A stretch of DNA of 52,190 nucleotides from a virus, in IMG/VR virus record IMGVR_UViG_3300037493_003077, positions 1 through 52,190 of that record, one strand, 5' to 3'. Positions 1 to 52,190 of this stretch are shown here, one piece after another. A model generated the notes under the pieces. It was not told where the DNA came from and did not search any database. It saw only the letters and a program-made list of their open reading frames with translations. The stretch's first letter is position 1; every line of letters starts with the position of its first letter. Made by a program: the position numbers and the translations under genes.

Positions 1-15
1 TAGGAACAAAAACAC

Positions 16-1419
16 ATGAGCGGATTCAACAGCAATTATTTCAATAGACATCTTATTAATGATATGAGAAATGCCCTAAACTCGGTCTTCATTGGAGAAG
101 GAGAAACTTCTGCAAGAAATCTTGAACTATTTAGAGAGCGACAAGCTAGCCAGAAAGCAGATCGTATAGCTAGAGGTAAGGCAAACAATGCTGCTAAGGC
201 TGAGCGCGAAACTGCGAAAAAAGCAGCAGGAGCACCAGCAGCAGGAGCACCAGCAGCAGGAACACCAGCAGCAGCAGCAGCAGCAGCAACAACCCCAGCA
301 GCAGCACCAGCAGCAGGAACACCAGCAGCAGCTGCGGGGCGTGGGGCCCGCGCAGGGGAGATAAACACAGATTCAACTAAGTGGGAACAGAAGAATGGAC
401 GGCCGCTGTCTATTAATCAAGATGGTTCTTTTAATATTTCACAAAAAACTCTAGACCAAGCACAAGCAAACAGAAACTCAGAGACTGCTGAAAGTCCCCC
501 TAGAAAAAGATATGTGAATCCGAATAGTCCCGAAGGAAGAGTTGAAGCATCAATTGCTGCTGGAAATGAACCTGATATGCAGCGAGATCGACCGCGAGAT
601 CAAGGTGGCAGAATCATAACCAATGACAGGGGAGTTCAAGATCCAGACGCTGTAGGATATGCTGCTGGTCAAAGAGCATTTGATGCAAGTATAGCATCAA
701 ATACTAGAGATGTAAGAAGGCAAGACACTAGTAGAGTTGAAGGGGAAGTAAGAGCAGCAGATATTGCGAAAAATGGTCCAATGCCGACTGATGCAGTAGG
801 TTCAAATACTCAAGCAATGCGCATTGCTAAAGAACAAGCGCGAATAGATGCGCAAGTTAGACCATCTGTACAACCAGCAGTACCAGCTTATAAGCCAATT
901 AATACATCGAAAATGACAAGTGGGGAACGAGATGCAGCTAACATGTTAAATGACTTAAACGCACCAGCAGCACAACGAACTGATACGCCAGCACAACCAA
1001 CAGCACAACCAACAGCACAACCAACAGTAAAACCAGTTGGTACGCCAGCAGCACCAGCAGGACGCGAGAGCATGATCACAGCAAACGCCCGCGCCGATTT
1101 TGCCAAGAAAATGTTGGAAATTTCTACAGGAAACACTCGTCCAGTAAGCTTGGGACGCGATGCTCGCGAAGATAATTCAGCAAAGAAGAGAATTTATAAA
1201 CAGGAACAAGATGCGCAAGCAGCAGCAGAAAAAGCAAGAGAAGATCAAAATGCATTTAGAAGATCACGCTTTGCGTTAGATGAAACAATGTGGAATGGAA
1301 CAATAGGTCCAAATGGTGGACAACGAGCAAAACCAGCAGGTTCACCGAAACCCACACTAAAAGTAGAAAGTGCAGTGAAACCTAAAACCCCTCCTCAGAC
1401 ATTCTTTCCAATGAGATAA
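16..1419 (+). CDS. Ala/Pro-rich, probably disordered phage protein
   Basis: I do not recognise a family for this 467-residue protein. Residues about 1-65 are charged and look helical. Residues about 70-110 are a low-complexity Ala/Pro/Gly tract made of repeated GAPAAGTPAA-like units. The rest is rich in Arg, Gln, Asp and Ala with further short Pro/Ala/Gln/Thr repeats near residues 320-350, and the C-terminus is basic with several Lys-Pro pairs. No enzyme motif, signal peptide or membrane segment is visible. The start follows an AGGAA-like ribosome site about 10 nt upstream. It is the only plus-strand gene in the window and is convergent with the large gene at 1502-4921, with a bidirectional terminator between them. 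A virion or scaffold role is possible but is only a guess from its composition. Confidence 0.75.
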   Translation: MSGFNSNYFNRHLINDMRNALNSVFIGEGETSARNLELFRERQASQKADRIARGKANNAAKAERETAKKAAGAPAAGAPAAGTPAAAAAAATTPAAAPAAGTPAAAAGRGARAGEINTDSTKWEQKNGRPLSINQDGSFNISQKTLDQAQANRNSETAESPPRKRYVNPNSPEGRVEASIAAGNEPDMQRDRPRDQGGRIITNDRGVQDPDAVGYAAGQRAFDASIASNTRDVRRQDTSRVEGEVRAADIAKNGPMPTDAVGSNTQAMRIAKEQARIDAQVRPSVQPAVPAYKPINTSKMTSGERDAANMLNDLNAPAAQRTDTPAQPTAQPTAQPTVKPVGTPAAPAGRESMITANARADFAKKMLEISTGNTRPVSLGRDAREDNSAKKRIYKQEQDAQAAAEKAREDQNAFRRSRFALDETMWNGTIGPNGGQRAKPAGSPKPTLKVESAVKPKTPPQTFFPMR

Positions 1420-1475
1420 AGAAACACAGCGACAAGATTGAATTCTGAAAGGTCTTCTGGATTGTTCAGTTGATA

Positions 1476-1499
1476 AAAAACCCCCGAAAGGGGGTTTTT
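1476..1499. terminator. Bidirectional intrinsic terminator
   Basis: A 5-bp C/G stem closed by a GAAA tetraloop (CCCCC GAAA GGGGG at 1481-1494) is flanked by an A run on the left and a T run on the right. It can therefore end transcription from the plus-strand gene ending at 1419 and from the minus-strand gene ending at 1502. Confidence 0.9.
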
Positions 1500-1501
1500 C
1501 T

Positions 1502-4500
1502 TTAGCGCAATATTGAATCTATTGTATTGTTCCAATAATTATCACCAGATGAAGCAAATGTTATTGAGGTTGGAATAGGATCAGATCCAATGTAAGGTGG
1601 AGCAAAGGTACAACCTTTTGGAGTCAAAGTCTTGGCAATATCCTTGAATATTGTAAGTTGCTTGCCAAATGTAGTTCCACGCATATTTGTGTTAAACCAA
1701 GATCTTGTATCTGATCCTAGGGTAGTGTCTGTCCAATATCCACCAGTATATGAAACTGTGTTAACTCCATTCACTTTGGATGCAGCAGCGGTAGTAAATC
1801 CCTTTGGATAGAATATAGGCATTACTACAGAATATGGATTTGCTGTTGCTTGCCACCATCTATATGTCCATTGTATAACATTACCTTGATTGAGCAAATA
1901 GAATCCTGCTATCATATATGGTTCAAATGATAAAGTGCTAAAGGCATTGAACTTTCTTCTTGCTTTCCATGTGTCGGTCCCATATGTAAGACCACCTCTA
2001 TAAAACCAATCCATTGCTATATCAGCACCAGCATAATAATAACACATCGCATAATATGGACTATACACATTACTATATTGATCATTGAAACTAGCCTGAC
2101 CAGATAAGAAAAGATCCAGTGTAGCACCAGCATGAGTTGCAATTGTAGTCATTCCCCACGGCAATCGTTCACCAGTAGTTAAATAACTTCCACCTAAACG
2201 ATGAGTCCAAGCATTTGTTGAATTTGCTATGGAATTATCAAATCCATTATCACCAAGAGAAGAAGCAATTGATGGATCAGAATACCATAAATAATTCTCA
2301 TCGCTTGTCCAGTAACTGTGAGATCCACAGAATCCTGTGCTTGCTGTTGTCCCGATAGCACCTAATGTGTATCCAAGTGGAAATGGAGTAGTAACATTTC
2401 CATATGCTACTCCTAGACCAGTTGACATAGCTTGTTTCATTCGTACCTGGGGTCTTGCTTCAACCAGACAAGGAATTCCTCTTTTTGCAAGTTCTGTCCT
2501 AAAATACCAATCTGCCAATTCGCACACATCGGATTTATAATCGAATAAACTTCTAAACAATTGTACAGTAGTTGGAGTTGCTGAGAGAGCATCGCTATCT
2601 ATTGCAAAAGAAAGAAATCCTTTAGTGTCTGTGCTTGCTTTACACGAAGCAATAAAATTCACCATCTGGTCTAATCGTGACAGCAGTGCAGAATCTCTTT
2701 CTGCATTTGTGCCAGCGGAATATGTCCACCAATCATGCATAAAATTACGATAAGATTGCCACCCATTGCATCCAGAACCATATATCATGACATCACAATA
2801 TTCGGTCAATCCTGCTCTTCCTGTTGCTCCAGGAATCATAGTTCCTTCAAGCAATTGATTTATAGCACCAGTGAATCCCTTTACTCTTGCTGGACACCAT
2901 TCATGTAGTGTTGAAGAATTATAAGAAGTCATTCCACATAAACCAGCTCTAGTGTATATTGAAGAAAATCCAGTAGTACCATATAATTGATCCAATGGAT
3001 GGAGTAACCATGTATGATTCGTAAAGGCCTCTCCGAATGGAAAATTAATATGGAGTGCTCGCATTCCAGCAAAATAACTTTCACTGAAAATTTCATATAT
3101 GATATTATGCCATGGAGAAGATGTTGCTGGATTTGCTGGGTTGAATTCAAATGGATATGCTCTAAAGGTATGTCCCTTTGCACCAAATGTAGAAGCAAGT
3201 GCGACTCCCTCTGGATCTCCTCTAAATGTAACTATAGTTCCATAATTCCATCCATCATATTCAAATGTATTGGCTCCTGCCAATCCTGACATTTGATAAA
3301 ATCTTCGCACGAAATCTGTAGATCTTCTGTCAAGCAATTGTTGACCCAATGATCTAGTAAATGTTGGTTTTGTATTTGTTAAAGTTTGGAACCATGCTCC
3401 ACCATCAGCATCTAGTGAAACCACAAACGAATTGGAATCTTGTATTTCTATTCCTGATTTTGGAGTTACTCTCCAAAGATAATTTCCAGAAGTAGATTGA
3501 GCACCACTAATCACATAATCAGCAAGAAAATCAATTCTCTCGTTATGAGTTTCGGAAGTAGATATACTTCCACCTAAAAGTGTATTCAATTCAGTTAGAA
3601 CACTGTTAAGTGCTGTGCATCCAGCATTGAGTTTTGTTGCGTCTTCTTCACCATCATTATAATAATTAAACATCTTCACACCAGTCAGTGCAAAATGTCT
3701 TATTGATTCATAATATAATCCAAGAGCAGTTGCGCTTTGTAACCATTTGGTATCAAATCCAGCAGCATTACCTATATAGTATGGACTTGCAATATACGGA
3801 GTGATCGCAGCACCAGCAGATCCTCTTTTTACTGCTCTCATTTTTTGAAGTAGAATAAGAAGGTGATTCCATGGATTTGAATCAAATTCTGTAGTTGCAG
3901 CATAATCTTTACGAACAATCCTTGTAGTATCGCTATTCAATACACCATATCCCGCAACTGCTCCAGTCCACCCAGCATATATTTCAGGAGCAGCATAATC
4001 TCCAACAATACCTGTTCTTACTATTGGATGTCCATTGATATCATATGCGTTTCCTGCTGTACCACCATCAAGAATTACCTGTGAACCATAATTGCTTATC
4101 TTTACAGATGGATAAATGCTTTTAAGTGGAGCAACCATAAATTGATTAAGAAATGCTGAATGTATTGCCTGAGTGGCACGATCCCAGAACAAATAATCTC
4201 TTGTATTCTGAGGATGATATGTTCCATTTACAAGAGTAGTAAATCCAAATGCGTATGAACCACCTTGAGTATAAAGATTATTGAAACTAGTGGATCCATA
4301 CCATGTTTGATTAAATTTAGCATCACTTGTTATTCCAAATATCTGATTGGTCCAGTTAACTGATGGTCCATATGGGAAAGCGAATGTTCCACCTTGTTCA
4401 CCATCTATTAGAATATAGTCTGGAATTGCTCCAGAATTACCAAGTCGTGTAAAAAATGCTGTAATATCTGAACTCACAGTAATCCCAGCATTTTCCGCCC

Positions 4501-4921
4501 AAGGAGATTGTCTTCCGCTAACATAACGGTCACCAGCCTCACCGTATATCGGTCCATTGTCATACCGCATTGTTCGGTATGATCTTTTACCACTTGGAAG
4601 TTCCTTCAACTTATTAATAATACCATCAATTCGGACATTAGGAGGTCCACCACAATATGTTCCATTAATAAATTGTGCTACTGTACTATGTTGGTATCCA
4701 CCATCAGCAATACAATCATTAATATGAATCATTGGTTTGACATATGTGTAAAAATTAACATTTCCAAGTGATTCCGCAGCATATTTTGTATCTATAGCTG
4801 TAGGATCAGTAGGATACCATGAAGCAGCCCAGAGATCTGTTAATGCATCTGGAACTACTATGGCATTGAAATATATCTTTTGTATTCCCGTTGCGCGACT
4901 AATATTTACAACATACGACAT
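1502..4921 (-). CDS. Very large protein of unknown function, glycosidase-like appearance
   Basis: This 1139-residue protein is not confidently assigned. It has no signal peptide and no clear membrane segment. It is rich in Trp, Tyr, Asn, Gly and Ser, like carbohydrate-active enzymes and virion surface enzymes. The N-terminal half has stretches resembling alternating strands and helices of a TIM-barrel hydrolase, including an acidic strand end DYILIDGEQGG near residue 170 and YNDGEED near residue 425. The second half, from about residue 490, contains a beta-rich segment followed by further Trp/Tyr-rich sequence that could be a second catalytic or binding domain. It starts 3 nt after the nuclease gene upstream and ends at the terminator at 1476-1499. 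A tail-associated or lysis-stage glycan hydrolase is the best guess. A structural protein is the alternative. Confidence 0.6.
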   Translation of the reverse strand: MSYVVNISRATGIQKIYFNAIVVPDALTDLWAASWYPTDPTAIDTKYAAESLGNVNFYTYVKPMIHINDCIADGGYQHSTVAQFINGTYCGGPPNVRIDGIINKLKELPSGKRSYRTMRYDNGPIYGEAGDRYVSGRQSPWAENAGITVSSDITAFFTRLGNSGAIPDYILIDGEQGGTFAFPYGPSVNWTNQIFGITSDAKFNQTWYGSTSFNNLYTQGGSYAFGFTTLVNGTYHPQNTRDYLFWDRATQAIHSAFLNQFMVAPLKSIYPSVKISNYGSQVILDGGTAGNAYDINGHPIVRTGIVGDYAAPEIYAGWTGAVAGYGVLNSDTTRIVRKDYAATTEFDSNPWNHLLILLQKMRAVKRGSAGAAITPYIASPYYIGNAAGFDTKWLQSATALGLYYESIRHFALTGVKMFNYYNDGEEDATKLNAGCTALNSVLTELNTLLGGSISTSETHNERIDFLADYVISGAQSTSGNYLWRVTPKSGIEIQDSNSFVVSLDADGGAWFQTLTNTKPTFTRSLGQQLLDRRSTDFVRRFYQMSGLAGANTFEYDGWNYGTIVTFRGDPEGVALASTFGAKGHTFRAYPFEFNPANPATSSPWHNIIYEIFSESYFAGMRALHINFPFGEAFTNHTWLLHPLDQLYGTTGFSSIYTRAGLCGMTSYNSSTLHEWCPARVKGFTGAINQLLEGTMIPGATGRAGLTEYCDVMIYGSGCNGWQSYRNFMHDWWTYSAGTNAERDSALLSRLDQMVNFIASCKASTDTKGFLSFAIDSDALSATPTTVQLFRSLFDYKSDVCELADWYFRTELAKRGIPCLVEARPQVRMKQAMSTGLGVAYGNVTTPFPLGYTLGAIGTTASTGFCGSHSYWTSDENYLWYSDPSIASSLGDNGFDNSIANSTNAWTHRLGGSYLTTGERLPWGMTTIATHAGATLDLFLSGQASFNDQYSNVYSPYYAMCYYYAGADIAMDWFYRGGLTYGTDTWKARRKFNAFSTLSFEPYMIAGFYLLNQGNVIQWTYRWWQATANPYSVVMPIFYPKGFTTAAASKVNGVNTVSYTGGYWTDTTLGSDTRSWFNTNMRGTTFGKQLTIFKDIAKTLTPKGCTFAPPYIGSDPIPTSITFASSGDNYWNNTIDSILR

Positions 4922-4924
4922 AAA

Positions 4925-5308
4925 TTACTTTCGTTTTTCTAATAATAAATTCAAATCTTTATTCTTCACACCACCATCATATGCCCATGCGTATCCACCA
5001 TTAATTAAAAGATCACTAAGGCATACATCGCCATCACCATAAAATTCACCAAGTAGTCTTCCATATTTGTCATCCTTGAAAGTCTTGATCTTTACTTGCT
5101 TCTGATTGATCATCCAAGTAGAAACATAATTCTTTGCTTCAACAGCAAGTTTCTTTTCAGTGACATTCTTGCTATTTGTTTCTGGAGTATCAACTCTATT
5201 TATTCTGACTCTTTCTTTACGGTAGACATCGAATCCAAGATCCAATACGATGTCTACCGTATCACCATCTACTATTTTTACAATTTCTTTTACAATATAT
5301 TCGTACAT
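4925..5308 (-). CDS. Staphylococcal nuclease-like (thermonuclease) protein
   Basis: This 127-residue protein matches the SNase (TNase) OB-fold family. It has the DGDT motif near residue 14, the RVDTPE motif near residue 39 (Arg and Asp/Glu of the Ca2+-dependent active site), and KYGRLLGE near residue 81, whose Arg corresponds to the second catalytic arginine. SNase-type enzymes cleave DNA or RNA to 3'-phosphates using Ca2+. It ends shortly after the usual SNase core and has no signal peptide, so it probably acts in the infected cell, for example in host DNA degradation or nucleotide recycling. It lies directly upstream of the 1139-residue gene (3-nt gap) and is likely co-transcribed with it and with the dockerin-like gene. 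Confidence 0.85.
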   Translation of the reverse strand: MYEYIVKEIVKIVDGDTVDIVLDLGFDVYRKERVRINRVDTPETNSKNVTEKKLAVEAKNYVSTWMINQKQVKIKTFKDDKYGRLLGEFYGDGDVCLSDLLINGGYAWAYDGGVKNKDLNLLLEKRK

Positions 5309-5318
5309 TTATAGTTAT

Positions 5319-6071
5319 TCAACTCCAGTTATTTACTAGTAATGCTAGATCCTGTGAGTTTACGATTCCATCGTTATTGATGTCGTGTGGATTAGGTTTA
5401 AAGCTAGCAGCTCCCCAATCAGCAAGCAACTCACCCATATCCTGAGCATTTACCAATCCATCATTGTTGAAATCACCTTGCACGGCAACTCCAACGGTGG
5501 TATTGGTAAGAGATCCTGTGACAACATTTCCACCAACGCAGCAACCATATACGATACATTTCGCTGGGTATTGTGGATTCAGAGGTAGATTGTCATGCAG
5601 AATAACCTCTGATCTACCCAATCCAACTACCTTGAAGATAAATTTTGCCATCTGAGCAGGTTCGGTAGTTACAATCCATTCATATCCAAGAACTCCGTAG
5701 CAGTAAAACATTCCATTGCCATCTTGGGGTGGTACTACTTCGTTACATAAAGTATAGTCGTTTGCAGGAAAGGTAGAATACCCTTGCATGACTCCCACAT
5801 GGGAACCAACCAATGATACTCCGAGTAGTTGAAGTCTGGTAGGATCCCATCCAAAGGGAACATCGGCGACCACGAACCGCTGTGGATTGTTCTCAGCTGA
5901 TACCATGAGTTGTACCTCAATGATATCATCTATCGCCACAGACTGTTGTGGAGTCACTAGCGAGAGATTCAATTTAGCACTTGGATCGTTCTGCGCAAAA
6001 GACATGCTTGCTAGGCATACTGAGAAGACAAAGAAGAGAAAGAATGATTTGATGTACTGTTGTAGTTTCAT
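5319..6071 (-). CDS. Exported dockerin-like protein with cohesin-like N-terminal domain
   Basis: This 250-residue protein begins with a clear Sec signal peptide (residues 1-26, cleavage after SFA-Q). Residues about 33-180 form a beta-rich region resembling cohesin-like or Ig-like modules, with six Cys/Cys-pair residues. The C-terminal 55 residues hold two dockerin-type calcium loops: DFNNDGLVNAQDMGELLADW and DINNDGIVNSQDLALLVNNW. Such paired loops at the extreme C-terminus are very common in exported Planctomycetota proteins and unusual for phage genes. A TATAAATA late promoter lies 17 nt upstream of the start, with an AGGAAAGGAAA ribosome site. The role is unknown. It could be a cell-surface protein made late in infection, or a captured host gene. 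The dockerin assignment is strong; the N-terminal domain assignment is weak. Confidence 0.8.
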   Translation of the reverse strand: MKLQQYIKSFFLFFVFSVCLASMSFAQNDPSAKLNLSLVTPQQSVAIDDIIEVQLMVSAENNPQRFVVADVPFGWDPTRLQLLGVSLVGSHVGVMQGYSTFPANDYTLCNEVVPPQDGNGMFYCYGVLGYEWIVTTEPAQMAKFIFKVVGLGRSEVILHDNLPLNPQYPAKCIVYGCCVGGNVVTGSLTNTTVGVAVQGDFNNDGLVNAQDMGELLADWGAASFKPNPHDINNDGIVNSQDLALLVNNWS

Positions 6072-6087
6072 TTGATTTCCTTTCCTC

Positions 6088-6095
6088 TATTTATA
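6088..6095 (-). promoter_or_regulatory. T4-type late promoter (TATAAATA)
   Basis: A perfect TATAAATA octamer reads on the minus strand 17 nt before the dockerin-like gene start, immediately after the terminator of the upstream gene. Position and match fit T4 late promoters recognised by the gp55 sigma factor. Confidence 0.7.
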
Positions 6096-6101
6096 AAAAG
6101 A

Positions 6102-6128
6102 AACCCCCGTTCGCAAAGAACGGGGGTT
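6102..6128 (-). terminator. Strong intrinsic terminator after the beta-barrel gene
   Basis: An 11-bp perfect stem (AACCCCCGTTC at 6102-6112 with its complement at 6118-6128, 5-nt loop) is followed on the minus strand by TCTTTTTAT. It ends the transcript from the genes above 6155. Confidence 0.92.
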
Positions 6129-6154
6129 CGACTGGGGGTTTAAACCTTGAGGGT

Positions 6155-6967
6155 TTAGAATGCTAAATGTAATCCAATTCCAACGACAGAACTGATTGTG
6201 TCGTATGGAATATCCTCTGATACTGCAAATCCAATTTCTGCTGAGAGTGTTGCTCTCTCAGTAAGTTTCATATTTACAATTGGACCAAGAAGAAAGGCAT
6301 TATAAGAACCAGAATATTGTTGTTCTGCCTTAACGCCAAACTTAATCATATCTGCTACATCGTAGGTAGCTGTTGTGGTGAATTTAAGAACATCGTCCGT
6401 GACATAACCACCGAATACTGGATTAAATGTGTAGTCTCCTGTGAAGACATAATTAAATCCTTGGACCACTTCAAACTTATCTTTCTGAATGCCAATATCT
6501 GCTCCAGCATGTGCTGTTGCTGAACTTGAGGAATATTCCCCATCTACTGGAATGTAAAGACCAGCATTTACAGTTGCCCACACATCTGCTTTCAGATAAT
6601 CGCACTTACCTTTATAAGCATCATACTTTACAAAGAGATCAATGTCTGATAATCCAGTACCAGATCCTTCTGATACACCCTGATTGAGTTGCCATGCAAG
6701 TTGCTGACCCGTTGCTGGATTCTCATTGCTGATGACATCAAACCCAACACCTACTGTAAACTTATCGTATACTTTGGTGCTGAATGTGTCGTTGAGAACG
6801 AAAGTGCTGCCACTGTCAAGAGTGTAAAGACTTGCATTTGCAGTCCAATCAATCTTGAATTTATCGCCACTAATTCCTGGTTCTGCTTGAGGAACTTGTT
6901 GAGCAAAAGCAATTGCAGTCACGAATAATGAAACTAACGAAAATAATGTTTTAAAAATTCTATTCAT
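6155..6967 (-). CDS. Exported outer-membrane beta-barrel-like protein
   Basis: The 270-residue product has a Sec signal peptide (residues 1-22, cleavage after AFA-Q). The rest is made of alternating polar/hydrophobic strands such as KFTVGVGFDVIS, LKADVWATVNAGLYIPV and KFGVKAEQQYS. It ends in an amphipathic strand with a terminal Phe (GIGLHLAF), the usual signature for BAM-inserted outer-membrane proteins. No catalytic motif is seen. This implies a Gram-negative-type host envelope. Possible roles are superinfection exclusion by altering the cell surface, a porin-like channel, or a captured host gene. It starts after a GGAAAAAT ribosome site, 9 nt downstream of nrdJ, so it is probably read with the replication operon, and it ends at a strong terminator. 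Confidence 0.7.
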   Translation of the reverse strand: MNRIFKTLFSLVSLFVTAIAFAQQVPQAEPGISGDKFKIDWTANASLYTLDSGSTFVLNDTFSTKVYDKFTVGVGFDVISNENPATGQQLAWQLNQGVSEGSGTGLSDIDLFVKYDAYKGKCDYLKADVWATVNAGLYIPVDGEYSSSSATAHAGADIGIQKDKFEVVQGFNYVFTGDYTFNPVFGGYVTDDVLKFTTTATYDVADMIKFGVKAEQQYSGSYNAFLLGPIVNMKLTERATLSAEIGFAVSEDIPYDTISSVVGIGLHLAF

Positions 6968-6976
6968 ATTTTTCCT

Positions 6977-8896
6977 TTAAGATACTAAATCTACTACCTC
7001 ACAACTATTTGCGCTACAAGCGAACTGTTGTGTTCCTGTCGTCTTGTCTTCTTTCTCGTACTTAGTAAGCATTCCCCAGTCTACATTCTTGGGCATCTTT
7101 TCAAGTGCCTCAAGATATTCTTCTTTAGTACAATCTTGATAAGGTGCTTGCCTATATGTATGGTCGGAGTGTGGAAGGAACGAAATGCCACTGATCTCAT
7201 CAAAATACTTGTATACGAACGCTCCAACATCCATCCATTCATTTTCCTTAACAGTGATTGTGATTGATGGTTTATGTTCACACCAATATCGTTGATATGC
7301 CAACCACAACTCTAGATGTGTAATCGCAGATACATCGTTGCGAGTGAGAGAACCTTCTGCCTTTTGTGGAAATGAGAATACCATTGTATGTTCTGGTTTC
7401 ATCACACAAGGTTCACATGGGAATCCCATCTCAATCATCATCTGACATAGTGGATCCTTACGATCCGCACGAACTGTACGAATATAATATTCAGCATGAC
7501 GAGGATGAATACCAGACGCAGCATCAGTTAATTGTGAAACCGTTCCTGATGGTTTTACGCAAGTGATTGCAGCAGCAGGATTTATACCAATCTTACCTGC
7601 CCATACTTTATTAGTATCAATAGCAACTTGTTTCAGACCAGTCAGTGTGAGTTCAAGATCAACTGTGTGTCGCATCATCACATTGTCCAGTATACCAGTA
7701 AGTGAAACTCCAAGCAATGCTTCTTCCTGACAATTCTTTTTCCATTCAGATGAAAGATATGGGAAGTTTGTCAATGACGCTTGCCATGTTCCTAGAATAG
7801 ATGCGAGTTTAACCTTACGCTTGAGTGTTTCAATTGTATCCTCTGGACGAACTACAACCTCAGTAAGGTTGCAAAATTCACGGTCGCGTAAAATAATCTC
7901 AGAGCAAGGATTTGTACCAAACTCATAAGAGGAATCTCTACGATCTCCCAATTTGGCAACCGTTCTACGACATGCATCACGATTAAATATGCCGCGTTCT
8001 CCACTTTTTGATTTATAAAGCGCAACCCATTCATCTAAAAATACTCCTATTTCTGGTTTCTCTTTATACGCGACCGAGTTGTTCGCAAGGGCTCTTTGGG
8101 GGTTTTCGTTCCACCAAGCACCAGACTTGGCATCTCGCATCCTTTCATCCGTGAGATTGGATAGGCTAATAAGAGCAGATCTACGGACTCCTCCGACCAC
8201 GACAATTTCCGCAACTTTGCAGACAAGATCGTGGCATTCGATAGATGTAAGTTTTCTCCCTGCTGCTCTCTTAAAAGTGTCAACCGTGAATTTGAAGAGA
8301 TCTTCAAGAGGTCTTGGTCCTGAAGCTCTCCCACCAAATGTCTTAAGTCTCGCCCCAGCAGCACGAACTTTTGATACATCCCATCTTGGAATTTGACCTC
8401 CAATGAGTAGGGAGACAAGTTCTTTGTAACTCTTAGCCCAACCAACTTTGCTATCTTCCACGATGATTGTGGTATCTGTATTAGAAAAGTTTTCAGCGAT
8501 TGTAGGAAGTTTCTCAACATATTGTCTCTCCACACTAAATCCTACACCCGTTCCACACATAAGGATGTAGAGAATTTCGTCAAATGCACGAACACGATTA
8601 ACTGCGATATACGAGCAATTATATCCTGCGGTGTTATCACGACGCAGTGCTTCCCCTGCGGTCATCAATGCTCTCATGCTTGGCATGATCTCAAGATTCA
8701 AAACAGCAGTTTCAAGTTCTGATCTGAGTTCTGGTGTAACGGTAAAATTATTGTTCTCTTTGAGTTGATTCTCAAAGAAATCAAAATAACGCTTGACTGT
8801 CTCACCCCAAGTCTCTCGTCGTTTCTCTTTTTCAACCCAACGAGCATATCTAGAAGTGTGTATAAATTTCTGATAATCAGATGGCAATTCTTTCAT
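6977..8896 (-). CDS. nrdJ: Class II (B12-dependent) ribonucleoside-triphosphate reductase
   Basis: This is a monomeric adenosylcobalamin-dependent ribonucleotide reductase of the Lactobacillus RTPR type. It converts ribonucleoside triphosphates to deoxy forms in the cytoplasm. Visible motifs are YNCSYIAV (first redox Cys), NPCSEIILRDREFCNL (thiyl radical Cys, catalytic Asn and Glu, second redox Cys), the phosphate-site loop CVKPSGTVSQL, and the C-terminal CSANSC pair (C-x4-C) that re-reduces the active site. With the start chosen here it is 639 residues, shorter than the roughly 740-residue Lactobacillus enzyme. I chose the ATG at 8896 because AGGAG lies 6 nt before it. A longer reading from 8950 overlaps thyX and has no ribosome site. 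No NrdA/NrdB pair is present, so dNTP supply depends on host cobalamin. It sits next to thyX, as expected for a DNA-precursor operon. Confidence 0.93.
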   Translation of the reverse strand: MKELPSDYQKFIHTSRYARWVEKEKRRETWGETVKRYFDFFENQLKENNNFTVTPELRSELETAVLNLEIMPSMRALMTAGEALRRDNTAGYNCSYIAVNRVRAFDEILYILMCGTGVGFSVERQYVEKLPTIAENFSNTDTTIIVEDSKVGWAKSYKELVSLLIGGQIPRWDVSKVRAAGARLKTFGGRASGPRPLEDLFKFTVDTFKRAAGRKLTSIECHDLVCKVAEIVVVGGVRRSALISLSNLTDERMRDAKSGAWWNENPQRALANNSVAYKEKPEIGVFLDEWVALYKSKSGERGIFNRDACRRTVAKLGDRRDSSYEFGTNPCSEIILRDREFCNLTEVVVRPEDTIETLKRKVKLASILGTWQASLTNFPYLSSEWKKNCQEEALLGVSLTGILDNVMMRHTVDLELTLTGLKQVAIDTNKVWAGKIGINPAAAITCVKPSGTVSQLTDAASGIHPRHAEYYIRTVRADRKDPLCQMMIEMGFPCEPCVMKPEHTMVFSFPQKAEGSLTRNDVSAITHLELWLAYQRYWCEHKPSITITVKENEWMDVGAFVYKYFDEISGISFLPHSDHTYRQAPYQDCTKEEYLEALEKMPKNVDWGMLTKYEKEDKTTGTQQFACSANSCEVVDLVS

Positions 8897-8922
8897 TAAC
8901 TTCTCCTGTTTAATTCGGTATC

Positions 8923-9636
8923 TTATGTATTCTTGGTCAAAACATGCCAAGACTCTGGGAACAATGGATCAATTATATTTCCAATTGCTCTTGCGTATTC
9001 TTGTACTTCCCACTGTGCGTGAGGATCCATTCTTTGAGTATATACTCTAGCGAATGCAGAAAGAGATCCAGTCCACCACCACTCAGTGTAGATTCCCTGT
9101 GGTAGAACAAATCGCGCTTGCTCTGGTGCAACTCCTGCTTCAAGAAGTTCATCGTAGATCTTGATGCATTCTTCTGCTGCTTTACGATACTTTGTGTCAA
9201 GTTCTTCTTTGAGTCTCACATCTGTGATGAACTCTTCGGATCCTTGCTTTGCACCATTCGTTGGTTTGCTTCTGAAGTATGGAAAATAAAGATCTGGTTG
9301 ATACGAAACATATCGTCGTGAAATTTCATTCTCTACAAATCCAACCTTATGTTTAAAAAGTTGTGTGCGAATTGAAATCGGTGCTTTGATTCGCAGTGTG
9401 ATCTGCGGATGGGCGAACGGAGTCCAATGATTGTGTTCTGCTAGATAGCGAATCAACTTGAAATCCTTATCTGACAATTTCCTATCCTTTATATGACCAG
9501 AAAAATGTTGATCACCATCCCATGAACTCTCTTTGTTAAAGGATACTCTCGCTGCATTTACAACAGTAAGATCAGATCCCATATGATCAACATATTCAAC
9601 AAATCCCGCATCAAGAACATTAACTTTCTGAATCAT
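8923..9636 (-). CDS. thyX: Flavin-dependent thymidylate synthase ThyX
   Basis: ThyX methylates dUMP to dTMP using FAD, NADPH and methylene-tetrahydrofolate. The 237-residue length is normal. HNHWTPFAHPQ near residue 68 and the signature region QLFKHKVGFVENEISRRY (residues 92-109) identify the family. Later, QARFVLPQGIYTEWWWTGS and the C-terminal AQWEVQEYA region match the FAD/dUMP-binding helices. The signature deviates from the canonical RHR-x7-S: both arginines are Lys and one extra residue lies before the NE pair. An AAAGGAG site precedes the ATG, and the gene overlaps the end of the upstream gene by 17 nt. It lies just upstream of nrdJ and works with it in dNTP supply. Confidence 0.95.
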   Translation of the reverse strand: MIQKVNVLDAGFVEYVDHMGSDLTVVNAARVSFNKESSWDGDQHFSGHIKDRKLSDKDFKLIRYLAEHNHWTPFAHPQITLRIKAPISIRTQLFKHKVGFVENEISRRYVSYQPDLYFPYFRSKPTNGAKQGSEEFITDVRLKEELDTKYRKAAEECIKIYDELLEAGVAPEQARFVLPQGIYTEWWWTGSLSAFARVYTQRMDPHAQWEVQEYARAIGNIIDPLFPESWHVLTKNT

Positions 9637-10150
9637 TAGTATTAAACTCCTTTAGAAAATCGCTACCACTTCCTAACACTCGGACAATCTGTGTTTTTGC
9701 AAATTCAATAAACTTTGGATCATCCTTGACATATTGACAAATGTTTGAAAAGTTCGCCCAATCCTCTAGAGTAAATGAATCATAATCAAGTTCCTTTGCG
9801 TGTCGAACAAAGTTGCTCAGATAATTCTTCATTCCAAGAATATCTTCTTTGTTTGTATTCTTTTTCTTCATCCACATATTCGCTGCTTTGTCTTCATCTC
9901 CAACTTTATCAACCAATCGTTTAAAGTTCATTTCCTTCTTAAGAAGAATTGTCAAAAGTTCCTCTAAGAATTTTGCATTATCTTCATGCCAATAATCAAA
10001 TTCAATTCCATTTGAGGCAGTATATGTCTTTGCATAATCTACTGCGCGGTAGAACATCTCTTCATCGCTTTCGCGAATATATTCAGAAAACTTAAAATGG
10101 AACTCAACGAGTCCAACCAATAGTTTATAGTCTTTATCGGAAATTTTCAT
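9620..10150 (-). CDS. Conserved-looking protein of unknown function between primase and thyX
   Basis: I do not recognise this 176-residue protein. It is acidic, rich in Lys, Glu, Phe and Tyr, and reads as mainly alpha-helical, without signal peptide, membrane segment or zinc motif. The start chosen (ATG at 10150) overlaps the primase stop as ATGA and has GGAG 9 nt upstream. Two further in-frame ATGs at 10156 and 10165 are less well placed. Its position between primase and thyX, in a tightly overlapping replication operon, suggests a role in DNA replication or nucleotide metabolism, but nothing in the sequence proves it. Confidence 0.75.
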   Translation of the reverse strand: MKISDKDYKLLVGLVEFHFKFSEYIRESDEEMFYRAVDYAKTYTASNGIEFDYWHEDNAKFLEELLTILLKKEMNFKRLVDKVGDEDKAANMWMKKKNTNKEDILGMKNYLSNFVRHAKELDYDSFTLEDWANFSNICQYVKDDPKFIEFAKTQIVRVLGSGSDFLKEFNTNDSES

Positions 10151-11133
10151 TGACATTTTCTCCATGCATTAAATGCCAGCATCGCCGCTGCACCTTTGTG
10201 AATGTGAGTGTCTATGATATCATAAACATTGATTCCATTCAACACCATATCATTTATATCCTTTTCTTTTATAGTATCAGGAAAAACACATACTTTTTCT
10301 TTATTTTCAATAAGTTTATACAGAACCTCAACCACTACCTTATTTCTCGGTTCATTATCCACAACAAAGATCAGATCCTGGTTCTGAAACTTTTCCCTGA
10401 CCTCTAGAAAATTTCCTACACCCAAGCAAGCAATGGAGTTGGGAAGGAACAGACTGTCAATCGGACCCTCCACAACAAAGATTGGTTTGCTCTTGTCAAT
10501 TTTCTCAACCCCGTAAATCAGTCGTATCTTTTCATCAGTCTTCAGGGTGATATATTTTGGTTTGATATTTCCAAAAGATCTACCCTGCGCTCCGATGAAT
10601 TGGTTGTGTTCATCATAGATTGGAATTACGATTCTCTCATCATCAATCAATTCGTAAGATTCATTTACCGATTTTGCGAATTGAGAAAAATGCTTTGTAT
10701 ATCCAAATCGCTTCCATTCAGAATTTGGAATCTTTCGTGCCTTGAGAAACTTGATTGCCGCATGATCTACTGGAAGATCTGCAATTTCATCATATGATGG
10801 CCGTGAAGAAAATACAGGAGGTTTGAATTCTTCCGTTACCTCTTCAATTCTCTTATCCTTATCTGCAAACTTCTCAAGACAATATTGCTTGAACAAAGCA
10901 GGAGAAATCACTTCAAGAAACTTGTACACATTATATGAAACCCCACAGTTATGACATTTATAAAAATAACTATCCTTACTGCTGAAGAAATAACCTCTCG
11001 CTTTGTTCTTATTTGTCTTGGAATCACCACAAAAGACACAACGGCAGTTAGCAAGATTCACCTTCTTCCATTTAAACTTCACAAGGGAATTAGAAACCAA
11101 ATTGATATATTTACGATCAAGATAAGCAGACAT
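10147..11133 (-). CDS. 61: DNA primase, T4 gp61-like
   Basis: The primase makes RNA primers for lagging-strand synthesis with the helicase encoded just upstream. The 328-residue protein has an N-terminal zinc-binding domain with two CxxC pairs (residues 32/35 and 60/63), flanked by basic residues, as in phage and bacterial DnaG-type primases. The Toprim domain follows: FVVEGPIDSL near residue 230 carries the catalytic Glu, and LIFVVDNEPRNK near residue 262 carries the acidic metal ligand. The ATG at 11133 is preferred over the TTG at 11145 because it overlaps the helicase stop as TAATG. A 4-nt overlap links it to the next gene. Length agrees with T4-type gp61. Confidence 0.92.
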   Translation of the reverse strand: MSAYLDRKYINLVSNSLVKFKWKKVNLANCRCVFCGDSKTNKNKARGYFFSSKDSYFYKCHNCGVSYNVYKFLEVISPALFKQYCLEKFADKDKRIEEVTEEFKPPVFSSRPSYDEIADLPVDHAAIKFLKARKIPNSEWKRFGYTKHFSQFAKSVNESYELIDDERIVIPIYDEHNQFIGAQGRSFGNIKPKYITLKTDEKIRLIYGVEKIDKSKPIFVVEGPIDSLFLPNSIACLGVGNFLEVREKFQNQDLIFVVDNEPRNKVVVEVLYKLIENKEKVCVFPDTIKEKDINDMVLNGINVYDIIDTHIHKGAAAMLAFNAWRKCQ

Positions 11134-12497
11134 TAGAAATTCCAATCTTCAAACTTTTGACCCTTTTGCTTTGGTTGATTAGCAATAGGAATAGTAATGA
11201 GATTTGTGTGTTGCGGTGGAATATCGGAAAGTTTCATCTTAGCACGCTGAATGTTAAGCAAGAACTTACGATTGGTTGCTGTATCATTGTAACGATTCTT
11301 TAACTGCTTCACCATGATCTGATTCTGTTCCGCAAGTTCATCTGTAGAGATCAAGGCGAACATAAAGTCAGCAGTTGCGGGAAGACCAAATGATTCGGAA
11401 GTATCCTCAAGACTAACATCCGTGTTGGAATGCCCAGAGCGAGTAGTTTGCGTGGCACTGAAAATTGGCACATTATATTCAACCGCAAGACCACGAATCT
11501 CCTCTGCAATGGACTTGATGTAAGTGTAGGAGTTTACATTGTTTCCACTCTTTACTCTTGCTGAAGCACAGATGTTTAGATAATCAATGAAGATTACATC
11601 TGGTTTAAACTTACGCTTCAACCAAAGTTCATCCAACAAAAAACGAAAGTGATTTACATTTGCTGTAGCAGTTGGATATTCCTTGATGATAAGTTTACCT
11701 TGAACTCCAGCACTCAGATTCTGAATCTTCTTCTCATAGATCACCTTTGAAAGTTCGCGAAGATTATCCAGAGTAACATCAAGAAGATTTGCATCAATGC
11801 GTTCTGCAATTCTTTCCTCTGCCATCTCACAGGTGATGTATAGAACCTTACAATTCTTTTTGAGACAATTTGCAGCATGATGGCAAAGGAACAATGATTT
11901 GCCAACACCAGTTCCTGCCATGACAATGTTCAAAGTCTTTGCAGGAGTTCCACCATTTGTGATCTGATTGAATCCATCCAAATCAAATGGAATACGCTTC
12001 TCTATTGTGTGATAGAAATCATATCGTTTCTCATAGTCTTCAATGTAATCGTGACCGATATGAACATCAAATGATACTGACAATGCCTTGGATAGAATAT
12101 CAGGAATAGATCCCTGAGATTGCTGAGTCTTTCCATCTATAATCTGAATGGATTCCATGATTGCATTATATACCGCCTTATCCTTGCAGAAAGTTTCAGT
12201 TTCTGTCATCAACCATTCAGAGTCAACATTTTCCTTGGAATTGGAAATCTCTTCCACATAATTTGTGATGCGCTTCATCTCTTCTTGATTGATACTCTTG
12301 TTCTTATCAAGAATGATATAGATCGCTTCCTTTGTGGGAAGGTTATTATACTTTAGAATAAATTCATGAATAGTCTCAAAAACAAATCGTAGTCCACGAT
12401 CATGAAAATACTCCCTTTGTAGGAAGGGAGTAACTTTTCGTGCGTATGTCTCGTTCTTGAGAAGGTTGTGAAGAATTAATTTTTCAACATCAGTCAT
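11133..12497 (-). CDS. 41: Replicative DNA helicase, DnaB/T4 gp41-like
   Basis: This is a 454-residue hexameric 5'-3' helicase of the RecA-like DnaB family that unwinds the fork for the phage polymerase. The N-terminal 170 residues form the helical domain. The Walker A motif is GTGVGKS (residues 195-201), and the Walker B region is DVIFIDYLNIC near residue 300. FSATQTTRSGHSNTDVSLED contains the conserved sensor Gln-Thr and the Ser-rich loop. A late QLKNRYND matches the Arg-finger region of DnaB-type helicases. It overlaps uvsX by 8 nt and the primase by 3 bases, giving the order uvsX-helicase-primase typical of this phage group. Confidence 0.95.
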   Translation of the reverse strand: MTDVEKLILHNLLKNETYARKVTPFLQREYFHDRGLRFVFETIHEFILKYNNLPTKEAIYIILDKNKSINQEEMKRITNYVEEISNSKENVDSEWLMTETETFCKDKAVYNAIMESIQIIDGKTQQSQGSIPDILSKALSVSFDVHIGHDYIEDYEKRYDFYHTIEKRIPFDLDGFNQITNGGTPAKTLNIVMAGTGVGKSLFLCHHAANCLKKNCKVLYITCEMAEERIAERIDANLLDVTLDNLRELSKVIYEKKIQNLSAGVQGKLIIKEYPTATANVNHFRFLLDELWLKRKFKPDVIFIDYLNICASARVKSGNNVNSYTYIKSIAEEIRGLAVEYNVPIFSATQTTRSGHSNTDVSLEDTSESFGLPATADFMFALISTDELAEQNQIMVKQLKNRYNDTATNRKFLLNIQRAKMKLSDIPPQHTNLITIPIANQPKQKGQKFEDWNF

Positions 12498-13533
12498 CGG
12501 TGTTCTCTATGGTTTTCTCTCCACCATAACTGAACTGAGTATACACTGCCTTCTCTACCAAAGCAAGAACATCTTTGGTGAAATACTTTTCTGGATTATC
12601 ATAAATCGTCTTCTCAAACGCTTTGGTTCCATCTGGAAGTTCAATGCGAGTTGAATTCTTTTTGAATATTCCAGCAGACACCGCAACATCCACAAGACCA
12701 TAATATGGGTCAAGTCCAGTTTCGTAATTCAACCGAATATCCACCATGCTATTTTCTTTGGTGAATCTGCCCTTATAAAGTTTACAATGAATGATATTTC
12801 CAACAACCTCACCATCAGAATTCTTATCCTTTCGCTTGGAAAGATAAAGAATAGTTGATGCCGCATACTTCAATCCCTGACCACCAGCAAGTTCTGCTGT
12901 TGGGAACATTCCCATTGATTGATATGTGTGGTTTGTCATCAGAAGAGGAATCTTCGCCACACCAAGTTTTACCGTCAAGACTCTAAATGTAGCCTTGATG
13001 ATTTGTGCGCGGGTCATATCCCTTGTATCTTTTCCATCAGCGGTATCAGTCATCTCTTTGGTCGTGGACAACATTCCCAACGAATCAAGAACGATGAAGG
13101 TTGGTTTCTGTTCGCCTTTGGGAAGGTCAATATATTTGTCTACAATCGTAATTACTTGATGACGAAATTCTTCCACCGTTGATACTGGAAATACCGCAAT
13201 TCGTTTTGGGTCAATTCCACGATTCTTGAACATCTCAGAAGTGACTGCTTGTTCTGAATCAAAATATAAAACAACAGCATTAGGATTATCCCGTAAAAAC
13301 TTAGAGACAATTCCCAAAGCGATATAAGTCTTTCCTGTGGATGTTTCTCCCGCAATCGCTGTAATTTTATTATTTGGCATTCCATTGTAAATGGATGCCG
13401 ATAGCAGTCCGTTCAGAATATAACATCCAGTATCCACGAATCCACTTACATCACTTCCCTCAAGACCATCGGAAACTAGTGATGCGTATTTGTTTCCAGA
13501 ATTCTTAACCATAGACGATAAAAAATCACTCAT
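12490..13533 (-). CDS. uvsX: UvsX/RecA-type recombinase
   Basis: This 347-residue strand-exchange protein forms filaments on single-stranded DNA and drives recombination-dependent replication and repair in T4-type phages. Walker A is GETSTGKT (residues 62-69). Walker B is FIVLDSLGML near residue 147. The L2-like region contains MTNHTYQSMGMFPTAELAGGQGLKYA, shown here as two adjoining parts: the Thr-Asn-His strand and the Gly-Gly-rich loop. The acidic tail ENTDD is typical. I chose the ATG at 13533, which has GAAAGGAA upstream, rather than the TTG at 13551. It follows the polymerase C-terminal half by 10 nt and overlaps the helicase start by 8 nt. Confidence 0.93.
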   Translation of the reverse strand: MSDFLSSMVKNSGNKYASLVSDGLEGSDVSGFVDTGCYILNGLLSASIYNGMPNNKITAIAGETSTGKTYIALGIVSKFLRDNPNAVVLYFDSEQAVTSEMFKNRGIDPKRIAVFPVSTVEEFRHQVITIVDKYIDLPKGEQKPTFIVLDSLGMLSTTKEMTDTADGKDTRDMTRAQIIKATFRVLTVKLGVAKIPLLMTNHTYQSMGMFPTAELAGGQGLKYAASTILYLSKRKDKNSDGEVVGNIIHCKLYKGRFTKENSMVDIRLNYETGLDPYYGLVDVAVSAGIFKKNSTRIELPDGTKAFEKTIYDNPEKYFTKDVLALVEKAVYTQFSYGGEKTIENTDD

Positions 13534-13543
13534 AATATTCCTT

Positions 13544-14695
13544 TCAACCAAATAGGTTTTCTAATGTATTTTTCTTTTCAGTTGACCACCCAATAGTATC
13601 TAGAATGGCGGTCAGAGGATCAATAAAAGATTTTTCAAATTGAGTTTTATAATCAATATATTTCTCAAGTTCAAATTCTTTTGGAAGAACATTTGGAAAA
13701 GAAATAACCTGATCTTCTCCAATGCAACCACCAACAGGATTTGGTTTCTTGAGCATTAGAAATTTAATCTTATCTCCTTCAATAATCTTCCTATATTTCT
13801 TACCAATCTTGAATTTAGCAAGATAATGATTATAAATCAAAGCACCCTTTACGGCAATAGGTGTTGATTTTTTATAAATTGCAGAACGATCAATATATTT
13901 TTCCAATCCGTTGACGCTACGAGGAAATGCGATATCCTCTGGAGGCAGTGCGTAAAATTCGTTACGACACTTCTCAACAAAGTCTATCATATCCTGCGAA
14001 GTGCCATTCATGGTAATATTGATAGCCTTCTTGAGATGCTTACGGACAAACTCTGGAGTTGACGAACGAGTCGTTTCAATTCCCATGATCTTGAGTTTAG
14101 GTTCTGCATAGCGTACACCTTCAGAATCCCAAACATTCAACATATACCGTTTCTTGGCAGTCCATATTCCCTTGTCGGCAATGACTTCCCGACCCATCTG
14201 CATCTTGTTCTCATATGCATTCATGGTGAGTGCGAGTTCAGCAAACTTCTTCTCAATGAATGGAATGATCGCTTGTTCCGCAGACTTATCTAAGAAATCA
14301 ACTACAGTCTTTGTCGGTGGTCGCGAAACTGGTTTTCCATCAAAAAGACCTGTATTTGGAAATACCTTCAAGACTAGATTATTGAGACACAGATAAACAG
14401 AATCTGTATCGGATGCAATCACATAATCCACATCGGTAGTGCCAATGATCTTGTTGAGATATTTGTTTAATTCCTGACCAATCCATTGAATTGACAATTG
14501 ACCCGATAAAGTAATCGCCTCTGCGAGTTCGGTAGAATAATATCTAAAATATTGGTTCCCTATCGCACCGTAAGCGGAGTTTAACTGAATCTTGCGAACC
14601 AACTGAAAGTTATGATACTTGGAAATATCATGTTCAGTTTGTTTCTTCAGTGCAAGCAGTTGGGCATTGGTGAACTTGGAGTAGTCTTTTGACAT
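13544..14695 (-). CDS. 43: Family B DNA polymerase, C-terminal half (split gene 43)
   Basis: This 383-residue protein is the polymerase part missing from the ORF at 17319-18800. Residues 35-52 hold motif B (KIQLNSAYGAIGNQYFRYY), whose Lys, Asn and Tyr contact the incoming dNTP. ASDTDSVYL (residues 94-102) is motif C with two metal-binding Asp. The thumb follows, and the C-terminus TLENLFG resembles the clamp-binding tail of T4 gp43. It begins with an independent ATG preceded by AAAGGA 8 nt upstream, and its first 30 residues look like the second helix of the fingers domain. The exonuclease domain and motif A are absent here. The two halves must associate to give an active enzyme. It overlaps the end of the 83-residue gene upstream by 49 nt. 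Confidence 0.95.
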   Translation of the reverse strand: MSKDYSKFTNAQLLALKKQTEHDISKYHNFQLVRKIQLNSAYGAIGNQYFRYYSTELAEAITLSGQLSIQWIGQELNKYLNKIIGTTDVDYVIASDTDSVYLCLNNLVLKVFPNTGLFDGKPVSRPPTKTVVDFLDKSAEQAIIPFIEKKFAELALTMNAYENKMQMGREVIADKGIWTAKKRYMLNVWDSEGVRYAEPKLKIMGIETTRSSTPEFVRKHLKKAINITMNGTSQDMIDFVEKCRNEFYALPPEDIAFPRSVNGLEKYIDRSAIYKKSTPIAVKGALIYNHYLAKFKIGKKYRKIIEGDKIKFLMLKKPNPVGGCIGEDQVISFPNVLPKEFELEKYIDYKTQFEKSFIDPLTAILDTIGWSTEKKNTLENLFG

Positions 14696-14898
14696 AATGT
14701 AGAATCCTTTTCAATTCCAAAGGTGGCATTCGCCCAAACATTTAACTGATCACTTCTAAAATGCCGAATCATTCCACCTTCGGTCAAGACCACGGCGAAA
14801 ATATCGTTTTCCCATGTTCCGCCATCGCGAACATATAAAATATAACCATCACCCATAGGTGTGGTTACAGGAATTGGGTTTTTAAACTCATAGATCAT
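14647..14898 (-). CDS. Small protein of unknown function before the polymerase C-half
   Basis: An 83-residue product with a compact, probably beta-rich N-terminal region (phrases such as PMGDGYILYVRDGG, VVLTEGGMIRHFRSDQL) and no known catalytic motif. Small phage proteins of this style occur near replication genes in T4-like marine phages, but I cannot name it. The start at 14898 is chosen because a sigma70-like promoter has its -10 box ending 6 nt upstream, leaving no room for a ribosome site. The upstream reading from 14922 runs through the promoter. The last 16 or so residues (Ser/Pro/Cys-rich) overlap the polymerase C-half in another frame and look like accidental extension after loss of an earlier stop. 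Confidence 0.7.
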   Translation of the reverse strand: MIYEFKNPIPVTTPMGDGYILYVRDGGTWENDIFAVVLTEGGMIRHFRSDQLNVWANATFGIEKDSTLCQKTTPSSPMPNCLH

Positions 14899-14904
14899 TG
14901 ACAC

Positions 14905-14933
14905 AGTATACCACAAACTCAATCAAGAGTCAG
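14905..14933 (-). promoter_or_regulatory. Sigma70-like extended -10 promoter, leaderless start
   Basis: On the minus strand: CTGACT (14928-14933), 17-nt spacer ending in TGG, TATACT (14905-14910), then 6 nt to the ATG at 14898. The expected transcription start falls on or next to the start codon. Confidence 0.7.
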
Positions 14934-14974
14934 AAAAAAATTAATACATTCAGTCATTATTGTTCTCCCGAATG

Positions 14975-14982
14975 TATTTATA
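14975..14982 (-). promoter_or_regulatory. T4-type late promoter (TATAAATA)
   Basis: A perfect octamer on the minus strand in the 101-nt gap before the 83-residue gene. A 12-codon reading frame with a GGGAG site (about 14919-14957) follows it. The promoter could give late expression of the polymerase C-half. Confidence 0.55.
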
Positions 14983-14999
14983 AATTTTTTACTTTAATT

Positions 15000-15665
15000 T
15001 TATTTTGTTCCCAATTGCATTCGTATTAGTGCTAAAATTCTACTTTGAACGGATGCTGGATGTGTTGGGTCTGAAAAATGGTGTGTTTCACCTTTAATTT
15101 CAGGCCATTGACCACCAGCACGGGGGTTTGGGTCGGGCATTGTTCTCAATTCAGAACCAAGGCGTTGGCCCAAAGGCGTATCTCTCTTAATCACACCTTT
15201 GATGTTGTTTCTAAATCCAAGTAGGTTCAAATAAACATCTCTTCTAGGTCTTTCACCAAAAGACCCAGTTGGATCTCTTGGTCTATCTGGGTTTCTTCTG
15301 TCCCAATCTGCCTGTATTGATTCTTTACTGTCAATATGTCTTTGTTTTCCCAAAATATCAACAAGAAGATTCCTTATTGCTGTTTGTTTTTTTGCTGTTT
15401 GCTGTGGACTATCCCAGTGACCAGACAATGCTCCATGTTCGGCATATTCAATTGATTTTTTTAATTTTTCTGGATCTTCTTCGCCTTGACCAGATTCAGC
15501 AGCACCAAAACGAATTCTTAAATTTTCAAGATTTCTTGATTCTTTTCTTTTTTTGCGTTCTCTTTGCTGCGGAGTCACAAACTCTCTGGGTCTAGACCAT
15601 TCTAGAATATTTTTTTCTGTTTCTTCTTTTAAATTTAAAAATATGTGTTTAAATGTTTTCATCAT
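15000..15665 (-). CDS. Unknown basic protein inside the split polymerase locus
   Basis: This 221-residue, highly charged protein is rich in Arg, Lys, Glu and Pro and has no recognised domain. The N-terminus MMKTFKHIFLNLKEE resembles the start of many small T4-type head-packaged or virion proteins, and LKE matches the LxE pattern cut by the T4 prohead protease, but this is only a pattern match. The C-terminal third (DPNPRAGGQWPEIKGETHHF, then a helical end) might be a DNA-binding or toxin-like fold. No catalytic set is evident. A TATAAATA late promoter ends one base before the first ATG, so it is either a leaderless late gene or is translated from readthrough of the upstream gene, whose stop lies 4 nt away. 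Confidence 0.65.
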   Translation of the reverse strand: MMKTFKHIFLNLKEETEKNILEWSRPREFVTPQQRERKKRKESRNLENLRIRFGAAESGQGEEDPEKLKKSIEYAEHGALSGHWDSPQQTAKKQTAIRNLLVDILGKQRHIDSKESIQADWDRRNPDRPRDPTGSFGERPRRDVYLNLLGFRNNIKGVIKRDTPLGQRLGSELRTMPDPNPRAGGQWPEIKGETHHFSDPTHPASVQSRILALIRMQLGTK

Positions 15666-15666
15666 C

Positions 15667-15674
15667 TATTTATA
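15667..15674 (-). promoter_or_regulatory. T4-type late promoter (TATAAATA)
   Basis: A perfect octamer on the minus strand directly abuts the start of the 221-residue gene and overlaps the stop codon of the 80-residue gene upstream. Confidence 0.5.
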
Positions 15675-15912
15675 ATTTTTGCTTCCACACGCCATCCACG
15701 ATAAATCCATATGATGAGGTTTCATCTTCTGGAAATTTAGCAACCGTATATGGTTTGGTTTTCTTGGTCGTGAGGAGATTATTCAAGTCATCACATTCGG
15801 TGACCGCACTAGTCTTCTTCTTAAATGCCAAAACGCCCTTACGGGGTACTCCCAAGGAGTCTTTCAGGTTGTCGTCAACAAAGTTGTTCAGTTTGGTCAT
15901 AATTCCATACAT
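15670..15912 (-). CDS. Unknown 80-residue protein
   Basis: A small soluble protein with no recognised domain. Its middle is Lys/Thr-rich and the C-terminus is YGFIVDGVWKQKL. The start overlaps the stop of the PEP-CTERM-like gene as TAATG, with GGAGGCGACGATA as ribosome site. The start region lies inside the 36-bp direct repeat. The second repeat copy at 16567-16602 carries the same ribosome site and the same first seven codons, so before the PEP-CTERM-like gene entered, this gene probably followed the tRNAs directly. Function unknown. Confidence 0.7.
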   Translation of the reverse strand: MYGIMTKLNNFVDDNLKDSLGVPRKGVLAFKKKTSAVTECDDLNNLLTTKKTKPYTVAKFPEDETSSYGFIVDGVWKQKL

Positions 15913-15927
15913 TATCGTCGCCTCCGA
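15892..15927. repeat. 36-bp direct repeat, copy 1 (downstream of PEP-CTERM-like gene)
   Basis: It matches 16567-16602 at 35 of 36 positions (the only difference is at 15921/16596). It encodes the final four Arg codons and stop of the PEP-CTERM-like gene, plus the ribosome site and first codons of the 80-residue gene. Confidence 0.95.
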
Positions 15928-16556
15928 ACTCCAATCATACCAGCAATCCCAATCAGCGCAATTGCCGATGGTGCGGGAACGAGTGCGTATTCAATGTTAT
16001 CAATGATAATCTGACTTGCGCCATTAGCACCAACATTAGTAGAATACACCTTGATCTCGGTGATATTGTTCAGAGGACCAGGATATACGGATTGCAGGTT
16101 AAGTTTCACCCGCTGTGCAGCAGCAATTTGAGCAGTGTAAGTGAATACTAATACGCCCTCTCCGTATCGGTAGCCTTCAATAATCACAGTCATTGGCGAC
16201 CAAGCGGAAGTCACCTCAAGACTAGACAGCCTCCACATTTCGTTTCTACTGATTCTGAAATTGTAGGAGGAAGTCGAACCGAACGGAGTCCAGATGGCAC
16301 GATCACCAATGATGCCCTCATCATATCCACCATATCCTGGTCCACCGACAAGATCGTAATACCACCACTTGTTTCCGCTAGCAGCATATGAACTGGTGAA
16401 GTTGAATCCTTCATAGTTGCTTAGAGGTTCGTAGTAAAATCCAAGTGGTGTCGAATAAATGTCCGTAAGTGTCGGCGCAGGAAGATTTTCAAAGGTGCAG
16501 AGTTCTGCGTGTGCCGAAGTTGCGAGTAGCGTTGTTGCGATTAGTGTCTTTAACAT
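15912..16556 (-). CDS. Exported protein with PEP-CTERM-like sorting tail
   Basis: The 214-residue product starts with a short Sec signal peptide (residues 1-17, cleavage after AHA-E). A Trp/Tyr/Gly/Ser-rich beta-sandwich-like body follows, resembling exported carbohydrate-binding or surface proteins. The C-terminus has all parts of a PEP-CTERM-type signal: VPAPSA, a hydrophobic stretch IALIGIAGMIGV and RRRR at the very end. In bacteria such tails are recognised by exosortase and anchor proteins in or beyond the outer envelope. No exosortase is present here, so the host would have to supply it. An AAGGAATAAA ribosome site precedes the ATG. The gene is flanked by a 36-bp direct repeat and lies between two tRNAs and the 80-residue gene, which looks like a recently acquired cassette. 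The PEP-CTERM reading is strong; the function is unknown. Confidence 0.85.
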   Translation of the reverse strand: MLKTLIATTLLATSAHAELCTFENLPAPTLTDIYSTPLGFYYEPLSNYEGFNFTSSYAASGNKWWYYDLVGGPGYGGYDEGIIGDRAIWTPFGSTSSYNFRISRNEMWRLSSLEVTSAWSPMTVIIEGYRYGEGVLVFTYTAQIAAAQRVKLNLQSVYPGPLNNITEIKVYSTNVGANGASQIIIDNIEYALVPAPSAIALIGIAGMIGVRRRR

Positions 16557-16566
16557 TTTATTCCTT

Positions 16567-16602
16567 TTTGGTCATAATTCCATACATTATCGTCGTCTCC
16601 GA
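16567..16602. repeat. 36-bp direct repeat, copy 2 (upstream of PEP-CTERM-like gene)
   Basis: 35 of 36 positions match 15892-15927, spaced 675 bp. On the minus strand it holds GGAGACGACGATAATG and the first seven codons of the 80-residue gene, which here run to an early stop just before the PEP-CTERM-like start. Confidence 0.95.
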
Positions 16603-16607
16603 TTTAA

Positions 16608-16680
16608 TAGGGATGGTGGGACTCGAACCCACACTGGAATCATTTTAAGTGATTTATCTCTGCCATTGGACTACATCCCC
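16608..16680 (-). tRNA. tRNA with UAA anticodon (nominal Leu, short variable loop)
   Basis: A 73-nt cloverleaf: acceptor stem GGGGATG/CATCCCT (one G-U pair), D arm with GTCC...AGAT (one mismatch), anticodon stem AATCA/TGATT around loop CTTAAAA, variable loop of 5 nt, T arm GTGGG TTCGAGT CCCAC, discriminator A, no encoded CCA. The anticodon is UAA, reading UUA (Leu). Normal tRNA-Leu has a long variable arm, so its amino acid identity is uncertain. It lies 5 nt after the tRNA-Gln. Confidence 0.8.
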
Positions 16681-16685
16681 AAAAA

Positions 16686-16756
16686 CTACCCCGCTTGGAT
16701 TTGAACCAAGAAAAGAAGCTCCAAAGGCTTCTGTGATACCATTTCACCACGGGGTA
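16686..16756 (-). tRNA. trnQ: tRNA-Gln (UUG)
   Basis: A 71-nt cloverleaf with perfect acceptor stem TACCCCG/CGGGGTA, D arm GTGA/TCAC, anticodon stem GAAGC/GCTTC around CTTTGGA (anticodon UUG), T arm CTTGG/CCAAG, and discriminator G. U1-A72 and G73 are glutamine identity elements. CCA is not encoded. It begins at the base after the SpoU methyltransferase stop codon, so it is processed from a shared transcript. Confidence 0.93.
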
Positions 16757-17296
16757 TTAAAACACATTACTTGCGAGTGCGTACATTGCGATACCACTCG
16801 CGGTTCCTACATTCAGACTCCTGACAGTTCCATATTGTTTGATATACAAGATGTGATCACAGATGTCGAGGATTTCTGTTGGTAGACCGACTTGTTCTTG
16901 ACCGAATGCTAGAACATAATGCGTATTTGTGTTCCATTCAAAAGTATCAATCGCCGTAGCACTTGGAACATTATCTATGCCGATGATCTTTACCGTACCA
17001 TAGGTCTGACGGAGAATCTTCATTCTTTCGTCTAGTTCGGTAAAGGTCTTGGCGTGAATGAAATTAGTATAATGATGTGTTCCTACAGTGCCACGGCGAT
17101 CATACTGCTTGGATCCATATAGGATCACCTGTTTCGCGAGGAACGCATTTGAGTTACGAATGACTGTAGCGATGTTGAAATCATTGTAAAGATTGCTGCA
17201 AAGAACGGTAAAATTATTCCGTTTTGCATCAAGATCTGCAATAATCGCTTCGTGCGTCCAGTAATGAAAGTAGTCAATGATGTTCCTCGTTTCCAT
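16757..17296 (-). CDS. SpoU/TrmH-family RNA 2'-O-methyltransferase
   Basis: This 179-residue protein transfers a methyl group from SAM to a ribose 2'-OH in tRNA or rRNA. It carries the three SPOUT motifs: NIATVIRNSNAF near residue 40 (catalytic Arg), LAFGQEQVGLP near residue 129, and SLNVGTASGIAMY near the C-terminus, which form the knotted SAM site. It is close to the minimal SpoU core, so the target could be a tRNA anticodon loop (TrmL type) or another site. It is the first gene after a strong early promoter with no leader and stops directly against two tRNA genes, which suggests it modifies the phage tRNAs or host tRNA. The ATG is the only reasonable start. Confidence 0.9.
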   Translation of the reverse strand: METRNIIDYFHYWTHEAIIADLDAKRNNFTVLCSNLYNDFNIATVIRNSNAFLAKQVILYGSKQYDRRGTVGTHHYTNFIHAKTFTELDERMKILRQTYGTVKIIGIDNVPSATAIDTFEWNTNTHYVLAFGQEQVGLPTEILDICDHILYIKQYGTVRSLNVGTASGIAMYALASNVF

Positions 17297-17302
17297 GCGT
17301 CT

Positions 17303-17330
17303 ATTATACCAGAAAACTTTACTTTGTCAA
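17303..17330 (-). promoter_or_regulatory. Strong sigma70-like promoter, leaderless start of SpoU gene
   Basis: On the minus strand: TTGACA (17325-17330), 16-nt spacer ending in TGG, TATAAT (17303-17308), then 6 nt to the ATG at 17296. Both hexamers are perfect. The -35 box lies in the last codons of the polymerase N-terminal half. No ribosome site fits before the ATG. Confidence 0.88.
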
Positions 17331-18800
17331 TGCCCTACGATTGAGTTCCTTAGTGATTTCCTCTAAATGTTTTTGCGATTCAATCATTTTATTTTTGAAT
17401 GTTTTACGCTCTTGATACATCGTATCCATGAGTTCTGGTAAGAATCCACGAATATCCTTGCGGTAGGTTGTCCCATTGGCAGCAACGGATAGATTCTTCT
17501 CTTTGAATTGTTGTATTAATTTAGTGGCAACAGCATCACCTTTGAGAATAGCATCTGGTGAAATAAGACCACGCACTTCATCGGGTGTGATTGTCTCTGT
17601 GGAAATATTATAATGCATGATGAGATGCGGATAAAGTGAATTCAAGTCAAAAGATACTACCCATTCGTGCATACCGACAAGAGGTTCCTTGACATAAGCA
17701 CCAGCATATTGCTCATCCTTTCGTCCCCTCTTCTTGGGAGGAATGACGATGTTCTTCTTGCTCAAGTAATTATAGATGATTACATCCCATGTACGAACCT
17801 GAGAGAAAACATCCTGAAAATTAACTCCTGCTGAATACGCAAGTGCCACAGAGAGTTCTATAAGCTTTAATTTCTCTTCCAATTTCTGAACGAGTTCAAC
17901 ATCTCGGATATTATATTGAATGAACTTCTGGAAATCTTTCTTGTAGAACTCATTCATACTCTCATATTCGTCATATGCCAACTTACGCTGACCCAATTCA
18001 ACATACGCGATATGATCAAGACGATAAGATTCCTGATTGACATATGTAAATGTCTTGTAGACTTCAAAGTAGTCAAGCATGGAGACTCCGATGATATCAT
18101 ACATCAGATCTTCCTTACCATTGCGAGTGATATACTTTTCCTTTAGAATACCCCAAGGAGAAAGCATCTTTGCTGCTTTATGTCCAAGAACCTTCTTGAT
18201 TCTCTTGATGAGATAAGGAAAGTCAAAGAAACGAATGTTCCAACCACTCACAACATCGGGATAATTCTTGGCAAAGTATTCAAGAAATTCCCTGAGCAGT
18301 TTCTGTTCATCTTGATATTCAAATACCTTGATATCAGTATCGCCAGGATTGAATATACCAAGACAGAAAGTTGCATTTCCGTGTTTACTGGAAAATACAG
18401 TAATTGCGATGATCTCTTCTTCAGGATCTTCAATTGAAGGCCATCCCTTTTCAGAGGTGGTTTCAATGTCAATATACATGATGTCTATCTGTGAAAAATC
18501 ATAGGAAATATCAGTTCCATATTTCTTATTGATGAACTGATATTCGGTTTGAATATCACCATGAATCTCAAAATTCGGGACATCAGCATACTTCTCAGAG
18601 AATTCCTTGTATGACTGATAAGAATCAAATGTCATTTCATGAACATACTGACCATGAATCGTAAGAAAATCAGTTTTCTTTTTAGACGGCAGATAAACGC
18701 TTGGAACATATTCTTCACTCCTATAGACAGTTATGCCATTCTCTTTTTCTGTATAAAGAATGGACTTGAAATCATAAAATACATTTGTATAGAAATTCAT
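17319..18800 (-). CDS. 43: Family B DNA polymerase, N-terminal half (split gene 43)
   Basis: A 493-residue protein with the N-terminal, 3'-5' exonuclease and first palm regions of a T4 gp43-type polymerase. Exo I is YIDIETT (D111, E113), Exo II lies at VVSGWNIRFFDFPYL (about 183-196), Exo III at YNIRD (296-300), and motif A at SFDLNSLYP (383-391, catalytic D385). The protein continues into the first fingers helix and stops at RRALTK. Motifs B and C are missing and occur in the ORF at 13544-14695. T4 gp43 has nearly 900 residues, and the two halves sum to 876, so nothing essential is lost. The break is in the fingers, between two helices, as seen in the split polymerases of some Aeromonas T4-like phages. 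The ORF overlaps the DUF1599-like gene by 4 nt. Confidence 0.95.
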   Translation of the reverse strand: MNFYTNVFYDFKSILYTEKENGITVYRSEEYVPSVYLPSKKKTDFLTIHGQYVHEMTFDSYQSYKEFSEKYADVPNFEIHGDIQTEYQFINKKYGTDISYDFSQIDIMYIDIETTSEKGWPSIEDPEEEIIAITVFSSKHGNATFCLGIFNPGDTDIKVFEYQDEQKLLREFLEYFAKNYPDVVSGWNIRFFDFPYLIKRIKKVLGHKAAKMLSPWGILKEKYITRNGKEDLMYDIIGVSMLDYFEVYKTFTYVNQESYRLDHIAYVELGQRKLAYDEYESMNEFYKKDFQKFIQYNIRDVELVQKLEEKLKLIELSVALAYSAGVNFQDVFSQVRTWDVIIYNYLSKKNIVIPPKKRGRKDEQYAGAYVKEPLVGMHEWVVSFDLNSLYPHLIMHYNISTETITPDEVRGLISPDAILKGDAVATKLIQQFKEKNLSVAANGTTYRKDIRGFLPELMDTMYQERKTFKNKMIESQKHLEEITKELNRRALTK

Positions 18801-19105
18801 TTTGAATGTAAATATGCTGCGAGAAGAACAGAATAATTAATAAGGTCTTCAAGAGTGTCGTATACGGTTTCATCCTCTACGCTTAATTCCCCTCTACTTG
18901 CGAATGATGCTAGTCTAGACATCTTGTCGGTCATGCGGACAAGAAAGGCCTGCTCTGTTGAACAAACACCAAGTGCTTCAGCACGACGGAAATTAGCAAA
19001 TGGGTCGTTTCCAACACCAGCATAATCAGCATTCTTTTTCTTCATCATAACAAGAGCGGATTCACACATGGTTTCATGCATTTTAAAAAGGTCATCACGA
19101 GTCAT
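18797..19105 (-). CDS. DUF1599/Nmad1-like nucleotide-modification-associated protein
   Basis: The 102-residue protein carries KKNADYAGVGNDPFANF, the hallmark of the DUF1599 family (nucleotide modification associated domain 1), followed by VRMTDKMSRLASF and a C-terminal DTLEDLINYSVLL helix. The family is helical, found in many phages and linked by context to modified DNA bases; its reaction is not settled. The start at 19105 is an ATG behind TTGGAGAATAAT. The TTG further upstream is part of that ribosome site. It directly follows a DNA methyltransferase gene (1-nt gap), which supports a role in phage DNA or nucleotide modification. Confidence 0.8.
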   Translation of the reverse strand: MTRDDLFKMHETMCESALVMMKKKNADYAGVGNDPFANFRRAEALGVCSTEQAFLVRMTDKMSRLASFASRGELSVEDETVYDTLEDLINYSVLLAAYLHSK

Positions 19106-19106
19106 A

Positions 19107-20444
19107 TTATTCTCCAAATAGTCCTTCTAGTGTAGCAAATCCTGGGGATAAGTCAAATCCATTCTTGGAAAAACACCAAATATTTTCAATAAAAGTTGTG
19201 GTTAAATGTGCTTTAAGATCAGCAGAATCAACATTTTTTGGACGCTGCTTGATTCTCATTCCAATCTGACCATCAAATGTTCCACCAAGACTCTTGATAT
19301 AATCTACCATTTGATCGCATGTATTATATCGTTTACCATATACATGTGGATCCATGATATTAATCATCATCGCTCCATTGTCGGTAAGGGATTCATAACA
19401 CGCTTTCATTACTGGTGCGTAGAACTTATTCCACCAGTTGTCATATTCGCTGTAACGGAACCAAGATTGTTTCCAATCATCTCCACCCTCATCATATAGT
19501 TCAGTTGCAAAATATGGAGGAGATGTAAAAATACAATCATATTTATTAGCACGAACAACATCAAGGATATCTTCAGCAGGAGCATTGTATACAATCACTT
19601 CTTTACCAGAAGAACCAACGCAATGGAAAGCATCATAGAAATGACCATTCACTTCTTTCTGAAAATCAGTGATAATTGGATCTTTACCACTGATTAGTTT
19701 TTCATATGCAATACATTGATCCTTATATACACAAAATACACTTGGATTCGGATCTGTTCCCAGATACTGAGTCGCCTTTGATGTATAAAATCCTGCAAGG
19801 CGATCTCCCCATCCCATACTAAAATCAAGAACACGGAATTGATGAGCCTTTACCTTGAACTTAACAAAATCAAAGATTGTCTTTGCTACTTGTGGTTTAA
19901 ACTGAGTAGCAACATATGCTCCAAGACGAAAGGATCCACGAATCTTTCCATGATTGATTCCACGATCTTCCATTCTCCAGAATGTCCAATTCATTTTCTT
20001 GAGTAGATCGGGAGAATACCAGTATTCATTTGGAGAAACAAATCCATGAGATCCACAATCATAGCGATTGCGTTGATGATAGTAATTGCTAATGTCATTG
20101 AAATAATGACCAAATGAAATTACAAATTTACCATGAGTTGAATATGGATATTTGTAATCCTCATATTTTTCAACGACTTCTCCTGATTCACGCATAATAA
20201 ATTCCATATGCGGAGCAGCACGAAGTTCACGAAATTTCTTTTCAGAGTCTTCAATTGGAATTTGTCTAAAAGGAAATAACACAGAATACTTTGAAATATA
20301 TTCTGCCATTCCTTCTTTGATTTCTTCTTTCTTGAAGAGAGTATTCATCTCTTCCCAATCAGTCCCACCAATAATTGGTATACCGTCATCCCCAGCGAAC
20401 TTCTTTAGAAAGTTCACAACATCATCAAGTTTTGCTGTATTCAT
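19107..20444 (-). CDS. DNA amino-methyltransferase (N6-adenine or N4-cytosine)
   Basis: The 445-residue protein has the catalytic motif TSPPY near residue 310, which flips and methylates an exocyclic amino group, and a SAM-binding glycine-rich motif VLDFSMGWGDRLAGF near residue 206, followed by YLGTDPNPSV with the acidic ribose ligand. SPPY rather than DPPY favours N4-cytosine-type enzymes but is not decisive. The N-terminal 180 residues (rich in Trp, Tyr, His) have no recognised motif and may read the DNA target. There is no nearby restriction endonuclease, so it is probably an orphan enzyme protecting phage DNA. The ATG has AGGAATACA before it and overlaps the dUTPase stop as ATGA. Confidence 0.85.
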   Translation of the reverse strand: MNTAKLDDVVNFLKKFAGDDGIPIIGGTDWEEMNTLFKKEEIKEGMAEYISKYSVLFPFRQIPIEDSEKKFRELRAAPHMEFIMRESGEVVEKYEDYKYPYSTHGKFVISFGHYFNDISNYYHQRNRYDCGSHGFVSPNEYWYSPDLLKKMNWTFWRMEDRGINHGKIRGSFRLGAYVATQFKPQVAKTIFDFVKFKVKAHQFRVLDFSMGWGDRLAGFYTSKATQYLGTDPNPSVFCVYKDQCIAYEKLISGKDPIITDFQKEVNGHFYDAFHCVGSSGKEVIVYNAPAEDILDVVRANKYDCIFTSPPYFATELYDEGGDDWKQSWFRYSEYDNWWNKFYAPVMKACYESLTDNGAMMINIMDPHVYGKRYNTCDQMVDYIKSLGGTFDGQIGMRIKQRPKNVDSADLKAHLTTTFIENIWCFSKNGFDLSPGFATLEGLFGE

Positions 20445-20959
20445 TGTATTCCTGTAGATCCAAACCCACCATCACGATTACCTCTCGCAAGTGGTCTTTC
20501 ATTTGTAAAATTAATCAAGGTCTTATAATTAAAGACCATTTCTCCCTGAGCGATTCTATCATTATCGTAGATTCTGATCTTTTTCTGTGCTGTATTATAC
20601 ACAGGAATAAAAACTTCATGTACATAATCAGAATCAATTATACCAACACAATTAATAAGATTCAACCCTTGTTTGGTAGAAATCCCAGATCTTGGATAAA
20701 TTCGTACAGAATGATTACATGGAATATCCATGATCAATCCAGTAGGAATCAATACTCTCCATTCACCAGGAATATCAATATAATTCTTACCAGAAGTATC
20801 CTGAGTTACAAGCATTTCCATAAGATTGTTTTCTTTGGTGTATGCTTTTACTGACCCCTGATAATGTAAAAATGCACTAAGATCAAAACATGCCGCATTC
20901 TCTGAACCATATTTTGGTTCAGGAACATCTTTGTGAAGTTTAAACAGTTTCAATTCCAT
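20441..20959 (-). CDS. dut: dUTPase
   Basis: Trimeric dUTP pyrophosphatase makes dUMP and keeps uracil out of DNA; the dUMP feeds ThyX. The 172-residue protein shows the five family motifs: ACFDLSA (near residue 23), PRSGIS (near 108), GIIDSDYVHEV (near 125, catalytic Asp), RIAQGEM (near 149), and the C-terminal RDGGFGSTG that closes over the substrate. An insertion of about 20 residues between motifs 1 and 2 makes it slightly longer than the E. coli enzyme. The start follows a strong promoter whose -10 box ends 6 nt upstream, so the mRNA is probably leaderless. Confidence 0.96.
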   Translation of the reverse strand: MELKLFKLHKDVPEPKYGSENAACFDLSAFLHYQGSVKAYTKENNLMEMLVTQDTSGKNYIDIPGEWRVLIPTGLIMDIPCNHSVRIYPRSGISTKQGLNLINCVGIIDSDYVHEVFIPVYNTAQKKIRIYDNDRIAQGEMVFNYKTLINFTNERPLARGNRDGGFGSTGIQ

Positions 20960-20965
20960 AACTCA

Positions 20966-20993
20966 ATTATACCATAAATACAATTCAAGTCAA
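20966..20993 (-). promoter_or_regulatory. Strong sigma70-like promoter, leaderless start of dut
   Basis: On the minus strand: TTGACT (20988-20993), 16-nt spacer ending in TGG, TATAAT (20966-20971), then 6 nt to the ATG at 20959. No ribosome site is present between the -10 box and the start codon. Confidence 0.88.
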
Positions 20994-20996
20994 GAG

Positions 20997-21551
20997 TCAA
21001 CTATTGATATTACAAATAACGACATATTCTCCAAGATCTACTTGAGTATGTATAGTATTTGCTACCAACCCAACGGAAGAAAGCAGTTCGTCTAGTTCTG
21101 CTCGGGTATATCCTGCAAACTGTAGTTTTGCCAATCCCATCAGTCCTTCTTCTTTCATCACAGTGAACACAAGCCATTTCTTGGCAATCTTTTTACAGTT
21201 TGTTAACAGATCAAATAGTAGTTGTTTGTTCTTTGCTTTGTCTTCACCGATATTGTAAGTCACAGTACCGTATAGGCAAACAAGATCAAATTTCTTCTTG
21301 GGAAGTTTGGTGTGAGTCTTACACGGGCATAGTGCAAGTGCGTTTTCACGAATGTCCATTGCTTCATACGCAACCTCTGGCTTGTTCTTCTCTAACCATT
21401 TAAGCAGATTACATGGACCTGATCCAACATCCAACACAGAAGAGAACTCTAATGGAGCCAAGATACCAAATCTTCGTTGATACTGTTGATCACCATATCC
21501 AGTAGATTCTGGAGTTGGATAGAAGTAATTTATGTCACGGGAGTTGCCCAT
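20997..21551 (-). CDS. Class I SAM-dependent methyltransferase
   Basis: A 184-residue Rossmann-type methyltransferase. SAM-binding motif I is VLDVGSGPCNLLKWL near residue 39, the acidic motif II is YEAMDIREN near residue 62, and the motif IV region is FDLVCLYGTVTYN near residue 87. The C-terminal third is beta-rich (TQVDLGEYVVICNI). The substrate cannot be read; sugars, nucleic acid or small molecules are all possible. I chose the ATG at 21551 because GGGAG lies 6 nt upstream. A longer frame to 21614 only overlaps the neighbouring gene. It overlaps the tail chaperone-like gene by 22 nt and ends just before the dut promoter. Confidence 0.82.
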   Translation of the reverse strand: MGNSRDINYFYPTPESTGYGDQQYQRRFGILAPLEFSSVLDVGSGPCNLLKWLEKNKPEVAYEAMDIRENALALCPCKTHTKLPKKKFDLVCLYGTVTYNIGEDKAKNKQLLFDLLTNCKKIAKKWLVFTVMKEEGLMGLAKLQFAGYTRAELDELLSSVGLVANTIHTQVDLGEYVVICNINS

Positions 21552-21988
21552 ACAATCTCCCTTGGATTTTCTTGTGTGGTAATATCTCGCAATGCTTGAC
21601 GGTAGACCGCCCACTCGGCTTTCTTCGCAGGTAGGAGAGGAGAGTCGGGCATTTGAGTCCAGTCAGTAGCAGTTAGTTCATTGTTCCGCATTGATCGGAC
21701 AATTTCCCACGCATTGATATCGGAAATCGGATTGGCTGTTCGTGTCCCCGTAACGGTTTTGGTTATGTCATCAACAACATTGACTACATTGGAGAGCGTG
21801 TAAAACTGATTGGAATCAGGAGTGATTTCGGTGTAGGGATAGAACGCATATCCTGCATTTCCCGACCAAGACATATCCGACAACTCTGAATCGGAAAGAG
21901 CATTTGGATAGGAAAGGTTCTTCCATGCGGTTGGAAGTTCGTTGTGGATTTGCACGATTTCGAGGTTGTATAGTTCTGCGTATTTCAT
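21530..21988 (-). CDS. Tail fibre assembly chaperone-like protein
   Basis: The C-terminal half has a pattern found in phage tail assembly chaperones: RNNELTATDWTQMPDSPL, then AEWAVYRQALRDI (near residues 100-140). In such phages the protein helps fold or attach the distal fibre. The N-terminal part (AELYNLEIVQIHNELP) resembles fibre-proximal domains seen in the same family. The start at 21988 (152 residues) follows the stop of the upstream gene by 5 nt. Starting at 22015 would overlap it by 22 nt. No strong ribosome site is visible for either. It is the last gene of the tail-fibre locus, a usual place for such chaperones. Confidence 0.75.
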   Translation of the reverse strand: MKYAELYNLEIVQIHNELPTAWKNLSYPNALSDSELSDMSWSGNAGYAFYPYTEITPDSNQFYTLSNVVNVVDDITKTVTGTRTANPISDINAWEIVRSMRNNELTATDWTQMPDSPLLPAKKAEWAVYRQALRDITTQENPREIVWATPVT

Positions 21989-21993
21989 TTTGA

Positions 21994-22437
21994 TTATATG
22001 TTTGTGTGCGGCCATGTATCAAGAATGGCGTTCGAGTCGCTTGTGTTGGTTACGGTGAGAGTTGTCGATCCTTCACCTGGACGAATTCGAGTGGTAATTC
22101 TAAAAAACAACCATTCATTATTTGAAACGCTGAATGTGGAGGAAACTGTATTTGCTTCAGCAGTAGGCATTATTGTAGTAAAAGTTGCGGGCTGGGTGTT
22201 AGTTGAGTTTACACCATAAGCCAGATTTGCGATTGTTAAATCGGTACTGTTGGTTACTGTGAGGTTGATACTTGAGGAAATTGCAGTTATCTGTTGACCG
22301 ATTGTGTATATAAACCCTGATGTTTTGGCTAATGCTGAACTACTAGTATTATTCCAATTCACAGCGTTTGGCGTGACATCTGCCGCACTACCCTTCTTAG
22401 CATTTACACAGATTGATTTTGCGAGTCCTTGTAGCAT
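21994..22437 (-). CDS. Small beta-rich tail protein, unknown
   Basis: This 147-residue product is rich in Thr, Ser, Asn and Val and looks like a single beta-sandwich (phrases such as LTVTNSTDLTIANLAYG and STTLTVTNTSDSNAIL). No enzyme motif, signal peptide or glycine repeat is seen. The ATG at 22437 overlaps the stop of the upstream fibre as TAATG, so translation is probably coupled. The position between a fibre and the chaperone-like gene suggests a fibre tip, receptor-binding cap or virion decoration protein. Function is inferred from position and composition only. Confidence 0.7.
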   Translation of the reverse strand: MLQGLAKSICVNAKKGSAADVTPNAVNWNNTSSSALAKTSGFIYTIGQQITAISSSINLTVTNSTDLTIANLAYGVNSTNTQPATFTTIMPTAEANTVSSTFSVSNNEWLFFRITTRIRPGEGSTTLTVTNTSDSNAILDTWPHTNI

Positions 22438-23774
22438 TAGAAGTTCTGCCCTCCAACAAATCCTAACCAAGTACTACCACCGTCTCTACTCAAGAACGAG
22501 TACACATCAATTTTATTTAGGGTTGATGTGTAAGTCGGCGCAACACCTCCTGCCCATGAGGCAGCGGTATTTCCAATGTTCCAAGTCATTGTTCGTGCTG
22601 TGCCGTCTCCAACAAACAACAAAGAGAATCCAACAGCATTTGCATTTCCATTATCTGGAACATTTGTTACACTAAGTCCAGTACCTGCTAATGTATATTT
22701 TGTTCTGAATACTTGACCAGTACTAAGATCAATTGGTATTGGTGATCCTTTGCTTGCAAAATCTCCAAGATCAACATATCGCTCAAAGTAATCCAGCAAC
22801 TCCACACGGGAAAGAACATTATCTTGTAGATTGACATTGCCACTAAAGGTTGCACCACTTGCAGTCAGACCACCGCTGAATGTAGCAAGACCTGTGTGTG
22901 CTGATGTGCTATTGAATGTCACACCCGAGGATGCAAAAATGTTGCTTGCAGTCAATCCACCGCTGAATGTAGCAAGACCTGTGTGTGCTGATGTGCTATT
23001 GAATGTCACACCAGCAGAGGCGTATAGTGTAGTTGAGGTGATACCCGCAGAGAATGTTTGAAGTGCGGTGAAGGTGTTTGCAACCCCCGTTGTAATACCA
23101 CTCGATGGTGTTGCCCAACTCAATGTTGCTGGGGTTGCTCCATCAGTTGTTAGTACTTGATTAGCACTTCCATTTGATGCAGGGAATGTATATCCCCAAC
23201 CATATCCATAAAATTGTATAGTTGATCCTGTTAATTTTACTGAATTTGTTGAACTGACAGTAAAAGAATTTGATAATGCTTCATGATCTAAACTATCTGA
23301 AGTTAAGTATAAGTTTTCTGAATTATTGGCTACTAATACGGCAGATGTGGTAAGAAAAATACCCGTGTTTCCATTAGCGACATATAAATTTCTTATATTT
23401 AATGCACCAGTACTTGGAACATATGAAAATGGCGTTGTGACATTGTCCACATAAAGTGCAGTATTTCCTTCTCCTCCAGCAAATACTGGATAGAATGTAG
23501 AACTATTATTGATTGAGGTAACCGTTGCAGCAGCTGCATAGGTAATAGAAACCGCACCTGTGATTCCATTCACAGAAGATACACCAGTAACTGCTCCAGT
23601 TGCTCCATTGAATGAAGTTACAAGTGCATTTGGGTCAACGAGAGTAACAACACCACCAACGGCATTTCCAACAAATAATTTTCTATCGGTTACATTTACC
23701 GCTAGTTCACCAGCAGAAAGACCAGCAGGAACAGATGCGGCTGTAAAGGAATTCTTTAATAAAACTTTTGCCAT
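22437..23774 (-). CDS. Tail fibre protein, modular
   Basis: A 445-residue fibre protein. The N-terminus (SAGELAVNVTDRKLFVGNA) is the short attachment-type domain common to marine phage fibres. Then come short FNGATGAV/VNGITGAV turns, a module also found in the 1107-residue fibre (NNSSTFYPVFAGGEGNT and IQFYGYGWGYTFPASNG), and a tandem duplication near residues 255-310 in which an ASSGVTFNSTSAHTGLATF unit is repeated at near-identical sequence. The C-terminal 120 residues form a beta-rich tip (TARTMTWNIGNTAASW). Fibre role is clear from composition and location; the receptor is unknown. It is co-transcribed with the coiled-coil protein upstream. Confidence 0.85.
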   Translation of the reverse strand: MAKVLLKNSFTAASVPAGLSAGELAVNVTDRKLFVGNAVGGVVTLVDPNALVTSFNGATGAVTGVSSVNGITGAVSITYAAAATVTSINNSSTFYPVFAGGEGNTALYVDNVTTPFSYVPSTGALNIRNLYVANGNTGIFLTTSAVLVANNSENLYLTSDSLDHEALSNSFTVSSTNSVKLTGSTIQFYGYGWGYTFPASNGSANQVLTTDGATPATLSWATPSSGITTGVANTFTALQTFSAGITSTTLYASAGVTFNSTSAHTGLATFSGGLTASNIFASSGVTFNSTSAHTGLATFSGGLTASGATFSGNVNLQDNVLSRVELLDYFERYVDLGDFASKGSPIPIDLSTGQVFRTKYTLAGTGLSVTNVPDNGNANAVGFSLLFVGDGTARTMTWNIGNTAASWAGGVAPTYTSTLNKIDVYSFLSRDGGSTWLGFVGGQNF

Positions 23775-23777
23775 GTG

Positions 23778-24302
23778 TTACACTGCTACTTTTTGTTTTT
23801 TAACTTTACTTTCATTAATAGTTTTCTGCAATTCAGAATTCTCAAATTCAAGAGCAGAATATTTAATGGTTAGTTCTTTACTTTCATTAAGTGTTTTCTG
23901 CAATTCAGAATTCTCAACTTCGATAGCAGAAAACCTATTCCGTAGAATATCATATTCTCCAATGGCATTATTCTTCATCGACTCTTCTCGTACAAGTTTA
24001 TCATTCAGATTGGACATATTCTGTTGCAGTTGATTTAACTGATTTACAGCATCGTTTCTGGCAGATGTATACTCGCCAATAGATTTATTGATATTCTCTA
24101 TATTGAGTTTGAGATTCTCTATTTGATTGACCAGACCTTCTACTTTTTCATTTTCTTGATTTGCAAAAGACTCAAAGTCCTTTACCTTGGTTTGCTCAAT
24201 CAATAACTTCGCCTCAAATACAAGGTTTAGACTCAATAAGTCTTTACACTTCTTCTCTAAGAATGGCAACACGACCTTATCATTATAATTCACTTCTTCC
24301 AT
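23778..24302 (-). CDS. Coiled-coil protein in the tail-fibre locus
   Basis: A 174-residue highly helical protein. From about residue 40 nearly all sequence follows heptads rich in Leu, Ile, Asn, Glu and Lys, so it should form a long coiled coil. The C-terminus contains a duplicated unit ENSELQKTLNESK / ENSELQKTINESK, 28 residues apart. It has no enzymatic motif. An AATAAATA sequence (one base off TATAAATA) and GGAGGTATATA precede the ATG, consistent with late expression. It may be a fibre hinge or a trimerisation partner for the neighbouring fibres. Confidence 0.8.
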   Translation of the reverse strand: MEEVNYNDKVVLPFLEKKCKDLLSLNLVFEAKLLIEQTKVKDFESFANQENEKVEGLVNQIENLKLNIENINKSIGEYTSARNDAVNQLNQLQQNMSNLNDKLVREESMKNNAIGEYDILRNRFSAIEVENSELQKTLNESKELTIKYSALEFENSELQKTINESKVKKQKVAV

Positions 24303-24323
24303 TATATACCTCCATAGTATTTA

Positions 24324-26051
24324 TTAGTATGTTCCACCATCAACAATAGCAGTGCTGTTTGATCCGAATAGATTGTTCACCGTGACTTTTCTGTTTGTGC
24401 CGTTTGCGCCGTCATCCACAATTAAGAGGTCATCTCCTATGATGGTTGTGGTTACCGTTCCGCCATCTATATCCAATGCAGATAGAGAAACTTTATTCGC
24501 AGTAGATATGGTAGCAAGTTTAGTATCTACTATACCAGCAGATGCATTGATATCTGCATCAAGAATGGATCCTGCCACATATGCAGCAGTAATAGTTATA
24601 TCAGCAGAACCATTGAAGTTTGCCGTTCCTGATAAGTCTCCACCAAGTGTTATCGCACGAGTAGTCGTTAGTGTAGCAGCACTACCCGAGACATTTCCTG
24701 TCAAGGATGCGGTTATTGTTCCTGCTGAAAAATTACCAGATGCATCTCTAGCAACAATCTGAGATGCTGTATTTGCATAAGTCGCACCAGATGTTACGAT
24801 ATATTGTGTACCTTCTCCTGCTGCACCAGTAATGGTAAGACCTATACCAGCAACAGTAACATCGGCAGCATAATTTCCTGTGGTATCAGTTCCGAGTGCT
24901 ACTGAATTAGCCGCAATCGTTGTGGTGATGGTTACATCTGAAGTTGCATCAAAACTAACAGTACCTGTGACATCACCACTAAGAGCAATATTTCTTGCTG
25001 TTGCTAAACTAGTCGCTGCATATGCAGTGAATCCTGCGGCATTTGGATTTTGCCAAGTGTTCGCACCGAGAGCATTTCCTCTGAGAATATATCCTGTTGT
25101 GGGTTCCGCATTGACATCAACAATGGTTCCAGTGAAATCTCTAAATGTATGAGTTTGATTTCCTGCTGCACTGCCAACAATCGTATCTGCTGTAACCGTA
25201 CCATTTTGTAATAGTAAATTTGCAACATGAAGATTTCCATAGGAAACTCCTGTGACAACTTCACCAGTAACCGTTGAACTCTTCTGAAATGCGAATTCAG
25301 CAAGACTTGCATCCCAACCAAAGAATCCTGTACGACCAGCAGTATCATAATAATTAAATACAATACCACGATCTTTTCCCGAATCCGATGCGGAAATCGG
25401 TAGACCACCCGAGGTTCCAAGGGTAATCAGTGGATCGTCTATGGTCATCGTATTGCTATTGACTGTGGTGGTAGATCCGTTGATTGTGAGATCACCAGTA
25501 ACAGTCAAATTACCACCAACTGTACCATTTCCAGTGGTTGTGATTGTGGTGAAACTTGGAGTAGCACTTACCGCAATAGTAACTGCTCCTGTAGCACCAG
25601 AAACCGTTATTTGATTTCCAGCAACCGCAGATTGAACACCAGTATTCGTAAAGGTGACGGCTCCTGTAGCTCCCGATACGGAAATTCCTGTTCCCGCAAC
25701 CGCAGATACAACGCCTGTGTTCGTTAGGGTTATTCCACCAGCAGCAGCAGCAACGGAGACACCAGAACCACCATAAATATTAACCGCACCAGTAAGACCA
25801 TTCAATGAAGATACTGCGCCTCCTGCGATATTATTATCAATATAGGTTTTTACTGCATTTTGGGTTGGAATCTTGTTATCACTAGTACCTAAAGTAACGC
25901 CAGTGGTAATTTCTGCACCAACTCGCAATGATGTTCCATCATTCTTTGCGACATATAGTGAATTTAACCCATCAACGAACGCTGGTTCGCCGAATGTAAG
26001 ACCTGTGGGGAGAGTAGTTGTTGCGTTTCGCTTAATTCGAATTGTAGACAT
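24324..26051 (-). CDS. Tail fibre protein with repeated beta modules
   Basis: A 575-residue protein. The N-terminus (TLPTGLTFGEPAFVDGLNSLYV) resembles the fibre attachment domain shared by phage fibre and tropism-determinant proteins. Then comes TGV/SGATGAVT repeats (near residues 95-160), a middle domain (about 195-310, GFFGWDASLAEFAFQ), and Thr/Ala-rich repeats such as TARNIALSGDVTGTVSF and TTRAITLGGDLSGTANF. These last two recur in many marine phage fibres. The C-terminus ends in VDGGTY, also found at the end of the 299-residue neighbour. It belongs to the fibre operon, 1 nt after the upstream gene. Confidence 0.85.
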   Translation of the reverse strand: MSTIRIKRNATTTLPTGLTFGEPAFVDGLNSLYVAKNDGTSLRVGAEITTGVTLGTSDNKIPTQNAVKTYIDNNIAGGAVSSLNGLTGAVNIYGGSGVSVAAAAGGITLTNTGVVSAVAGTGISVSGATGAVTFTNTGVQSAVAGNQITVSGATGAVTIAVSATPSFTTITTTGNGTVGGNLTVTGDLTINGSTTTVNSNTMTIDDPLITLGTSGGLPISASDSGKDRGIVFNYYDTAGRTGFFGWDASLAEFAFQKSSTVTGEVVTGVSYGNLHVANLLLQNGTVTADTIVGSAAGNQTHTFRDFTGTIVDVNAEPTTGYILRGNALGANTWQNPNAAGFTAYAATSLATARNIALSGDVTGTVSFDATSDVTITTTIAANSVALGTDTTGNYAADVTVAGIGLTITGAAGEGTQYIVTSGATYANTASQIVARDASGNFSAGTITASLTGNVSGSAATLTTTRAITLGGDLSGTANFNGSADITITAAYVAGSILDADINASAGIVDTKLATISTANKVSLSALDIDGGTVTTTIIGDDLLIVDDGANGTNRKVTVNNLFGSNSTAIVDGGTY

Positions 26052-26052
26052 A

Positions 26053-26952
26053 TTAGTAAGTTCCTCCGTCTATGTATATGAAACCGAACATTTGAATATC
26101 TCCCCCAACAGTTAAATTTCCAGAAATTGTTACATTATTTGGAAGACCAATGATAATATTGGGGCATATACTTGTTACTTCTATCTCTCCAGTTGTTCCT
26201 GTGATTCCAAGTATTCCAGTACAACCATTGATTGAATTTACGATATTAGGTGCGTAAACATTTCCAGTAAATGTCATTCCAGAAACTGGAACATTTACAT
26301 TCATTACTGTAGAATTGATATTTAAAAGATCTGATCCAGTTGAACTGAATCCATTATAGATCGTAAAAAGTCCAGATGAATTATGAAGCAATGTATTGTA
26401 CTGAGAAGTACCATTGGAATATCCTAAACGAATTGCACCTATTCTTCCAGCCGATGAATTGACTGGACCTTTGGTTGAAAGAAACCCAATTCCATCAGTT
26501 GTATCTGTTGCGATTATTTGACCAGAAGAAATTCCAGCAGCAAATTCTTGTATAGCAGTGAATGTTGTAAGTCTAGTTCTATTTACTGCACTATCTTGTG
26601 TAGTTCCATCTGGAAATTGAACATAGAATCCACGATCTGATATAGGTGGATTATTTCCAACTGCTATAGAACCTGGAAATACTGTTATTGGTACTTCTAG
26701 AGATCTTTCGTAATTTGTTCCATCACTATAAAATCTTGGAATACCAAGTTCATTATATAACCAATATAATTCACATTGTTCAGTGGATAAAACTGAAATA
26801 GCAACAACTGCCACACTATAGGCATCTGGGAATACAGAACCACCAGACACAACAATATCAATAACTCTGTTGTCAGAAGAACGAACAATTGCAACTCTAT
26901 TATAGAATTGATCAATTGCTCCTGAATTTAATGATGGACTTGGTGCTGACAT
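26053..26952 (-). CDS. Tail fibre-associated protein
   Basis: This 299-residue protein has an N-terminal globular part (about 1-125, FYSDGTNYERSLEVPI) and a C-terminal fibre part. Residues about 165-250 ([43 protein letters not shown]) are nearly the same as a stretch in the 877-residue fibre at 35834-38467, showing module exchange. It ends with IDGGTY, the same end as the 575-residue fibre. No collagen-like repeat. It probably forms a separate fibre segment or tip. It follows the glycine-rich gene by 4 nt. Confidence 0.8.
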   Translation of the reverse strand: MSAPSPSLNSGAIDQFYNRVAIVRSSDNRVIDIVVSGGSVFPDAYSVAVVAISVLSTEQCELYWLYNELGIPRFYSDGTNYERSLEVPITVFPGSIAVGNNPPISDRGFYVQFPDGTTQDSAVNRTRLTTFTAIQEFAAGISSGQIIATDTTDGIGFLSTKGPVNSSAGRIGAIRLGYSNGTSQYNTLLHNSSGLFTIYNGFSSTGSDLLNINSTVMNVNVPVSGMTFTGNVYAPNIVNSINGCTGILGITGTTGEIEVTSICPNIIIGLPNNVTISGNLTVGGDIQMFGFIYIDGGTY

Positions 26953-26956
26953 ATTT

Positions 26957-27964
26957 TTACATCTTTGCTATTATACAACAATAACCATTTCCACCATTCC
27001 CACCAGTACCACCAGGAACTCCAGTGGCTCTAGCTGCCCCTCCCCCTCCACCGCCTCCACCGCGAAACCCATTGCCTCCATTACCACCACCCAGGGTTGC
27101 TGTGGCACTAGTGCTTGCCCCACCACCCGCACCACCAATTCCACCACCCAACAATTTCATACTAGTTCCAATCATAAATCTACCGTTTTGTCCAGCACCT
27201 AATGTTGGTCCTGCATTTATTCGCCCACCTAACGCTGCTGTTATTCCAAAAGTAGCACCGACAAGTGGTAAATTTAAATGATATAGAATTGGTCTATCTG
27301 TTGCATATGCATTAGTTGCTATTTCAATAGACCCACCTGTAAAGGGACTGGGTGTTGTATTACAACTACCACCACCAGCACCATTATTATTTCTTGCATC
27401 CAATATTACAACAGGAAGCAATGCAGTAGAAAATCCACCGTTTTGCCCAGAAGAATTTGCTATTGCAACAAATCCAAAATTTGAAAATTTACCTGCACCA
27501 CCAGCAGCAACACCAGCAGCACTTGGCTGTGCTGCACTAGCTGCACCCACACCACCACCTTGCGCTTTGATGAACAATCCTGGAAACCCAGACATTGATA
27601 TACTAGAATTTCCACCAGGTCCACCATTTGTGGCAGCTCTAGTACCTGGAATTGCACTACTGCCACCAGCACCACCAGCACCAATCGTCACATTAAGTGT
27701 TGTTGAAGGAAGATCATCCACAATCAAACAGTCAACATATATGATGCTTCCACCCGATCCCGCACCACCACCAGACGCATTATTAGTATTATTTCCAGCA
27801 GCACCACCACCGCCACCACCAGCACCACCAATTAAAAGAATCTGCAATGATGCAGCAGTAGGCGGAATAGCGTAAGATGCATTTGCGTCAAATTCAGTAA
27901 CACTGATTATATTTGGTAATGCTATTCCAGTTGTAGAAGGAAATCCATATATCCCTTGATTCAT
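26957..27964 (-). CDS. Glycine-rich adhesin-like tail protein
   Basis: The 335-residue product has many runs of Gly (GGAGGGGGG, GGGGGGGG near the C-terminus) arranged around beta segments, and ends in GGNGYCCIIAKM. Such Gly-rich repeats at fibre tips form polyglycine type II sandwiches in gp38-type adhesins of T-even relatives, with receptor specificity in the loops between. About one third of residues are Gly. No signal peptide or catalytic motif. It lies in the fibre operon between two small structural genes and overlaps the upstream one by 4 nt. Receptor-binding adhesin is the favoured role; a generic Gly-rich fibre domain is the alternative. Confidence 0.75.
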   Translation of the reverse strand: MNQGIYGFPSTTGIALPNIISVTEFDANASYAIPPTAASLQILLIGGAGGGGGGAAGNNTNNASGGGAGSGGSIIYVDCLIVDDLPSTTLNVTIGAGGAGGSSAIPGTRAATNGGPGGNSSISMSGFPGLFIKAQGGGVGAASAAQPSAAGVAAGGAGKFSNFGFVAIANSSGQNGGFSTALLPVVILDARNNNGAGGGSCNTTPSPFTGGSIEIATNAYATDRPILYHLNLPLVGATFGITAALGGRINAGPTLGAGQNGRFMIGTSMKLLGGGIGGAGGGASTSATATLGGGNGGNGFRGGGGGGGGAARATGVPGGTGGNGGNGYCCIIAKM

Positions 27965-28398
27965 AGAACTCCACTCTCAATAATTATATTATAGGTATCC
28001 GCTACATGAGTTGAAGCATATATTTGATATGCGTTTGCTCCGCTTACACCTGGAACTACCATTCCAACTAATTCTGGAATTTCTGTTCTATATGCTGAAG
28101 TAGTGGCAGAAACTGTTGTGCCATATACTGGTTTTTCTAATATAACTCTTCGAGTTGTTCCACTGTCTGGAGATAGAAAAAATCTTACAATTCCGCTAGA
28201 AGTTCCACTGACTCCATGAATTACTCCGCGAGTGATTCTTTTTCCAACACCAGATCCACCAGAGAATGTTGGTCCAGAACATACTAAAAATATATCAGTA
28301 CCAATAGTTCCACCACCAGTTCTTCCAGTATTTGCTGTAGGACCAATTTGTGTGATATCAATTATAGGTGATGCGACAAATTGTGCGGTTGTTGCCAT
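27961..28398 (-). CDS. Small structural protein of the fibre locus, unknown
   Basis: A 145-residue beta-rich, Gly/Ser/Thr/Val-rich protein (FSGGSGVGKRITRGVIHGVSG, shown in part). It resembles virion decoration or fibre-tip subunits, with no enzyme motif. The ATG is preceded by a weak AAGGAAA site, and its stop overlaps the glycine-rich gene start by 4 nt, so translation is coupled. It may cap or trimerise the collagen-like fibre encoded just upstream. Identity unknown. Confidence 0.7.
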   Translation of the reverse strand: MATTAQFVASPIIDITQIGPTANTGRTGGGTIGTDIFLVCSGPTFSGGSGVGKRITRGVIHGVSGTSSGIVRFFLSPDSGTTRRVILEKPVYGTTVSATTSAYRTEIPELVGMVVPGVSGANAYQIYASTHVADTYNIIIESGVL

Positions 28399-28408
28399 TG
28401 TATTTTCC

Positions 28409-29440
28409 TTAAATTATTCCTAATGCGTATAAAATTAATGGGGGTGTAAAAATATCACCAGTTCTACCATCATATGTAGAAACTCCAGCTAGTCCACCCC
28501 CAGCTCCAGATGAGTTGATTGTTATTATATTTCCAACAGAATTTATTGTAACATTGGTTCCTTGTGCCAATGTAACACCACCCGTAAATCCATTTATGGT
28601 CTGAACATATGAACCACTAATTGTTCCAGGTGTTCCGTCATTTCCTGTAGCACCTGTTGCTCCAACAACATATCCAATGGAGAATGATGCTCCGCGAATA
28701 CCAAAATTATCTACTGGTGATATCCATAAGAATCCACCAGAAAGACCAATTGCGGTATAACCAGATCCTGTAGCACCAGTATTACCTGTTGTTCCATTAT
28801 TACCAGTATTTCCAGTATTACCAGTGTTTCCTCTGATACCTGGAGAACCATCAGAACCAGTATTACCTGTATTACCTGTATTTCCTCTGATACCTGGAGA
28901 ACCATCAGTACCAGTGTTACCAGTATTTCCAGTGTTACCTCTAATACCTGGAGAACCATCAGTACCAGTATTACCAGTGTTACCTGTATTTCCTTGTATA
29001 CCTGGAGAACCAGTGTTACCTGTGTTACCAGTATTTCCAGTGTTACCTCTAATACCTGGAGAACCATCAGTACCAGTATTACCAGTGTTACCTGTATTTC
29101 CCCGTATACCTGGAGAACCATCAGTACCCGTATTACCAGTATTTCCTGTTGTTCCTAAAACATATCCTATAGAGAACGATGCTCCACGAATACCAAATCC
29201 ATCTACTGGAGAAATCCATAAGAATCCACCAGATAATCCTATAGCAGTATAACCAGATCCTGTAGCACCTGTATTTCCTGTGTTACCCGTGTTACCAGTA
29301 TTTCCAGCTGGTCCTGTTGCTCCTGTAGTACCAAAATTATCACCAACAATCAACCAAGCAGAACCATTCCAATTCCATTGAGTTCCGTTGAAAGTGTATG
29401 TTGGATTGAGGGCTGGATTTGAAGGAAAATCTAGTGGCAT
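28409..29440 (-). CDS. Collagen-like tail fibre (343 aa)
   Basis: The N-terminus MPLDFPSNPALNPTYTFNG, followed by a Trp-rich WNWNGSAW turn, is the attachment motif shared with the 557-residue fibre. Then collagen-like Gly-X-Y repeats of GNT, GDS and GIR type run through about residues 40-220. They are interrupted by two copies of the 32-residue [20 protein letters not shown] module, before and after the main repeat tract. A C-terminal domain contains a single VQTINGFTGGVTL turn. In other proteins such repeats fold as trimeric triple helices. An AATAAATA near-late-promoter sequence and no strong ribosome site lie upstream. Likely a distal or side tail fibre. Confidence 0.88.
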   Translation of the reverse strand: MPLDFPSNPALNPTYTFNGTQWNWNGSAWLIVGDNFGTTGATGPAGNTGNTGNTGNTGATGSGYTAIGLSGGFLWISPVDGFGIRGASFSIGYVLGTTGNTGNTGTDGSPGIRGNTGNTGNTGTDGSPGIRGNTGNTGNTGNTGSPGIQGNTGNTGNTGTDGSPGIRGNTGNTGNTGTDGSPGIRGNTGNTGNTGSDGSPGIRGNTGNTGNTGNNGTTGNTGATGSGYTAIGLSGGFLWISPVDNFGIRGASFSIGYVVGATGATGNDGTPGTISGSYVQTINGFTGGVTLAQGTNVTINSVGNIITINSSGAGGGLAGVSTYDGRTGDIFTPPLILYALGII

Positions 29441-29454
29441 GGTAGTTTAATTAT

Positions 29455-29790
29455 TTATTCCCAGAATATCCTCTGAACTATATCACACGCTTCTGCTCTT
29501 GTGGATTCTTGTCCATCCCAAACAACTGCGAGTATCTCTGCTTCTTTTTGATTTGATATTGTTCTTATTGCTTGTATTGAATCTTTAATCTGTTGTGTTT
29601 CTTCATCAGACAGCAATCCAAGTGCTGCGTTTCTTTGCTTATATTCTGGAACAGCAGTGGTAATAATTTCTTTCGCCTTTTTTCTTATATGCTGCAATTG
29701 ATAAATTACACAATTATTGAAATTTCGGTTATCAATAACTATTAGATTTCCTGTAACTGTATCATGAATATGTTCTTTAAATATTTTCAT
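29455..29790 (-). CDS. Unknown small helical protein between collagen-like fibres
   Basis: A 111-residue helical protein starting MKIFKEHIHD. The core (RKKAKEIITTAVPEYKQRNAA, then DEETQQIKDSIQAIRTI) resembles small chaperone or accessory proteins in phage tail loci, but I cannot name a family. The ATG at 29790 overlaps the stop of the large fibre as TGATG. The in-frame TTG at 29793 is rejected. Placement directly after the 1107-residue fibre suggests an assembly helper for it. No motif supports an enzymatic role. Confidence 0.7.
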   Translation of the reverse strand: MKIFKEHIHDTVTGNLIVIDNRNFNNCVIYQLQHIRKKAKEIITTAVPEYKQRNAALGLLSDEETQQIKDSIQAIRTISNQKEAEILAVVWDGQESTRAEACDIVQRIFWE

Positions 29791-32700
29791 CAAAGTATCC
29801 TAAATTGCATAGATGGACATACTATTGCAATCGCTCCACTAGCATCATCAACAAATCTTACATTTGTTGCAACAGCAGGTAATGTATAACCACTACCTTC
29901 AGATGCAGCTATTGTGTTGTTATAACCAGATAATAAATCTTTTGATCCAAAGAAAGAAACCGAAGAATTTCCCTTCAATCCTTGTGCGGTTAATGTTGGA
30001 GTGCTGTCAAATACAGATGCAATCCAATAATTTCCTGGATTTAAAGTTACAAATCCACTACCATTGGTTATAGATGTGTTTACTGTTCCAGAACTAACTG
30101 CTGTAGATGGTGTACTAAACATTCTATTATTAGGCATTCCATATAAATTAATGTCATAAATTCCCATATACACATTACCAGTGGCACTAGTAGACCAACT
30201 ACTTATTCTCAATCCCTGTATTGTACACCGAGTCTGTATTACTATTGGTGCAAAATAAATTCTTTGTGCGCGTACAGGTGCTGAAGATCCACTATTATAA
30301 TTAACAGGATGATACCATACATTAGCTCCATCTTGTGTATTTGCTGTAGTTCCATCTGGGTATGTAAACAAATTTGCACTAGAAGTCATTCCATAATAGA
30401 ACTCATACACATAAGCATTTCCAGTTTTACCATTTACTCCAGTAACACCACCAGCGAATGTAATATCACCAGTTGATCCATTGAACGAAGTTACGGAATT
30501 GTGAATTCCAACAAGTGTTGTAGACACATTTGGGAATGTTATTACTGATGCAAATGTTCCACCTTCAATTGTCACATCACCACCACTAAATCCAAGAGTT
30601 CTTTGTGTTATACCACCAGAAATCAAGAATCCATCATTTGCACTGGTCATTCCTAGAATAGTAGCAACTGTAGTTCCTGCGGATGCTGTAGTTAGAGTAA
30701 TTCCTATTCCAGCAAATAGAGTTGTTCCACTACCACCAGATGTAGAAACCGTTCCCCAATAAAGTCCAGCATCGCCTCTTGTCAGTAATGCTTGACCAGT
30801 AGTTCCATTTGATGCAGGGAATGTATATCCCCAACCAGATCCATAAAATTGTATAGTTGGAGCAGTTAATTTTAATTTAACATTTGATTGAACTGTAAAT
30901 GGTGATGTTCCATTATTACCAATATAGGTAGCAGAAACAGTTGATGAGTCTGAACTAGTATTAAATTCAAGATCGGTTGCGTTCAATGAGGATGAATTCA
31001 ATCCAGTTTCTATGATAAATATCTTTGCTGTTAATGCACCAAGACTTGGAACATATGTAAATGGTGTAGCGACATCATCAATATAAATGTAAGTATTTCC
31101 AGAACCTCCAGCAAATAATGGATAGAATGTTGATGATGAATTTGTTGATCGTATATCGGTTGGACCACATGCTCCAGTAGCACCAGGGTTTCCAGTATTA
31201 CCTGTATTGCCTGTGTTACCAGTATTTCCTGTATTTCCATTGTTTCCAGTATTGCCTGTGTTTCCAGTATTTCCAGTGTTTCCCATTGACCCAACAACAT
31301 ATCCTATAGAGAATGATGCTCCGCGAATACCAAAATTATCTACTGGTGATATCCAGAGGAATCCACCAGATAATCCTATAGCAGTATAACCAGATCCTGT
31401 AGCACCAGTGTTACCAGTGTTTCCATTGTTACCAGTATTTCCAGTATTACCAGTGTTTCCATTGTTACCTGTATTGCCTGTGTTGCCAGTGTTTCCAGTA
31501 TTTCCAGTATTTCCAGTATTACCTGTGTTTCCATTATTTCCTGTATTACCTGTGTTACCAGTGTTTCCTGTATTTCCTTGAACATATCCAATGGAGAATG
31601 ATGCTCCACGAATACCAAATCCATCTATTGGTGATATCCAAAGAAACCCACCAGACAGTCCAGCGGCAGTATAACCAGATCCTGTAGCACCTGTGTTACC
31701 AGTGTTACCAGTATTTCCCGTAGAACCTGTGTTTCCCGTAGAACCTGTGTTTCCCGTAGAACCTGCAACAGTTCCTACACTAGAAGATATTGTAAATGTA
31801 TTTCCTGTCTGAGTGATTGTTATAAACGATCCAGCAGAAATACCAACATTTCCAGTTTTTCCATTGAATAGAGCAACATAATCACCAGAGACTACTCCAC
31901 TCGGACCAGTTGCTCCTTGAGGACCAGGAATTCCTTTAAGGAATTGAACCCATTGAGAAGAATCTCCGTCATAAAAATAAGTGAGCAATGCTCCAGTATT
32001 GCTATCTAACCATTGATCTCCACCAGTTGGATTGGAAGGAGCAGTTGCACCAAAAGCAAAATTAACACCACCAGATGGACCTTGAGAACCAGCAGTACCA
32101 GTATTTCCTGTGTTACCTGTATTTCCTTGAATACCTGGAGAACCAGTATTTCCTGTGTTACCTTGAATACCTGGAGAACCAGTATTTCCTGTGTTACCTT
32201 GAATACCTGGAGAACCAGTATTTCCTGTGTTACCTTGAATACCTGGAGAACCAGTATTTCCTGTATTTCCTTGAATACCTGGAGAACCAGTATTTCCTGT
32301 GTTACCTGTATTTCCTTGAATACCTGGAGAACCAGTATTTCCTGTATTTCCTTGAATACCTGGAGAACCAGTATTTCCTGTGTTACCTGTATTTCCTTGA
32401 ATACCTGGAGAACCAGTATTACCAGTATTACCTGTATTTCCTTGAATACCTGGAGAACCAGTATTACCAGTATTACCTGTATTTCCTTGAATACCTGGAG
32501 AACCAGTATTTCCTGTGTTACCTTGAATACCTGGAGAACCATCAGAACCAGTGTTACCAGTATTTCCTGTGTTACCTTGAATACCTGAAGAACCAGTATT
32601 TCCTGTGTTACCAGTGTTACCTTGAATACCTGGAGAACCAGTATTTCCTGTGTTACCTCTTATACCTTGAACACCATCAGTACCTGTATTTCCAGTATTA

Positions 32701-33113
32701 CCAGTATTTCCTCGTATACCTTGAGCACCATCAGAACCAGTATTACCAGTGTTACCTCTTATGCCTTGAGCACCATCAGTACCTGTATTACCAGTATTAC
32801 CAGTTGATCCTAAAACATATCCTATAGAGAATGATGCTCCACGAACTCCAGTATTACTTACAGGAGAAACCCAAAGGAACCCACCAGAAAGACCAATTGC
32901 AGTATAACCAGAACCAGTAGCACCTGTAGAACCTGTATTTCCTCGTATACCTTGAGCACCAGCACCACCAGCAATTGCTGGACCCAATGGAGCAGCAACC
33001 AATACTGTGGATGGTAATGTGTTGTTGACTACTAAGTTATTAGCAGAACTCTCCGTAACAATTGTGTTCGGAGGAATTTGAGTTACTACCAGTATTGGTT
33101 TCTCTTCTGCCAT
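29790..33113 (-). CDS. Giant collagen-like tail fibre (1107 aa)
   Basis: The longest fibre of the window. An N-terminal domain of about 55 residues is followed by about 280 residues of collagen-like repeats in which [13 protein letters not shown] is iterated, then GNT/GNN repeats. Three copies of the 32-residue GYTA..GGFLWIS..GYV module break the repeats. A module similar to the 445-residue fibre (STFYPLFAGGSGNT and GWGYTFPASNG) follows near residue 690. The C-terminal 200 residues, with phrases such as SAPVRAQRIYFAPIVIQT, form a globular tip with Trp, Tyr and Gly that may bind the receptor. At DNA level the GNT runs are tandem 9-bp units prone to length change by slippage. Confidence 0.9.
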   Translation of the reverse strand: MAEEKPILVVTQIPPNTIVTESSANNLVVNNTLPSTVLVAAPLGPAIAGGAGAQGIRGNTGSTGATGSGYTAIGLSGGFLWVSPVSNTGVRGASFSIGYVLGSTGNTGNTGTDGAQGIRGNTGNTGSDGAQGIRGNTGNTGNTGTDGVQGIRGNTGNTGSPGIQGNTGNTGNTGSSGIQGNTGNTGNTGSDGSPGIQGNTGNTGSPGIQGNTGNTGNTGSPGIQGNTGNTGNTGSPGIQGNTGNTGNTGSPGIQGNTGNTGSPGIQGNTGNTGNTGSPGIQGNTGNTGSPGIQGNTGNTGSPGIQGNTGNTGSPGIQGNTGNTGSPGIQGNTGNTGNTGTAGSQGPSGGVNFAFGATAPSNPTGGDQWLDSNTGALLTYFYDGDSSQWVQFLKGIPGPQGATGPSGVVSGDYVALFNGKTGNVGISAGSFITITQTGNTFTISSSVGTVAGSTGNTGSTGNTGSTGNTGNTGNTGATGSGYTAAGLSGGFLWISPIDGFGIRGASFSIGYVQGNTGNTGNTGNTGNNGNTGNTGNTGNTGNTGNTGNTGNNGNTGNTGNTGNNGNTGNTGATGSGYTAIGLSGGFLWISPVDNFGIRGASFSIGYVVGSMGNTGNTGNTGNTGNNGNTGNTGNTGNTGNTGNPGATGACGPTDIRSTNSSSTFYPLFAGGSGNTYIYIDDVATPFTYVPSLGALTAKIFIIETGLNSSSLNATDLEFNTSSDSSTVSATYIGNNGTSPFTVQSNVKLKLTAPTIQFYGSGWGYTFPASNGTTGQALLTRGDAGLYWGTVSTSGGSGTTLFAGIGITLTTASAGTTVATILGMTSANDGFLISGGITQRTLGFSGGDVTIEGGTFASVITFPNVSTTLVGIHNSVTSFNGSTGDITFAGGVTGVNGKTGNAYVYEFYYGMTSSANLFTYPDGTTANTQDGANVWYHPVNYNSGSSAPVRAQRIYFAPIVIQTRCTIQGLRISSWSTSATGNVYMGIYDINLYGMPNNRMFSTPSTAVSSGTVNTSITNGSGFVTLNPGNYWIASVFDSTPTLTAQGLKGNSSVSFFGSKDLLSGYNNTIAASEGSGYTLPAVATNVRFVDDASGAIAIVCPSMQFRIL

Positions 33114-33116
33114 CTT

Positions 33117-33548
33117 TTATGCTCTCGTAATTTCTCTTGAGACTTCAAATGAACCTTCCATAAGTCTCATCACTTCATTGAGCGAGTTCTTTAATTCAAG
33201 ATCATAAAAATGCTTTCCATTTGGAACATTAGTCATAGTATCAGCATCAACTCTTAGGAATATTCCACCAGTAAATGATGCTGCTCCAGAAATAGAAGTA
33301 TTGAAACTAATTCCACCAATACCAGCAATTCCACTACCAATAGCAAATTCTCCAGTAATACCACCACCAGTAACACCATTTTGAGTTAAGAATAAAATAA
33401 CATTTGGATCTTTTGAGGATCTTCGGACTTGCATTCTTCCTGTAAAATTTCCAATATCAATTCCAGTTCCACCAGAAAATTTATAATGCAAATGCAACTT
33501 AAATGTTGCACCCTGATCTGCTTGTATATCGTACCGTGATGCTGGCAT
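33117..33548 (-). CDS. Baseplate/fibre-attachment-like beta-sandwich protein
   Basis: A 143-residue beta-sandwich-type protein that begins with PASRYDIQADQGATFKLHL and continues FTGRMQVRRSSKDPN, a pattern shared with N-terminal domains of baseplate upper or fibre proteins in many phages. The C-terminal strands (GKHFYDLELKNSLNEVMRL, EGSFEVSREI) complete the sandwich. In those phages this domain anchors receptor-binding proteins. No enzyme motif is seen. A TATAAATA late promoter lies 16 nt upstream with AACGGAGAAA as ribosome site, and the giant fibre follows after 3 nt, consistent with a late structural operon. Confidence 0.75.
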   Translation of the reverse strand: MPASRYDIQADQGATFKLHLHYKFSGGTGIDIGNFTGRMQVRRSSKDPNVILFLTQNGVTGGGITGEFAIGSGIAGIGGISFNTSISGAASFTGGIFLRVDADTMTNVPNGKHFYDLELKNSLNEVMRLMEGSFEVSREITRA

Positions 33549-33563
33549 ATAATTTCTCCGTTA

Positions 33564-33571
33564 TATTTATA
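33564..33571 (-). promoter_or_regulatory. T4-type late promoter (TATAAATA)
   Basis: A perfect octamer on the minus strand 16 nt before the baseplate-like gene and its GGAG ribosome site, in a 29-nt intergenic gap. Confidence 0.7.
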
Positions 33572-33577
33572 TAATAA

Positions 33578-34129
33578 TTATGTGTCTGCTGTACCTGTAA
33601 ATCCGTCTAATACCACACCTGCATTTGATTGATTACCAATTGTGAATTCATTGCTAATTGGATATCCTCCAAAAGGAGAACTCCACGCAAAATATACAAA
33701 AGCGACATAATCGTTATTATTGACGACAACTGTATCACAATCATCACTTGAGAATGCACCAGCGGCAGTAAATCCGTGTGTCATATCACACGGTAATCTA
33801 TATTGTGGATTGCCATCTATATCTTCATTAAAAGGATCAAATGTCAATCCAGCAGGAACTCCTAGACCTACAGCTTTAATATTATATAATGTAAGACCTT
33901 CTGGTAATGGGGTCGGTGATACACGATAAAACAAATAATTATTTGTGCCTCTAACCCAAGTAAAGCTTATTGTTATGGGTGAAGCAATACCAGTTATTCG
34001 TTGTTCAGATACAGTATGTTTTTGTTCAGTTGCATTATAAATAATATCTCCCCAATTAACTGATAGACTAGTGGATCCTTGAATTTTTATTGGTGTCAGA
34101 TAAGCAGGACGACAATTAGGAAGTATCAT
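33578..34129 (-). CDS. Unknown structural protein of the fibre locus
   Basis: A 183-residue protein, beta-rich, with Phe, Tyr, Trp and Pro and three Cys. Phrases such as PITISFTWVRGTNNYLFYRV, VPAGLTFDPFNED and FVYFAWSSPFGGYPI suggest a compact globular fold, perhaps a fibre head or tip. No collagen-like repeat, signal peptide or catalytic motif. It overlaps the 557-residue collagen-like fibre stop by 4 nt, so the two are translationally coupled and the product may bind that fibre. It is not recognised. Confidence 0.7.
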   Translation of the reverse strand: MILPNCRPAYLTPIKIQGSTSLSVNWGDIIYNATEQKHTVSEQRITGIASPITISFTWVRGTNNYLFYRVSPTPLPEGLTLYNIKAVGLGVPAGLTFDPFNEDIDGNPQYRLPCDMTHGFTAAGAFSSDDCDTVVVNNNDYVAFVYFAWSSPFGGYPISNEFTIGNQSNAGVVLDGFTGTADT

Positions 34130-35799
34130 CCAGTCAATCCTCCTGCCAGATTGAATGTATCGGTGGTATAAGAAATCAAACTTACAGCAGCATGTTGACC
34201 AGCAATATTTTTCTGATTCTGGAAACTATTGATTATCACACCACTAGCGGCACTTATTCCAACATTTCCAGTATTGAGACGAATAACTGTTGTTGTGTGA
34301 CCGATGGGCAATCCAGTAGGAACAGTAAGTGTGATTCCAGAAGTAGAATCCATGGTTATAATTTTGCCGCTATCTGATCCTAGCATAGTATAACTTGCTG
34401 TTTTGACATTGATTGCACCAGCTGTTATTCTATACCCAGAATCTGATGTGATACCAGAAGCAGAAATTCCACTATAAGAATTAAATGATCCAAATAAAGT
34501 CATTCCACCAGAGGCGGTGATGCCAGCATTGAATACTTGACGAACAGTAAAGGTATTTCCAAGATTGGTAAATGCCACATTTGTTATAGCACCTGTAGCA
34601 CCATTGATTGATGTAACACCTTGAATATTACCAGTTCTTCCATTGAATGTAATGACATAATCCCCAACTGGACCTGTAGCACCCGTGTTTCCCGTTGACC
34701 CAACAACATATCCTATAGAGAATGATGCTCCACGAATACCAAATCCATCTATAGGTGATATCCAAAGGAACCCACCAGACAGTCCAGCGGCGGTATATCC
34801 ATAACCAGTAGCACCTGTGTTACCAGTATTACCTGTATTTCCAGTATTGCCTGTATTTCCATTGTTACCTGTATTTCCTGTATTGCCTGTGTTACCCGTT
34901 GACCCAACAACATATCCTATAGAGAATGATGCTCCACGAATACCAAATCCATCTATAGGTGATATCCATAAGAATCCACCAGAAAGACCAGCGGCGGTAT
35001 ATCCATAACCAGTTGCTCCAGTAGCACCTGTGTTTCCTGTGTTACCATTATTGCCTGTATTGCCAGTGTTACCAGTCCCACCAGCACCACCAATAATAGC
35101 AATCGTATAGGTGTTTCCAGATTTGTTTAGAGTGATTCCAGAACCAGCAGAGATCCCAACAGCACCAGTACTTCCATTTATTGAAGCAACATACTGCAAA
35201 TTGCTATTCAGTAATGTTCCTGTGGTCGCTGGCAGAGTATGATCTAAATTTTCAGTCTGTGAAGCCTGTGGTTTAATGTTATTGTTATATGAAGTTTCAC
35301 TTCCATCAGATCCCTGTAGTCTGAGTGTAGCATTCGCTCCTGGCAGAACATTGGTTGCAATAGTCAGCAGTGCTGCTGCATTCTGAACTGTCGTGGCAGT
35401 TGATGCAAGAGTGGTGAGACTTCCACCAAAATAATTCTGTCCATTGTTCGAGGGATTGAATGATGCTATAGAAGATACAGTTATAGAAGCAGAGGTAATG
35501 CCAGCATTCATTACTTGTTTGACAGTAAATGTATTTCCAAGATTTGTAAATGCCACATTTATTATAGCACCTGTAGCACCATTGATTGATGTGACACCTT
35601 GAATGTTACCAGTTCTTCCATTGAATGTAATGACATAATCACCAACTGGACCAGTTGCTCCAGTATTACCAGTAGCACCAGTGTTACCCAAAAGTGGAGT
35701 AGAATAAACTGTCCACGAATCACCAGTCCACTTCCAAGAAGAAGTGCCAAAGGTATAAATGTAATTCAGTGCTGGGGATGGAGGGAAATCTAATGGCAT
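34126..35799 (-). CDS. Collagen-like tail fibre (557 aa)
   Basis: Starts MPLDFPPSPALNYIYTFG, then a Trp-rich turn, like the 343-residue fibre. Its collagen-like GNT repeats are interspersed with two copies of the 32-residue GYTA..GGFLWIS..GYV module. A module with [20 protein letters not shown] appears twice, near the N-terminus and again near residue 370, and once in the 877-residue fibre. The C-terminal domain includes a duplicated GIT pattern and ends with NLAGGLTG. A late promoter TATAAATA and AAAGGATAATAG ribosome site precede the ATG. Its C-terminal domain lacks Cys and Trp-rich binding surfaces, so a structural shaft plus small tip is likely. Confidence 0.88.
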   Translation of the reverse strand: MPLDFPPSPALNYIYTFGTSSWKWTGDSWTVYSTPLLGNTGATGNTGATGPVGDYVITFNGRTGNIQGVTSINGATGAIINVAFTNLGNTFTVKQVMNAGITSASITVSSIASFNPSNNGQNYFGGSLTTLASTATTVQNAAALLTIATNVLPGANATLRLQGSDGSETSYNNNIKPQASQTENLDHTLPATTGTLLNSNLQYVASINGSTGAVGISAGSGITLNKSGNTYTIAIIGGAGGTGNTGNTGNNGNTGNTGATGATGYGYTAAGLSGGFLWISPIDGFGIRGASFSIGYVVGSTGNTGNTGNTGNNGNTGNTGNTGNTGNTGATGYGYTAAGLSGGFLWISPIDGFGIRGASFSIGYVVGSTGNTGATGPVGDYVITFNGRTGNIQGVTSINGATGAITNVAFTNLGNTFTVRQVFNAGITASGGMTLFGSFNSYSGISASGITSDSGYRITAGAINVKTASYTMLGSDSGKIITMDSTSGITLTVPTGLPIGHTTTVIRLNTGNVGISAASGVIINSFQNQKNIAGQHAAVSLISYTTDTFNLAGGLTG

Positions 35800-35813
35800 C
35801 TATTATCCTTTAA

Positions 35814-35821
35814 TATTTATA
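35814..35821 (-). promoter_or_regulatory. T4-type late promoter (TATAAATA)
   Basis: A perfect octamer on the minus strand 15 nt before the 557-residue fibre gene, followed by an AAAGGA ribosome site. Confidence 0.75.
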
Positions 35822-35833
35822 GTTCATAACGAA

Positions 35834-38467
35834 TTACCAAGAGGAAATTGCTGCGCGTTTCCAAGTGTTTGTTCCAATGCAGACATAGATGTAGTTCGTG
35901 TCGTAAACAATGTCTCCCGTTGTACCTGTCGCACTAGCGGAGGTGGGAGTTAACTCGTAAAGTCTTTGACTACCTTGAGATGCAGCATTTAATGGTTGAA
36001 CCCATTGTGGAGAATCACCATCGTAGATATATACAAATTCAATTCCTGTGTTGGAATTCATCCACCTATCGCCAGTAGTTATACCAGAATTCGGAGCAGC
36101 AGATTGATAATAGAATATTGGTCCTTGGCCTGTAGCACCTGTGTTTCCAGTATTTCCTTGAACATATCCAATGGAGAATGATGCTCCACGAATACCAAAT
36201 CCATCTATAGGGGATATCCATAAGAATCCACCAGACAGTCCAGCGGCGGTATATCCATAACCAGTAGCACCTGTGTTTCCAGTGTTACCTGTATTTCCAG
36301 TATTGCCTGTATTACCAGTGTTTCCATTGTTGCCTGTATTTCCAGTATTTCCAGTATTACCAGTGTTTCCTTGAACATATCCTATAGAGAATGATGCTCC
36401 GCGAATACCAAATCCATCCACTGGAGATATCCAAAGAAATCCACCAGAAATACCAGCGGCAGTATATCCATAACCAGTAGCACCAGTAGTTCCAGTGTTT
36501 CCATTGTTACCTGTATTACCAGTATTTCCTTGAACATATCCTACACTAAAGGAAGCACCTTTAGTACCAAGATTATTTGTCGAACTAATCCAAAGGAATC
36601 CACCAGATATACCAATTGCAGTATATCCAGATCCTGTAGCACCTGCATTACCAGTATTACCTGTGTTACCAGTATTTCCTGTGTTTCCTGTGTTTCCAGT
36701 ATTGCCAGTATTGCCAGTATTGCCTGTGTTACCAGTGTTACCCTGAACATATCCAATGGAGAATGATGCTCCACGAATACCAAATCCATCTATAGGTGAT
36801 ATCCAAAGGAACCCACCAGAAATACCAGCGGCAGTATATCCATAACCAGTTGCTCCAGTAGCACCTGTGTTTCCATTGTTACCAGTGTTTCCAGTGTTAC
36901 CAGCATTTCCTGCATTACCAGTATTTCCTGTGTTTCCTGTGTTTCCCGTATTGCCAGTATTACCAGTGTTTCCCGTATTTCCTTGAACATATCCAATGGA
37001 GAATGATGCTCCACGAATACCAAATCCATCTATAGGTGATATCCAAAGGAACCCACCAGAAATACCAGCAGCAGTATATCCATAACCAGTAGCACCTGTG
37101 TTACCAGTGTTTCCATTGTTACCAGTATTTCCAGTATTACCAGTGTTTCCATTGTTGCCTGTATTTCCAGTATTACCAGTGTTTCCCGTATTGCCTGTAT
37201 TACCAGTGTTTCCAGTATTACCCGTAACAGTTCCTACACTAGAAGATATTGTAAATGTATTTCCAGTTTGCGTGATTGTTATAAACTCTCCAGCAGAAAT
37301 ACCAACTATACCCGTTTTTCCTGTAAATGAATTTACAATATTTGGTGCGTAAATATTACCAGTAAATGTAGCACCAGAAATTGGAACATTCACATTCATG
37401 ACTGTTGAATTGATATTTAAAAGGTTAGATCCAGTATTACTGACTCCGTTATAGATGGTAAAAAGTCCATCAGATTGATAAAGAAATGTATTAAATGTTG
37501 TCGTGGAATAATTACCCAATCTGATAGCACCAATTCGTGATTGACCTGTAGTGGAAACCTTTAATGCTCCAGTACTTGAATGTTGAACATATAATGGATC
37601 AACATTTGCTGTATTGTTTTGTATATAAACTGTAGCATTACTGAAAGAAATTCCAGATGTAGCACTAATACCAGAATTAAATACTTGAATAACACTAAAG
37701 GTATTTCCAAGATTTGTAAATGCCACATTTGTTATAGCACCTGTAGCACCATTGATTGATGTTACACCTTGAATGTCACCCGTTCTTCCATTGAATGTAG
37801 CGACATAATCTCCAACTGGACCTGTAGCACCAGTATTTCCTTGAATGCCTGGAGAACCATCAGTACCCGTATTACCAGTATTTCCTGTGTTACCTGTATT
37901 TCCTTGAATACCTGGAGAACCAGTATTTCCTGTATTACCTGTATTTCCTTGAATACCTGGAGAACCAGTATTTCCAGTGTTACCTTGAATACCTGGAGAA
38001 CCAGTATTTCCAGTGTTACCAGTTACACCTGCTGCACCTGCTGCACCTGCTGCACCTGCTGGGCCCACTGTTCCAGCATTTAATGGTTGAACCCATTGTG
38101 GAGAGTCACCATCGTAGATATATACAAATTCAATTCCTGTGTCAGAATCCATCCACCTGTCGCCAGTAGTTATACCAGAAGTTGGACCAGCAGATTGATA
38201 ATAGAATATTGTTCCTTGACCAGCAGTACCAGTAGTGGCAATTGTTATAATTCCACCAGTACCACTTAGAGTGATACCAGACCCCGCTGAGAGCGTGACC
38301 CCACCAATGAATCCGTTTATGGATATTACATAAGGACCACTAATACCACCAGAACCCCCTGTGCTAGTTCCTAGATCTAGTCTATCCCACGCGATGCCAT
38401 TATATGACCACACACGACTATTAACGCCGTGTGTGGTTCCTGAAATTGGATTTATTGGAAATGCCAT
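35834..38467 (-). CDS. Collagen-like tail fibre (877 aa)
   Basis: Begins [20 protein letters not shown], a relative of the PLDFP attachment motif. [24 protein letters not shown] module occurs near residue 105 and again near the C-terminus with few changes (shown in part). Between lie Gly-Ser-Pro/Gly-Asn-Thr collagen-like repeats, a module shared with the 299-residue protein ([26 protein letters not shown]), and five copies of the 32-residue GYTA..GGFLWIS..GYV module, each separated by 8-10 GNT/GNN triplets. The C-terminal 40 residues ([20 protein letters not shown]) form a small cap. A late promoter lies 16 nt upstream. It is the first gene of the fibre locus in transcription order. Confidence 0.9.
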
Positions 38468-38482
38468 AGTTTACTATAGCAC

Positions 38483-38490
38483 TATTTATA
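38483..38490 (-). promoter_or_regulatory. T4-type late promoter (TATAAATA)
   Basis: A perfect octamer on the minus strand in the 28-nt gap between the glycosyltransferase gene and the 877-residue fibre, 15 nt before the fibre start. It separates sugar-cluster transcription from late fibre expression. Confidence 0.75.
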
Positions 38491-38495
38491 CAAAA

Positions 38496-39710
38496 TTATT
38501 TGACTTTTTGTTTCTTTCGTTCCTTAAATTTTTGGGATTTAATTTCAGGAACTGGTTGTGTTTTTTGTATGTGTGCTTCGTATTGTTTTCGTTGTTGATC
38601 TATTTGTTCAAGAATTGTTTTATATTGATTATAATTTTGTTGAACTCTATCAATTTCACCCTTTGGTAGTCTATTTTCTTCCAATAGTTTCTTACATGCA
38701 AGAAATCCGAGTTCTGGTCTACCAGCAGCGAATGCTGTTGCTCCCAGTTCATCTAATGCCACAAAGTTATAAATGGCATCAGGAACAAATAGAATCTCAC
38801 CTTGAGGTAGTGGCATTTCTGCTGCCATTCGTGCAAATACAAATGCGGCAGCTGGTTGATTATACTTTTGACGAAGAACCTGAGAAATATGAACTAATGG
38901 TTCAGAACGAATTGGACGGTAATTATATGCATCAAGGAATGATGCTTGAATCTCAGGCCACGGTCTATCCATCATTGCGCGACATACAGCAACCCGATAA
39001 AGTGCGTAATAAACTTCCTCTGCCCATCCACCCATTTCAGCACGCTTCTTATACGCTGCCTCAGACTTTTCCCATTGCTGAGAATCAAAATACGATTGTG
39101 CAAGATAGAATTGATACCTAGTGTTGGTTGGTTCATCCACCATTGCAATTTCAAGCATATCGGCATCTCTCTTGTATTTTTCTACTGGAGTAATTCCAAC
39201 ATTTCTTGCACCAAGAGTTCGTGCATTCAGATTATACTTACCTTCAATCTTTGTAAGCATTGGTTGTTCTTTAGCACATGCTGGATATTCGTGAAGAACA
39301 CCTTTGTATTCCCACTTGGCATCCATTCGGAAAATTTGAGTTCTCCACCAAGAGAAATCTTCGCGACCCATGCGAATCACATATCCATCTGCGGTCATTT
39401 CTGGTGGAAATTTAAAATCACCTTCTATGCAGTCATCCGCATCAATCATCCAGATATAATCACACTTACCATCACAATGGCGAAGTGCCTGAGTTCTATT
39501 GTGACCAAAGTTCTTCCACTCATCTTGATGAATCTCACCAGGAATTCCTTTTTCTGCAAAGAAATTCTTAATGATATCCTGAGTCCCATCGGTGGATCCA
39601 GTATCGGAAACAATCCAGTAATCAATGTACTTGTAAATAGAATTCAAACACTCATGAATAATATGAGATTCATTCTTAACGATCATAGATAGTGCAATTT
39701 TTGGTTTCAT
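38496..39710 (-). CDS. Family 2-like glycosyltransferase with TPR-like C-terminus
   Basis: A 404-residue protein. The N-terminal 220 residues are a GT-A fold: ALSMIVKNES (residues 6-15), VSDTGSTDGT near residue 34, and the metal/nucleotide-sugar motif MIDADD near residue 90. The remainder (about 200-370) is helical with repeated patterns (YQFYLAQSYFDSQQWEKSEAAY) like tetratricopeptide repeats, and the C-terminus is Lys/Gln-rich. Similar two-part enzymes modify proteins or surface glycans. It transfers a sugar from a nucleotide donor to an unknown acceptor. It is the last gene of the sugar cluster, just before the fibre locus. Confidence 0.88.
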   Translation of the reverse strand: MKPKIALSMIVKNESHIIHECLNSIYKYIDYWIVSDTGSTDGTQDIIKNFFAEKGIPGEIHQDEWKNFGHNRTQALRHCDGKCDYIWMIDADDCIEGDFKFPPEMTADGYVIRMGREDFSWWRTQIFRMDAKWEYKGVLHEYPACAKEQPMLTKIEGKYNLNARTLGARNVGITPVEKYKRDADMLEIAMVDEPTNTRYQFYLAQSYFDSQQWEKSEAAYKKRAEMGGWAEEVYYALYRVAVCRAMMDRPWPEIQASFLDAYNYRPIRSEPLVHISQVLRQKYNQPAAAFVFARMAAEMPLPQGEILFVPDAIYNFVALDELGATAFAAGRPELGFLACKKLLEENRLPKGEIDRVQQNYNQYKTILEQIDQQRKQYEAHIQKTQPVPEIKSQKFKERKKQKVK

Positions 39711-39725
39711 AATTAATACAATTCT

Positions 39726-42299
39726 TTAGATATTATAATTGGAACTTTCCAACTCTTTGATATTTATAAAGACTACATCTTTGTTTATAAGATCTTGATT
39801 ATTTGCCTTGATATATTCAAAGAAATTCCATGCTAGAACAACAACTGCCTTTGGAATATTATTAAGAAAATAATCTTTACTTCGGATTGGAATATTTACG
39901 CATGGAATGAACTTTCCTTTTTTGAGCAGATTATCGTCTACCGTATAATCCAATTTATTTGAATTAATTCCATAATAATTTAAGGATGTAGTTGCTTTTG
40001 CTGGAGCTCCATATCCACAGATAACATCATATTTTTCCTTCAATTTGGAAAAATTTGACAGGACATTTTGTTTGACTTCTCGCACACGAATACCAAAATT
40101 GGTATAGGTGTGAAGGTTAGTAAGTCCAAAAATAAGTTCATCTTGTAAGAATTGATTGACACTGGCATCAATATTATTTCCGAGATTCTTCACATAAACT
40201 CGGATTGACCCACCATGTGTATTGATGTGTTCTATTTTCACTACAGACAAGTTTAGATTATTGAAGAAATTATTAATGGATGTAACACTCCAATAATTCG
40301 TATGCTCATGATAAATGTTATCAAAAGTCATATCCTTTATGGTGTCAAGTAAATACTGAACTTCAACGATAAAAGTTCCATCTGTTTCCAAAATCTCAAA
40401 TGCTCCATTTGCTATTTCGGCAAGATTATCCGAGTGAGCAAAAACATTTGATGCTGTTACCAACTTTGCCTTGCCATAATTTTTGACAATTTTCTTTGCA
40501 GTCTTCATGTCAAAGTAGTTGTTTATGGTCTTGATCTTATTCTTGTTAGCAAGTTTAGCAATATTCTTTGCTGGTTCAACACCAACAACATTGACACCTT
40601 TATCCATAAGTGGTTTCAAAGCAATACCATCATTGCTTCCAATATCAACAACTAAAGTGGTAGAGTCCAATCCAAGTTCATTGATATATTTGTCAGCAAC
40701 ATCTTCAAAGTGCTTTCTAAAAATAGCAGCAGTAGATGAAACATAAAGATAATTATCAAACATCTTCCCTGGCGGAACAACTACAGAAAGTTGACAATTA
40801 TGACACTTGGGGCAATAATTCATCTCAAGTGGATATGTTTCAGACTTAGCATCAACAGAATCTGTAAGATTATTTGCGAGTGGTGAAGCACCAAGAGAAA
40901 CAACGCGCTCAAGATGCTTGTTATTGCAACATCTACAGGTTGTCTTGTAAGTAGAGAGTAGTTTATCTCGCATCTCATCATCTACCAACTTATACGGAAT
41001 AGTATGAGTGACACCATAATTTTCATGCTCGCGCTCTCCACAAACCAAATTCAAGAAAACAGAGTCTTCCGTGAATACCATTGTGTGTGCTACATTTGGT
41101 TTGATGATTGCAATATCACCTTCATTGATGACTCGGGTTTCAATTTGAGCATTTGCAACTGAAAGATCCTTAATGACACTAATATATTGACCCTTAACCA
41201 ATAGACATTTTTGTTCTTGAATTGGGTGATAATGATTGGCACGAACAGTACCCTTCTTAGATTCAATATATCCAATAAGATTAATTGGTTCAGTTAGTTC
41301 GTAATTGTTGATTCTTCCACGGGAATCTACAAATTCCTTTCCACCACGATCAATGTATTCAAGAGCAGGATTAATATTCTTGACAGACCAATTCGTAATC
41401 ATTTCCTTCAAACACTCTTTAATATTATAACAGAATTGGAATCCTGTACTAAGAAGTTTAGTATTAGAAATGGTATAACCAAGATTTGGAATTTCATCTT
41501 GTGTTTCAATAAGTGTCAATTTTGGATTGATTTCCTTACACATTTCAGCAACTTGTTTGACTGTCATGTTTTCTTTGGCAAGATGAAAAATTTCTCGTTG
41601 AATATCATTCTTCTCTGCCATGAACTTCATGCAACGAGCAACATCAAACAGTGGAACAAGACTCTTAAGTTGCACCCCACCTGAGAACAATTTAATTGTT
41701 CCGTTCTGAGATGCAATCTTTGAGAATAGATTTGGCATAATCCCCATACGCATGGTATCAGTTGAATATCCATACACTGATCCAAGACGAAGAATAACAT
41801 AATTTAGATCTGATGCATATAGATCAATTTCAGATTGAACTTTTCCAACAGAATAGGTAAGAACAGCACACGGTGGTTCTGTTTCCAAAATATCAGTTTT
41901 AGTTTCAGCAAATCCTTCATAAACAACATGGGTTGATGGAAAAATAATCTTGCAATCTTTTCGGACATACTTGATTATATTGCGTGTGCCTTCAATTCCT
42001 GTAACACGAATTTCATTATCTTGTACTTCGTTTGATCCAGTCTTAGTGTATGCAACATCAGTAACTCCAGCGAGATGAATGACAATGTCTGCATCACCGA
42101 GTATTTCTGAAATTACTTTTTCGTCTAAAATAGATGCTTGAACGAAATTGATTCCCCAATCCCTGAGTTGTTTGACTCGCTCAGAAACAAATCGCGAATC
42201 AACGACTGTTATATTATTAAACCTTGCTTCTCCAGAATATAATTTGCAAAGTTCTGATCCAATATAACCAAGACCACCAGTAATCACTATTTTTTTCAT
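39726..42299 (-). CDS. Three-part fusion: NAD epimerase/dehydratase, cupin, sugar C-methyltransferase
   Basis: An 857-residue fusion. Residues about 1-290 are a short-chain NAD(P) sugar epimerase or dehydratase: GGLGYIGSEL at the N-terminus and catalytic YSVGK near residue 148. Residues about 310-430 are a cupin (GTVRANHYHPIQEQKCLL, shown in part, with metal His residues), like the cupin of CapF-type or FdtA/WxcM-type sugar enzymes. Residues about 445-857 are a zinc-containing sugar C-methyltransferase: CRCCNN...YCPKCHNCQ zinc site, VVDIGSNDGIAL SAM motif near residue 535, and a C-terminal GYGAPAKATT region typical of the family. One polypeptide would thus carry out several steps from a nucleotide-4-keto sugar to a methyl-branched sugar. 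The ATG at 42299 is preferred over a TTG at 42314. Confidence 0.88.
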   Translation of the reverse strand: MKKIVITGGLGYIGSELCKLYSGEARFNNITVVDSRFVSERVKQLRDWGINFVQASILDEKVISEILGDADIVIHLAGVTDVAYTKTGSNEVQDNEIRVTGIEGTRNIIKYVRKDCKIIFPSTHVVYEGFAETKTDILETEPPCAVLTYSVGKVQSEIDLYASDLNYVILRLGSVYGYSTDTMRMGIMPNLFSKIASQNGTIKLFSGGVQLKSLVPLFDVARCMKFMAEKNDIQREIFHLAKENMTVKQVAEMCKEINPKLTLIETQDEIPNLGYTISNTKLLSTGFQFCYNIKECLKEMITNWSVKNINPALEYIDRGGKEFVDSRGRINNYELTEPINLIGYIESKKGTVRANHYHPIQEQKCLLVKGQYISVIKDLSVANAQIETRVINEGDIAIIKPNVAHTMVFTEDSVFLNLVCGEREHENYGVTHTIPYKLVDDEMRDKLLSTYKTTCRCCNNKHLERVVSLGASPLANNLTDSVDAKSETYPLEMNYCPKCHNCQLSVVVPPGKMFDNYLYVSSTAAIFRKHFEDVADKYINELGLDSTTLVVDIGSNDGIALKPLMDKGVNVVGVEPAKNIAKLANKNKIKTINNYFDMKTAKKIVKNYGKAKLVTASNVFAHSDNLAEIANGAFEILETDGTFIVEVQYLLDTIKDMTFDNIYHEHTNYWSVTSINNFFNNLNLSVVKIEHINTHGGSIRVYVKNLGNNIDASVNQFLQDELIFGLTNLHTYTNFGIRVREVKQNVLSNFSKLKEKYDVICGYGAPAKATTSLNYYGINSNKLDYTVDDNLLKKGKFIPCVNIPIRSKDYFLNNIPKAVVVLAWNFFEYIKANNQDLINKDVVFINIKELESSNYNI
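39761..39768 (-). promoter_or_regulatory. Possible T4-type late promoter inside the fusion gene 3' end
   Basis: A perfect TATAAATA on the minus strand about 50 nt before the glycosyltransferase start at 39710. It is within coding sequence, so chance is possible. Confidence 0.35.
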
Positions 42300-42322
42300 A
42301 ATATTTAATTCCAATTGTTAAC

Positions 42323-42339
42323 CAATGTTACTAACATTG
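42323..42339. other. Perfect inverted repeat in the gene gap
   Basis: A 17-bp palindrome (7-bp arms, 3-nt centre) lies between the glycosyltransferase stop at 42345 and the fusion enzyme start. No T run follows, so it is not a typical terminator. It could be an mRNA hairpin that protects or slows translation. Confidence 0.5.
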
Positions 42340-42344
42340 TATTA

Positions 42345-43073
42345 TTATATATTTGTCCAATCTACGCCAGTAGGCAGAAGTGTTGTATGTCCAGAATAAC
42401 TTGGAATTGGACTATATAATTCTCGTCCCGTTCCTATTATTTCATTAAACATATCAAAATCTCTACCTCTTTCAGTTCCGAAAGGTTCTGTCCATTTCCT
42501 TAATATTTCAAAATCCTCACGGAGAACCTTTGTAGTACATGCAAATGTGAAGCAGGTTGTCGGCACAGTTCTCCACCAACCAGATTGTAAATAATGAATT
42601 TTGCTTTTTATATTCATATTATCTTGAAGATCGCAATAATTTCTATATGTTCGTGTGTTTGTATCCCAATGAAATGGGTAATACTTATCAGGATGATCAT
42701 AAAGAGTAACATATTGATCTTTAGCAAAAGATGAGAAAATCTCAATCAATGCTTCCTTTGATCCTTTTCTATGTAGATAGTCGCTCTCCACAAAATAATT
42801 GATAACATCATCATCATTGTTATATGCTATTTGCCAAACTTTAAAGAATCCTATAGAATTACCATCATTGGTAATTTTATAATTAAATTTATGTTTATTA
42901 CAAATCTCAATAACTTCAGATACTGTAGCATCTGATGAATTATCAATAAAAACGGTACACTCATCAGAGATTGGATTGAAGTTTTTTATAAAATTTTCAA
43001 AACAAATCTTCCATGTATATCCCCACCCCATTCTCGCCTTATCACATAATCTATAATAGCATTTGATTTTCAT
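42345..43073 (-). CDS. Glycosyltransferase-like protein (GT-A fold)
   Basis: A 242-residue protein with a GT-A-type N-terminal half: FENFIKNFNPISDECTVFID, then NSSDATVSEVIEICNKH and NDGNSIGF near residue 70, like the first sugar-binding loop of family 2 enzymes. VESDYLH near residue 93 is the acidic metal-binding loop. The C-terminal region is rich in Trp and Tyr, including GWWRTVPTTCFTFACTT. It is likely cytoplasmic and transfers an unknown sugar. It is tightly clustered with nucleotide-sugar enzymes and ends 4 nt after the small 54-residue gene. Confidence 0.75.
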   Translation of the reverse strand: MKIKCYYRLCDKARMGWGYTWKICFENFIKNFNPISDECTVFIDNSSDATVSEVIEICNKHKFNYKITNDGNSIGFFKVWQIAYNNDDDVINYFVESDYLHRKGSKEALIEIFSSFAKDQYVTLYDHPDKYYPFHWDTNTRTYRNYCDLQDNMNIKSKIHYLQSGWWRTVPTTCFTFACTTKVLREDFEILRKWTEPFGTERGRDFDMFNEIIGTGRELYSPIPSYSGHTTLLPTGVDWTNI

Positions 43074-43077
43074 TTAA

Positions 43078-43242
43078 TTACCATCCTATAAATTTATCTT
43101 TTGTTTCCAATTTAAATTTTACATTTAAATTCAAATTGTATTTTTTAATTAAGTTTTTATTGTTGAAAGTTTTTGAATAAGTCGGAATAGACATAAATGG
43201 TACATTATTGTCATATGCAATAAGAAAGTACAGTTTACGCAT
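43078..43242 (-). CDS. Small 54-residue protein, unknown
   Basis: A short ORF, MRKLYFLIAYDNNVPFMSIP, then Lys/Asn-rich sequence ending in KFIGW. It overlaps the stop of the GDP-mannose epimerase-like gene by 8 nt and precedes the glycosyltransferase by 4 nt, so it fills a gap that is otherwise tightly packed. Composition is like its neighbours. No motif is recognised, and it may be a truncated remnant of a larger sugar gene. Confidence 0.55.
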   Translation of the reverse strand: MRKLYFLIAYDNNVPFMSIPTYSKTFNNKNLIKKYNLNLNVKFKLETKDKFIGW

Positions 43243-44242
43243 AAAATCTATCTCTCATATCCAAATCTGCTGTTGACATCACTGTGTTTAGTTTTGTTTG
43301 CTTCAATATCCATGCATATGTCTTTTCCATACCAGAGCGAAGTGATTGACTAGGAACCCAACCAATTTTACTCTTATAGAGTTTATTATCTGAGTTTCTT
43401 CCACGAACACCAACTGGACCAGAGATGTTATTAATAAGTAGATTCTTTCCTGCAATCTCTATTGCCATTCTAGCAAGATCATTGATTTTAATCATCTCTT
43501 CTGATCCAATATTAACGGGACCAATGAACTCAGAATTCATTAATCTACAGGTAGCTTCAACACATTCATCGATATACAAAAAGGAACGAGTCTGTTGACC
43601 ATCTCCCCATACTTCAATATATGAATCAGATGATTCTGCTACCTTTCTACACATGGCAGCAGGTGCTTTCTCCTTGCCACCTTTCCAAGTCCCCTCTGGT
43701 CCGAATATATTGTGATATCGAGCAATACGAACATCTAGACCGTGGTTTCGGTTGAAGGCGAGGTAGAGTCTTTCGCTAAAGAGTTTCTCCCATCCATATT
43801 CACTGTCTGGTGCAGCAGGGTACGCAGAGTCTTCAGAGCACTTTGGATTATCTGGATCTTCTTGGTTGTAGGCAGGGTACATACACGCAGAAGATGAGTA
43901 GAACACCTTACCAACCTTTGTGTTATGACAACGCTCTACTACATTAAGATTGATGAGAGCAGAGTTATGCATGATGTCTGCATCATGTTCACCCGTGAAG
44001 ATGTATCCCGCTCCACCCATGTCAGCCGCCATTTGATATACCTCATCAAATTGGAGGTCGAATGCGTTATCGCACACAACTTGGTTTCGTAGATCTCCAA
44101 TGATAAAATCATCTGCTGGAGACTTTGAGAATTCTGGGTATTTTAGATCTACAACACGAACCCAATGACCATCTTTCTTGAATTTCTTTACAAGATGAGA
44201 ACCAATAAATCCACCCCCACCAAGTACTAAAATCTTTTTCAT
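43235..44242 (-). CDS. GDP-mannose 3,5-epimerase-like NAD(P) sugar epimerase
   Basis: A 335-residue extended short-chain dehydrogenase: GGGGFIGSHL at the N-terminus (NAD binding), MAADMGGAGYI near residue 72, SSSACMYP near residue 117, and catalytic Tyr-Lys in SEYGWEKLF near residue 147. ADMGG and SSACMYP are the pattern of GDP-D-mannose 3',5'-epimerase, which makes GDP-L-galactose or GDP-L-gulose. WGDGQQTRSFLYIDE near residue 212 is conserved in this group. It would supply L-galactose-type donors to the cluster, possibly to the GT10 enzyme at the right end. Start at 44242 overlaps the GT17-like gene stop by 4 nt. Confidence 0.88.
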   Translation of the reverse strand: MKKILVLGGGGFIGSHLVKKFKKDGHWVRVVDLKYPEFSKSPADDFIIGDLRNQVVCDNAFDLQFDEVYQMAADMGGAGYIFTGEHDADIMHNSALINLNVVERCHNTKVGKVFYSSSACMYPAYNQEDPDNPKCSEDSAYPAAPDSEYGWEKLFSERLYLAFNRNHGLDVRIARYHNIFGPEGTWKGGKEKAPAAMCRKVAESSDSYIEVWGDGQQTRSFLYIDECVEATCRLMNSEFIGPVNIGSEEMIKINDLARMAIEIAGKNLLINNISGPVGVRGRNSDNKLYKSKIGWVPSQSLRSGMEKTYAWILKQTKLNTVMSTADLDMRDRFYA

Positions 44243-45030
44243 CGTATATAATCCTTAAATTTTTCAATGTTCTGTTGTACATACACTGGTAGAGTATTTA
44301 TATGATCCACAACCAAGTTAATTCCTTCATTGGTTCTCCCAAGAACATCAGTTAAATTTTCTCTATACATTTTCAATGAATCAAGCGTGATGTAATCAAA
44401 TTCAGTATGAGCATAGTTATCTATTATGTTTTTCATGTTTTCCGCAGATCCAATGCACGAAAAATGCCATCCTCCATTTACTATGCTTGGATACTGACTA
44501 TTGGTTAAAGATGACTTAAACTGTTGAGTGCCAATTTTATCAATTGTGGATTTAGTTGCTATTCCAGCATGACTCCACCTAATCCCACATGCTCTAGTAT
44601 TTAAATACCAATAATAAAGATTTTGCGCAAATGTATAAGATCCTCCATCCCATTTTTCTTTTACTTCTTTAAGTTTTTGACATGAAATAATTTCATCCAC
44701 ATCTGCAATTATGATTAAATCATTTTCGGATGCATCTACAATTCCTTTTGTTATCATTCGTCTTTGTAATTGATCATTATCATGAGCCCAATGTTTGGTA
44801 GTATGCGGTTTATAGAATTGATCTGCGCCAATCACAACATGTATTATTTTATCAAGAAATGGTTTAAATCTATCTTTATTTTCTTTAAAGTATAAATTTT
44901 TTTCTTTGTACTGATGTGTTAATTCTGCTTCAACCAAAACAAAATAATCAACTTCAGAATTTAGTTCATTTAATCTAATTTCAAGAATATCTAATTCATT
45001 ATAAAATTGAAAACAATCATAAACTTTCAT
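44239..45030 (-). CDS. GT17-like glycosyltransferase
   Basis: A 263-residue protein matching the GT17 pattern (beta-1,4-N-acetylglucosaminyltransferase-like): VYDCFQFYNELDILEIRLNE at the N-terminus, DYFVLVEA near residue 28, IIADVDEI near residue 108 (acidic metal site), and GGWHFSCIG near residue 190. The family adds a sugar, usually GlcNAc, to mannose cores in eukaryotes; bacterial and viral members have unknown acceptors. Start at ATG 45030 with GGAA upstream is favoured over a TTG. It overlaps the previous gene by 14 nt. Confidence 0.88.
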   Translation of the reverse strand: MKVYDCFQFYNELDILEIRLNELNSEVDYFVLVEAELTHQYKEKNLYFKENKDRFKPFLDKIIHVVIGADQFYKPHTTKHWAHDNDQLQRRMITKGIVDASENDLIIIADVDEIISCQKLKEVKEKWDGGSYTFAQNLYYWYLNTRACGIRWSHAGIATKSTIDKIGTQQFKSSLTNSQYPSIVNGGWHFSCIGSAENMKNIIDNYAHTEFDYITLDSLKMYRENLTDVLGRTNEGINLVVDHINTLPVYVQQNIEKFKDYIR

Positions 45031-45715
45031 AATCGTTCCATCTTTCAATTATTTTCGAAACCATAGGGATAAATAATCCACTATGAAATCCAAATGTAGT
45101 TTCTAGTTCCTGTTCTGTTACTAGCATACTTCCAAGAGCAAATTTCTTTGCAAATTCTCCTGTTGGGAAAATACAACCCATCTGTTCAAAATAATTTCTA
45201 AGAGATACACATATAATAATATCTTCACCCATTCCAGAATTGGTCATCTTAGAAATAAATTCTTTATTTAGATTTGCTCCTGCCTGTAATAGTTTTTTAC
45301 TTCTCAAGCAAAATCCACCGCATCCCACTTCATGTTTAGGTTCAATTACCCACGGAAAGTGTCCTGGTTTCATATGTATCCATGGACACCCTATGTAATC
45401 GTAATTGAAAAATTCATCAGTCCAGTTTGTTGGTTTACAAATATAACCATCTGTTTGTACAATTAAACAATAATCAGTATTTACATAAGAATTCAAGTCA
45501 GTGATACAAAAAGTATTATATTCTGGATATGACATGTTTTCAATATTATGAATTATAATTTTATCATTAGATTTTATGTTTTTATCTGATGTAATTAAAA
45601 TTACAGACCCAAACTGTATTTTGCGAGTACATATATCAATAACATCAAGAATTTTTTCAGTATCTTTGCCAGTACCATCTATTGTTACCAAAGTTATTTT
45701 TGATAATTCAATCAT
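45017..45715 (-). CDS. DUF5672-family putative glycosyltransferase
   Basis: A 232-residue protein with the DUF5672 pattern: KITLVTIDGTG at the N-terminus, YCLIVQTDGYI near residue 83, FFNYDYIGCPW near residue 103, VGCGGFCLRSKKLL near residue 130 and MGEDIIICVSLRN near residue 163. This family is GT-A-like and found in glycan clusters, but activity is not established. It has a paralogue in the window at 48511-49212 with the same order of motifs. The ATG has no strong ribosome site and overlaps the preceding methyltransferase by 4 nt. Confidence 0.8.
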   Translation of the reverse strand: MIELSKITLVTIDGTGKDTEKILDVIDICTRKIQFGSVILITSDKNIKSNDKIIIHNIENMSYPEYNTFCITDLNSYVNTDYCLIVQTDGYICKPTNWTDEFFNYDYIGCPWIHMKPGHFPWVIEPKHEVGCGGFCLRSKKLLQAGANLNKEFISKMTNSGMGEDIIICVSLRNYFEQMGCIFPTGEFAKKFALGSMLVTEQELETTFGFHSGLFIPMVSKIIERWNDYESL

Positions 45716-46323
45716 CCATTATCTCTTTTCAAAACAGTAAGACCATTACAGTTTGTAAAAATTTCATGAATTTTCCATTGCGGATTTTCAATAATAAATT
45801 TTTCAATAGCAGTCCATATTCCATCACCCTCAAGGATGGGGGATCCAGTAGCCTCTCCTGGCTCATTTGTGAATCGGTAATTCACTGTGTCATGAAATAT
45901 TAAATACTTTCTTGCTTTATTGCCATGCAATTTTAATTCTGTTGTAATTTGATTATGCGTGTGTAAAGTGTCAATAAAAAGTAAATCGGTTTCTTCTATT
46001 TCTATCTTGGTGGTATCTCCTAGAATAAATTGATAATCAATATTATTTAAAGAACAATAATCTATTATGCCATTCATTCTATCTCCGCATTGATGACTGT
46101 CCCAGTGCAATGATTCTTGTGTAAGATTGCGCGGATCAACTATATCAATTGATATAAATTTCTTAGGTTTAGCGACAGCAAATGCAAAAGTTGATACAAC
46201 CCAACGGACTCCCAGTTCTATCACATGGTCGCATTCACTTGCATACCGTTTTAGTGTTGGTAGATGTTCATTTATGTCTGATGGCGAATTGCATAACGCA
46301 CTATAACATTGTTCAACATTCAT
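45712..46323 (-). CDS. Class I SAM methyltransferase (sugar-cluster type)
   Basis: A 203-residue protein. VIELGVRWVVSTFAFA near residue 35 is the SAM-binding region, although Gly-rich motif I is atypical (ELGVRWVV rather than ELGxxxG). FISIDIVDP near residue 56 is the acidic loop and DLLFIDTLHTHNQI near residue 114 the metal-binding Asp/His pattern of O-methyltransferases related to cephalosporin hydroxylase and methyltransferase 24. FHDTVNYR near residue 144 is also typical. Acceptor unknown; a sugar hydroxyl is likely from the context. It starts 1 nt after the TylF-like gene. Confidence 0.78.
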   Translation of the reverse strand: MNVEQCYSALCNSPSDINEHLPTLKRYASECDHVIELGVRWVVSTFAFAVAKPKKFISIDIVDPRNLTQESLHWDSHQCGDRMNGIIDYCSLNNIDYQFILGDTTKIEIEETDLLFIDTLHTHNQITTELKLHGNKARKYLIFHDTVNYRFTNEPGEATGSPILEGDGIWTAIEKFIIENPQWKIHEIFTNCNGLTVLKRDNG

Positions 46324-46324
46324 A

Positions 46325-46990
46325 TTAAATTTCCTTTATTAAGAAGCACCCGCATGGGAGTTTGCCTAGATCTGCTTCAAACACATTTAATTTTTTATTT
46401 GTTATTGGTTCATATAAATGTGTATGCCCTTTTTCTTTAAAGAAATGCCGTATAGCGGCATGAGCCTCTTGCAAGCATGAATCATCAAATATAATATATC
46501 CACCAATAGAGACTTTATCATACAATCCATACAATACATCGAGTGTTGCACTAAATGCATCAACATCAATTCTTAATAATGAAATTTGTTTAATTCTGCA
46601 TGTTTCTAAGTTTAATGTGTCTTTAACAAATCCTTTTAAAAACTGAATTCTAGGTTCATCCAAAGCATCAAACATTTTAAAATTATGTCTTACTGTTTCT
46701 AAATCTATTGCATAGCTACCCGCACCGTGCCTCTCCCTTTCATAATAATATGTACTTGTTTGTCTATCTTCTATTCCCTCATATGAGTCGCATACCCATA
46801 TATTCTTATCATGAAAAATCTTGCTCAAAAATATGCTCATACCCCCAAGCCATACTCCACATTCAACAACATCACCATCTATTTTTTCTATATGTTCTTT
46901 GTGTTCTATAATCATATCAAATCTTTCCTCACTAACCATCGTAATTTGATTGTTGATTATCATATTTTTTAAAGTAACTATTTCTTTCAT
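46325..46990 (-). CDS. TylF/MycF-family sugar O-methyltransferase
   Basis: A 221-residue protein of the macrocin O-methyltransferase family. DGDVVECGVWLGGMSIFL near residue 38 is motif I, VCDSYEGI near residue 66 the acidic loop, and LLRIDVDAFSATLDVL near residue 138 and IIFDDSCLQEAHAAI near residue 163 carry the metal-binding Asp residues. The family methylates deoxysugar hydroxyl groups, normally with Mg2+. The ATG at 46990 is preferred over an upstream reading to 47044 because GGAG lies 6 nt before it, inside the last codons of the previous gene. Confidence 0.88.
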   Translation of the reverse strand: MKEIVTLKNMIINNQITMVSEERFDMIIEHKEHIEKIDGDVVECGVWLGGMSIFLSKIFHDKNIWVCDSYEGIEDRQTSTYYYERERHGAGSYAIDLETVRHNFKMFDALDEPRIQFLKGFVKDTLNLETCRIKQISLLRIDVDAFSATLDVLYGLYDKVSIGGYIIFDDSCLQEAHAAIRHFFKEKGHTHLYEPITNKKLNVFEADLGKLPCGCFLIKEI

Positions 46991-46991
46991 T

Positions 46992-47516
46992 TTATTCTCC
47001 AATAATTGCCCAACTATAATCAGAAAAAACTTTAATTTTTTCAATATTAAATAAACTATTTACTGCTTGACTTACTTCAAATAATGTTGGACTATCTGGT
47101 ATATAATCATGTCCAGACATTATTCCAGTTTTTTTTAATTTTGGAAGACTAACATTTATATCATGTACTACAGAATGAAAAGAATGATCTGCGTCAATAT
47201 AAATAAAATCATAATAATCATCAATTAAATTTGGAACTATTTGAGAAATACTTCCTTGTTTAAAATTAATGTTTTTATGAAAATTTAAAATATTTTTCAT
47301 TTTTTCTGTTAAAATTATATCAACAGTATCAACAACATCAGCATAGTATGCAAATAAAGATGTGCTAACTCCATCATTACAACCTAATTCTAGAACTTTA
47401 TGATTTTTGTTCATTTTAAAAAATAAACAAAGTTCATCTAATCCTTCTATATAATTAACTCCACCAGCATCTCCCATTCCATGCATTCTTTCTTGTTTTA
47501 AATTTGGTTTATTCAT
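46992..47516 (-). CDS. Class I SAM O-methyltransferase
   Basis: A 174-residue protein. KVLELGCNDGVSTSLFA near residue 39 is motif I, VDTVDII near residue 63 the acidic loop, and FIYIDADHSFHSV near residue 107, followed by SGHDY near residue 133, the Asp/His set of methyltransferase 24-type O-methyltransferases. The substrate is probably a sugar. The ATG at 47516 is favoured over the upstream TTG, which lies inside the ribosome site. It is one of three neighbouring genes that share the same ribosome-site sequence. Confidence 0.82.
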   Translation of the reverse strand: MNKPNLKQERMHGMGDAGGVNYIEGLDELCLFFKMNKNHKVLELGCNDGVSTSLFAYYADVVDTVDIILTEKMKNILNFHKNINFKQGSISQIVPNLIDDYYDFIYIDADHSFHSVVHDINVSLPKLKKTGIMSGHDYIPDSPTLFEVSQAVNSLFNIEKIKVFSDYSWAIIGE

Positions 47517-47518
47517 TT

Positions 47519-48514
47519 TTATTTTATTCTCCAATAATTGTATATACCAATGTCAAGTTCGTATTTAGTCCACAATTTTCTCTCTCGCATTGGTTGGGTC
47601 TTTGCCCATTCCCACATAGAGGTGAGTCCATCTTTTAAAGATGTGACTTGTTTGTATCCAAGAACATCTTTGATCTTATCATGAGTTACCCACGCATCCT
47701 TAACTTCGTGGCGTTGTTCAAGATGAACTTTGTCGCCACATCCTATCACATCTATTAATAGATTGCAAACATTATTTATAGTAATATGATCATCTCCCCC
47801 AATATTAAATATCTGTTTTGATGCTCTATCGTCTGTAGCACCCATCCAAAAATAAGGAACACAATCATCTACATAACTGAACGCTCTCGTTTGTTCCCCA
47901 TCACCATAAATGGTCATTGGTAGTTTATTTAGATGTAAATACATCCAAATTCCTAGAACATTTCTATACTTATCCCAGATGTTTTGCTTTACACCATATA
48001 CATTGTGGGGTCTAAATATACACCAATCAAGCCCATGTTGTTCTCCTGCAACATGAAGATCCATCTCACATGCATACTTTGCAATACCATATGGGTCTAT
48101 TGGTGCTTGCTGGTGTGATTCCTTGAACGGAACTTCACCATTACCATAAACTGCCATGGTTGATGTAAATACAAATCTTTTGATGTTGTATTTGATACTA
48201 AGATTAATTAACTTTGTAGTTGCAATGAGATTGTTTTCGTAGTTATACTGCCTAATGAAAGGACTCAACCCTTCAGCAGCATATGCGGCAAAATGAAAGA
48301 CATAATCAAATTTATGTTCCTTGAAAAGATATTCAAGTCTTTTGCTATTGCTTGTAAGATCGTAATTATAAAAAACAACTTTGGGATTTACATTTTGAAT
48401 GTATCCCCCTGAGAGATTATCAACACCATACACTGTTGCCTTATCGTTATCAATCAACCAATCAGCAAGACGAGAACCCAAAAGACCAGCAACACCAGTA
48501 ATTAAAACTTTCAT
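47519..48514 (-). CDS. NAD-dependent nucleotide-sugar epimerase (GalE-like)
   Basis: A 331-residue extended short-chain dehydrogenase: ITGVAGLLGSRLADWL at the N-terminus binds NAD, FTSTMAVYGNGE near residue 116, catalytic YGIAKYACE near residue 143, and FRPHNVYG near residue 168. The C-terminal part has YGDGEQTRAFSYVDDCV. It probably interconverts UDP- or GDP-sugars (for example UDP-glucose/UDP-galactose), but the exact substrate cannot be read. The start overlaps the upstream stop as ATGA, with GGAGAATAT before the ATG. Confidence 0.88.
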   Translation of the reverse strand: MKVLITGVAGLLGSRLADWLIDNDKATVYGVDNLSGGYIQNVNPKVVFYNYDLTSNSKRLEYLFKEHKFDYVFHFAAYAAEGLSPFIRQYNYENNLIATTKLINLSIKYNIKRFVFTSTMAVYGNGEVPFKESHQQAPIDPYGIAKYACEMDLHVAGEQHGLDWCIFRPHNVYGVKQNIWDKYRNVLGIWMYLHLNKLPMTIYGDGEQTRAFSYVDDCVPYFWMGATDDRASKQIFNIGGDDHITINNVCNLLIDVIGCGDKVHLEQRHEVKDAWVTHDKIKDVLGYKQVTSLKDGLTSMWEWAKTQPMRERKLWTKYELDIGIYNYWRIK

Positions 48515-49212
48515 ATATTCTCCAATAATTTTACTTTGTTTGGATGAGTTTCGTCACAATGAAACCCAAAACTATCGTCCGATGATAACATAAGATCATC
48601 TACTAATGTACTTTCACATGAAAAGTTTGCTGCTGTTATTGTGTCAGGGAACTTACATCCAAAAGTCTCTAACTGTTTTCTCATGCAAATAGAAATTACT
48701 ACATCTTCTGGAATATTTTCATACTCTTTATTATACATGTTTTTAACTACATTGAGTAGTTTTTTTGATCTCATACTAAACCCACCATTTCCTACTGTAT
48801 ATTTACACATAGACTCTTTCAATCTTTGATGTGCTAAAGACCATCTTTGAGTATTAATGTATAGCATATTAGAAGACCAAGGTGCTCCAATATAATCATA
48901 ATTAAAAAACTTAAAAGACCAATGATTTTTATTGACAATAAATCCATCATTTTGGACGATGATTATATACTCTGTATCAATGTAATCTACAATATTATTA
49001 AGTGTGAAGTATTGACATTCATCCCAAGACATTTTATCAATTTTTATAGTCTTTCCGATGGTAATATCATGATTAGAACATGAGAATACTTTTATATCAC
49101 CAAAAGTTATATCCTTGCTAGAATATTTCAAAGCCTTTATCAGGCGTGTATCGTCGCCGACACCATCAATCCCAACTAATGTAACATTTGATAGGTTAAG
49201 AATATTTGGCAT
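48511..49212 (-). CDS. DUF5672-family putative glycosyltransferase, paralogue
   Basis: A 233-residue relative of the protein at 45017-45715, with the same motif order: NVTLVGIDGVGDD, YIIIVQNDGFIV near residue 82, FFNYDYIGAPW near residue 102, VGNGGFSMRSKKLL near residue 139, and IPEDVVISICMRK near residue 167. This shows a duplicated transferase in the cluster. The two copies are far apart in sequence, so duplication is old or they were acquired separately. Acceptor unknown. It overlaps the DUF6165-like gene by 17 nt. Confidence 0.8.
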   Translation of the reverse strand: MPNILNLSNVTLVGIDGVGDDTRLIKALKYSSKDITFGDIKVFSCSNHDITIGKTIKIDKMSWDECQYFTLNNIVDYIDTEYIIIVQNDGFIVNKNHWSFKFFNYDYIGAPWSSNMLYINTQRWSLAHQRLKESMCKYTVGNGGFSMRSKKLLNVVKNMYNKEYENIPEDVVISICMRKQLETFGCKFPDTITAANFSCESTLVDDLMLSSDDSFGFHCDETHPNKVKLLENI

Positions 49213-49576
49213 ATGACTTCTCTTCCATAATATCTGAATTGCTCAATTTATTAATTTTATTCTTAATATCAAATCTCATATCGTTTACGACATAAACTGA
49301 ACGAGCGAGTTTGATGAACTCATCATCAAACTCTAATTTAGATTCTTTGGTTCTGATTTCGTCCTCTACAACCCACAATTTTTCATTTATTGATTTTAGA
49401 TTGGATATTTCATCAGAAAATATAGTGAAATAATTCTTTGCGAACAAACAATTGGATATTACTTCCAACTCTTTGTGAATATTTTCCAACTTGGAACTAT
49501 CACTTATTCTTTCGTGTTTTATACACAATATAGTGTATTTGTCAATAACTTCACCCACAGATACATCAATCATCAT
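49196..49576 (-). CDS. DUF6165-like small protein of the sugar cluster
   Basis: A 126-residue helical protein with SVGEVIDKYTILCIKHERI near the N-terminus, which fits the DUF6165 pattern of proteins found beside glycosyltransferases. Function unknown. The remainder is Lys/Glu-rich helices. The ATG at 49576 overlaps the previous gene's stop as ATGA. An in-frame TTG at 49591 is rejected. Confidence 0.75.
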   Translation of the reverse strand: MMIDVSVGEVIDKYTILCIKHERISDSSKLENIHKELEVISNCLFAKNYFTIFSDEISNLKSINEKLWVVEDEIRTKESKLEFDDEFIKLARSVYVVNDMRFDIKNKINKLSNSDIMEEKSYAKYS

Positions 49577-50313
49577 ACTATATAATTCCAATCTTTTTTA
49601 TAAATGTGATCTACATAGGAAAAATCTGGATTCTGCAATCTGCCATTCACCTTTCGTGAATACATGTTCAGTTTTCCTTTAGTATTTAGGTTTTCAACGA
49701 GATAGCAAAGTGAAGTTTCAACTGTATGGATCTCCAGAGCATTTTCTATAACCCAGCACAGATCAAATACATTGAATAACTTAATGTGTTCTGGTTTATG
49801 ATATACACATTTTATATTTGAATTTGTAATATTTACTTCCCTGTATACCATATCAGGTGGAGAAGCAAACATATTATTCACAAAAATAAATGGTTCGTTC
49901 TTTATACCAAGGATTTCCTTACAACGAATCTCTCGTTCTTGATTTCGTTCAAATTGCAAATAATCTTTCCAATTATTTTCATTGACATCAAATCCCATGA
50001 ATTGCATCAACAGATACTTGCCCTTCATCGGTAGCACACCAAATCTATGATGTGAAATATCAAATGGAATATATACAAATTCTTCTGTATTGATTGCAAT
50101 TGGTGTCTTATAACATTCCTTACGAGGAAAATTTTCATTTACATTTACAAAATTGATTCCCTTGATGTAATCTTTGATGTATAGGAATTCTGGAATCACA
50201 GGCCATATAACTTCATATCCTAAAGATATGAAATGTCTTGCTGCCTTCTGTAAGAAGAATATATCACCAATTCCTGCTGGTTGCCAAAATAAAACTTGTT
50301 TATTCACTTGCAT
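49573..50313 (-). CDS. GT9/heptosyltransferase-like GT-B glycosyltransferase
   Basis: A 246-residue protein beginning VLFWQPAGIGDIFFLQKAAR, the Gly-rich nucleotide/acceptor loop typical of heptosyltransferase-like enzymes, followed by HFISLGYEVIWPV. The C-terminal half has HTVETSLCYLVENL near residue 197, resembling the conserved donor-binding loop of GT-B enzymes. It is shorter than typical GT9 (about 320-350 residues), so it may have a reduced C-terminal domain. The acceptor is unknown. It overlaps the next gene by 4 nt and starts 14 nt inside the upstream gene's end. Confidence 0.7.
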   Translation of the reverse strand: MQVNKQVLFWQPAGIGDIFFLQKAARHFISLGYEVIWPVIPEFLYIKDYIKGINFVNVNENFPRKECYKTPIAINTEEFVYIPFDISHHRFGVLPMKGKYLLMQFMGFDVNENNWKDYLQFERNQEREIRCKEILGIKNEPFIFVNNMFASPPDMVYREVNITNSNIKCVYHKPEHIKLFNVFDLCWVIENALEIHTVETSLCYLVENLNTKGKLNMYSRKVNGRLQNPDFSYVDHIYKKDWNYIV

Positions 50314-50968
50314 TACCTACTAAGTTAAATTTCACGACCTCTTCTCGAAGACCCATTTCTCTCAGTGAATTTTCTTTGGATTTTCCATCAGCAATCCCCA
50401 TTGTTATCATTGGCGTGAATCCTTCTGGCAATGATGTTCCAGGCCATATGGCATATGGATGTCCAAGCATACCAATTCGCATCTTGGGTAAAAATTCAGG
50501 AAGAACTTCACTCATCAGAACTTCATGATCAAATAATTTCACACCCAAATTCATTTCATTGAATTCGCATCGTTCAACCCAGTAAGTCAAACACTGTATG
50601 GTATTTTCTGTATAATTTATATAAATTGGTGATGCTTTGGGTAAATTGGGATTCACATCTGGAGGATTGCCTTGATATGCAAATGCCATATCGCAGTTGT
50701 CTTTCAGTGTATCAAATATAGAAAGTTCAGCATGAATCAAAGAATCCACATCCATCCACACAAATGGTCGTTTCTTTTCTTCTAACACAGAAAGAATAAA
50801 TCTTGGTTTAGCAAGACAATTTAAACGGTATTCGCCACGCGAAGGTAATTCGCGAATATCATGTGGAATATTATTCTCATTGCAATTGATTCTCAGACGA
50901 CGCGCGTGATCGCTATAGTATGTACGATCATCTATATCACAATAAAAGGATACAATTTCAGTTTTCAT
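50300..50968 (-). CDS. Nucleotide-diphospho-sugar transferase-like protein
   Basis: A 222-residue GT-A-like protein. CLAKPRFILSVLEEKKRPFV leads to WMDVDSLIH near residue 71, in which DVD is the metal-binding motif. FNEMNLGVKLFDHEV near residue 136 and GMLGHPYAIWPG near residue 165 are typical of plant-type and bacterial nucleotide-diphospho-sugar transferases. The donor and acceptor cannot be read. It overlaps the GT10-like gene by 11 nt. Confidence 0.78.
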   Translation of the reverse strand: MKTEIVSFYCDIDDRTYYSDHARRLRINCNENNIPHDIRELPSRGEYRLNCLAKPRFILSVLEEKKRPFVWMDVDSLIHAELSIFDTLKDNCDMAFAYQGNPPDVNPNLPKASPIYINYTENTIQCLTYWVERCEFNEMNLGVKLFDHEVLMSEVLPEFLPKMRIGMLGHPYAIWPGTSLPEGFTPMITMGIADGKSKENSLREMGLREEVVKFNLVGNASE

Positions 50969-51797
50969 TGATTAGTTTAAATAATTGATCATCAGCAGAA
51001 ACAAGTTCTTTAACCCGATTAAAGTTGTCTCTTACTGCGTCAAGTTTACTTTCATATAGTTCTTTTGTCAATGTTTTTGGATCAAAATCTGGAGTTAATT
51101 CTATAATTCCATCTTTGTTGAAGATATCACCAATATCTGGTGCTCCCCAATATACTGGTATTGTTCCCGTAGCAAAACAATCAGTTATTTTCTCTGTATA
51201 ATATGTACTGTACTTATCATTTTCAACAGTAATAGAAAACATATAATCATTCAGTCCTTCAGACTTATCACCCCACGGAACACCTGGACTTAATCTACGA
51301 GATCCAAGAACTCCACCATACAGATCAAGGTTATTTTTATATTGTTCTGCTAATTGATGACGAATAGCATGTCCAAATGCAAATTTCTTGGGAGAAGCAA
51401 TCATAGATGCTAATTTTGTTTTTGGAAAAATATCTTGGTTCTTTATCCATGGAAGATTACTTCCTGCTGGACAGTATCTTACCTTTGGATGTTTTCCCAA
51501 CCAACTCTTCTCAGAAGTAAAAAGAAGATCATATGAATCACAAATATTTAAAAATTGCTCTTCCCAAACTTCTCTTGGAAAGTTCATTGCATGAAAAATA
51601 GCACGGGATTCACAAACCCATGCTATTTTCATTGTTCCAGGTTTCTTCTGATAAGACATTCCGATGGCAATTCCACCATCTATAAAAACTTTTACAGGAA
51701 AGTCTTCAGCGATCCAACTGAATGATTGTGGCAATAAATTAGAATTTGATGAATATTCTATTTGAAATGGAGCACCAATTGCTTGCATTTTTTTCAT
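50958..51797 (-). CDS. GT10-like fucosyltransferase
   Basis: A 279-residue protein with the GT10 (alpha-1,3/4-fucosyltransferase) signature in its C-terminal half: FSITVENDKYSTYYTEKITD and CFATGTIPVYWGAPDIGDIF near residues 185-225. The N-terminal half is the acceptor domain. The family uses GDP-L-fucose; a GDP-L-galactose donor is conceivable given the GDP-mannose epimerase-like gene nearby. No membrane anchor, unlike eukaryotic members. The ATG at 51797 has GTGGAGA 11 nt upstream and is preferred over an in-frame GTG at 51815. It is the first sugar gene after regA. Confidence 0.88.
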   Translation of the reverse strand: MKKMQAIGAPFQIEYSSNSNLLPQSFSWIAEDFPVKVFIDGGIAIGMSYQKKPGTMKIAWVCESRAIFHAMNFPREVWEEQFLNICDSYDLLFTSEKSWLGKHPKVRYCPAGSNLPWIKNQDIFPKTKLASMIASPKKFAFGHAIRHQLAEQYKNNLDLYGGVLGSRRLSPGVPWGDKSEGLNDYMFSITVENDKYSTYYTEKITDCFATGTIPVYWGAPDIGDIFNKDGIIELTPDFDPKTLTKELYESKLDAVRDNFNRVKELVSADDQLFKLINEN

Positions 51798-51824
51798 AAT
51801 ATAAAATCTCCACACTTATATATG

Positions 51825-52190
51825 TCACTTACCAATATGGTATTTGGGAATCAAAGTCCATTCTTTCTTTTCTTTATGTGGAATGATCTTCAATCTAGCA
51901 AGAGAAAGTTGTGGTTGCTCATACTGTTTTGGATCTATCACATCCACCAATTCCCATTCTACCAGCAATTTAACTATTGTATTTCTTCGCCCAAGATCGT
52001 CTTCTGATATATCAGAGTCAAGACCATCAAGAACAAACATTTCTTTAAAATGTATGATAGCATATCTACCTCGCTTGTGTAGTATATGACACGATTGATA
52101 TAATTTCTTTTCAGTTTTAGAAGACACACCGATTCTAGTGAGAGTTTCTTTAACTTTAAGGAAATCTTCTTCACTTTTCAATGTTATCTC
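51825..52190 (-). CDS. regA: RegA translational repressor (partial, 5' end outside window)
   Basis: Residues visible: EITLKSEEDFLKVKETLTRI at the start of the window-edge fragment, then LYQSCHILHKRGRYAIIHFKEMFVLDG (shown in part), with an acidic central region and WTLIPKYHIG at the C-terminus. This is the pattern of T4 RegA, an RNA-binding protein that blocks ribosome access to early mRNAs. The reading frame is open to the last base, so only a few N-terminal residues are missing. In T4, regA lies just before gene 43, but here a 13-kb sugar cluster and the fibre locus follow it. Confidence 0.93.
   Translation of the reverse strand, partial: EITLKSEEDFLKVKETLTRIGVSSKTEKKLYQSCHILHKRGRYAIIHFKEMFVLDGLDSDISEDDLGRRNTIVKLLVEWELVDVIDPKQYEQPQLSLARLKIIPHKEKKEWTLIPKYHIGK

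Follow-up and report, generated by a model that had tools for sequence, protein, structure and literature searches.

T4-type phages are said, in work by Arbiol et al. from 2010 that PMC4177764 cites, to carry mobile regulatory cassettes (PeSL) in which small genes are shuffled at short common intergenic sequences. Loss of accessory genes is described as well. In T4-family phages of Serratia, accessory open reading frames and a tRNA cluster are deleted between direct repeats of 5-10 nt, most of the 5' borders lie in tRNA genes, and slipped mispairing has been suggested (PMC5449768); the cyanophage S-PM2 spontaneously loses about 9.5 kb of accessory genes in what is called the ORFanage deletion (PMC4503421).

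We have found that a PEP-CTERM gene (hereafter the PEP gene) of a T4-like phage is probably an accessory gene in a hypervariable slot, that the 36-bp direct repeat surrounding it is probably a duplicated gene junction, and that the gene is probably lost by general recombination. The locus resembles the Serratia case in that the phages are T4-like, small accessory open reading frames lie beside tRNA genes, and the deletion is probably of the generic direct-repeat kind; in Serratia, however, the repeats were 5-10 nt long and 6.5-10 kb were lost under laboratory selection (PMC5449768), whereas here a single gene is concerned, the repeat spans 36 bp of gene tail plus gene head, and the populations are natural. 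S-PM2 is likewise a T4-like phage that loses accessory genes spontaneously and keeps the remainder intact, but its loss amounts to about 9.5 kb and the paper nowhere uses the word "repeat" (PMC4503421). The locus fits losses of these types with no dedicated enzyme.

The window, by which we mean the whole stretch of 52,190 nucleotides analysed, is an IMG/VR record, from uncultured sequence, of a T4-like phage whose DNA polymerase has its best matches among GenBank phages in T4-like cyanophages (up to 57%). The features on which the argument depends are these:

13544..14695, minus strand: C-terminal half (383 aa) of the split DNA polymerase; T4-like cyanophages are its best matches among GenBank phages (up to 57%)
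15000..15665, minus strand: 221-aa gene without a family match; it too is present here and absent from the empty relatives described below
15670..15912, minus strand: conserved 80-aa gene, function unassigned; right edge of the slot
15892..15927, minus strand: repeat copy B (36 bp); native PEP tail (mismatch base G), followed by the start of the 80-aa gene
15912..16556, minus strand: PEP-CTERM gene (214 aa); hydrophobic N-terminal segment to AHA, beta-sandwich body, PAP motif, C-terminal helix, RRRR
16557..16566, minus strand: leader of the PEP gene, AAGGAATAAA, ribosome-site-like; directly abuts copy A
16558..16587, minus strand: stub frame MYGIMTKKE*, read from the sequence as a truncated head of the 80-aa gene
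16567..16602, minus strand: repeat copy A (36 bp); apparent PEP-tail remnant (mismatch base A), followed by the head of the 80-aa gene
16607..16681, minus strand: tRNA-Leu(TAA); left edge of the slot
16686..16756, minus strand: tRNA-Gln(TTG); upstream of the repeat and the PEP gene
17319..18800, minus strand: N-terminal half (493 aa) of the split family B DNA polymerase (T4-like)

About 2.6 kb thus separates the two polymerase halves and holds an RNA methylase gene, the tRNA genes and small genes. The order runs from the 493-aa half through a SpoU-type methylase, tRNA-Gln, tRNA-Leu, the slot, the 80-aa gene and small genes to the 383-aa half and a RecA-like gene, and both this order and the split of the polymerase are repeated in those relatives whose contigs extend over this part. 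Elsewhere in the window, positions 28409-38467 encode large collagen-like GNTGNTG repeat proteins, which are probably tail or fibre proteins.

What varies is the slot. The last tRNA gene and the 80-aa gene are separated by 19-20 nt in contigs L017 and L012-L016, by 695 nt in the window, by 702 nt in L035, which carries a PEP gene, and by 127-2468 nt holding differing genes in other relatives, so that the slot as a whole ranges from 19 to 2468 bp. The initial annotation had suggested looking among relatives for other genes in this position, and relatives do hold other genes there, or none. Unrelated small slot genes (in L003, L034, L037, L038, L039 and L053) have in common the leader GAAAACACACAATG or a close variant of it, a likeness to the PeSL cassettes; the window differs from these in that no stem-loop is present at the repeat and the shared leader is missing from its PEP gene. 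The shared leader may be a seam for exchange. In L038 a six-codon stub, MKKGWF*, comes after the leader, or a close variant, and directly upstream of the 80-aa gene. We also note an HNH-endonuclease-like gene between the slot tRNA genes of L035 (4063-4761), with a relative in L046; it might drive exchange at the slot. Downstream, the empty relatives have a different gene at the position of the 221-aa gene, which is absent from nine related contigs.

The two direct copies reported around the PEP gene in the initial annotation are indeed there and agree at 35 of 36 positions. They are the sole such pair in the 52-kb window, in which the exact 29-nt core has no third copy with up to 3 mismatches allowed (0 expected in shuffled sequences). 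On the minus strand the repeat reads TCGGAG[A/G]CGACGATAATGTATGGAATTATGACCAAA, the variable base being A in copy A, on the tRNA side, and G in copy B, at the gene end. As had been claimed, copy B holds the last four Arg codons and the stop of the PEP gene (CGG AGG CGA CGA TAA); the start of the 80-aa gene also lies within it, overlapping the PEP stop as TAATG. Each copy can be read as holding a GGAG ribosome-site-like motif and an ATG. The stop of the stub frame in copy A falls 1 nt upstream of the PEP start, and the stub is possibly a leader peptide. The leader of the PEP gene in the window is unlike that of its relatives, GAAAACACACA, and the predicted RNA fold at the repeat is no better than that of shuffled sequences, with no stable stem-loop. 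The predicted geometry also holds: recombination between the copies would delete 675 bp and leave tRNA-Leu, one copy of the repeat and the 80-aa gene.

Relatives of precisely this form, which the initial annotation had proposed seeking, exist. In five IMG/VR contigs (L012-L016, the empty relatives), tRNA-Gln and tRNA-Leu are followed by a single 36-bp copy and then by the 80-aa gene. These contigs are identical to one another over 2.7 kb, for which reason we count them as one population, and are about 95-97% identical to the window. When the window is aligned with L012 (identity of 95% across 2634 nt of the left side and of 93.5% across 261 nt of the right side), the left and right alignments overlap in L012 by exactly 36 nt, which are the repeat. 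The excision product predicted from the window agrees with all five contigs at 36 of 36 positions in the repeat, including A at the sole variable position, and the closest differences are 22 nt upstream of the 80-aa gene and 33 nt inside it; copy A is likewise identical to their single copy (36/36). The filled form thus has two repeats and the empty form one, as in a direct-repeat deletion. The PEP gene is found nowhere else in the 41-, 46- and 118-kb contigs of the empty phages, which rules out its relocation within them. A second contig with two copies was not found among those searched, a set from which the records nearest to the window may be missing.

The composition of the repeat becomes apparent from other PEP genes. 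The tail CGGAGGCGACGA is present in L002 and L011, both of which lack the repeat, and close variants occur in L003, L004, L007-L009, L035 and L049. The tail of L002 is GTTCGGAGGCGACGA, and a different gene comes next; L011 has an identical tail, which runs into a homologue of the 80-aa gene exactly as in copy B; and in L035 and L049 the sequence AAGGCGGCGACGATAATG stands at the junction of the PEP and 80-aa genes. L011, L035 and L049 are more distant relatives than the empty ones, and in all three the PEP tail is joined to the same 80-aa gene with no repeat. Because the tail is found in relatives without the repeat, it is, by sequence comparison, native to the PEP gene, and the repeat is best read as a junction of PEP tail (its first 13-16 nt) and 80-aa head (the remainder) that is present twice, rather than as a mobile-element signal. 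The idea that the repeat supplies the arginine end of the sorting signal is thereby reversed, the tail being the gene's own and conserved in relatives that have no repeat.

The same tail is visible where the gene is missing. The 15 nt upstream of the 80-aa start match the PEP tail at 14 of 15 positions in the empty sites, for which the random expectation is about 2e-8, and at 2-7 of 15 in relatives without a PEP gene at the junction. A degenerate RRRR-tail pattern, run across the fetched loci, matches PEP tails and empty sites only. We infer from the 14/15 match and from the confinement of the pattern that the empty sites are scars of a lost PEP gene that keep the last 13-15 nt of its tail.

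We propose, then, that the gene between the tRNA genes and the 80-aa gene in the split polymerase locus is an accessory one coding for an exported PEP-CTERM protein, and that relatives with an empty slot have lost its body and retained the last 13-15 nt of its tail, on which the 80-aa gene now has its ribosome-site-like motif. The loss would have occurred by general phage recombination or by replication slippage between direct repeats, with no dedicated recombinase, using 36 bp here and as little as 5 bp elsewhere, and the empty form would, on the favoured account, derive from a two-copy form like the window.

Several other accounts of the repeat have to be set against this one. The initial annotation took the 36-bp repeat to be the site that defines a mobile, precisely excisable unit. 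The predicted excision product does occur in nature, yet the repeat flanks the PEP gene in none of nine other PEP loci and appears in no other context either. In eight of these nine loci no flanking word above chance is found, and the exception, L035, has a 13-nt word, which falls within the HNH-like gene upstream and has nothing to do with the tail. The repeat is gene tail plus gene head, and elsewhere precise absence goes with far less: L005 has the order F11, PEP, F6 (numbered gene families), and in L053, whose flanks are 97-98% identical, F11 is joined directly to F6 with PEP exactly absent and only 5 bp (ATGAA) common at the join, which shows that a 36-bp repeat is unnecessary for precise presence or absence of the gene. 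Family profile searches identified no recombinase beside the PEP gene or the repeat, and the locus shows neither a recombinase of its own nor conserved ends at several insertion sites, as a mobile cassette would. We therefore regard a mobile unit defined by the repeat as very unlikely. The GGAG motif and the ATG of each copy could be explained if the repeat were a conserved element for regulation or for starting translation, employed ahead of both genes. The repeat occurs just twice in 52 kb, however, the sequence upstream of the 80-aa gene in other relatives is unrelated, the fold is no better than that of shuffles, and the ATG of copy A opens only a 9-codon stub. The unrelated sequence in relatives and the uniqueness of the repeat led us to reject this account, which we consider extremely improbable. 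An assembly artefact, in which two strains were joined through their common 36 bp, is conceivable in that filled and empty relatives may share a sample and a 36-bp word can, we suppose, confuse assemblers. A chimera would, however, give tRNA-repeat-80-aa or PEP-repeat-80-aa, not copy A joined to AAGGAATAAA and the PEP gene, and the two copies differ at one base; we give an artefact very little credence. It is also very unlikely that the repeat is a reversible on/off device with which phages toggle between filled and empty forms in one population; were this so, part of the progeny would export a carbohydrate-binding protein via the host exosortase and alter the surface or matrix of the infected cell.

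A more serious competitor keeps the scar and the slot of our preferred explanation and differs in direction. The clade would have lost the PEP gene, leaving the scar seen in L012-L016, and the lineage of the window would have regained one from a relative, with an illegitimate join of the left end inside the 80-aa head, which would account for the stub, a homologous join of the right end, and the repeat as a by-product. Two junction-forming events suffice for this, with the empty form as intermediate; donors with a PEP/80-aa junction are known (L011, L035, L049); copy A equals the empty-site sequence and copy B has the native G; L035 likewise has a truncated gene head fused to a PEP leader; and the 3' half of the 80-aa gene of the window, with the 221-aa gene, looks imported (13 of 119 positions differ). 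On the other side, excision from a two-copy form yields the empty sites in one step, including A at the variable position, and a near-identical donor PEP gene was not found, the best being about 70-75% identical, nor was the donor leader AAAAAGGAATAAAATG found elsewhere. Synonymous divergence from L015 is 0.25 in the 80-aa gene and 0.09-0.12 in its neighbours, but the surplus is concentrated in the 3' half; the 5' half, on the PEP side, differs at 3 of 124 positions (about 2%), no more than the left flank. Set against the L012-L017 pattern, this contrast between the halves has p = 0.06. With its 5' half undiverged, the right junction of the PEP gene bears no trace of a foreign donor, and regain would require a right crossover within a few tens of bases or a donor that was a close relative. 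Since divergence begins only in the 3' half, a single import of the PEP, 80-aa and 221-aa genes is disfavoured, and the 3' half and the 221-aa gene suggest a separate exchange. The evidence on direction comes down to one informative site, and the empty contigs to one population. Excision from a form like the window to the empty form is plausible, and we judge its chances somewhat better than even, ahead of loss followed by regain, which is possible and has perhaps a third of the weight. Simple excision does not account for the first appearance of copy A, which calls for a duplication or insertion of its own.

Lastly, the protein itself deserves comment. Bacterial PEP-CTERM proteins, which are linked to exopolysaccharide, are exosortase substrates, and the 214-aa protein resembles them in its hydrophobic N-terminus, short motif, hydrophobic helix and basic C-terminus; it differs in being phage-encoded and in having PAP instead of PEP (PMC1569441). 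Its C-terminal end, VPAPSAIALIGIAGMIGVRRRR, has a predicted helix at 198-213 followed by Arg and scores 17.7 bits against TIGR02595, the NCBIfam PEP-CTERM model (cut-off 16; 20.9 bits in a six-frame search), so that C-terminal motif, transmembrane helix and basic cluster occur together with a score over the curated one; its score against PF07589 (15.6) stays below the Pfam gathering score of 20.7. The N-terminus, MLKTLIATTLLATSAHA, resembles a signal peptide and is kept in relatives. In a structure model of modest confidence (pLDDT 69) the protein is a beta-sandwich with a C-terminal helix, and the closest solved folds are carbohydrate-binding modules (E ~1e-5, with a query-normalised TM-score <0.5), which is only suggestive of a carbohydrate-binding-module-like fold. 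Signal and modelled fold suggest that the protein is exported, that a host exosortase handles it and that it is associated with surface polysaccharide. No exosortase was found in nine phage contigs. Relatives of the PEP gene occur in other viral contigs at about 58-75% identity, in none of 50,697 GenBank phage records and not in PHROGs. The bacterial genomes that we scanned gave no match to the PEP gene and, with ribonucleotide reductase, matches in only two Patescibacteria, at 48% identity. Among the paper titles and abstracts retrieved, none described a phage-encoded exosortase substrate. Positions 5319-6071 of the window encode a protein of 250 aa whose start is signal-like and which has a dockerin type I domain (27.8 bits against 22.9); it looks unusual for a phage and gives only a weak hint as to the host. 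Weak matches elsewhere in related phages mark a diverged second PEP-CTERM-like gene of about 240 residues (L066 and L068, in the record of L053; L065 and L067, in the record of L048; and L032, in the record of L006).

The repeat was correctly seen in the initial annotation and its main prediction has been borne out, and the meaning is more ordinary, that of a junction duplicated at an accessory slot. The locus nevertheless offers a clean natural example of how small accessory genes come into and leave a fixed slot of T4-like phages: the two states and the scar can be seen at the level of single bases. The part most worth attention is the phage-encoded PEP-CTERM family. The protein is, to judge from its sequence, an apparent phage-encoded exosortase substrate, and with the host in hand, the idea that such a phage modifies the host surface or matrix could be put to the test.

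Follow-up and report, generated by a model that had tools for sequence, protein, structure and literature searches.

The locus

The window (the whole stretch of 52,190 nucleotides that was analysed) is a 52-kb virus record with a T4-type DNA polymerase, a DnaB-like helicase and collagen-like tail-fibre genes. By bit score its helicase matched that of Pelagibacter phage HTVC008M first, the helicases of T4-like phages of Methylophilales and Synechococcus scoring only slightly lower, and its DNA polymerase was closest to those of cyanophages. No match to the 1139-aa ORF at positions 1502-4921 was found in the phage collection, and a search of the window with the defence library gave a weak match to a methyltransferase region only.

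A glycan island, with its genes on the same strand, comprises glycosyltransferases of families 2, 10 and 17, O-methyltransferases, a GDP-mannose 3',5'-epimerase and another SDR (table 1). The gene under study is a single unbroken ORF of 857 aa, with its ATG at 42299 and its stop codon at 39726-39728; an in-frame TTG lies 15 bases 5' of the ATG and would extend the product to 862 aa. In L001, L002, L003, L005 and L007, a homologue (cluster C3) of the family-2 glycosyltransferase gene that follows it is likewise found downstream of the fusion. Decoration of collagen-like fibres was considered as a general rule and rejected, long Gly-X-Y runs being found near the fusion in 7 of the 92 records scanned, duplicate loci included (the window, L002/L026 and L003/L007/L027/L033).

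Table 1. Features of the triple-domain gene and of the glycan island in the window.
Feature	Position	Strand	Basis or key residues
SDR-cupin-C-methyltransferase (CMT) protein, 857 aa	39726..42299	-	ORF and Pfam
Extended SDR, residues 1-308	41376..42299	-	G8xxG11xxG14, D34, S122/T123, Y149xxxK153; nearest solved structure Cj1427
Cupin, residues 309-446	40962..41375	-	H356-x-H358-x3-E362, H405
CMT, residues 452-857	39729..40946	-	zinc C455, C458, C496, C499; SAM motif 552-558
Family-2 glycosyltransferase, directly downstream of the fusion	38496..39710	-	Pfam
242-aa ORF without family, directly upstream of the fusion	42345..43073	-	homologue cluster C8, 4 loci
GDP-mannose 3',5'-epimerase homologue	43235..44242	-	2c59, E 2.8e-92
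Family-17 glycosyltransferase (PF04724), a neighbour also found at the SAR11 loci	44239..45048	-	Pfam
Remaining island, part 1: DUF5672 (two), CmcI-like and TylF-like O-methyltransferases, Methyltransf_24	within 45017..52190	-	
Remaining island, part 2: SDR, DUF6165, GT10, three ORFs without Pfam match or unscanned	within 45017..52190	-	

Domain structure and selection

A Pfam scan of the whole protein detected Epimerase (PF01370) at residues 4-237 (E 1.3e-25, 90.6 bits, cut-off 20.9), followed by Methyltransf_13 at 455-514 (E 5.8e-15, 55.7 bits, cut-off 31.3), Methyltransf_23 at 532-688 (E 8.8e-15, 55.2 bits, cut-off 27) and Methyltransf_14 at 694-845 (E 1.8e-39, 135.5 bits, cut-off 23.5). 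The last three are thus all present, each above its cut-off, in the order that is right for a sugar C-methyltransferase. The cupin gave no match at E<=0.01 in the whole-protein scan; searched alone it matched Cupin_2 (E 0.0014) and PF14667 (E 0.0011), both under the curated cut-offs. The full-length model, built from 68 sequences, had a mean pLDDT of 89.4 and a pTM of 0.75. The structure-match list for this whole model (VIA) was filled by SDR and CMT chains, and the cupin was folded separately; its AlphaFold2 model is a confident barrel (mean pLDDT 85.3).

The preliminary description had proposed that one 857-residue chain joins an epimerase/dehydratase-type SDR, a cupin and a zinc C-methyltransferase in that order. 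This is borne out by Pfam, the cupin model and the single ORF: the SDR and CMT are identified by Pfam, and the cupin by weak sequence matches together with the confident barrel. The architecture is new and is built of known enzyme families; no paper describing the triple fusion was found in the parts of the literature available to the search.

Compared with the closest relative, L001 (87% identical and likewise 857 aa), dN/dS was 0.071/0.81 for the SDR, 0.022/0.70 for the cupin and 0.097/0.79 for the CMT. Strong purifying selection acts on all three domains alike.

Active sites and nearest relatives

Active-site residues were compared in an alignment of 69 fusions (30 viral, 39 cellular). For the SDR, the GxxGxxG motif, D34, S122, T123, Y149 and K153 were invariant in all 69. 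Its profile matched Cj1427 best among solved structures (E 2.6e-28, against 2.5e-17 for the runner-up), and its model was also most similar to Cj1427 (Z 35.4 over 295 residues, 2.1 A), the next family, a GalE, reaching 33.0. Cj1427 (6vo6, 6vo8) is the GDP-manno-heptose C4-dehydrogenase of Campylobacter jejuni and has the NAD-type D34 and the YxxxK motif in common with the fusion SDR; unlike the latter it is a single-domain protein, and the two are only 24% identical. According to one report, Cj1427 is NAD-dependent and oxidises GDP-manno-heptose at C4 with NADH tightly bound and alpha-ketoglutarate as acceptor, after which a C3/C5-epimerase and a C4-reductase act, these partners being separate proteins (PMC10680097). 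The first third had originally been called a sugar epimerase/dehydratase; its assignment to the extended NDP-sugar SDRs stands, but its closest solved relative is a C4-dehydrogenase.

In the cupin, H356, H358 and H405 were invariant in 69/69 fusions and E362 was replaced by Q in two. Its fold neighbours were 3,4-ketoisomerases, 3,5-epimerases, GDP-heptose epimerases and NovW, with HCAN_0198 scoring Z 12.8 over 117 residues and CapF Z 11.0 over 98, the latter tied with other sugar cupins. The FdtA/QdtA 3,4-ketoisomerases and the RmlC/NovW epimerases resemble it in the barrel and the His-x-His motif, and FdtD is likewise a cupin fused to another sugar enzyme; unlike in these proteins, the middle domain of the fusion gave no curated family match above cut-off. 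PF00908 and the FdtA family were absent among the matches listed for three fusion cupins at E<=10, a search in which the HMMER filters drop weak matches.

A resemblance to CapF had also been suggested. CapF (Cap5F), a capsule sugar enzyme of Staphylococcus aureus, does carry an SDR at its N terminus and a cupin at its C terminus in one chain, the order seen in the fusion. It has no methyltransferase, however, and the sequence similarity of the cupins is marginal (E 0.14-0.6); by fold, ketoisomerases of the FdtA/QdtA type and epimerases of the RmlC type are at least as close, and CapF is not the nearest. The comparison with CapF is supported in part only.

Among PDB sequences, the CMT matched MtmC (4rv9) at E 7e-68 and KijD1 and TcaB9 at about 1e-51; in the structural comparison KijD1 scored Z 50.3, TcaB9 about 50 and MtmC 49.0. 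These relatives are C3-methyltransferases according to their structure titles, and their chemistry is the addition of a methyl group at C3 of 4-keto sugars. They share with the fusion the whole CMT domain, five active-site residues and, in the window protein, the zinc cysteines, but are stand-alone enzymes of antibiotic pathways, whereas the fusion CMT sits behind an SDR and a cupin. By alignment (sequence index = PDB number + 2), TcaB9 Y76, H181, Y222, E224 and H225, the five residues mutated in its crystal structures according to the structure titles, correspond to Y517, H622, Y663, E665 and H666. All five were invariant in 69/69 fusions, as were the SAM motif and the whole YHEH at 663-666. 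The zinc Cys4 set is complete in the window protein (C455, C458, C496, C499) and incomplete in 7/69 fusions, every one of them viral. No loss of catalytic residues was found, the active sites being intact in all three domains.

Two further points come from PMC3539893. A CMT of the same class from the mithramycin producer was reported there to have 4-ketoreductase activity as well. A virenose pathway was also proposed for Coxiella burnetii, in which a TylCIII homologue C3-methylates an NDP-4-keto-6-deoxyhexose for LPS; it differs from the present case in that the genes are separate, and the proposal was made in silico only (PMC3539893).

Distribution in viruses

A scan of IMG/VR with an alignment of 11 copies yielded 67 contigs, including all 14 from a first scan. 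The complete single-ORF fusion was present in 39 of them, while 11 copies were cut by a contig end and two appeared frameshifted (L048, L065). An SDR-cupin gene followed by a separate CMT gene occurred four times (L068, L070, L071, L081), the downstream CMTs of L068, L071 and L081 being merely 24-26% identical, and an SDR gene with a cupin-CMT gene once (L089). In the remaining 10 contigs the CMT alone was visible. Two of these are the same contigs as L013 and L014, where a distant SDR gene lies just 5' of the CMT gene (26% identical in L013); in L014, the third gene past the CMT belongs to the RmlC family (PF00908, E 1e-37). In L002, a GMD-like SDR (PF16363, E 1.3e-143) immediately follows the fusion. 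The occurrence of the same domains as SDR-cupin plus CMT, as SDR plus cupin-CMT, or as separate neighbours was counted in favour of a modular logic.

A copy of the fusion with 67% identity is also encoded in LR756502, the 642,428-base record of an uncultured phage. The copy in L059 bears a fourth domain, an FkbM-type methyltransferase. Within the flanks fetched, a family-17 glycosyltransferase gene was found in 15/69 distinct viral records (18/83 loci when duplicates are included); in L016, L036, L042, L063, L065, L069 and L072 it immediately precedes the fusion.

Distribution in SAR11 and other cells

Contigs of GTDB genomes were scanned with 29 viral SDR-cupin stretches, and the best 80 of 148 relatives were examined. 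Of these 80, 79 are labelled as SAR11 (Pelagibacteraceae, Pelagibacterales, Ca. Pelagibacter) and one as an unspecified proteobacterial MAG. The full fusion was present in 71 loci, two of which lack the extreme N terminus because of a contig edge; the rest comprised seven contig-end cuts and two apparent frameshift splits. The full fusion was found in 23/98 sampled genomes of the family and in 48/297 of the order. Among 398 Pseudomonadota genomes sampled it was present in the centre genome alone and absent from the 397 others. In two other Pseudomonadota of this sample (L205, L206), the cupin and the CMT are encoded by separate genes that lie side by side, next to the gene of a decarboxylase-like SDR. 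The SDR of L205 matches UDP-glucuronate decarboxylase and is not Cj1427-like, that of L206 was judged by eye, and the cupin of L205 is homologous to the fused cupin (hhalign probability 98.8).

The idea that the fusion is an oddity of phages was rejected by its presence in SAR11 cells. The preliminary description, which made no mention of SAR11, had called for a search for the same fusion, and this search located it in viral contigs, the 642-kb phage and SAR11.

The usual SAR11 locus has tig, clpP, clpX and lon before the fusion and nuo genes after it. A family-17 glycosyltransferase gene was the immediate neighbour in 59 of the best 80 cellular loci. In the 98-genome family sample, a count made by hand from the tables placed it divergently, about 50-75 bases from the fusion, in 14/23 fusion genomes. 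A family-17 transferase was present in 20/23 fusion genomes (undetected in the other three) vs 37/75 other genomes (Fisher p 0.0014, relatedness ignored).

In a tree of 106 fusions, made by a quick method with SH-aLRT support, one branch with support of 100 split the 35 viral from the 71 cellular sequences; the nearest viral-cellular pair was 60.2% identical. This separation indicates that the exchange between phages and SAR11 was old, and no repetition of it was seen.

Proposed reaction

The probable reading, put forward with some reserve, is that the protein is an enzyme with three active sites that makes a C-methyl-branched nucleotide sugar via an NDP-4-keto-sugar intermediate. That the protein helps to produce a methyl-branched NDP-sugar, with genes for glycosyltransferases and O-methyltransferases nearby, had been suggested in the preliminary description and is supported as a predicted role. 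We infer a 4-keto substrate, the C3 position, the order of the steps and NAD(H) as cofactor. The SDR would carry out C4 redox chemistry with NAD(H), most likely oxidising C4 of an NDP-sugar to a 4-ketone as Cj1427 does, and/or the final reduction of the ketone. The carbons next to the 4-ketone would become acidified, the cupin, through its His-x-His site, would shift protons at C3, C5 or both and so bring about epimerisation or keto-isomerisation, and the CMT would transfer the methyl group of SAM to an enolate carbon, most probably C3. The product would pass to a dedicated glycosyltransferase, often of family 17, and end in a cell-surface glycan in SAR11 and in a virion or host-surface glycan in phages. 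Similarity of fold and sequence leaves the sugar, the nucleotide and the methylated carbon unfixed. Points that weigh against this reading are the lack of a curated family match above cut-off for the cupin, the decarboxylase-like SDR in the unfused operon L205, and the three fusion genomes in which family-17 transferases went undetected.

With respect to the source of the 4-ketone, RmlB was above cut-off in 14/23 fusion genomes and 34/75 other genomes (p 0.24, relatedness ignored), and a GMD-like match at E<=1e-50 was present in 15/23 fusion genomes. One or the other 4,6-dehydratase was found in 19/23 and neither in 4/23, so that an outside 4-keto source would be possible in most. Of the four, G121 had no GDP_Man_Dehyd-type SDR at E<=1e-20, G031 had one whose motif is epimerase-like, and G045 and G123 retain SDRs that could be dehydratases. 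The genomes were filtered at 90% completeness, so these absences are no more than suggestive. Together with the match to Cj1427, the absences favour, and do not prove, that the SDR domain generates the 4-ketone itself. In SAR11 the presence of RmlB does not follow that of the fusion, and for this reason dTDP-4-keto-6-deoxyglucose is not favoured as an obligatory substrate.

An alternative that is unlikely, yet deserves serious attention, is that the SDR acts as the final 4-ketoreductase, with a separate RmlB or GMD supplying a 4-keto-6-deoxy sugar which the cupin epimerises and the CMT methylates. The noviose (NovW/NovU/NovS) and mycarose pathways comprise the same three reaction types as the fusion, NovW is among the cupin matches, 19/23 fusion genomes have the RmlB or GMD-like genes that this scheme needs, and a GMD-like SDR and an RmlC-family gene accompany the loci L002 and L014, respectively. 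On the other hand, the presence of RmlB shows no association with that of the fusion, no 4,6-dehydratase was recognisable in G121 and G031 (2/23, the genomes being perhaps incomplete), and the nearest solved relative of the SDR is an NAD-dependent dehydrogenase rather than an NADPH reductase.

It is more doubtful that the domains are fused for co-expression or folding only, with no channelling and at least one domain acting on unrelated sugars. Each partition into separate genes does exist, and the interdomain confidence of the model is moderate (pTM 0.75), but the domain order has been kept across two deeply separated lineages, and every domain is under purifying selection with its sites intact.

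The possibility that the cupin is a 3,4-ketoisomerase, with C2 or C4 of a 3-keto sugar as the methylated position, appears quite improbable. The closest folds to the cupin are indeed 3,4-ketoisomerases, including the fusion enzyme FdtD; however, the scores of RmlC-type epimerases and of GDP-heptose epimerases differ from theirs by no more than about 2 Z units, the FdtA family is unmatched by sequence, and the nearest relatives of the CMT are C3-methyltransferases.

Finally, an artefact, whether a frameshift as considered in the preliminary description, a misassembly or three genes brought together by chance, can safely be set aside: no support for it was found, and although a few relatives do have frameshift-like splits (L014, L048, L065, L145, L153), the low dN/dS relative to L001 and the unbroken recurrence of the fusion in 40 further viral records, 71 cellular loci and the 48 order-level genomes, many of them independent, exclude it. 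The triple fusion is a true and conserved gene and probably functional.

Biological meaning

A further and tentative reading of the C-methyl-branched sugar enzyme, put forward as a possibility of rather low probability, is that it is a self-contained, redox-neutral sugar C-methylase, in which tightly bound NAD oxidises C4 and the same NADH re-reduces the sugar after the cupin and the CMT have acted. If so, a common NDP-hexose or NDP-heptose would be converted to a methyl-branched sugar with SAM alone consumed, and neither a 4,6-dehydratase nor an NADPH reductase would be needed. SAR11 would then have a streamlined solution, one also used by large and T4-like phages. As a single soluble protein, the fusion offers a direct test system for oxidation at C4, the movement of protons, C-methylation and any channelling between the sites.

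C-methyl-branched sugars are known mainly from antibiotics and also from a few surface polysaccharides. The enzyme families described here were already known; the fusion architecture, its spread in SAR11 and the old viral branch are described in no paper found by the search. SAR11 bacteria rank among the most numerous marine cells, and a fused module in a usually fixed locus beside one glycosyltransferase predicts that some of them carry a specific methyl-branched sugar. The viral sister lineage, to which the 642-kb phage belongs, suggests that this sugar or a similar one is also made by phages, which may use it for coating the virion or altering the host surface.

Variation among related viral fusions

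The Cys4 zinc site of the C-methyltransferase domain is partly lost in seven of the 30 aligned viral fusions (loci L039, L040, L041, L045, L046, L054 and L057 from related contigs), although the catalytic residues are retained in all seven. In three further viral loci (L068, L071 and L081), an SDR-cupin two-domain gene is flanked by two further diverged C-methyltransferase genes, and with these additional genes the phages could possibly produce two or more different branched sugars.

Other architectures were also observed. In locus L059 (3947-7363), an FkbM-type methyltransferase is added at the C-terminus of the triple fusion, giving four domains in an open frame of 1139 residues. In L016, from the 642-kb phage, a family-2 glycosyltransferase is joined to an SDR (7312-8727), forming a second sugar-enzyme fusion close to the triple fusion.

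Other genes of the window

Selected features of the window
Feature	Position	Strand	Evidence
1139-aa ORF	1502-4921	-	open frame
DNA polymerase ORF, 383 aa	13544-14695	-	PHROG DNA polymerase profile
Collagen-like fibre genes, long Gly-Asn-Thr repeats	26957-38467	-
GDP-mannose 3',5'-epimerase homologue, plant-type, phage-encoded	43235-44242	-	2c59, E 2.8e-92

The polymerase ORF covers the C-terminal part of its profile (positions 491-852 of 856), and is possibly part of a split polymerase. The 1139-aa ORF of the window (1502-4921) had no match in searches of Pfam and the phage collection.

The epimerase homologue would point to GDP-linked sugars in the glycan island. The fibre genes adjoin this island; their longest repeat run is 83 triplets (repeat scan), and Thr often occupies every third residue, a possible glycosylation target.
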